This document shows, piece by piece, positions 1 through 34,177 of a stretch of DNA of 34,177 nucleotides (position 1 is the stretch's first letter; each line of letters opens with the position of its first letter). The stretch is from a virus. The position numbers and the translations under genes were made by a program. The notes under the pieces are model-generated. The model saw only the letters and a list, made by a program, of their open reading frames with translations. It made no database searches and was not told the origin of the DNA. The stretch spans positions 6,767 through 40,943 of IMG/VR virus record IMGVR_UViG_3300030061_002087; one strand, written 5' to 3'.

Positions 1-582
1 AAAGGAGCATTACACGGCTTAACCAGGTTTAGTATGGAGGACGCTCCTGCGAACAGCTTCTTTTTAGAATACTTATCAAGACCACCTACAGCTGAGATAT
101 TCTTTGAAGATGTTCTAATGGCATTAGTATTTTATGGGATGCCTATACTTGCAGAGAATAATAAACCTCGTCTATTGTATTATTTAAGACGTAGAGGATA
201 CAGAGGGTTTAGTATGAATAGACCTGATAAAGTTTGGAATAAATTATCTGTAGCAGAAAAAGAAGTTGGCGGTATACCTAACTCCAGTGAAGATATAAAA
301 CAAGCACATGCAGCAGCAATTGAAATGTATATACAAGACCACGTAGGTATAAAACAAGATGGTAGTTTTGGTGATCTTTATTTTAACGAACTGCTAAATG
401 ATTGGGCAAAGTTTGATATAAACAAAAGAACAAAATTTGATGCGTCTATAAGTTCTGGTTTAGCTATAATGGCTAACAATAGACATTTATACGCGCCAAA
501 CGCAAAGGTTGAAAAACAACCACTAAATATAAGCATTTCCAAGTATAATAATACTGGAAGTAATTCACAAATAATTAAATAA
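1..582 (+). CDS. terL: Terminase large subunit, C-terminal part (partial)
   Basis: The reading frame is open from base 1 and the gene is cut by the window edge. The ATG at 34 is internal, since good terminase-like residues (KGALHGLTRF) precede it. About 193 residues of the C-terminal nuclease half remain. Family-like features are an EYLSRPP stretch, a FYGMPILAENN strand, and a conserved-looking RGYRGFSMNRPDK segment, as in TerL proteins of crAss-like and other Bacteroidota phages. The FDASISSGLAIMA segment (Asp codon at 439-441) resembles the last acidic motif of the RNase-H-like TerL nuclease. The ATPase domain with its Walker motifs must lie upstream. TerL cuts concatemeric DNA and drives it through the portal, whose gene starts 5 nt after this stop. 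The name rests on remembered family patterns plus its place directly before the portal. Confidence 0.82.
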   Translation, partial: KGALHGLTRFSMEDAPANSFFLEYLSRPPTAEIFFEDVLMALVFYGMPILAENNKPRLLYYLRRRGYRGFSMNRPDKVWNKLSVAEKEVGGIPNSSEDIKQAHAAAIEMYIQDHVGIKQDGSFGDLYFNELLNDWAKFDINKRTKFDASISSGLAIMANNRHLYAPNAKVEKQPLNISISKYNNTGSNSQIIK

Positions 583-587
583 TAAAT

Positions 588-3008
588 ATGGCAGAGTCTG
601 GCATTAAAAGTTATTTTCCAAGTCAAACCGTAAGCGATGCTGAAAAGTTGAGTTATGATTATGGTTTAAAAGTAGGTAAAGCTATAGAGCAAGAATGGTT
701 CAATAGTGATAGAGGTTCTAATAGATATAGAAAAAATAACAATGATTTTCATAATTTAAGATTGTACGCTAGGGGCGAGCAATCTATACAAAAATATAAG
801 GATGAGTTATCTATAAACGGTGATTTGTCCTATTTAAATTTAGATTGGAAGCCAGTTCCAATTATTTCTAAGTTTGTAGATATTGTTGTAAATGGTATAG
901 CAGAAAGAACTTATGATATAAAAGCTTATTCTCAAGATCCATATGGAGTTTCTAAAAGAACTGAGTATATGGAGTCTATATTAAAAGATATGAGACTTAA
1001 AGATTTTAATAATGCCGTTGGACAAGAATTACAATTAGACGTTAGACAGAGTAGAATAGAAGAACTTCCGCAAAGTAATGAGGAATTAGAACTTCACATG
1101 CAGTTATCTTACAAGCAGTCTATTGAAATAGCTGAAGAACAAGCATTAAATACTTTATTAGATGGTAATAAATATGAATTAATTAAAAAACAATTTTATT
1201 ATGATTTAACTGTTCTTGGGATTGGTGCGGTAAAAACTAGCTTTAATACTTCTGAAGGTGTAGTTGTAGATTATGTAGATCCTGCTAATTTAGTTTATTC
1301 TTACACTAATTCACCTTATTTTGATGATATATATTACGTTGGAGAAATAAAAACTATTCCAGTAAACGAATTAGCAAAACAATTTCCTCATTTAACAGAA
1401 AGTGACCTTGAAGATATAATGAAAAACAAATCTTATAACAGGTCTAACTATAACTCTAGGCACAGCGAAGACAAAGAAGATAACAATACTATTCAAGTTT
1501 TATATTTTAACTACAAAACTTACATGAATGAAGTTTACAAGGTTAAAGAAATGGCTACTGGTGCTGATAAAATTATACCTAAAGATGATTCATTTAATCC
1601 TCCAGAAAACATGGAAGGTGGTTATAGTAGAATGTTAAGATCTATAGAAGTACTTTACGATGGGGCTATGATTTTAGGTACTAATAAATTGCTTAAATGG
1701 GAAATGGCTAAAAACATGATGAGACCTAAAAGTGATTTTACTAAAGTTAAAATGAACTATGCTATTGTTGCACCTAGAATGTACGATGGTAGAATTGATT
1801 CATTAGTAAAACGTATAACTGGTTTTGCTGATATGATTCAGTTAACGCATTTAAAGTTACAACAAGTAATGGCTAGAATGGTGCCTGATGGTGTTTATTT
1901 AGATGCTGATGGTTTAGCTGAGGTTGATCTTGGTAATGGCACTAACTATAATCCACAAGAAGCCTTAAATATGTTTTTCCAAACTGGTTCTGTAATAGGA
2001 AGAAGTTTTACATCAGAAGGTGATATGAATCCAGGTAAAGTACCTATTCAAGAAATTACATCTGGTAGTGGCGGAAATAAAATGCAAGCTCTTATAGGTA
2101 ATTATAATTACTATTTGCAAATGATTAGAGATGTAACCGGTCTTAATGAAGCTAGAGATGGTAGTATGCCAGATAAAAACGCTTTAGTTGGTGTTCAAAA
2201 AATAGCCGCGGCTAATAGTAACACAGCAACTAGGCATATATTACAATCTGGATTATTTTTAACTGCTGAAATATGTGAATGTCTTTCTCTAAGAATATCC
2301 GATATTATAGAATACTCTCCAACAAAAGACGCTTTTATACAAGCAATAGGCGTGCATAACGCGGCGGTATTAGAAGAATTACAACATTTACATCTTTACG
2401 ATTTTGGTATATTTATAGAATTACAACCAGATGAAGAAGAAAAAATGATGTTAGAAAATAATATACAAATGGCGTTACAGCAACAAATAATAGAACTTGC
2501 TGATGCTATTGATATTAGAGAGATTAAAAATGTAAAACTAGCCAACCAACTTCTTAAAATACGTAGAAAAAAGAAATTAGATAGAGATCAAGCGTTGCAA
2601 CAACAAAACATGCAGCAACAAGCTCAATTAAATCAACAGTCAGCTCAAGCTGCGGCACAATCAGAAGTTCAAAAAAATCAAGCATTGACACAAAGCCAAG
2701 CACAATTAGAACAAATCAAATCTGATTTAGAGTCAAAAAGGATGATGCAAGAAGTTGAAATGAAAAAAGAACTTATGGGGTTAGAATTTCAATATAACAT
2801 GCAATTAAAAGGTATTGAGGTTAATGGGCAAAAAACAAAAGAAAAAGAAAAAGAAGATAGAAAGGACGAGAGAACTAGAATACAAGCTTCTCAACAAAGC
2901 GAACTTATAGATCAAAGAAATAGTGGAAAACCACCTAAAAACTTTGAATCTGCTGGTAACGATATACTAGGCGGTGGATTTGATTTAGGAACGTTTGACC
3001 CTAAGTAA
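588..3008 (+). CDS. Portal protein
   Basis: This 806-residue protein lies between the terminase and the scaffold/capsid genes, where portals lie. The N-terminal 100 residues (NLRLYARGEQ; LDWKPVPIISKFVDIVVNGI) match the opening of large portal proteins of Bacteroidota and crAss-like phages, which form the dodecameric DNA channel at one capsid vertex. A central region (about residues 180-600) has the alternating helix/strand character of a portal core, including a segment near residue 500 (SGSGGNKMQALIGNYNYYLQ). Residues about 664-775 form a Gln/Ala-rich and then highly charged stretch predicted to be a long coiled coil, possibly an extended barrel or crown. The tail end is Gly-rich (GGGFDLGTFDPK). 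The start ATG follows an A/T-rich leader without a Shine-Dalgarno. The role is fairly secure from size and position; the fold was not computed. Confidence 0.82.
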   Translation: MAESGIKSYFPSQTVSDAEKLSYDYGLKVGKAIEQEWFNSDRGSNRYRKNNNDFHNLRLYARGEQSIQKYKDELSINGDLSYLNLDWKPVPIISKFVDIVVNGIAERTYDIKAYSQDPYGVSKRTEYMESILKDMRLKDFNNAVGQELQLDVRQSRIEELPQSNEELELHMQLSYKQSIEIAEEQALNTLLDGNKYELIKKQFYYDLTVLGIGAVKTSFNTSEGVVVDYVDPANLVYSYTNSPYFDDIYYVGEIKTIPVNELAKQFPHLTESDLEDIMKNKSYNRSNYNSRHSEDKEDNNTIQVLYFNYKTYMNEVYKVKEMATGADKIIPKDDSFNPPENMEGGYSRMLRSIEVLYDGAMILGTNKLLKWEMAKNMMRPKSDFTKVKMNYAIVAPRMYDGRIDSLVKRITGFADMIQLTHLKLQQVMARMVPDGVYLDADGLAEVDLGNGTNYNPQEALNMFFQTGSVIGRSFTSEGDMNPGKVPIQEITSGSGGNKMQALIGNYNYYLQMIRDVTGLNEARDGSMPDKNALVGVQKIAAANSNTATRHILQSGLFLTAEICECLSLRISDIIEYSPTKDAFIQAIGVHNAAVLEELQHLHLYDFGIFIELQPDEEEKMMLENNIQMALQQQIIELADAIDIREIKNVKLANQLLKIRRKKKLDRDQALQQQNMQQQAQLNQQSAQAAAQSEVQKNQALTQSQAQLEQIKSDLESKRMMQEVEMKKELMGLEFQYNMQLKGIEVNGQKTKEKEKEDRKDERTRIQASQQSELIDQRNSGKPPKNFESAGNDILGGGFDLGTFDPK

Positions 3009-3009
3009 A

Positions 3010-3039
3010 TTTTATTAATTATTATTATATTATATTATG
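3010..3039 (+). promoter_or_regulatory. AT-only leader before the scaffold gene
   Basis: The spacer before the 3037 ATG consists only of A and T after the portal stop. It starts with TTTATTAATT and ends with TATATTATATTATG. A near-identical leader precedes the gene at 5764. It could be a promoter -10-like region or a translation-enhancing leader; the sequence alone does not decide. Confidence 0.35.
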
Positions 3040-4245
3040 GAAGAAAAAAATGAAAACGTAGTTGAAGAGACTACACAAAAAAACCAACAAGATCCAGGTG
3101 ATGAAAACGTGGTAAAAGTTGATAAAAGTAAACTTGATTCTGCAAATGACGACAACGTTATTAAAGTAGATTTAAGTAAACCACCAAAACCAGTAGAAGA
3201 AAATGAAACTAAGGAAAATAACGCTGACGACAGCGGAGTGGCTGCAGAGTCTAAAGATGCCGAGTCCACAGAAAAACAAGAAGAAGTACAACCGGAAGCA
3301 GAAGCACAAGAAACTCCAGTATTAGAAGAAATTACTGAAGATTCTACTGAAGAAGAAATTGCTGAAGTAGAAGAACAAATTGAAGAAGCTGTGGCTGAAG
3401 CTGAAGCCACTGGAAAACCAATACCAGAAAATGTTCAAAAGTTGATAGACTTTATGGATGATACTGGTGGTGATTTAAGTGACTATGTTAAGCTTAATCA
3501 AGATTATTCAAAGTTAGATGATCAAAATCTATTATATGAATATTACAAGCAAACAAAGCCTCATTTAAACAATGAAGAAATTAACTTCCTTATGGAAGAT
3601 CAATTCTCTTACGACGAAGACGAAGATGACGATAGAGATATAAGAAGAAAAAAATTAGCGTTAAAAGAGCAAGTTGCCAACGCTAAAAGCCACTTAGACG
3701 GGCAAAAGTCTAGATACTATGAAGAAATCAAAGCTGGAAGCAAACTTACTAGTGAGCAACAAAAAGCAATTGATTTCTTTAATAGGTACAACAAGGAGTC
3801 AGAAGCAAATAAAAAAACAGTTAAAACAAACTCTGATATTTTTACACAAAAAACTAATCAAGTTTTTAACGACAAGTTCAAAGGTTTTGAATACAACGTC
3901 GGTGATAAAAAATACAGGTTTAATGTAAACAATGCTGAAGAGGTTAAAAACACTCAGAGCGATATAAGTAATTTTACCAAAAAGTTTTTGGATAAAAACT
4001 CTGCTTTAACAGACGCTAAGGGTTATCATAAGTCTCTATACACAGCAATGAATGCGGATGCTGTTGCAAAACACTTTTATGAACAAGGAAAAGCTGATGC
4101 TATGAAAAATAGTATTGCTAAAGCTAAAAACGTAGATATGAATCCAAGACAAAATCATGGAACTATAGATGCTGGAGGTATAAAAGTAAGAGTGTTAGGC
4201 AATGATGCAAATGACTTTAAGTTTAAAATTAAAAACAATAAATAA
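3037..4245 (+). CDS. Probable capsid scaffolding protein
   Basis: This 402-residue protein sits directly between portal and major capsid genes, the usual scaffold position. Residues 1-135 are very acidic and low in complexity, rich in Glu, Lys, Val and Pro, and include a short internal repeat of NV(V/I)KVDxSK near residues 24-50. The middle is charged and largely helical, with an acidic DEDEDDDRD patch near residue 195 followed by RRKKLALKEQ. The C-terminal third contains a helix (HFYEQGKADAMKNSIAKAKN) and a Lys-rich end (FKFKIKNNK). Acidic helical bodies with a basic C-terminal capsid-binding tail are typical of scaffolds. No protease domain is visible, and a decoration or inhibitor role cannot be excluded. 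The function is inferred from composition and position. Confidence 0.6.
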   Translation: MEEKNENVVEETTQKNQQDPGDENVVKVDKSKLDSANDDNVIKVDLSKPPKPVEENETKENNADDSGVAAESKDAESTEKQEEVQPEAEAQETPVLEEITEDSTEEEIAEVEEQIEEAVAEAEATGKPIPENVQKLIDFMDDTGGDLSDYVKLNQDYSKLDDQNLLYEYYKQTKPHLNNEEINFLMEDQFSYDEDEDDDRDIRRKKLALKEQVANAKSHLDGQKSRYYEEIKAGSKLTSEQQKAIDFFNRYNKESEANKKTVKTNSDIFTQKTNQVFNDKFKGFEYNVGDKKYRFNVNNAEEVKNTQSDISNFTKKFLDKNSALTDAKGYHKSLYTAMNADAVAKHFYEQGKADAMKNSIAKAKNVDMNPRQNHGTIDAGGIKVRVLGNDANDFKFKIKNNK

Positions 4246-4265
4246 CAATTTAAAATTTAAAAAAA

Positions 4266-5690
4266 ATGGCAATTACTGCAAGAACGTCGTTTCAAGCTGC
4301 TCCAGTGCAGCAAATAACGTCGGATAATTATTTAGACATCCAAACTAATGGATGGGCACAGCAATACCTTCCAGACTTAATGGAAAAAGAAGCTGAGGTT
4401 TACGGAAAACGTACAATTTCAGGATTTTTAGGACAAGTAGGGGCGGAAGAAGCTATGTCAGCTGATCAAGTTATTTGGTCAGAACAAGGTAGGTTACACT
4501 TATCTTATAGAGCGGACTGTTTAGACGCTTCAGCTAGTACGATTAACATTACTCACGATATTGATGGTGTAGCTTTAACAACTACTCATGGTATTAGAGT
4601 TGGTGATCAAGTTTTAATCGCTGGTGGTGGTCAAACTGTTACTGCTTTAGTAACTGTTGCTGCTGCTGGTAACCAGACTATTACTGCTTTACCTTATGGC
4701 GCTGCTCACTTAAGTGACATGAACTTTGCTGATAGTGACAACGATTTAAGAGTTTTAGTATTTGGTTCTGAAAATTCAAAAGGAACTGAGTATTCTGGCG
4801 CTAGATCTGTTAAACCTTCTTTCACTACGTTTACTAACAAGCCAATTATTCTTAAAGATCAATACGAAGTTTCAGGTTCTGACGCTTCTCAAGTTGGTTG
4901 GGTTGAAGTTACTGGTGAAGATGGACAAGCAGGTTACATGTGGTACTTAAAAGCTGAAGGTGAAACTAGATCAAGATTTACTGATTACTTAGAAATGAGT
5001 ATGATTGAATCTGAAAAAGCTGCTGATGCTTCTACTATTTTAGGTGGTGCAAACGGGTTAGTTGGTACACAAGGTTTATTTGCTGCTATCAAAGATAGAG
5101 GTCACCAAACTTCTGGTGTTACTGGTGTTAACGCTGCTACTGATTTAGCTGAGTTTGACGCTATCTTAGCTGAGTTTGATAAAAATGGTGCTATTGAAGA
5201 AAACATGATGTTTGTTAATAGAGCAACTGCTTTAGCTTTAGATGACATGTTAGCTTCAATGAATTCTTACGGAGCTGGTGGTACTTCTTACGGAGTATTT
5301 GACAACTCTGAAGATATGGCTTTAAATTTAGGTTTCTCTGGTTTCAGAAGAGGTTCTTATGACTTCTACAAGTCTGATTGGAAATACTTAAATGACTTAG
5401 CTACAAGAGGTGGTATCAATGCTAACGCAACTGCTGGTGAAGATATTAGAGGGGTTATAATACCAGCTGGTACTTCTTCTGTATATGATGAGTCTTTAGG
5501 TAAAAACCTTACTCGTCCTTTCTTACACGTTCGTTATAGAGCTTCTCAGTTAGAAAGCAGAAAAATGAAAACTTGGATCACAGGATCAGTTGGAGCTGTT
5601 ACATCTACTTTAGATGCAATGACAGTTAACTTCTTATCTGAAAGATGTTTAGTTACTCAAGGTGCTAACAACTTTATGTTGATGAACTAA
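4266..5690 (+). CDS. Major capsid protein (HK97-type, inferred)
   Basis: This 474-residue protein follows the scaffold gene by 20 nt and precedes the only clear terminator, which fits a very abundant product. The N-terminus (SDNYLDIQTNGWAQQYLPDL) is followed by a long charged helix-like segment (EKEAEVYGKRTISGFLG), as in the N-arm and E-loop of large-phage capsid proteins. Residues about 85-150 are rich in Thr, Val, Ala and Gly and look like an inserted beta domain. The C-terminal half resembles an axial and peripheral domain, ending SERCLVTQGANNFMLMN. Codon use differs from its neighbours: many TTC, AAC, TAC, GCT and GGT codons, as expected of a highly expressed gene. The HK97 fold is known for such families and is not demonstrated here. 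Confidence 0.78.
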   Translation: MAITARTSFQAAPVQQITSDNYLDIQTNGWAQQYLPDLMEKEAEVYGKRTISGFLGQVGAEEAMSADQVIWSEQGRLHLSYRADCLDASASTINITHDIDGVALTTTHGIRVGDQVLIAGGGQTVTALVTVAAAGNQTITALPYGAAHLSDMNFADSDNDLRVLVFGSENSKGTEYSGARSVKPSFTTFTNKPIILKDQYEVSGSDASQVGWVEVTGEDGQAGYMWYLKAEGETRSRFTDYLEMSMIESEKAADASTILGGANGLVGTQGLFAAIKDRGHQTSGVTGVNAATDLAEFDAILAEFDKNGAIEENMMFVNRATALALDDMLASMNSYGAGGTSYGVFDNSEDMALNLGFSGFRRGSYDFYKSDWKYLNDLATRGGINANATAGEDIRGVIIPAGTSSVYDESLGKNLTRPFLHVRYRASQLESRKMKTWITGSVGAVTSTLDAMTVNFLSERCLVTQGANNFMLMN

Positions 5691-5703
5691 GCACAATTAT
5701 TTT

Positions 5704-5740
5704 AAAGAGTCGGGGCTTCGGCCTCGACCCTTTATTTTTA
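5704..5740 (+). terminator. Intrinsic terminator after the capsid gene
   Basis: The left arm 5704-5716 and right arm 5721-5733 pair over 13 positions with one G-T wobble and one A-C mismatch, closed by a TTCG tetraloop at 5717-5720. The T-rich stretch TTTATTTTTA follows at once. It lies 13 nt after the major capsid stop codon. It is the strongest hairpin-plus-T-tract noticed in the window, and it probably stops or attenuates transcription after the most strongly expressed gene. Confidence 0.88.
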
Positions 5741-5766
5741 TTAATTTTATTATATATTATATTATG
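5737..5766 (+). promoter_or_regulatory. AT-only leader after the terminator
   Basis: Between the terminator and the 5764 ATG lies an A/T-only leader that shares TTTATTAATT at its left end and TATATTATATTATG at its right end with the leader at 3010-3039. Sitting just after a terminator, it is a reasonable place for a promoter that restarts transcription of the connector genes. It could equally be a translation leader. Confidence 0.35.
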
Positions 5767-6729
5767 GCAAAAAAACAAGAAACAAAAAAAGAGGTAGAAG
5801 TACCTGTTGTTGAAACACCAGTTGTTGAAACACCAAAACCTAAAAAAGTTGAACCTAAACAACCTAAATGGGAAATAAAAGATAGAACTTACATTTTAAA
5901 AAATGGCCAAACACCTTTAAGTAAATCTATTAGAGCTGCTGGTATTTATTATTTTGATGAAGAGTTAGGCTATGAAAGAGAGTTAAAATACACGTCTAAC
6001 CAAAGAACTGTTTTTGTAGAAGAAATGAAAGGTGATCAAAGATTAGATCATATTATTTTTAGAAAAGGAGTTTTAGTAGTTCCTAAAAATAAAGTAACTT
6101 TACAAAAATTATTATCACTTTATCACCCGCATAGAGATAAAATTTTCTATGAATTAAAACCAGAAGTTAATGCTGCTAACGAAATTGATTGGTTAGAACT
6201 AGAAATAGAAGCGTTAAACGCTGCTCAAAACCTAGACATAGATATGGCTGAGGCGGTTATGCGTGTTGAGATTGGTTCTAAGGTATCAAACATGAGTTCT
6301 AAGGAACTTAGAAGAGATTTATTACTGCATGCTAAGAGAAACCCAGAGTTGTTCTTAGAATTAGTAAATGATGAAAATGTTGTTCTTAGAAACTTTGGTA
6401 TTAGAGCAACTGAAATGGGTATATTAAAACTATCTGCAGATCAAAGAACTTTTTCGTGGGGTTCTAATGATAGAAAATTAATGAATGTTCCATTTGATGA
6501 ACATCCTTATTCAGCTTTAGCCGCTTGGTTTAAAACAGATGAAGGAATGGAGATATACTCTAATATGGAAAAGAAAAAATCAAAAGGATTAGGCGACTCA
6601 ATAGAAAAAATTACAAAAGCAACTGGAATAAAAAAAGTTGTTGATACTGTTGCTAAAGCAACTGGTAAAGATTGCGGGTGCGGTAAAAGAAAAGACACTC
6701 TAAATAGATTATTCCCGTATAATAATTAA
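5764..6729 (+). CDS. Conserved head/connector protein with C-terminal CxC motif
   Basis: This is a 321-residue virion-region protein of unassigned function between capsid and connector genes. Residues 1-35 are a Lys/Glu/Pro/Val linker with a tandem PVVET repeat. Residues 38-125 are strand-rich, with aromatic and charged segments (KWEIKDRTYIL; IYYFDEELGYEREL). Residues about 140-250 are helical. The C-terminus has two KATG elements in an amphipathic stretch (EKITKATGIKKV, then TVAKATGKD), followed by CGCGKRKDTLNRLFPYNN. The DCGC...KR...LN.LFPY ending is one I recall from other Bacteroidota phage head-region proteins and may bind a metal or anchor to a partner. It could be a minor head, head-closure or auxiliary capsid protein. 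The spacing of 8 nt to the next gene suggests one operon. Confidence 0.55.
   Translation: MAKKQETKKEVEVPVVETPVVETPKPKKVEPKQPKWEIKDRTYILKNGQTPLSKSIRAAGIYYFDEELGYERELKYTSNQRTVFVEEMKGDQRLDHIIFRKGVLVVPKNKVTLQKLLSLYHPHRDKIFYELKPEVNAANEIDWLELEIEALNAAQNLDIDMAEAVMRVEIGSKVSNMSSKELRRDLLLHAKRNPELFLELVNDENVVLRNFGIRATEMGILKLSADQRTFSWGSNDRKLMNVPFDEHPYSALAAWFKTDEGMEIYSNMEKKKSKGLGDSIEKITKATGIKKVVDTVAKATGKDCGCGKRKDTLNRLFPYNN
5806..5835 (+). repeat. Perfect 15-bp tandem duplication in a linker
   Basis: GTTGTTGAAACACCA occurs twice back to back at 5806-5820 and 5821-5835, encoding VVETP VVETP in the Pro/Lys/Glu-rich N-terminal linker of the 321-residue head protein. The exact nucleotide identity points to a recent slippage or duplication. 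It keeps the frame and would only lengthen a flexible linker. Confidence 0.85.
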
Positions 6730-6737
6730 AAAAAATT

Positions 6738-7460
6738 ATGATAAATATAGACAACGTATATCAAAGAGTATTGGCGCTAGCTAACAAAGAGCAAAGAGGG
6801 TATATAACTCCACAAGAGTTTAATTTGTTTGCCAACCAAGCTCAGAAAGAAATATTTGAACAGTATTTTTACGATGTTAATCAGTTTAGAAGAATTCCTG
6901 GTAATGACACGTTTTATTCAGATGTAGATGATATGTTGGAGGAAAAGTTACAAATATTTGAAAATGTTGATGGCTCTGCAGCAATACAACTTTATACCAA
7001 CGCTGGTGGTGGTGGTTTAAATAAACAATTACCTGATTATATTTATAGAGTTCATAGAGTAGAACTTAACAATATTGATTGCGAAATAATGAACACTAAA
7101 GATTTTAACGATGTTAGACTTGGTGGTCCTTTAACAAGACCATCCGCAAACAGACCTGTGGTTAACATAAGAAGTAACGTAATGAGATGTGTAGCAGATA
7201 ATAATGCTTTTGTTACACCAACTGGATTATTTTATTTTAGAGAACCAGCAACTGTTTCTTGGGGTTATTTCGTTGTTAATAGTAAAGCTCTTTATGATAG
7301 CAATAGTTTATCAACAGTTCATTTTGAGTTACACGCCTCGGAAGAAACAGAGTTGATTTATAAAATATTAAAATTTGCAGGAATATCTATGAAAAGAGAT
7401 GATATTATGAAAGCTGGACAAGGATTAGAAAATTTACAAATTTCACAAGAAAAACAATAA
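6738..7460 (+). CDS. Head-tail connector / adaptor protein
   Basis: This 240-residue protein opens INIDNVYQRVLALANKEQRG followed by YITPQEFNLFANQAQKEIFE. That opening is very characteristic of a structural protein found in many marine phages between the capsid and tail genes; I recognise it as a family but have no accepted symbol for it. The N-terminal helices resemble adaptor (gp4/gp11-like) proteins that sit below the portal. The middle contains a short variable region (GGGGLNKQ) and a PDYIYRVHRVE strand. The C-terminus (ASEETELIYKILKFAGISMKRDDI) is helical, as in adaptor C-termini that dock on the portal. It is followed 4 nt later by a second connector candidate. The role is inferred from position and remembered family pattern. 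Confidence 0.65.
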   Translation: MINIDNVYQRVLALANKEQRGYITPQEFNLFANQAQKEIFEQYFYDVNQFRRIPGNDTFYSDVDDMLEEKLQIFENVDGSAAIQLYTNAGGGGLNKQLPDYIYRVHRVELNNIDCEIMNTKDFNDVRLGGPLTRPSANRPVVNIRSNVMRCVADNNAFVTPTGLFYFREPATVSWGYFVVNSKALYDSNSLSTVHFELHASEETELIYKILKFAGISMKRDDIMKAGQGLENLQISQEKQ

Positions 7461-7464
7461 ATAA

Positions 7465-8805
7465 ATGGGATTATTAAACATAACGCAACAAGGTTATTAC
7501 GACGAAAATAATTATGGTAATTATGAATTCGTGTCATTGCATGATATTATAAGTCAATTTATGTTTGTATACGTTGGTGAAGATAAAATTATACCAAAAG
7601 CTAGAAGAACAGATGTAGCTTTTCACGCTCAAAGAGCTTTAGCTGAATTATCTTTTGATACTTTTAAATCTTGTAAATCACAAGAGATTACAGTACCAGC
7701 GTCATTACAAATGATATTACCACAAGATTATGTTAATTATACTAAAGTTAGTTGGGTAGATTCTGCTGGTATAAAACATATTATATATCCAACAGATAAA
7801 ACATCAAATCCATCTTTAAATCCATTGCAAGATACTGATGGTGTTTTTACTTTACAAGCTGTTGGAACTATGACACAGGGAGTAGATACTTCAATTGTTT
7901 TAGATGCGGAGTATAAAAATATTCTAGTAGGTATGAGGGTTTTAAGTCCAAATATACCTGATGGAAGTGTTGTTTATTCTACGACAAATAGTGGGGGCGT
8001 TACAACTATAAAAATAGCACCTTCAACAATAGGACCTTTTACAGCAATTATAGATTATACTGGTACACAAACTTTTGTGTTTAAAAATTCAGATGGATCT
8101 TTAATTTTGCCAGAAAAATCTAGTCATATATTAAAAAATATTACCTATGTTTTAAACGAGGACAAGCTAACACAATCACCTAACACAGATGTTTCAAGTA
8201 TAGAGGTTGGAATGCTAGTTTCAAACAAAGGGTTTCCAGTAGGCACAACTGTTATTGATGTCAATGGCGCTGTAATAACAACTTCAAACCCATCAGGCAA
8301 CTTGTTCAATCCAGTTGATAACACAGAGTTCACTTTTATTTCGCCAGATGCAGATACAGACACTTGGTCTAATTATAAATCATCAACACCATCAGAAAAT
8401 CAAGACAACTATCAAGACGATACTTACTGGCCAATGGAAGGTCAAAGATACGGATTAGATCCGCAACATGCTCAAACTAACGGTTCTTTTTATATAGATT
8501 GTAATTCTGGTAAAATACATTTTAGCTCTAATATTTCAGGAAAAACTGTGATATTAGATTATATAAGTGATAGTCTTGGAACTGATGATGAAATGCAAGT
8601 TCATAAATTTGCTGAAGAGGCAATGTACAAATGGATTGCTCACGCTATTTTATCTGGCAAGGCAAACATTCCAGAATATCAAGTAAATAGATTTAAAAAA
8701 GAAAGATTTGCTGCTATAAGAACAGCTAAATTAAGATTATCTAACATTAAATTAGAAGAATTAACTCAAATACTTAGAGGTAAATCTAAGCAAATAAAAC
8801 ACTAG
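7465..8805 (+). CDS. Second connector / tail-ring protein with inserted beta modules
   Basis: This 446-residue protein lies between the adaptor and the tail nozzle genes. The N-terminal 115 residues are helical and then strand-rich (FHAQRALAELSFDTFKS; LPQDYVNYTKVSWVD). The C-terminal 80 residues are helical (VHKFAEEAMYKWIAHAIL; RFKKERFAAIRTAKLRLS). Together they look like one connector or ring domain interrupted by an insertion at about residues 130-300. The insertion holds two copies of a beta module with the motifs ILVGMRVL (near residue 153) and IEVGMLVS (near residue 246), each followed by a (I/F)PxG(S/T)xV turn. The same motif type recurs in other virion proteins here. Plausible roles are a gp11-like tail ring or a stopper protein. 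The family is recognised; the exact role is not. Confidence 0.6.
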   Translation: MGLLNITQQGYYDENNYGNYEFVSLHDIISQFMFVYVGEDKIIPKARRTDVAFHAQRALAELSFDTFKSCKSQEITVPASLQMILPQDYVNYTKVSWVDSAGIKHIIYPTDKTSNPSLNPLQDTDGVFTLQAVGTMTQGVDTSIVLDAEYKNILVGMRVLSPNIPDGSVVYSTTNSGGVTTIKIAPSTIGPFTAIIDYTGTQTFVFKNSDGSLILPEKSSHILKNITYVLNEDKLTQSPNTDVSSIEVGMLVSNKGFPVGTTVIDVNGAVITTSNPSGNLFNPVDNTEFTFISPDADTDTWSNYKSSTPSENQDNYQDDTYWPMEGQRYGLDPQHAQTNGSFYIDCNSGKIHFSSNISGKTVILDYISDSLGTDDEMQVHKFAEEAMYKWIAHAILSGKANIPEYQVNRFKKERFAAIRTAKLRLSNIKLEELTQILRGKSKQIKH

Positions 8806-8808
8806 TAT

Positions 8809-11800
8809 ATGCCAGATATTAAGCATAATTTTGCCAGGGGTAAAATGAACAAGGATGCCGATGAAAGACTTGTTCCAAACGGAGAGTACACAGATGCGAT
8901 GAATATACAAGTATCAACTTCCGAAGGATCTAACGTTGGTACTGTTCAAAATATATTAGGAAATGCAATGCCTTTACCTGGTTATCAAATGGCAGTGATT
9001 GGTAATGATTCAGTATGTGTTGGGGCTGTTTCTGATGAAAAAAACGATGCTTTTTATTACTTTGTTAAGTCTGGTGGAACATCAATAGACTATACTTCTT
9101 TTACATCTGCCTCACCACAAGGTGCTAACGGTGCTTCAAAAGACGTTATATTTCAATATAAAAATGAAGTACTAACTCCGGTTTTTGTAGCGACAAGCGC
9201 TTTCGCTTATACTATATACGGTAATGGCATTTCTTGGGATACAACTACAGGAACTATAACGTTTGGGCCACAGCACGATGTCAGCGATCTTTCTATAGGT
9301 ATGCAATTAATAGCTAGTGGCTATTCAGCTGGAGCTCCCTCTTTTCCTATTTCTGCAACTGATATGGTTATTGTTGCTATAGATACAGCTACTAACTCTA
9401 TTACTATATTAGGTAATTTAGATTGGCTAGATAACACCAACACTCCGCAGGAATTCCATGGTACAAAGTTATTTTTTACAACCTCTGGCTCAGCATCTAA
9501 TAACACAATACTTAATTTTGTTTCAAGTACTAATATAACGGCAATAAATATAATTGACGACATGTTATTCTGGACTGATGCTACTTATGATAGCGAAGGT
9601 AATTTAATCGGTTCTGAACCTAAAAAAATTAATATACCAAGATCTATAGCGGGAACTGTAGATGCTTTCACACATACAAATTTCATAAATGAAAAAACAG
9701 GTGTTACTGTACCAGCGCAAGAAAAACATATAACAGTTATAAAAGAAAATCCTAAAGCACCTCCAAGTATGTTATTGGAATCTACCAAACCTTCAGGAAA
9801 AGCTACAATGGGTGAAACTACAATTAGTTTTGAAGACACGGCTAACAATCCAGGGGAACTACTATCCGCGGGTGATCAATTAATAGGAGTATCTATAAAT
9901 CACGGTGTGTGGAACAATATTGTTCCTCTTAATACTCAAAATAATCTTGATATTCAAGTAGGCGATATTATGGTTCTTGAACTTTATCCTGATAATGAGT
10001 TAGATATAAAATTTCCTCTTAGAGATCCTATTGTTCAGGTTAGAGTAACAGATACCTACGTTTCTACAACAGTTCCTGGAACTCCTTTTACATTTGAAAC
10101 TTTAGTGGATTTTGAAATAGTATTTATTAGTCCTTCGACGCCGTTAATAGATACGCGATTTTTAATTGATTTAAAATTATCTAATACTGAAAGAATACTT
10201 AAGTTTAAATTTCCAAAATTTGCTGTTAGATATAAGTATCAAGACAACGAATACTCTGCATATTCACCGTTTACACAGGCAGCGTTTATACCTATGACAT
10301 GGGATTACCAACCAAAAAAAGGACTTAACGAAGGTATGCAGAACCACTTAAAAACAGTTACACTATCAAATATTGTACCAACAAATATTCCAGATGGTGT
10401 AGTTCAAGTAGATATATTATACAAAGAATCTGGATCTTCAAATATATATTTGGTAGATCAAATAAAACCTAATGACGGTACTGCGCATTGGCTTGGTGAT
10501 CAATATGTTATAGATTCAGAACTTATATATACAGTTGTAGCTGAAAACCAAATTTTAAGACCTTATGACAACGTTCCTAAAATAGCTCGAGCACAAGAGG
10601 TTACCGGCAGTAGATTAGTTTATGGTAATTACAAACAAAACTACAACATATTAGCTGAAAATTCTAATGTTAGATTTGATGTAAGTTTAGCTTCGCATAA
10701 CATCACTCAAGATGGCGTTGTGTTAGGTGAAATGATTACTGGTACTACGGGGGTTATGGAAAGTCCTCACTATTGGAATCCTAAACTTACCACACCGTTA
10801 AAATCAATAAAATCATTAAGAGAATATCAAATAGGTGTAGTTTTTGAAGATAAATACGGTAGACAATCTCCAGTTATGACAAGTAGTGAATCTACTATAA
10901 AAGTTTCTAAAGAAGAATCTGGAAATACAAATCTACTAGATATTAAAATATTAAACGACGCTCCACCATGGGCTGACTCTTTTCGTTTCTTTATAAAAGA
11001 ACCTTCTACTGAATACTATAATTTAGCGATGGATAGATGGTACGATGCGGAAGACGGAAACGTTTGGTTAACTTTCCCTTCTTTAGATAGGAACAAAATT
11101 ACAGAAGAAAGTACTATAATATTAAAAAAGAATATTAATAGTAATATTCCTATAGAGGATACTTCGGAATATAAAGTTATAGCAATATCAAATGAAGTTC
11201 CTGATTTTGTTAAGTCTACTAAAGTATCGTATGGATTAGAAGACCAAGCTGCGCTTACTCTTATGGGTACAACCGCACCACAAGTAGGATCATCATCAAT
11301 AACTGTAGATCCCGTCGCATTAACAAATGCGGGTGGTACACCAAGCTCTTTAATACACGCCTTTGAAGATTGGAGAGATGCTGAAATGGCTGCTAAAAGA
11401 TTGTGGATTAGATTTCACAAATTAACTACACCAAAACAATATTCAAATTGGTATGAAGTAGTAACAATGGATGAATACGAAGACAATACGGGTGCCATTG
11501 CAACAGATCCACTTCTAGTAAGAATACATACTCAGTTTCAAGATGATATAGAGTTTATAGACAATGGTAGTGGTGCTTTTTGTAACGGAGCTGCGTTGGA
11601 AATGGCTAGAAGCGTAGACACACCGTACGCTGCTTTTGATGGTAGATTTTTTGTTAAAATCCTTAAAGATTTAGCTTTAGAGCAAACTATTTTAACTTAT
11701 GATTTTACCCAAGCGTATAATGTTGTAGGTATGCTACAACCTCGTTTCTTGCGTTATACTGGATTGCACCACATGGAAGCACAAATGAGTAGTTATAATA

Positions 11801-14800
11801 TTAGTTCTTCTTGGGATATAGGTAGTGGTGCTAACGCTGGTCAATATCAAGTATTTGGAAATACTCCAGAAAGTGGTGGTTGGTTAATACCTAGCAGTGT
11901 AGATAATCCAGCTTTACTTGATTATAATGGGTATAACATTGGTACTAATACTGATTATAGAGCTAGTGAATCTTTTCAAAATCCACGCTGGACAAACAGT
12001 AATGAAACGTGGGCTTACTCAGCAAATGTGATGACATTGTCACACGGTAAAGATACAAATGGCGTTGACAAGCCTGTAAATATATATCCTAAGTCTTACC
12101 CTTATATGCTGGGCGCTTATAACGACAGTATGGGGGCGTCAGGAGGGGCAATTTCTTGTTTTCCTGATAGTCCTGCTGCAACCAGTAACACAATTTTCAA
12201 TCAAGTTTATACAAAAATGCTTTCCAGAAATGGTCTATTTTGGAAAAACCAAGGTCAAAACGATAATTGGTTTATTGACATGGAACCTACTTGGTACTTT
12301 CCAGAAAAAAACTGGAACAACGGTGTTGAAGAATATTATGCTAAAGCTGATTTATCTTCGGTTTCACCTGCTGGGTATAATAATTACAACGGCCAATCTA
12401 ACGATCCAGATATTACTGGTCAGAGCGAAAGGGGTTATAGAAACACGCCTGGAGTTGGTGCTAGATTAGGAAGTAGACGTATGGACATATCTTATGTTGG
12501 TCCAGATTATTTACCTATTTCTGCTAGTCAACCTGGTTTAGACTTTCAAGTACCTAACAATCAATTGATACATGATTTTTTAACAGGGCCAAATCCTGTA
12601 ATTGAATTTGTTGGAGATCCAGGGCAAATTAAGTATACTGTTGTAGATTACAGAGTTGTTGAACAAATTCAGAACACACCTGATGATGAATATTGCGATG
12701 CTTCTCCAACGCTTAATGCTGCTACTTTTAACTGGCCTTACCCTTCTACATCGCGCGGACTTTATAGAGTAAGATACGAGTTGTTATTAGATCAACCTAT
12801 TGGTACTACGGTTCAAGATCAAGGTATAATAACGCCAACTGAATATGTATTAGCTGGTGGAACTCCAGATGAGCATCACAATCAAAAAGGAGCTGGATTA
12901 ACAGGTGATGGTTGTTGCAATGGAACACCGGTTTATGCGAGGGAGTATAAATTTTACCCACCAAGTTACGAAGCTGTTGGCGATAGAATAGGTGATGATT
13001 TAACAAATACATCCACGCCAAGTGATTATGCAACGCTTACTGGTTGTTACTCTGCTATTACCTCTTTACCAACGGTACAGGCTGACGTAAATAGTGGTTG
13101 TGCTACAAAAAATGGCGCTTTTTATGACCAGGTTGACCCAGCATATCAAGCGTCAAATGGTAATTTTTATCACAATACAAGCAATCCAATAACTATAGAT
13201 CCAAATATATGGACAAATGCTGATGGTACAACTAGACTTGGTTATATACCAACTCAACACACTAACTATTTAGCAACTAATTCAACTCATGACGTGGCTT
13301 TGGCTAATGAAATACCAATGTCTGGTACTGGTATTACGCAAAGGTGGGCTGCAACTGAAGACCAAGAAATAGGTATACTATTAAGATCAATATTTGGAAC
13401 GGTATCAATTGGACAAGAAGAGGATGAAGCAGCTTATAATCCAGCTATATGGGAAACATTACCAATTGACCCTGTGGATTTAGAATTGTACTACGAGGCA
13501 TCTAGAAGTTATCCAATGCAAATAAAAAATGAGAATTATCAACAGATAGTCCCAATAGGTGGTACAGCAAGTTGTTATAATTGTGCGGTTGCAACTTTAG
13601 ATAGCGCAACAATATCTAATTATATAGTTATTCAAAACACTATATATTTAAGCGATCCTCATAATAACGATATTTTGGCTGGTGATATTATTAAGCTTAC
13701 ACATATAGATGGTAGTTATATTACTGTAGAGGTTGCAGAAGATACAACTAATACTCTTCGAATAAAAATAAATAATGAAATTTACAATAGTAATTTTGGA
13801 TTAGATTGGTACAATTGTTTTGCCTTTGGTAACGGTGTAGAGTCAGATAGAATATCTGATACTTTTAATTCAGATGTTATGGGTAAAGGAGTTAAAGTAT
13901 CAACAATTTTAGAAGAAGACTACGAAGAAGAGCACAGAAAATATGGGTTGATATACTCTGGACTATACAACTCAACATCTGGGGTTAATAATTTAAATCA
14001 ATTTATTGCTGCTGAAAAAATTACAAAAGATGTAAACCCTATATATGGTAATATTGAAAAACTTCACTCTAGAAATACAGATTTAATTACCTTGTGTGAA
14101 GATAAGGTGTTAAAAATATTAGCTAATAAGGATGCTGTATTTAATGCTGATGGAAATATTCAGTTAACAGCCACAGGAAACGTGTTAGGACAAACAGTAC
14201 CTTTTGTTGGTCAATATGGTATATCTAAAAACCCAGAATCATTTGCATCGGAATCTTATAGAGCATATTTCACTGATAAAACAAGGGGTACAGTGATGAG
14301 ATTGTCTATGGATGGCTTAACACCTATTTCTAATCACGGTATGAAAGACTGGTTTAGAGATAATTTACAAAATGCAACTTTTCTAAAAGGTAGTTTTGAC
14401 GATAGAAAAACTGAATATAATATAACACTTAATAATAGTGCGGATGGTACTCCAAAAACAGTCACCTTTAGAGAAGATGTTAAAGGGTGGGTTAGTTTTA
14501 AATCTTTTATTCCAGAAGAAGGGCTTAGCTGTGCAAATAATTATTATACTTTTAATAATGGTTACATGTGGAGACATCACTCTGAGCAAGATGGATATGG
14601 AGATGTAGTACCTAGAAATCAATTTTATGGAACACCAACACCATCATCTTTAAGTTTTTATTTAAATGATTTTCCTGGTTCAGTAAAGTCTTTTACTACG
14701 ATAAACTACGAAGGTAGTAAATCAAGAGTTGTTACGAACTTACAAGATAATGAGTATTATAATTTAGAAGATAAAGATGGTTGGTATGTAGAAAAAATTA

Positions 14801-17427
14801 CAACAGATAAAGAAGCTGGATCTGTTGATGAATTTGTAGAAAAAGAAGGAAAGTGGTTTAACTATATAAAAGGAGATGGTATAACAGTTAACAACTGTGG
14901 AATAATTACAAACCAAGATTTTGATGAATCTAGTCTTGCAATGCAAGGTTTTGGAGTATTGATGGAATCACCTACACCAGTTGTTGTTAGCGGTTGTACA
15001 GATCCAGCTGCCTCTAATTACGATCCAAATGCTTTAGTAGATGATGGTTCATGTATTCCAGTATTAAATGGTTGTTTAGAACTATCTGCATCTAACTATA
15101 ACTCACTTGCTACTAATGATAATGGTTCATGTTTATGGCAGGGATGTACAGATATAACAGCGTTTAATCCGACTACATTTCCTCCAATTGCTTCTACATA
15201 CGGTGGTGGTACTGGTATTGTTGATGATGGTTCTTGTATACCCGTGGTATATGGTTGTATGAATTGTGGTTCTTATTGGGAATCATTAAACGCGCCTTTG
15301 CTGTGCGGTTCATCTGGCGTTCCATCTGCCTTCCTTGGTGCTTTTAATTATGACCCTGCTGCCAATACTGACACAACACCTACCTCATGTATTAATGTTC
15401 AATACGGATGTATGGAAGCTTCTGCCATGAACACATGGACAGGTTCGCCACCGGCTAACGTTGATCCAGGTTACTGTAAATGGTTAGGATGTACTAATCC
15501 TGCTTCTAGTTATTATGGACTTGGAACTGCACATGGTCCAACACCACCTTACCCTTGGCCTCCTGAAGCATTAACTTACGTGCCTTATAATAATTCTGGT
15601 GCATATGGTATGATTGATGATGGTAGCTGTATAGACGTAGGTTGTCCAGATAGTGGTGGAACCGGTACAGGTGCAACTGGCTCTTACGACGCATCAGGGA
15701 ATGCTATTGCGGCTACGTATCCTGGTTGGCCAGCTACTAACTACTCTGCAACAGCTGTTATTAATGATGGTTCATGTGTTTGGGCAACAGGTTGTGGTGT
15801 TTCGTGGGCAAACAATTACGATCCAAACGTTCCAGTTGGATCACCTAATTGGAATGACAACTGTAATATACCTGGTTGTCAAAATTCTTTAGCATTAAAT
15901 TTCAATTGTGCAACCTCTATAAATGCTGGATCGCTAGTACCATGTTCCGATGGTGTTACTGTTAGTGACGGATCTTGTGTTTTTGCTACAAGTGGATGTA
16001 CTGAGCCTGCTGCATGTAATTATGATTCATCTGTTACTATAGACGATGGTTCTTGTGAGTATACTTCTTGTGCTGGTTGTATGGATCCACTGGCGGACAA
16101 CTACATGGTTGGATGTACAAATTTACCAGTAGCACCGTTCAATCCTACTTGTACTATTGAATGTGATTATTCTAATCCAGGAACAGATTGTTGTATATAT
16201 AATGTTTATGGTTGTATGGATGCTACTGCGTGTAATGCTTATCAAATACCTGCAACAACCCCTCCAGGAACTTGGAATTATATAGACGATGGTACTTGCT
16301 CTTACACTGGTTGTACAGATCCTACAGCATTAAATTATGTGGCTTGTGCTACTGTTAATGATGGTAGTTGTACTTATGCCGCTCTTCCTGGTTGTATGGA
16401 TGATGGTAATTTATTAACTGCAAATGGTGATCCATATGATTCTCCTATACCAGGTACCGCAGCTTGTAATTACCAACCTACGGCTAATAGTGACAACGGA
16501 ACGTGTGTATATGGCTTCCAAAGTCTTACAATGGGAGATCCAAATGCTGTCGATGTAAACGGAAATCCAGTAACATTACCACAACCGGTTTACTATCATG
16601 GTTCTCCTAATCCATCAACACAAGATACAGCTAAGCATTATTTACCATTAATGCCAGCCAATGCTAATCCTTATCCTGTTCATAATGTAAATCAACTTGA
16701 CATAGGTTTAAGCATAAAAGCTTTACTTGCTGATTTAAACACTCAATTTACAGGACAAGCTACAGATTCAGTTGAAATTGCAGTTTTAAAAGCTGACGCA
16801 AATGGAATTTTTAATATACCTGTTTATGTTAAGAGTTACCCAATGAATACTCCTAATTTTTACTTTGACACAAATGTTACTGGTTCAATACTTGGAGATA
16901 GAATTCCACCAAATCCATATGCACCAGAACCGTTTGGACCGCATCATAGTAGTGTTACTAATGTAGAATTTGATGTTTTCAAACCTGGTAGTACAACAAC
17001 TACACCAAGCGACGCTCAAGAATACAGAGTAGATGTGTGGTTTGTAAAAGATATATATGATCCAAGTGGAAATAATTTAGGTCCAGGTCCTTATGGATTC
17101 CCAGGTGGTGCTTATCCTGATTGTGGTATATCGCAAGTGTTTACATTTACACCTGAGCATATATCTCAACATCCAGCGGCTATACCTGGTTGTACAGATC
17201 CAACAGCGTGTAATTATGATTGTGCAAGTGGTAACATAAACTTCCCTTGTAGCGATGGTGTAAACGTTGATGATGGAAGCTGTTTCTTTGGCACGGCTCC
17301 ACTTTATTATTATAATCCTGGTAGTAGTTGTTGTACCCAAGGTCCAGGTTGTGATGACGGTAATTCAGGTACATCTTATACAACTCACCCAGCTTGTTGT
17401 AACGCAAATCCACAATGTTGTAATTAA
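8809..17427 (+). CDS. Giant tail nozzle / stabilisation protein with Cys-rich repeat array
   Basis: This 2872-residue protein starts 3 nt after the connector gene. The N-terminus (HNFARGKMNKDADERLVPNG, then YTDAMNIQVSTSEGSNVGTV) and the VGAVSDEKNDAFYYFV strand are typical of phage stabilisation/nozzle proteins (P22 gp10-like beta-propellers) that close the tail. Residues about 1670-2055 are another conserved-looking tail region (RKYGLIYSGLYN; LCEDKVLKILANKDA; YRAYFTDKTRGTVMRLSMDG). Between lie long Gly/Asn/Thr/Tyr-rich stretches, probably surface insertions. From residue 2062 come 14 Cys-rich repeats of the GCTDPxAxNY...DDGSC type, then a Cys-free domain (about 2570-2793), a fifteenth repeat, and a C-terminus with four Cys clusters. 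An IGMQL beta module lies near residue 163. It may combine nozzle and receptor-binding functions. No frameshift was seen over 8.6 kb. Confidence 0.72.
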   Translation: MPDIKHNFARGKMNKDADERLVPNGEYTDAMNIQVSTSEGSNVGTVQNILGNAMPLPGYQMAVIGNDSVCVGAVSDEKNDAFYYFVKSGGTSIDYTSFTSASPQGANGASKDVIFQYKNEVLTPVFVATSAFAYTIYGNGISWDTTTGTITFGPQHDVSDLSIGMQLIASGYSAGAPSFPISATDMVIVAIDTATNSITILGNLDWLDNTNTPQEFHGTKLFFTTSGSASNNTILNFVSSTNITAINIIDDMLFWTDATYDSEGNLIGSEPKKINIPRSIAGTVDAFTHTNFINEKTGVTVPAQEKHITVIKENPKAPPSMLLESTKPSGKATMGETTISFEDTANNPGELLSAGDQLIGVSINHGVWNNIVPLNTQNNLDIQVGDIMVLELYPDNELDIKFPLRDPIVQVRVTDTYVSTTVPGTPFTFETLVDFEIVFISPSTPLIDTRFLIDLKLSNTERILKFKFPKFAVRYKYQDNEYSAYSPFTQAAFIPMTWDYQPKKGLNEGMQNHLKTVTLSNIVPTNIPDGVVQVDILYKESGSSNIYLVDQIKPNDGTAHWLGDQYVIDSELIYTVVAENQILRPYDNVPKIARAQEVTGSRLVYGNYKQNYNILAENSNVRFDVSLASHNITQDGVVLGEMITGTTGVMESPHYWNPKLTTPLKSIKSLREYQIGVVFEDKYGRQSPVMTSSESTIKVSKEESGNTNLLDIKILNDAPPWADSFRFFIKEPSTEYYNLAMDRWYDAEDGNVWLTFPSLDRNKITEESTIILKKNINSNIPIEDTSEYKVIAISNEVPDFVKSTKVSYGLEDQAALTLMGTTAPQVGSSSITVDPVALTNAGGTPSSLIHAFEDWRDAEMAAKRLWIRFHKLTTPKQYSNWYEVVTMDEYEDNTGAIATDPLLVRIHTQFQDDIEFIDNGSGAFCNGAALEMARSVDTPYAAFDGRFFVKILKDLALEQTILTYDFTQAYNVVGMLQPRFLRYTGLHHMEAQMSSYNISSSWDIGSGANAGQYQVFGNTPESGGWLIPSSVDNPALLDYNGYNIGTNTDYRASESFQNPRWTNSNETWAYSANVMTLSHGKDTNGVDKPVNIYPKSYPYMLGAYNDSMGASGGAISCFPDSPAATSNTIFNQVYTKMLSRNGLFWKNQGQNDNWFIDMEPTWYFPEKNWNNGVEEYYAKADLSSVSPAGYNNYNGQSNDPDITGQSERGYRNTPGVGARLGSRRMDISYVGPDYLPISASQPGLDFQVPNNQLIHDFLTGPNPVIEFVGDPGQIKYTVVDYRVVEQIQNTPDDEYCDASPTLNAATFNWPYPSTSRGLYRVRYELLLDQPIGTTVQDQGIITPTEYVLAGGTPDEHHNQKGAGLTGDGCCNGTPVYAREYKFYPPSYEAVGDRIGDDLTNTSTPSDYATLTGCYSAITSLPTVQADVNSGCATKNGAFYDQVDPAYQASNGNFYHNTSNPITIDPNIWTNADGTTRLGYIPTQHTNYLATNSTHDVALANEIPMSGTGITQRWAATEDQEIGILLRSIFGTVSIGQEEDEAAYNPAIWETLPIDPVDLELYYEASRSYPMQIKNENYQQIVPIGGTASCYNCAVATLDSATISNYIVIQNTIYLSDPHNNDILAGDIIKLTHIDGSYITVEVAEDTTNTLRIKINNEIYNSNFGLDWYNCFAFGNGVESDRISDTFNSDVMGKGVKVSTILEEDYEEEHRKYGLIYSGLYNSTSGVNNLNQFIAAEKITKDVNPIYGNIEKLHSRNTDLITLCEDKVLKILANKDAVFNADGNIQLTATGNVLGQTVPFVGQYGISKNPESFASESYRAYFTDKTRGTVMRLSMDGLTPISNHGMKDWFRDNLQNATFLKGSFDDRKTEYNITLNNSADGTPKTVTFREDVKGWVSFKSFIPEEGLSCANNYYTFNNGYMWRHHSEQDGYGDVVPRNQFYGTPTPSSLSFYLNDFPGSVKSFTTINYEGSKSRVVTNLQDNEYYNLEDKDGWYVEKITTDKEAGSVDEFVEKEGKWFNYIKGDGITVNNCGIITNQDFDESSLAMQGFGVLMESPTPVVVSGCTDPAASNYDPNALVDDGSCIPVLNGCLELSASNYNSLATNDNGSCLWQGCTDITAFNPTTFPPIASTYGGGTGIVDDGSCIPVVYGCMNCGSYWESLNAPLLCGSSGVPSAFLGAFNYDPAANTDTTPTSCINVQYGCMEASAMNTWTGSPPANVDPGYCKWLGCTNPASSYYGLGTAHGPTPPYPWPPEALTYVPYNNSGAYGMIDDGSCIDVGCPDSGGTGTGATGSYDASGNAIAATYPGWPATNYSATAVINDGSCVWATGCGVSWANNYDPNVPVGSPNWNDNCNIPGCQNSLALNFNCATSINAGSLVPCSDGVTVSDGSCVFATSGCTEPAACNYDSSVTIDDGSCEYTSCAGCMDPLADNYMVGCTNLPVAPFNPTCTIECDYSNPGTDCCIYNVYGCMDATACNAYQIPATTPPGTWNYIDDGTCSYTGCTDPTALNYVACATVNDGSCTYAALPGCMDDGNLLTANGDPYDSPIPGTAACNYQPTANSDNGTCVYGFQSLTMGDPNAVDVNGNPVTLPQPVYYHGSPNPSTQDTAKHYLPLMPANANPYPVHNVNQLDIGLSIKALLADLNTQFTGQATDSVEIAVLKADANGIFNIPVYVKSYPMNTPNFYFDTNVTGSILGDRIPPNPYAPEPFGPHHSSVTNVEFDVFKPGSTTTTPSDAQEYRVDVWFVKDIYDPSGNNLGPGPYGFPGGAYPDCGISQVFTFTPEHISQHPAAIPGCTDPTACNYDCASGNINFPCSDGVNVDDGSCFFGTAPLYYYNPGSSCCTQGPGCDDGNSGTSYTTHPACCNANPQCCN
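14992..17292 (+). repeat. 15 Cys-rich GCTDP...DDGSC protein repeats
   Basis: The tail protein carries 15 units that begin GC and mostly end in D(D/N)G(S/T)C. Fourteen run continuously to about base 16515 and one stands at 17188-17292, beyond a Cys-free domain. The short canonical form is about 24-27 residues (for example GCTDPAASNYDPNALVDDGS plus C). Several units carry insertions of 10-30 residues between the NY and DDGSC halves. The paired Cys of each unit suggest one disulfide per repeat, and the Asp-rich DDG turn could bind calcium. The repeats differ strongly at the DNA level, so they are old or diversified rather than freshly copied. Related repeats are frequent in secreted proteins of marine Bacteroidota. 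Confidence 0.85.
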
Positions 17428-17444
17428 TTATAAAAAAAAAATAA

Positions 17445-17804
17445 ATGGCTATAGTAAACGTACAGTTAAGCTTTAATAATGTAAACGTATCAGCACAGAT
17501 TGGTGATAGTGTTTATTATACAACAGGTGGTAGTTCTACTGGTGGTTTTAATAATGCTGACGTAGCAAACACAGTTTTTTTAGGAATTATAATATTTATT
17601 GGTGATGATAATATAGTTGTACAATATGATGATAATATATCAACGCCTCCTCCAATATTTTCATACATATCATTTGCAAAAAACAAGGCAGTAAACACTA
17701 CTAGTTTACTAGGTTATTACGCCCATGTAAAGCTTGTTAATGAATCAGATTGTGAAATAGAACTTTTTAGTGTTGGCTCGGAAATTGTAGAAAGTAGTAA
17801 ATAA
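17445..17804 (+). CDS. Small conserved virion-region protein
   Basis: This 119-residue protein lies between the giant nozzle gene and the 1166-residue tail protein, 17 nt and 15 nt from its neighbours. It begins MAIVNVQLSFNNVNVSAQIG and is strand-rich throughout, with a GDxVYY motif, a GDDNIVVQYDDNI strand pair and a conserved-looking ending (NTTSLLGYYAHVKLVNESD, then IELFSVGSEIVESSK). I recall very similar small proteins in uncultured marine phage genomes at the same place, but no function is known to me. There is no signal peptide or membrane segment. A minor tail or decoration protein is the likeliest role. Its start is fixed by an A-run leader (ten A) and the common ATGGC start context. 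Confidence 0.6.
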   Translation: MAIVNVQLSFNNVNVSAQIGDSVYYTTGGSSTGGFNNADVANTVFLGIIIFIGDDNIVVQYDDNISTPPPIFSYISFAKNKAVNTTSLLGYYAHVKLVNESDCEIELFSVGSEIVESSK

Positions 17805-17819
17805 ATAAAAATAAAATAA

Positions 17820-20800
17820 ATGGCAAACGGATACGGTAGCTCATCAAGCCCTTCAAGTAGTAATAGACAAAGCGGACAAACTAGTCGACGTCAAGCCGCT
17901 CCTCCTGGTTTTCATTATATGCCGGATGGAACACTAATGTCTGACGCTGAACATGAGGCTTTGTACGGCAATGAGGGTCAAGAAACTCCATCACTACAAC
18001 AACAAGTAGCTCCTCCTGGTTTTCATTACATGCCAGACGGTACTTTAATGTCTGATGCTGAGCACAATAGATTATACAATACCCCAACACCAGGTGTTGA
18101 AAGTAACATTATTCCAACTCAAGGTACTCAATATAAGCGTATTGCTTCTATAGATAATTGTGGTGCGGGTAATGATACATTACCAAATTTTGCGGCGTCT
18201 CCCCAGCAGTTGGAATTTCCAGTGTGGAGAATATGTAAAGTCAACATTGTTCCAGGAAATACTATAAATGGAGGTCTACAACCAACGCCAACTATGCAGC
18301 AAAGTAATCAAGTTGCAATAACTTATGATCCATTAAACCCATGGATGATTAGAACTTTTTCCACTAACAATAATAACTCATTTGTACCTTCTTTTTTTTT
18401 AGATTTTTTAAATGAAGCAATAGCAGCTGCTGCTCAAGCAAATCCTGGAGATACGATAAATGTTGGAGATAGAGTAGAAATAAATTTAAACTATCCACAA
18501 CCTGGAACAACTGCACAAGGTAACAATATTGATGCTGGTATATGCGCGTCTACTATTTCAAACGGCGTATTATCGGGTTATGTTAATTTCTTTTGTTTAG
18601 AATATTTAGGTATGACTTTACAACCTACGGGTCTTAGTGCAGGAATTCCTACTGGTGTAAATCAAACACCTTATGGAAATTACAATTGGTGGGGATTTGC
18701 CGCGATGCTTGAGGCTTCTGTTTATACTTTTTTAAAGTATGATTGCTGTAACACTGGTTGCGGTAATGTTATAACTACCTCTGGTAGTAGTAGAGCTTAT
18801 CATTCCTGGGAAATTTGCGCTATCTCTACTAGCACAACAGCTTTTACTAATTCAGTTAATTTTTCAGGTGGTTTTGCTTTTAATGGATGTCCTTTAAATC
18901 CTGGTCCATTTGGTATGCAACCCAATGGATCTTCACTACCACTTACGCCAGCTCACATGGATGCTTTTTATGATTGGGTAGTTCAACAAGTAGGTCTTGT
19001 TAATATAGGCGATTCAATAGAATTTGATATGACTAATACAGCACCCGCTGGTACGCCAGGTAATGCACCGCTTAACGGTGAAGATGGTACTGGAATGTGT
19101 AACCTTGGTCCTTATCAGGATGTAAATAAAATTTGTTTTGTTTACCAAGGTCAAATCGCTACAAGTGGAATGGGTTGGAACGGTCCTTACGCAAGTTTAA
19201 ATCGTGATTGTTGTGAGGGTTTTGATCCATACAGACCAAGTAGATATGACTGTGTTAAAAAGAAAGTAATGGGCCAAGGTAGTGGTGGAACACCATATAT
19301 TCACCATTGTGTAGAAAGACCTTATCCTCAACCTGGTCAGTATCCTACTCTTGCGGCTTGTGAATCAAACTGCGGCAAAGGCGTTGTAGATACACCGCTA
19401 TTCCCAGGAGGCCCTAAAAAAATAAAGTTAAGTGGTAATAAAGAAGTTGATGGTTGGGTTTTAATGCCTAGCGACGTTTATGTTACACAAGAAGAGTTTG
19501 AACAAACTTACGGTGACGGTTCTGAAAAAATTATAACAGAACTTAAATTAGATTTAAATGATTTAACTGTTGCTACGGAAACTAGATCTTTAGAAATTAA
19601 AGGAAGTGATGGAGCGGAGTTTATTTTAGAAATAAAAAACGCAGCAGGTAATTACTATAATTTTTATACTAAAACATTTGCATCGGCACACTCATTTTTA
19701 GATGAAAAAATAGATTATTTGTTAAGTAGTTCTTATAAAAACGAAATAGTATTTCCAGCTTCTGGAACTGATGATCAGTATGATGTGCTGTTACATGCAA
19801 AAGCAGGCACTAGACATGTTAATTACAAAGAAAAACTTTTTGAAGATGGTAGTATTGATTTAAATGGTTCTATTGGCTCTAATTCTTTGTTGTTACAAAA
19901 AGTTATATATCAATACACTACTTTAACACTAACGCTTTCTGGTTTTTCAATAGGTAGCACTATAGCTGGAACAGCTGGAACAGATACTATTTCTATTAGT
20001 AGAGGAAAAACCCAAGAAGCAACACCTTTCTCATTCACATACACAGCAGGAACAACAGCTGCTTATAGAGTTTTAAGACAACCAACATCAGATGATGTTT
20101 TATCTTTTGTTCAGCCAACAGTTGGGGCAAATCCAATTGATTTACCAGGAGAAAACATATACCCAACTCGTAGAGATGCTTTTACTGGTGATGATATTAA
20201 TGGTGCTGTTACTAGTGGTACTACTGTTGACACAGACGCTGCTGACATATCAACTAACATCGCTGTTGGAGATAAAATAACAACAGATGTAATGACAGAT
20301 ACTGTTAACGGCTTAGTTAATAATACTGATTCTGTAACTATGGATTCTGCAGTTGCAACTAAAATGGCTGTTGGAGATAGAGTAACTGGAAATGATCAAT
20401 TAAATTCTGGTAACTTTACTGTTAAGTCAATAGACAGTACAAATGTTTTCTCACTTACAGCTGCGGCCACTATAGCAGATGGAACAACTCTTTCCTTTAG
20501 TTCTCTTATTAATAGTAGCACAACAACAGTTGTTAGTTTTCCTGGAGATGAATCAGCGTTTGTAATATCTCAAGCTGTTCAGTTTCGTGATAATGCTCCA
20601 CTTCACTTTTTTCCTAGAAAAAACTATAGTTGGTCTATAGATAATCACGCTCACTTAATAAAAGAAGGAATGATTGTTTTGCAAGATACTAATGTTGTAG
20701 AAAACACAAAAATTGCAAAATACCAAAACACAACAACCACTTCATCAGGAACAAAAAATGAGTACACACAATCAAGCAAGACAATTTCAGCTGTAAGAAC

Positions 20801-21320
20801 AGAAGGTATAAAACCAACCGTTGTTAAAGGTTTAATAACAACACAAGCTGGTGATATTACTTTCAACAACCAACAAGTTTTAGCTTTAGGTGGTGATGTT
20901 ATAAAGGTTGGTGCTTATGGAGAAAGCGAGGTATACAGATTATTTGGCTGGGAAGTTGAATTTACTGATTTAGCAATAGCATTAACAGCGCCAACAACAA
21001 CAACAACAGCTGCTAGCGTTGGTAGCGCAACTATAACAGTAGCAGATAGAGAAGGTGTAATAAATAATATTTCTAGAATTGGTGGTATAGGCATTGATTC
21101 ATCTATACAAAATCCACTTATTACAGCTGGTGGAGGAGCTGATGGAGCTGGTACTTTAACAGCCGATGCAATACAAAACATAGAAAATGGCGCAACATTA
21201 ACAATAGAAAATACAAGTAGAGTAGCTACTATAACTGGTAACATACGTATTAAACGTGCTGGTACTGCTAATCAAACCTTAAGATTTGACGTTAATAGAC
21301 TACTCTCTACATCAGCTTAA
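17820..21320 (+). CDS. Large Cys-rich tail protein with internal duplications
   Basis: This 1166-residue protein ends the tail block. After a Ser/Gln-rich start come two copies of APPGFHYMPDGTLMSDAEH (residues 27-45 and 64-82). Residues about 136-310 and 330-465 look like a tandem domain pair: W(R/E)IC at 136 and 330, a (V/I)GD(R/S)(V/I)E strand, G(I/M)C, a FC/CF strand, and paired Cys in YDCC (307-310) and RDCC (462-465). A Cys-rich module follows (SRYDCVKKK ... PTLAACESNCG). Residues about 545-1166 are beta-rich with GSDGAEF, two VGD-type modules (about 810-905) and a regular C-terminal domain ending in NQTLRFDVNRLLSTSA. The Cys clusters and repeats suit an extracellular virion surface, perhaps a fibre or receptor-binding protein, but no enzymatic motif was found. 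The exact function is unknown. Confidence 0.55.
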   Translation: MANGYGSSSSPSSSNRQSGQTSRRQAAPPGFHYMPDGTLMSDAEHEALYGNEGQETPSLQQQVAPPGFHYMPDGTLMSDAEHNRLYNTPTPGVESNIIPTQGTQYKRIASIDNCGAGNDTLPNFAASPQQLEFPVWRICKVNIVPGNTINGGLQPTPTMQQSNQVAITYDPLNPWMIRTFSTNNNNSFVPSFFLDFLNEAIAAAAQANPGDTINVGDRVEINLNYPQPGTTAQGNNIDAGICASTISNGVLSGYVNFFCLEYLGMTLQPTGLSAGIPTGVNQTPYGNYNWWGFAAMLEASVYTFLKYDCCNTGCGNVITTSGSSRAYHSWEICAISTSTTAFTNSVNFSGGFAFNGCPLNPGPFGMQPNGSSLPLTPAHMDAFYDWVVQQVGLVNIGDSIEFDMTNTAPAGTPGNAPLNGEDGTGMCNLGPYQDVNKICFVYQGQIATSGMGWNGPYASLNRDCCEGFDPYRPSRYDCVKKKVMGQGSGGTPYIHHCVERPYPQPGQYPTLAACESNCGKGVVDTPLFPGGPKKIKLSGNKEVDGWVLMPSDVYVTQEEFEQTYGDGSEKIITELKLDLNDLTVATETRSLEIKGSDGAEFILEIKNAAGNYYNFYTKTFASAHSFLDEKIDYLLSSSYKNEIVFPASGTDDQYDVLLHAKAGTRHVNYKEKLFEDGSIDLNGSIGSNSLLLQKVIYQYTTLTLTLSGFSIGSTIAGTAGTDTISISRGKTQEATPFSFTYTAGTTAAYRVLRQPTSDDVLSFVQPTVGANPIDLPGENIYPTRRDAFTGDDINGAVTSGTTVDTDAADISTNIAVGDKITTDVMTDTVNGLVNNTDSVTMDSAVATKMAVGDRVTGNDQLNSGNFTVKSIDSTNVFSLTAAATIADGTTLSFSSLINSSTTTVVSFPGDESAFVISQAVQFRDNAPLHFFPRKNYSWSIDNHAHLIKEGMIVLQDTNVVENTKIAKYQNTTTTSSGTKNEYTQSSKTISAVRTEGIKPTVVKGLITTQAGDITFNNQQVLALGGDVIKVGAYGESEVYRLFGWEVEFTDLAIALTAPTTTTTAASVGSATITVADREGVINNISRIGGIGIDSSIQNPLITAGGGADGAGTLTADAIQNIENGATLTIENTSRVATITGNIRIKRAGTANQTLRFDVNRLLSTSA
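17898..18065 (+). repeat. Two copies of a 19-residue motif, APPGFHYMPDGTLMSDAEH
   Basis: Copies at 17898-17954 and 18009-18065 encode the identical 19 residues, separated by an 18-residue Glu/Gln-rich spacer, near the N-terminus of the 1166-residue tail protein. The DNA copies differ at several third codon positions, so identity is kept at the protein level. It looks like a short binding or attachment motif held under selection. Confidence 0.9.
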
Positions 21321-21336
21321 TAGTAAAAAAACAAGC

Positions 21337-21356
21337 AAAACTGTGACTATATTAGA
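21337..21356 (+). promoter_or_regulatory. Candidate phage promoter element (GTGACTATAT)
   Basis: The 54-nt gap after the tail gene contains GTGACTATAT at 21343-21352, shared exactly with the gap before the gene at 32440. Both gaps follow the end of a large gene and precede a new group. The core resembles the GTGACACTATAG part of SP6-type promoters. A promoter for a phage-encoded single-subunit RNA polymerase is possible, but no polymerase gene lies in this window. Confidence 0.35.
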
Positions 21357-21374
21357 TATAAATTAAATTAAATT

Positions 21375-21869
21375 ATGTCTAAAAATGAATTACAAAAAAT
21401 TTTTGATAACATTCCAGCTGAATCTTGGAAAAGTAAAGTTGAAGAGTTAGAAAATTATTTAACTAGCGTGGCTGATGGAGTTGATATAGTAGCTGGTAAT
21501 GGTAAAGAATTAATTTATCCTGATATGTGGGAATATAAGCACTCTTTTCCAGAAGGCGTTTATATTAGAGAAATGAGAATGAAAAAAGGCCAAATAGGTT
21601 TTTCAGCAATACACAAGCGTAGTTACGGGTTTTTTTTATTATCAGGATTACTTGCATCGTCAAAAGAAGATGGTATTGAAGAGTTTGTAGCTCCATGCTA
21701 CGTAATATCACCACAAGGAGCAAAAAGAATAGTATATGCAATTGAGGATTGTGTAATAGTAACAGTACATGCAAACCCTACAAATACGCAAGATTTAGAT
21801 AAATTAGCAAAAATGAACGTGGTATTTAATTGGGATGAATACAAAGAATATTTAAAAGAAAAAAAATGA
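21375..21869 (+). CDS. Cupin-fold phage protein
   Basis: This 164-residue protein opens the internal-virion gene block. Its centre reads as a small cupin-like beta barrel: PEGVYIREMRMKKGQIGFSA, then IHKRSYGFFLLSGLL, then EEFVAPCYVISPQGAKRIVY and a IEDCVIVTVHANPT strand. This order (E-x-MxMKKG, xHK, GxL, P-x-x-x-SPxGxKR, E-D-x-V-x-x-x-H) resembles a cupin-domain family I recall from many tailed phages, of unknown substrate. The usual metal site is only partly present (one His in IHKR and one in VHAN), so catalysis is uncertain. The C-terminus (DLDKLAKMNVVFNWDEYKEY) is helical. The stop overlaps the next start by 4 nt (ATGA), so it is probably translationally coupled to the internal virion gene. 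Confidence 0.62.
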   Translation: MSKNELQKIFDNIPAESWKSKVEELENYLTSVADGVDIVAGNGKELIYPDMWEYKHSFPEGVYIREMRMKKGQIGFSAIHKRSYGFFLLSGLLASSKEDGIEEFVAPCYVISPQGAKRIVYAIEDCVIVTVHANPTNTQDLDKLAKMNVVFNWDEYKEYLKEKK

Positions 21870-22612
21870 ATATAAATAACATGATGTTGCCTAGCAATAT
21901 AATACAAAGAACTTATGGTATGATTGCTATGGCCGGTGCTACAGTTGTTTCAGGGGTTATTGGTGGTGTTATGGCTAATAAAAACGCAAACATGGCTGAT
22001 GAACAATTTAATAAATCAGAAGCGAGAGCAAGAGAAGAGGCAGCAAAACTAGAGGCACAAAAAGAAGAGTACAAGGCTATGGACTTTAAAAATCCATTTG
22101 CTAGTATGCAAAACATGTTTGCGGAAAACGTTTACGAAGATCTAACTGTTAATCAAATGCAAGCTCAGTTTCAAGCTGAACAAGGTGCCCAACAAAGAGC
22201 CAATATAATGCAAGGTCTTAGAGGTGCGGCTGGTAGTAGTGGTATAGCAGCTTTAGCTCAAACTCTCGCAAGACAAGGTGATTTACAAACTCAAAAAATA
22301 TCAGCGTCAATAGGACAACAAGAAGCTAGAAACCAAGCGCTAAAAGCAAAAGGAGCATTGCAAGTACAAAAAGGAGCTGCTCAAGTTCAAACCGCGCAGT
22401 TGCAAGGTGAACAATGGGTTCAACAAGCTGAAATGGATAGACAAGCTACTTTACTTGGAATGCAGATGGGTCAAACTACGGGTGCTAATATGGCCCAGCA
22501 ACAAGCTCAAGCAAACCAAATGAATGCTCAAATAGCTCAACAGCAAAATATTTTAGATACAATAGGTGCTCTCGGTACAGTGGCTGGTAAAATGGATTTT
22601 ACAAAAGCATAG
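21866..22612 (+). CDS. Internal virion (ejection) protein, gp14-like
   Basis: This 248-residue protein has a short N-terminal leader, a hydrophobic Gly-rich helix (about residues 17-38, MIAMAGATVVSGVIGGVMAN) and then a long Ala/Gln-rich amphipathic coiled coil to the end. Short Gly-containing breaks occur (GLRGAAGSSGIAALAQTLAR). That architecture is typical of T7 gp14-like ejection proteins, which leave the head with the DNA and form part of a channel through the cell envelope. It precedes two larger proteins that fit the gp15/gp16 positions, although their sequences differ. The 4-nt overlap with the upstream cupin gene supports the 21866 start over the later internal ATGs. The family assignment rests on composition and position, not on catalytic motifs. 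Confidence 0.62.
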   Translation: MNINNMMLPSNIIQRTYGMIAMAGATVVSGVIGGVMANKNANMADEQFNKSEARAREEAAKLEAQKEEYKAMDFKNPFASMQNMFAENVYEDLTVNQMQAQFQAEQGAQQRANIMQGLRGAAGSSGIAALAQTLARQGDLQTQKISASIGQQEARNQALKAKGALQVQKGAAQVQTAQLQGEQWVQQAEMDRQATLLGMQMGQTTGANMAQQQAQANQMNAQIAQQQNILDTIGALGTVAGKMDFTKA

Positions 22613-22641
22613 AGATAAACAAACTTAAAACAATATAAAAC

Positions 22642-24267
22642 ATGGCAGCAGATAGTACATTAGTGAACGCGGCATTTAGAGAGGCAATTAGTAGGGCTGG
22701 AGTAGATGTTCCAAATATGAAACCTTTAATTGATAGTAACATTGAAATTACAAAAAAAACTGGAGAAATAATTACCGGGTTAATTGGTAATATAAAAGAT
22801 GCTGAAAAAACAATGAGGTTAGGAAGAGATAAACAGCTTGCTGAATTTAAAAAAATAGCAGATAATGGGTTTACAAAACTTTATGAGCAAAAAGAACCAA
22901 TGCCAAACAAAGTTGTTAATGCTTTACGTGATAGAATTAAAGAATTAAAAGAAGAATTTGAATTAGTTAATACATATGGTAAAAACGATAACGAAGAAAA
23001 CAATGATGCTAGACTAAGATTAATGGGTGAGTTAAAAAGAATAACTGGTGGAATTATTAACACTAGATCTGATTTTCAACTTATGCTTGGCACTGCTGGT
23101 AACTGGAACAAAGAAAGAATAAATCCAGAAAACATATCAACATATCAATCTTTTTTAGATATTGAAAACATGGACACTAATGACGATGTATCAGTAGATT
23201 ATATTAATGGTAAGTTGACTTTTATTAATTCAGCTACAGGTAAACAATTTACTACTTCACAGATGAAAGAAGGTATACCTGAAATGAATAAAAAAATGAA
23301 AACCTTTGGTACTGATAGGTTTATAGCTGCAGAAAGACAAGGAATAAATGATGGTAAAAATGAGTCTTACAATTATTACGACAACGAAAGCGTTATAACA
23401 TCCGTTAAAGGTAGTTACTTAGATGAAATAGTTGATGAAGAAGATTTTATGAATGCTGCAACTATAGAGTTAGCATCTGGAGCTGGAACATTTAAAAATG
23501 ATTTATTAGACCACGCAAGCATATCTTTAGAAGTTATTAAAAATATGTATTACACAGAAGAGGGTAAAAATGTTCCTATTGGAGAAATATTTACAAAATG
23601 GGATCAAGATGGTGATGGTGATGTTGATAGCGAAGATGTTACTGCAATCAATAAATTGTCACCTGCGGAAATTGAAGCTTTTAATGCAAATCACAGAAAA
23701 GTGGTAAGCGCCTTGACAAATAGATATGATTCAGCTTTTGATCTAGAAACTTCCAAGGAATTATTTGCAAGCTGGGCGGTTAATAAAGAAAAACAATATT
23801 ATGATCGTCACTATAACTCTAATATACCACAAGTAAACCCTTCAGCATTAAGAAAAGTTGAAGGACAATCTAGAATTGGTAATAACGGTAAACTATATAA
23901 TGCTGCTACAGGCGTGTCTGAACAGGTTGGATCTGGTTATAGACTTAATAAAGCTGGTCAAGTTGTGTATGATGATAGTGACAAGTTAAAAAAATTAAAA
24001 AAGCATGAGTTAGTTACTGATGCTTTTGGAAACACTTACGAACCAACTACACATGTAATCAAAGGAGTCGCAATGGAACCTGATATTACAAAGAAAGGTT
24101 ATATTGTAAGAGATAGTGAAGGCGTACCTGTAATGTTTGACGATGAATACGAAAGTAAGGCTTTAATAAAAGAGGGTAAGATATACAAAACTAAGGAAGG
24201 ATATATATTTTATGTTGTGGATCAAGCTAGAAGAAATTTAGTAGGAACAGTAAAATCATTAGGTTAA
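22642..24267 (+). CDS. Probable internal virion protein with an EF-hand-like loop
   Basis: This 541-residue protein sits between the gp14-like and giant polyvalent genes. Residues 1-130 are mainly helical and charged (KKTGEIITGLIGNIKDAEKT; LRDRIKELKEEFELV). Residues 321-332 (DQDGDGDVDSED) match a canonical EF-hand or dockerin calcium loop: Asp at positions 1, 3 and 5, Gly at 6, a hydrophobic residue at 8, and an acidic residue at 12. It is flanked by helix-like segments, and no second loop was seen. The last 130 residues are rich in Tyr, Lys and Gly with short strands (GNNGKLYNAATGVSEQVG). No enzymatic motif was recognised. Its position suggests a protein packaged in the capsid. It lies 14 nt before the giant gene and is likely co-transcribed. 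Confidence 0.5.
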   Translation: MAADSTLVNAAFREAISRAGVDVPNMKPLIDSNIEITKKTGEIITGLIGNIKDAEKTMRLGRDKQLAEFKKIADNGFTKLYEQKEPMPNKVVNALRDRIKELKEEFELVNTYGKNDNEENNDARLRLMGELKRITGGIINTRSDFQLMLGTAGNWNKERINPENISTYQSFLDIENMDTNDDVSVDYINGKLTFINSATGKQFTTSQMKEGIPEMNKKMKTFGTDRFIAAERQGINDGKNESYNYYDNESVITSVKGSYLDEIVDEEDFMNAATIELASGAGTFKNDLLDHASISLEVIKNMYYTEEGKNVPIGEIFTKWDQDGDGDVDSEDVTAINKLSPAEIEAFNANHRKVVSALTNRYDSAFDLETSKELFASWAVNKEKQYYDRHYNSNIPQVNPSALRKVEGQSRIGNNGKLYNAATGVSEQVGSGYRLNKAGQVVYDDSDKLKKLKKHELVTDAFGNTYEPTTHVIKGVAMEPDITKKGYIVRDSEGVPVMFDDEYESKALIKEGKIYKTKEGYIFYVVDQARRNLVGTVKSLG

Positions 24268-24281
24268 AATAAAATATAAAT

Positions 24282-27200
24282 ATGAACGAAGAAATACTAA
24301 ACAATGTTTGGGAGCAGTTGTCTAGCAATAATTTAACTGATAGTGACTTTGAAACTTGGAAAATAAATTTTACCGAAGATAAAGATATACAAACTAATGT
24401 ATATAATTATTTAAAAGAAAATTATAATTTAGAAGCCACTAACCAAGAGCAGTGGACGAATAGTATAATGGGAAAGACAAACGGCACGCAGGAGGTAGAT
24501 GCGCCTGTAGTGCCAAACGTAAAACTAAACGTTACGGATTTAGCATCGGAACTTTCTTCATTGGGGTTGAGCGAAGAAGAGCTTGGGGAGTATGAAACTT
24601 CTTTAAATAACGCTTTTGTTGAAACAGAGGCTGCTATGGAAGATATTATTGAAAAAGCAAATGCTGAACCTGAAAAAATTGGAAAAATTATAAGCGCACC
24701 TTATTCTAGTACATTTGTTAAGAGTAAAACCGATTTTACAGAAAAGTATGTATTTGATGAGTTTTTAAACGAAAGCAAAACCAACAAGGAAGAAGCGAAA
24801 CAAAGATGGATACAACAAGAAAGAGAAAAAATACAAACTGAAAAATTAGAAGAAGTTTTTGAACAATTAAAAGAAGATGTATTGCCTTGGTGGACTGGTC
24901 CAGTTGGATTTGCTGAAAAAATTGTAGCTCCTTTTTCTAGCTTAGTATATCAACCTGATTTAACACCTGATTTAACGCCTGTAACCGTAGATGAAACAAC
25001 GGGTGAAACAAGAGAACTTACAGAAGAAGAGTTAGAAAAATATAAAAAAGACAAGGTTGATTACGATATAGAATCTAGCTCTGGATATAGAAAAAAAGAA
25101 TTAGAATATGAAAAAGTTAGGAATTTATTATATGACGAGTATTCTTCTAAACTAAAAGAGTTAAACCCAAAAGGTGATAAAATTGCAAAAAATATTAAAC
25201 TTTCTATGGGACAGCTTGATACTATAGATGCAGAGTTAAAAAAATTAGAAGCAGCGTATAGGATAAACCCACCAACCACACAAGCAGAAGTAGATTATTT
25301 TAATGGATTAATACTTAAAAGAAAAGGTTTGTATTCTAGTTACAAATCAAATTTAGCTAAGCTAAATGAAATAAACGTTAACTTTGACTCAATAGCTTCT
25401 ATAGCTGATATGGTTAAAAGAACTTATAGTAATATCGATGTAACAGCAAATAGAGTTGAAAGCACTGTTCTTAAATTAAAATCTGGTTTAACAAAAACCG
25501 CTAAAGAGCTAACAATTGGTGCGGTAGAAAAGTTTTCTGATGTTGACTTAAACTCAGAAGAAAACTTAGATCTTGTAAGTGACTTTATGAGACCACTAGC
25601 CAAAGGCGTGGGTAATTTAGGGGATTTTTTAGATAAAACATCTTTAGAGCTTTACCAAGAAGCAGAAAAAATAAATGAATTTACTGAAAAAAGACAGGCT
25701 TTAGGTGAGGTAAGTGATATAGAAGATTTTGGAGAGTTTGTGCTTGATCTTTTTAGTGAACAATCAGTAAACTCAGCTATAACTATAAGTACAGGTGGTC
25801 TAGGTTTGGGTATTGTTGCAGCTGGTGCTACAGGTAATAAATTTACCGCTATGGATATGGAACTTGAAAATGGTAGATATAATCCTAGAACAGGTAAAAT
25901 GGAAAAAATAGAAATATCACCATTGCAATATTATGCTGCTGGTATGGGTTATGGTTTTGCGGAATATGTTACAGAAAAAATATCTTTAGAAAATCTTAAA
26001 CTAGGTACAAGAGGTTTTAGAAACGCGCTAGATAAAGCTGGTGGTAAATATACTTTAAAATCATTTAGCTTTAATAAAGCTTTAAAGTCTTATAGAAAAT
26101 CTATGAGAAGAGAAGGTTCGGCAGAATTTTTTGCCTCTATACTACAAAACAGCTTAGATAGACATGTTTTAGAAAACAAAGAAGTTGGTATTATGGATGG
26201 TGCTGTGGAAGCTTATTTTTCAGGCGCGGTTATGTCTGGCTTAGGGTTTAATGCGCCAGCTTTAGCTGCTGCCGCTTATAGAGCCGCAACACCATCTAAA
26301 GGTTGGGACAAAATAAACGAAAATACTAGAAAGATAATAGAACTTTCAGAAGTGTATGATCAAATTATTCTTGGGCCTAGAAATCAAGAAACTCTTGACC
26401 AAGCTAAAGCTATAAGAGAGCAAATGGATAATTTGCTAAAAGATAATTTAATGCAAAAAGGTTTTGCAGAAAAAAGAATAGACCAATTATCTAATAATGA
26501 TAAAAGAACTATTTTAGATTTAGAAACTAAAAGAAATAGACTTGCAGCTAGAATTGATAAGCTTAGCGATGGTAAAAATACTGATAAAAAATACGTTAAA
26601 AGTATAGTTGAGGCACATTTAGCTCAAATAAATAATCTTGAAAGTAAAAAAGACGCTATATTAAATAACGCTATGTATTCTAGTGACATGCGTAAAACTA
26701 CTAAACTTACTTTAGAAGACGCTATATTAAAAGGTTTAAACATTAAAAGTATTGAAGCTGATAATAATCAAGACGCCTTAAAACAAGCGTTAGAGCATGT
26801 TGACCAATCAGACTTAGAAGCAGACCAAAAGAAAGCGCTTAAAGATAAACTTAAACAAACTTTTGGTCAAGTAGACGTACACGTACATGGTTTTGCTATT
26901 GGTAAAGAACAAGGACTTCCTATACAGTTTCAAATGAAGTCTAACGCAACCAACGCCGAATCAGGTAATGCTTCTGTGCATTCTCACGAGTTAGGACATA
27001 ATTCTATTTTTGCCAAAATAATAGAAGGCAATGGAGATATGCTTGGTTTGGTAAATGAATTTGAAAAATATATTAGAAATAGATTTAAAGGGTTTTCCGA
27101 AATTATAGACCAAGAAGGTAGATTTCAATTAACTCAATATGCTACTGATGCAAAAACAGTAAGAGAAGAGTTAAAAAAAGAATTAGGTAAAGAACCAACT

Positions 27201-30200
27201 CAAGAGCAAATAAATGATAGAATATATTTAAATAAAGTAAGCATAGCCGAAGAAAAACTAGCTGTTGCAACTGATTATATAAGGAGATATCATAATGAAA
27301 AAATAGATAAATCTTTTAAGGGCAAGCTGTTAGACATGTGGAGTAAGACTAGAAATCCTGATGATATAAATGAAATTCAAAATGGAGAAGATGTGTATAA
27401 CATGTTAACTAGTTTTGTTGCTGGGTTTGAAAAAGGTGAAATGTCTGGTTTAGCCGCGAAAGTAATAGAGGGTAAAGTAAAAGCACGTGAGCGTGATGCT
27501 AAAAAAGTAGAAGATACTAGAATTAAAGAAAAGAAATCCGCAACTAAAGCTGTTAATGAATTAGGTGAAATGGGTTGGACTAACAAGACCTGGAAAGAAC
27601 AAGGTGCTGATTTTGTTATTAAAGAAATGCAAGATAACAAAATGCTTGATGGTCTTATATTAGCTCAACCACACGTTGGTATTGATAATGACACTTTTTT
27701 AAGCACTACATATGCGGAGCTACTGCCACACATAAGAAACTACAAACCAGAAAACGAAAATCCAAATGGATTGTTTGGTTGGGTAAACCCTCAAATAGGT
27801 AACAAAGCAAAACAAGCTTATAATGCTATAACAAAAAGCGAAATAAAAGGCACTAAAGAAATAGGTGAAAAAACCAAAGAAGGAGATGTAAAAGTTCAAG
27901 TTGCAGCTGAAAAATCTACTGAGATGGAAGCTTTTGAAACGGAGGATTTATCACCAGAAGCTCAAGCCAAAAAGAAATCTGATGAAGCTAAAGTTAAAGA
28001 AAAAGTAGAGTCTGAGTTTAGAAAAAAAATAGGTATTGAAACCGGTAGTGATTTATATAACAAAGTTTTAGAATCTGCTCGTAAGGCTTTATTAAAAGCT
28101 TATGAAGTAGGTACAGCGGCTAGAAATATACAAAGAAAATTAAGAAACGAAGCTAATGAGTATTTATTTAAGTCGATTAAAAACTTTTTAGGAACTAAAG
28201 ATTATGTTAAAAATTTAAAAAAGTTTAGAGTACCTATAGTTAACGCTTTGTTTACAGCTGATTTAGTACAATTAGAACGTAATGTTCCTGAAAATGAAAG
28301 AATATTTACAGAATTTGTTAAAAAACTTACTTCAAAAGAAGAAGTTCAAGCTGCGGTTGATCAAAATTTATTACCCAAATCAGCTTTAAATATTATAGAT
28401 AAGGGCACGGCTGTAAGTTTATATAAAAAGAAAATACCTACAGAAAAACAGTTTTTAAGTTTCTTTTATACTCCATTAATTAACCCTGTTACCGGTGCTA
28501 GATCTGGGTTAAGAGGTACTAGAAAAGATGGTTTAGCAAAAGGTATGGCTGGCGCATTAGCTTATGACGCAACATTAGAAGTTGCTCAAGAGCAAGAAAT
28601 TATAGATAAAAGAGCAACGCTAGCAGAAATAAACGGCACAGAAATACTAAAAGACGATATACAAAGGTTGGCGGATGTTATAAATAGAGACCCTAATGTT
28701 AAGTTTTCAACAGCAACTAACAATATAACTTATAAACAAAAAGCTATTAAAATTAGAGCTGGAAAAGTAATTATTGACTTTACTCAAGCTCAAACAGTTT
28801 TAGATGATATTTTTAATAATAATTCTAAAATTAGTTATTATAAAAATTTAACAGATAAGCAAGCTGATAAATATGGTGGTAAGTTTATTATAGATGCTAT
28901 TGTTGATGCTTATCACAATAGAGGTATTGAGCGTGTAGATAGTAAGGCTATAGTTAAGTTCATAAAGAAAAACAAAAGAAAAAAAGATAAAATTAGCACT
29001 GTTTACGAACAGTTTTTTATCAGCTCAGCTGTAATAGCTTTAGAAAAAATATCAGGAAAAAAAGCTAAAGTTAATTTAGTTGTAAGAGAAGGTGGTATTC
29101 CAGATGTTCATTTTGAACTAGATGGCAGATCAATAGGTTTAGAAATAAAAATGGACAGTGCAAGGGGTGTTTCTCAAACTTGGAAATTTAACGATACTTT
29201 TTCTAATGAAAATCCTGTAGATAAGGATGCTACAAACAAGCTTATTAAAAAAATACAAGATACAGCAAAAAATTCTATATTTAAAGGTATGGATTTTGTA
29301 AATGGCGTTACAAATTTACAAGTTAAAGAGCTACGTATATTTAAACAGCTTTTTAATCATTCTGAAAAAGTTACAGCAGCATACTTAGAATATCATTATA
29401 CAAACAAGGCTATACCTGAATACTTTATAAACATTGGTAATGCTGGTTTATTTTACATGTTAGATTCAAAAAATCCAGCTATAAATGGTGAAATTTTAGC
29501 AATAGCAGAAAAGCTTGGTATACCTAGATTGAACGGAACTTTTGATTTAATATCAAGAATGAATATAGGTTCTGTTAGAGTAGATGGAACTAGATCAACT
29601 ACTATTAGAATTGAACCAATGATTGATTCAAAGTCTAAGGAAAATTTTCCTAATAGCTCAACTGTAAATTTATCAAATAAAAAAGACATGAGTTCTTTTG
29701 TTAAAGAAATAAACAACTCTTTGGTTTCATTTAGTAGATCTGCAAATGGTCAAACACTAGACAAAGCTATTATGTTTTCTCGTTCAACTAGTAACAAAAC
29801 CAAAGGTATTACTGTTTTAGATTTTGATGATACATTAGCTACAACTAAATCAAAAATTAAGTTTACTAGACAAGATGGTACAACTGGTACTTTAAATGCT
29901 GAAGAATATGCTAGTACGTATGAAAACTTATTAGATCAAGGTTACACTTTTGATTTTTCAGAGTTTAATAAAGTTGTTAAAGGTAAAAAAGCACCTTTAT
30001 TTGAAAAAGCAATAAAATTGCAAAATAAGTTTGGTCCCGAAAATATGTTTGTACTAACGGCTAGGCCCGCTGAATCCGCGCAAGCAATACACGAGTTTTT
30101 AAAAGAAAATGGCTTAAACATACCGCTAAGAAACATTACTGGCTTAGCTAACTCAACGGCAGAGGCTAAAGCATTGTGGGTTGCTGATAAAGTTGGTGAA

Positions 30201-32393
30201 GGTTATAATGATTTTTACTTTGCTGATGATGCTTTACAAAACGTACAAGCTGTTAAAAACATGTTAGATCAATTTGATGTTAAGTCTAAAGTTCAGCAAG
30301 CTAAAGTTAAGTTTAGTAAAAACATGAGTAATGATTTTAACAAAATACTAGAAAAAACAACTGGTGTTCCAGCTAAAGAAATAATAGCTGGTGCTGTGGC
30401 AAAAAAACGTGGCGCTAGAAAAGGTAAATATAAATTTTTTGTACCACCATCAGCAGAAGATTTTACAGGTTTGTTATATTATTTCATGGGTAAAGGAAAA
30501 CAAGGAGATAAAGATGCTGTTTTCTTTAAAAAAGTTTTAATAGATCCTTTAAATAGAGCTTATACAGAATTAAATGAAGCTAAGCAATCTATAGCAAATG
30601 ATTATAGAAATCTAAAAAAAGAAGATAAAGAAACAGCTAAAAAACTAAATAAAACAACTCCAGATGGAGATTTTACATATGGAGACGCTGTTAGAATTTA
30701 TTTGTGGAATAAAGCCGGTTTTGATGTTCCAGGTTTAAACCAAAAAGATATTGATAAATTAATTGAATTAGTTACTAGCGATCCTAAACTAATGATATTT
30801 GCTTATAAACTAGGTAAAATATCTAAACGACCTGAAGGATATACAGAACCAAGCGAGCATTGGCAAGCTGGAGATATTAGAAACGATTTAGATGATGCTA
30901 CTGGTAGAATTGGTAGAAAAGAATTTTTTACTGATTTTATTGAAAATAGTGATATTATATTTAGTAAAGATAATTTAAATAAAATTGAATCTATATACGG
31001 TTCTAATTTTAGAGAAGCTTTAGAAGATATATTATATAGAACTAAAACTGGAACTAACAGGACTATTGGTGGAAATAGATTAGTAAATCAATTTACTAAT
31101 TGGATAAACGGTTCTGTTGGTACTGTCATGTTCTTTAATGCAAGATCAGCTATATTACAAACATTGTCTACTGTTAACTTTATAAACTGGGGAGATAATA
31201 ATATTTTTAAAGCGGCTAAGGCTTTTGCAAATCAACCACAATACTGGAAAGATTTCGCTATGATATTTAACTCAGATAAATTAAAACAAAGAAGGTCTGG
31301 TTTAAGCATGGATATTAACGCTAATGAACTAGCCACGTATCTCAATAAATCTAAGTCAAAACCTAAAGCGGCTATAGCTTGGTTATTAAGTAAAGGATTT
31401 TTACCAACACAAATTGCAGATAGTTTTGCTATTTCAGCTGGTGGTGCTACTTTTTATAGAAATAGAGTTAACACTTATATAAAGCAAGGTTTAAGTAAAA
31501 AAGAAGCTGAAACAAAAGCTTGGAGTGATTTCTCTGAACTATCAGAAGCTACTCAACAATCAGCTAGACCTGATATGGTTTCACAACAACAAGCATCTCC
31601 ACTTGGCAAATGGTTGTTAAATTTTCAAAATACACCGATGCAGTATGCTCGTTTAATGAAAAAAGCTGTTTTAGACTTAGTTAATAATAGAGGTTCTAAA
31701 AGAGCAAATATATCAAGAATAATGTATTATGGAGCTGTTCAAAACTTAATATTTTACACTATGCAGTCAGCATTATTTGCTATGATGTTTAGCGATGAAG
31801 AAGATGATGATGAGTTTTTTGAAAAGAAAAAAAGTAGAGTTGCCAACAGCATGGTTGATGGTTTACTAAGAGGAATGGGTATTGCTGGTGGTGTTATTGC
31901 TACAATGAAAAACATGATTCAAAGGTTTGTTGAAGAAGATAGCAAGGGCTATAAAGGTAAACCTATTGAAAAAGTTGCTCTTGAAATGACTAACGTATCT
32001 CCAGTTGTAGGTATTAAATTTCAAAAAATAGTTAAAACTCCAATTCAAGGATATGGTTATAACAAAAATGTTATCAAACACATGGAAACTTTTGACATTG
32101 ACAATCCACTTTGGGGATCTGTAACTAGTATTATTGAAGGAGCTACTAATGTTCCGTTAAATAGATTTTATAATAAAACTCAAAATTTAAGAGCAGCAAC
32201 AAGAGATGATGCAGAAGCTTGGCAAAGGCTTGCTTTGATTAGTGGTTGGTCTACTTGGAATATTGGCATGCAAAACGAGGAATTGGAAAAAATTAAAGAA
32301 GAAGTTAAAAAAGAAAAAGAAAAAATTAAAAAGAAGAGGAAAAAAAGACCAAGTAGACAGGAAACTAGAAGAAAAAATTTAATGAAAAGGTGA
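24282..32393 (+). CDS. Giant polyvalent protein: protease, nuclease-like and HAD domains
   Basis: This 2703-residue protein is one uninterrupted reading frame. In order: a short N-terminal helical module (1-60); a hydrophobic Gly-rich stretch (about 496-516); coiled coils (about 676-795); a metalloprotease-like domain with HELGH at 902-906 and an acidic AEEKLA segment at 989-994; a conserved-looking block with RSGLRGTRKDG near 1407; a PD-(D/E)xK-like motif (PD at 1607-1608, ExK at 1621-1623); a HAD-like domain (DFDDT at 1847-1851, LTARP near 1925, DD at 1982-1983); a long helical C-terminal region with hydrophobic stretches near 2480-2505 and 2525-2548; and a very basic Lys/Arg tail. Short FS(R/K/T) motifs separate several blocks. 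This matches the polyvalent proteins described in phages, thought to enter the host with the DNA. Its place after the gp14-like gene supports an ejected virion component. Confidence 0.72.
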   Translation: MNEEILNNVWEQLSSNNLTDSDFETWKINFTEDKDIQTNVYNYLKENYNLEATNQEQWTNSIMGKTNGTQEVDAPVVPNVKLNVTDLASELSSLGLSEEELGEYETSLNNAFVETEAAMEDIIEKANAEPEKIGKIISAPYSSTFVKSKTDFTEKYVFDEFLNESKTNKEEAKQRWIQQEREKIQTEKLEEVFEQLKEDVLPWWTGPVGFAEKIVAPFSSLVYQPDLTPDLTPVTVDETTGETRELTEEELEKYKKDKVDYDIESSSGYRKKELEYEKVRNLLYDEYSSKLKELNPKGDKIAKNIKLSMGQLDTIDAELKKLEAAYRINPPTTQAEVDYFNGLILKRKGLYSSYKSNLAKLNEINVNFDSIASIADMVKRTYSNIDVTANRVESTVLKLKSGLTKTAKELTIGAVEKFSDVDLNSEENLDLVSDFMRPLAKGVGNLGDFLDKTSLELYQEAEKINEFTEKRQALGEVSDIEDFGEFVLDLFSEQSVNSAITISTGGLGLGIVAAGATGNKFTAMDMELENGRYNPRTGKMEKIEISPLQYYAAGMGYGFAEYVTEKISLENLKLGTRGFRNALDKAGGKYTLKSFSFNKALKSYRKSMRREGSAEFFASILQNSLDRHVLENKEVGIMDGAVEAYFSGAVMSGLGFNAPALAAAAYRAATPSKGWDKINENTRKIIELSEVYDQIILGPRNQETLDQAKAIREQMDNLLKDNLMQKGFAEKRIDQLSNNDKRTILDLETKRNRLAARIDKLSDGKNTDKKYVKSIVEAHLAQINNLESKKDAILNNAMYSSDMRKTTKLTLEDAILKGLNIKSIEADNNQDALKQALEHVDQSDLEADQKKALKDKLKQTFGQVDVHVHGFAIGKEQGLPIQFQMKSNATNAESGNASVHSHELGHNSIFAKIIEGNGDMLGLVNEFEKYIRNRFKGFSEIIDQEGRFQLTQYATDAKTVREELKKELGKEPTQEQINDRIYLNKVSIAEEKLAVATDYIRRYHNEKIDKSFKGKLLDMWSKTRNPDDINEIQNGEDVYNMLTSFVAGFEKGEMSGLAAKVIEGKVKARERDAKKVEDTRIKEKKSATKAVNELGEMGWTNKTWKEQGADFVIKEMQDNKMLDGLILAQPHVGIDNDTFLSTTYAELLPHIRNYKPENENPNGLFGWVNPQIGNKAKQAYNAITKSEIKGTKEIGEKTKEGDVKVQVAAEKSTEMEAFETEDLSPEAQAKKKSDEAKVKEKVESEFRKKIGIETGSDLYNKVLESARKALLKAYEVGTAARNIQRKLRNEANEYLFKSIKNFLGTKDYVKNLKKFRVPIVNALFTADLVQLERNVPENERIFTEFVKKLTSKEEVQAAVDQNLLPKSALNIIDKGTAVSLYKKKIPTEKQFLSFFYTPLINPVTGARSGLRGTRKDGLAKGMAGALAYDATLEVAQEQEIIDKRATLAEINGTEILKDDIQRLADVINRDPNVKFSTATNNITYKQKAIKIRAGKVIIDFTQAQTVLDDIFNNNSKISYYKNLTDKQADKYGGKFIIDAIVDAYHNRGIERVDSKAIVKFIKKNKRKKDKISTVYEQFFISSAVIALEKISGKKAKVNLVVREGGIPDVHFELDGRSIGLEIKMDSARGVSQTWKFNDTFSNENPVDKDATNKLIKKIQDTAKNSIFKGMDFVNGVTNLQVKELRIFKQLFNHSEKVTAAYLEYHYTNKAIPEYFINIGNAGLFYMLDSKNPAINGEILAIAEKLGIPRLNGTFDLISRMNIGSVRVDGTRSTTIRIEPMIDSKSKENFPNSSTVNLSNKKDMSSFVKEINNSLVSFSRSANGQTLDKAIMFSRSTSNKTKGITVLDFDDTLATTKSKIKFTRQDGTTGTLNAEEYASTYENLLDQGYTFDFSEFNKVVKGKKAPLFEKAIKLQNKFGPENMFVLTARPAESAQAIHEFLKENGLNIPLRNITGLANSTAEAKALWVADKVGEGYNDFYFADDALQNVQAVKNMLDQFDVKSKVQQAKVKFSKNMSNDFNKILEKTTGVPAKEIIAGAVAKKRGARKGKYKFFVPPSAEDFTGLLYYFMGKGKQGDKDAVFFKKVLIDPLNRAYTELNEAKQSIANDYRNLKKEDKETAKKLNKTTPDGDFTYGDAVRIYLWNKAGFDVPGLNQKDIDKLIELVTSDPKLMIFAYKLGKISKRPEGYTEPSEHWQAGDIRNDLDDATGRIGRKEFFTDFIENSDIIFSKDNLNKIESIYGSNFREALEDILYRTKTGTNRTIGGNRLVNQFTNWINGSVGTVMFFNARSAILQTLSTVNFINWGDNNIFKAAKAFANQPQYWKDFAMIFNSDKLKQRRSGLSMDINANELATYLNKSKSKPKAAIAWLLSKGFLPTQIADSFAISAGGATFYRNRVNTYIKQGLSKKEAETKAWSDFSELSEATQQSARPDMVSQQQASPLGKWLLNFQNTPMQYARLMKKAVLDLVNNRGSKRANISRIMYYGAVQNLIFYTMQSALFAMMFSDEEDDDEFFEKKKSRVANSMVDGLLRGMGIAGGVIATMKNMIQRFVEEDSKGYKGKPIEKVALEMTNVSPVVGIKFQKIVKTPIQGYGYNKNVIKHMETFDIDNPLWGSVTSIIEGATNVPLNRFYNKTQNLRAATRDDAEAWQRLALISGWSTWNIGMQNEELEKIKEEVKKEKEKIKKKRKKRPSRQETRRKNLMKR
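26985..26999 (+). other. Zinc metalloprotease motif HELGH in the giant protein
   Basis: Residues 902-906 read HELGH, preceded by SVHS and followed by NSIFAK, the helix layout of a zincin active site with two His ligands and a catalytic Glu. Glu990 or Glu991, in a helix about 85 residues further on, is a candidate third ligand as in gluzincins. The domain spans roughly residues 870-1080. Confidence 0.65.
29100..29150 (+). other. PD-(D/E)xK nuclease-like motif in the giant protein
   Basis: Pro1607-Asp1608 lies at the start of a strand (PDVHFELDG) and Glu1621-Ile-Lys1623 on the next one (IGLEIKMD). The spacing of 12 residues and the hairpin between them fit the PD-(D/E)xK core. An upstream helix (TVYEQFFISSAVIALEKISG) could carry the first Glu. 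Predicted DNA cleavage is inferred from the motif alone. Confidence 0.6.
29808..30260 (+). other. HAD phosphatase-like domain in the giant protein
   Basis: Motif I is VLDFDDTLA with Asp1847 and Asp1849, motif II is FVLTARPAE with Thr1926, and motif IV is YFADDALQN with Asp1982-Asp1983. The order and spacing fit a HAD-family phosphatase related to the phosphatase half of polynucleotide kinases. The substrate is unknown; a nucleic acid end or a nucleotide is plausible. Confidence 0.75.
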
Positions 32394-32419
32394 CACATAT
32401 ATAAAGTAAACAATCTAAA

Positions 32420-32439
32420 AAATAAGTGACTATATAGAA
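32420..32439 (+). promoter_or_regulatory. Candidate phage promoter directly before the 32440 gene
   Basis: The 20 bases ending just before the ATG read AAATAAGTGACTATATAGAA. By hand alignment 15 of 20 positions equal the classic SP6 promoter, including GTGAC and TATAGAA. The GTGACTATAT core also occurs at 21343. If the G at 32437 were the first transcribed base, the message would be almost leaderless. Confidence 0.4.
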
Positions 32440-33537
32440 ATGGTGAAAAAACTAATAATAATATTAACAACAATTTTGATAGCTTGCACGGCTCCAAAAA
32501 AATGTTGTTCACAAACGTTTGGAAAAGAAGATGTTAAAAAACTTTTAAAGTTTTCCACGTTCTACGCCGCTGTAAATGGTGGGACGTCGCTTTCTGATGT
32601 TGATTTATTTTCTGTAGATAACGGTTTATCTACACAAACTATTTCAACTCCTTATGATTATAATTTTACCATAGGTTTACGTAAAATAGCAAGGTTTGGC
32701 TATGAAAATAAAGCGCAAACGTTTTACGATGGAACGGAATCTAATTACAGTGATGCGGCCACTGTAGGTAAAGTAAAAGGAGTTGAATATTTATTTGAAG
32801 TAAACTACAAAAGACAAGAAGGTGTAGACTATATGGATCAACATCATTTTGTTAGATTTAGCTCTGATGATGGTTGTCCAGATGAAATGTGTATAAACTT
32901 TTTTGCTTTAAAATTAGAATATTTAGAAGATGGTTTTGCTGATATTAAATACTTTGAAGCATCAGAAAGATATAGACATCGTAAAGGTAGAAACTTATCT
33001 TGGAATTTTGGATTAACTCATCGTTTAGCGGAGCCATATGGTTATAATGCTTTAGATGAATGGATGTTAAGCAATGGTAATATTCATTATACTTATTTAG
33101 CGATACAAGAAGGTTATACGGTAGATGTGTATAGCAACACATATTATGATCCAGCTGGTAATGTTGTGGCTAACAGTGCTGAGGTTTGGGAAGCGGTAGT
33201 TATACCGCAAGTGTTAGCAGATTACACGCAAAAGAAAAGAGAAGAATTAAAGAAAACTATACAACACTCTGTTGTTGTTGGTTTTGATTATTATAAATAT
33301 ACAAAGTCTACGTGGACACACGCTTGGGCTAGTTTAATGCCTTGGCATTATAATGATGGTAGCGAGTTTAGTTATCACAACTATGTTGATGGTCAGTGGT
33401 ACGATTATTCTGCTGGTTTAATTTACGGTATAAAAGTAAATAAACAACTAGGTTATTTTGTAGAAGGTAAATACAACAAGTACTGGAATAGAGAGTGGTA
33501 CGATTTTAAATTAGGATTAAATTACGTTATATTTTAA
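32440..33537 (+). CDS. Exported, predicted outer-membrane beta-barrel-like protein
   Basis: This 365-residue protein begins with a signal sequence (MVKKLIIILTTILIACTAPK). The LIAC at residues 13-16 could be a lipobox, or the protein could be cleaved later, near CCSQ. The mature part alternates aromatic strands and turns: KIARFGYENKAQTFYDG, YLFEVNYKRQEGVDYMDQHH, FALKLEYLEDGFADIKYFEA and LGYFVEGKYNKYWNREWYDF. It ends LGLNYVIF with a terminal Phe, the hallmark of outer-membrane barrels. I recall close relatives in uncultured marine phages, without a known role. It starts a new gene group after the giant protein, before small membrane and secreted proteins. Possible roles are superinfection exclusion, envelope remodelling at lysis, or a virion surface protein; none is shown. 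Confidence 0.55.
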   Translation: MVKKLIIILTTILIACTAPKKCCSQTFGKEDVKKLLKFSTFYAAVNGGTSLSDVDLFSVDNGLSTQTISTPYDYNFTIGLRKIARFGYENKAQTFYDGTESNYSDAATVGKVKGVEYLFEVNYKRQEGVDYMDQHHFVRFSSDDGCPDEMCINFFALKLEYLEDGFADIKYFEASERYRHRKGRNLSWNFGLTHRLAEPYGYNALDEWMLSNGNIHYTYLAIQEGYTVDVYSNTYYDPAGNVVANSAEVWEAVVIPQVLADYTQKKREELKKTIQHSVVVGFDYYKYTKSTWTHAWASLMPWHYNDGSEFSYHNYVDGQWYDYSAGLIYGIKVNKQLGYFVEGKYNKYWNREWYDFKLGLNYVIF

Positions 33538-33538
33538 A

Positions 33539-33820
33539 ATGGCAAAAGAGTTAAACGAAGATACAGGGTTTAATGTAAGTATAAAAAGTTTAATAGCTAT
33601 AGGCTTTGCTATGGCGACTATTATAGGTATGTGGTTTGCTTTACAGGCAGATATTGCAGAGGCAAAAGAATTACCAGCACCACTACCACCTGATGTTACA
33701 CGCATGGAGTTTGATATGAAAGATCAAATGATACGTAATACAATTATGACTACACAAAAAGATGTAGAAGAAATAAAAAAGTCTTTAGAAAAAATAGAAG
33801 ACAAATTATACAATAGATGA
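33539..33820 (+). CDS. Small single-pass membrane protein, holin/spanin-like
   Basis: This 93-residue protein has one clear transmembrane helix (about residues 14-35, SIKSLIAIGFAMATIIGMWF), a Pro-rich linker (ELPAPLPPDV) and a C-terminal charged coiled coil (TQKDVEEIKKSLEKIEDKLY). A short cytoplasmic N-terminus, one membrane span and a periplasmic coiled coil match inner-membrane spanin or pinholin-like lysis proteins, but also other small phage membrane proteins. No endolysin is visible nearby to support a lysis cassette. It starts 1 nt after the upstream stop and overlaps the next gene by 4 nt (ATGA), which implies translational coupling with the secreted thioredoxin-fold protein. Confidence 0.5.
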   Translation: MAKELNEDTGFNVSIKSLIAIGFAMATIIGMWFALQADIAEAKELPAPLPPDVTRMEFDMKDQMIRNTIMTTQKDVEEIKKSLEKIEDKLYNR

Positions 33821-34140
33821 AAAAGCTATTATTTATACTAATGCTATTTAGCCAAGATATTTTTGCACAAATAGAAGCAAAGCATTTTAACGCTGGTTGG
33901 AACGATGCTAATTCTGTTTCTTGGTTTATGGATTTAGACTGCAAAACAAAAGGTATTGTTGATATAGCTAAAAATGCAGATGAAGCTAAAAAATATAAAA
34001 TAGCGGTTGTACCTACTATTATAATATTTAAAGATGGTGAAGAAGCATTGAGATTTCAAGCTGATTTATCGTTTAAAATGTTAGCAACAAAAGAAGAAGT
34101 AATGGAAGCAATAGATGAATTATTAATGAGTGACTTTTAA
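33817..34140 (+). CDS. Secreted thioredoxin-fold protein lacking CxxC
   Basis: This 107-residue protein has an N-terminal signal peptide (KKLLFILMLFSQDIFAQ). The remainder looks like thioredoxin: a strand with HFNAGWND, an alpha segment with NSVSWFMDLDC, a helix DIAKNADEAKKYKI, then the cis-Pro region VVPTIIIFKDGEE and a C-terminal helix with ATKEEVMEAIDELL. The active-site CxxC of thioredoxins is absent; only one Cys remains, in the LDCKTKG stretch. It may have a binding rather than redox role in the periplasm, or use the single Cys. Relatives recalled from marine phages share this small secreted form. The start overlaps the upstream stop. Confidence 0.62.
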   Translation: MKKLLFILMLFSQDIFAQIEAKHFNAGWNDANSVSWFMDLDCKTKGIVDIAKNADEAKKYKIAVVPTIIIFKDGEEALRFQADLSFKMLATKEEVMEAIDELLMSDF

Positions 34141-34142
34141 TT

Positions 34143-34177
34143 ATGCCAGGATCAGAAAGACAAAATAATATGTTTGA
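34143..34177 (+). CDS. Start of an unidentified gene (partial)
   Basis: An ATG at 34143, 2 nt after the previous stop, opens a frame MPGSERQNNMF that runs to the window edge without a stop. The spacing and strand match the operon. Only 11 codons are visible, so no product can be named. Confidence 0.45.
   Translation, partial: MPGSERQNNMF

Follow-up and report, generated by a model that had tools for sequence, protein, structure and literature searches.

The window analysed here is a 34-kb stretch of a 40.9-kb virus record (G000) from IMG/VR. On its plus strand, at 24282..32393, a single uninterrupted frame with an ATG start encodes a giant modular protein of 2703 amino acids that has relatives in IMG/VR. 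The gene sits among late virion genes, at the end of the virion operon, and the gene order at this end is like that of T7 gp14-gp15-gp16. The gp14-like gene (21866..22612, +) encodes a small virion protein of 248 amino acids, which has a homologue in 76 loci and matches the MS/MS-supported phi40:1 protein gp099 at 2.7e-6. A variable gene for a protein of 541 amino acids (22642..24267, +), with homologues in seven loci, occupies the position of T7 gp15. An earlier reading of the same DNA from its letters alone (hereafter the sequence-only reading) had placed the giant directly beside the gp14-like gene; that gene is indeed near, but it lies two genes upstream, with the 541-residue gene between them.

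Three other features of the record were noted in passing. A second giant, of 2872 amino acids (window 8809-17427), carries a crAss muzzle C-terminal domain (Pfam, 3e-9), matches a virion-protein PHROG and is homologous to phi40:1 gp097. Set against the Manatee Spring homologue, the large terminase gene (G000:C1:5121-7348, the last part of which is window 34-582) shifts frame near residue 551 and is thereby split, and the split may be an assembly error or real. Away from the giant, a separate ORF of 140 amino acids (G000:C1:1951-2373) contains an HExxH motif, HEMRH.

A first scan of IMG/VR identified 78 relatives of the giant, and in a second scan, with a profile of its C-terminal part, no fewer than 570 viral stretches proved to encode relatives; these counts take in related sequences and are not counts of independent events. 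Relatives were also present on 15 MAG contigs, several of them binned as Flavobacteriaceae, Flavobacteriales or Saprospiraceae. All of the close relatives are on uncultured contigs, and a tblastn search of 50,697 phage records with the whole giant and with its HAD segment gave no match. Compared as a whole chain with Pfam, PHROGs and PDB sequences, the giant had no convincing match.

The rear half of the family, consisting of the HAD domain and the alpha-helical C-terminus, is kept among the relatives compared, and the N-terminal front is swapped. BLAST matched residues from about 1826 to 2650 in approximately 70 of the 78 relatives and residues 1-1000 in at most four. Two relatives, L002 and L003, are 69-70% identical to the giant over residues 1821-2703 and 88-89% identical in the next gene, and gave no BLAST match to residues 1-1030. 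Behind the metallopeptidase region described below, a mainly helical block (residues 1031-1480; 27372..28721, +) occurs in 42 of 79 members. No Pfam polyvalent domain reached the cut-off in the giant or in the N-terminal regions of the 78 relatives. The hydrophobic helices of the sequence-only reading are weakly borne out, with one modest segment (residues 496-517, Kyte-Doolittle approximately 1.45) passing the hydrophobicity threshold and no other above it.

In three separate alignments, the nearly invariant columns of the N-terminal region were chiefly those of H-E-x-x-H and one downstream Glu. The giant has HELGH at residues 902-906 (26985..26999, +), within a zincin-like metallopeptidase slot of approximately residues 860-1010 (26859..27311, +). 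His 902, Glu 903, His 906 and the distal Glu 991 (27252..27254, +), the third metal ligand predicted from the motif alignment and a shuffle control, are identical in all 75 motif-aligned sequences. The spacing from HExxH to the distal Glu is 50-95 residues in the family and 89 in the giant, and when the downstream sequence was shuffled and realigned no column comparable to the distal Glu appeared. Of the 79 members from the first round, 75 contain HExxH, where shuffled sequences would lead one to expect 0.58, and the motif lies 869-1584 residues upstream of HAD motif II in 123 of 126 evaluable giants. The three exceptions are L048, a short partial ORF, and L134 and L171, which read HDxxH. On this conservation, the proposed protease motif bears the signature of a putative HExxH...E zincin.

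The region before the HExxH helix had a pLDDT below 50 in the AlphaFold model, and its beta sheet was not confidently modelled. Foldseek gave no significant match in the PDB for a model running from the zincin to the nuclease-like module, and of 28 pattern matches returned when the zincin segment's close relatives were sought, none was confirmed. Because this is the sole active site that is invariant while the N-terminus around it is swapped, its conservation points to a housekeeping (processing) role for the predicted metallopeptidase rather than a role in attack. The protease would on this view be more than an optional effector among the several of the sequence-only reading.

A PD-(D/E)xK nuclease-like module occupies residues 1590-1790 (29049..29651, +), with the motif GIPDVHFELDGRSIGLEIK at 29103-29150. 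Across the eight members that have the module, Val 1601, Gly 1604, Asp 1608, Glu 1621, Lys 1623, Tyr 1706 and Ile 1716 are invariant; the charged residues among them form D-x12-E-x-K, and the motif proposed from the sequence stands as a signature. The AlphaFold model of the module is confident, and its matches to the Hjc/RecU resolvase fold are weak (probability 0.05-0.21).

The HAD phosphatase domain (residues 1840-1990; 29799..30251, +) contains motif I as DFDDT (1847-1851), motif II as TAR (1926-1928), motif III as Lys 1963 and motif IV as DD (1982-1983). Across 68 sequences, motifs II, III and IV show no change at their key residues and motif I almost none; the sequence-only reading had recognized the domain from three motifs, and all four prove to be conserved. 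DxDDT occurs in 73 of the 79 first-round members, against 3.0 expected in shuffled sequences. The giant's HAD domain matches PHROG 415, "polynucleotide kinase", with an E-value of 1.1e-6, as do the HAD domains of 17 of 25 members, the best at 3e-7. Foldseek returned class C acid phosphatases at probabilities of 0.89-0.92 with E-values of 0.4-0.6, and comparison of the HAD profile with PDB sequences gave no relevant match. We also considered DFDDT as an RNA polymerase motif (the DFDxD of crAss-like phages) and rejected this, since it is followed by the remaining HAD motifs (T, K and DD).

Eight relatives carry an inserted domain that lengthens the stretch after HAD motif I. Six of these have a P-loop kinase in the HAD cap; one was scored (AAA_33 at 3.7e-10, zeta toxin at 2.3e-8) and the other five were identified by inspection. 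The other two have an insert like ART-PolyVal, with E-values of 0.001 and 0.004 that are below Pfam's cut-off. Insertion into the HAD cap has recurred, with either a kinase of the zeta-toxin/Pnkp type or an ART-like domain as the insert. Inteins were rejected as an explanation of the inserts, which read as kinase and ART-like domains. The HAD match and the six nested kinases recall the polynucleotide kinase/phosphatase family of PHROG 415; unlike that family, the giant has no kinase, the kinase of its relatives is nested rather than in tandem, and the function is a predicted one.

Downstream of the HAD domain, a conserved all-alpha region (residues 1995-2690; 30264..32351, +) is shared by 78 members. 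AlphaFold modelled residues 1800-2703 with a pLDDT of 75.9 and a pTM of 0.67, as a Rossmann-like HAD domain followed by the all-alpha region. Searched against BFVD with Foldseek, this C-terminal model matched phage polyvalent proteins with E-values of 1e-13 to 1e-8, a TM-score of about 0.5 and 12-16% identity, and some of the matches are named "Large polyvalent protein associated domain" or "PolyVal ADP-ribosyltransferase". The modelled fold suggests that the giant belongs near the polyvalent proteins. The sequence-only reading had proposed a profile comparison with the LPD families as a check, and no LPD model matched, either in the Pfam scans or in the profile-profile comparison made for LPD38. 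LPD38 was not found by sequence, and the profile-profile comparison with LPD38 proteins from Bacteroidota genomes was not significant and near its negative controls; a weak colinear signal (E-value 0.0018) came from the Manatee Spring giant alone. Structure prediction, the other check proposed, gave the C-terminal model above and a confident model of the nuclease-like module, but the zincin region was modelled with low confidence and the nuclease fold matches were weak.

The chain ends in a basic tail. Its last 45 residues (32256..32390, +) include 19 Lys/Arg and eight Asp/Glu, in agreement with the very basic tail described earlier, and the tail is net positive in most relatives. Among the relatives, L061 has a 430-residue insert (residues ~1848-2277) between the HAD domain and the C-terminal region, and the piece of it that was tested had no Pfam match. 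L032 and L074 have a C-terminal tail rich in Cys and His, which is DUF5763 in L032.

The operon of the window is colinear with operons of cultured flavophages, including gp090-gp101 of phi40:1. The last three genes of phi40:1 (gp099, gp100 and gp101) carry a structural annotation that derives from MS/MS. The syntenic gene of the Flavobacterium phage elemo is annotated as a structural protein. Residues 440-770 of the giant (25599..26591, +) form a module that is common to these syntenic virion giants. A profile of the module, built from the IMG/VR family only and without any cultured sequence, matched the elemo giant at 1.4e-30, phi40:1 gp101 at 9e-28 and phi19:3 gp129 at 8e-20. The elemo giant and gp101 thus share with the giant the operon position, a homologous module and, for their part, annotation as virion proteins; they differ from it in that gp101 has neither HExxH nor DxDxT and the elemo giant has HExxH and lacks DxDxT. 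By analogy with these proteins, the giant is probably packaged in the virion and injected along with the DNA, the MS/MS evidence reaching it only through synteny and this one shared domain. The closest cultured relatives of the portal protein infect Flavobacteriia, which fits the Bacteroidota host assumed from the sequence.

In polyvalent proteins, enzymes of unrelated kinds are joined in a single chain, which is encoded near virion genes (PMC5512222). A zincin is their hub domain, the one most often present in such combinations, and has been proposed to process the chain (PMC5512222). The main text of Iyer et al. 2017 (PMC5512222) mentions neither phosphatase/HAD nor PD-(D/E)xK domains by name. 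The giant resembles these proteins in joining several unrelated modules into a chain of giant size with a zincin-type site in mid-chain, in being encoded by a late virion gene and in its C-terminal fold, and its relatives have ART-like and kinase modules. By its conserved signatures it contains at least two unrelated predicted enzymatic domains, and the sequence-only view of one 2703-residue gene uniting three enzymatic modules is upheld by one ORF with three active-site signatures conserved across relatives. It differs in that it matches no catalogued LPD or MPTase-PolyVal model and that its family keeps one chassis, the HAD domain and C-terminus, and swaps the front. In the Pfam scans the ART-PolyVal model was absent from the giant and was seen in two relatives only, below the cut-off. 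Another comparison is with the N4 virion RNA polymerase (vRNAP, gp50), in which an HExxH domain is followed by a large alpha-helical region and which is ejected with the DNA (PMC12633501). The giant shares with it the size of the chain, the HExxH domain and the large alpha-helical C-terminal part, but has a HAD domain between the latter two, and searches of Pfam, PHROGs and PDB sequences gave it no match to a single-subunit RNA polymerase domain.

We infer, with a probability of roughly 0.6, that the giant is a virion-ejected protein of the polyvalent type with a self-processing protease, and that it is the third and largest member of a trio like gp14/gp15/gp16. This reading is the best supported because of the operon position, the domain homology to a protein detected by MS/MS, the polyvalent-like C-terminal fold and the modular N-terminus; the ejected multi-enzyme protein first proposed from the sequence survives in this form, though against it stand the lack of a match to any LPD model, the absence of HExxH and DxDxT from phi40:1 gp101 and the low-confidence model of the zincin region. 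The source would be a marine podovirus related to the cultured flavophages, which would package the giant as its third ejection protein. The chassis of HAD domain, alpha-helical region and basic tail would provide for packaging next to the DNA and for ejection, with the module at residues 440-770 belonging to the portion that serves ejection. Once inside the host, the chain would be cut by its invariant metallopeptidase, which would free the modules to act early. The most likely activity of the HAD domain would be to dephosphorylate nucleotides or the ends of nucleic acids, and the PD-(D/E)xK module would cut DNA or RNA. Action on host defences or the host chromosome, as in the sequence-only reading, is conjectural.

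The giant could also be ejected while its protease serves morphogenesis, trimming head proteins, the giant itself or others, as the particle assembles and being inactive in the host. An active site that is invariant whatever its neighbouring modules is what a housekeeping role of this kind would produce, and such a role is proposed for P1 DdrB, which is cleaved before packaging (PMC5512222). The nearest architectural parallel, the N4 vRNAP, is however packaged unprocessed (PMC5512222), and we consider an assembly protease unlikely, if a serious candidate. A mainly mechanical protein like T7 gp16, forming part of an envelope channel and with enzymes acting on the envelope only, would suit the T7-like gene order and the module common to other virion giants. 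Pfam found no lysozyme or transglycosylase domain of the T7 gp16 kind in the giant, though, and the D-ExK, HAD, kinase and ART modules are suited to cytoplasmic targets (nucleic acids, nucleotides or proteins) and not to peptidoglycan, which makes a purely mechanical function decidedly improbable.

The motifs might, finally, be vestigial or ornamental, left over from former enzymes whose folds now serve structure alone, and the few relatives that read HDxxH and the incomplete occurrence of DxDxT in the alignment could be taken in that sense. But the catalytic residues are the best-conserved positions of a fast-changing N-terminus, and in three of the relatives where DxDxT seems lost from the alignment (L039, L041 and L060) it is present ahead of an inserted domain, so that decay appears very improbable indeed. 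We prefer the ejected, self-processing polyvalent-type protein to all of these.

A broader proposal, offered tentatively and with the odds somewhat against it, is that the giant represents a very large marine family in which an ejected chassis with a compulsory internal protease delivers exchangeable effectors, the HAD cap docking kinases or ADP-ribosyltransferases. If this is true, a kinase in the HAD cap would make a nested kinase-phosphatase, which may serve to heal nucleic-acid ends. The analogy first drawn from the sequence becomes a defined family, with several hundred viral sequences, an invariant protease site, a conserved phosphatase and mapped swappable modules. The role of the zincin common to polyvalent proteins becomes testable by a single point mutation, and the family points to a reserve of marine phage effectors still to be read.
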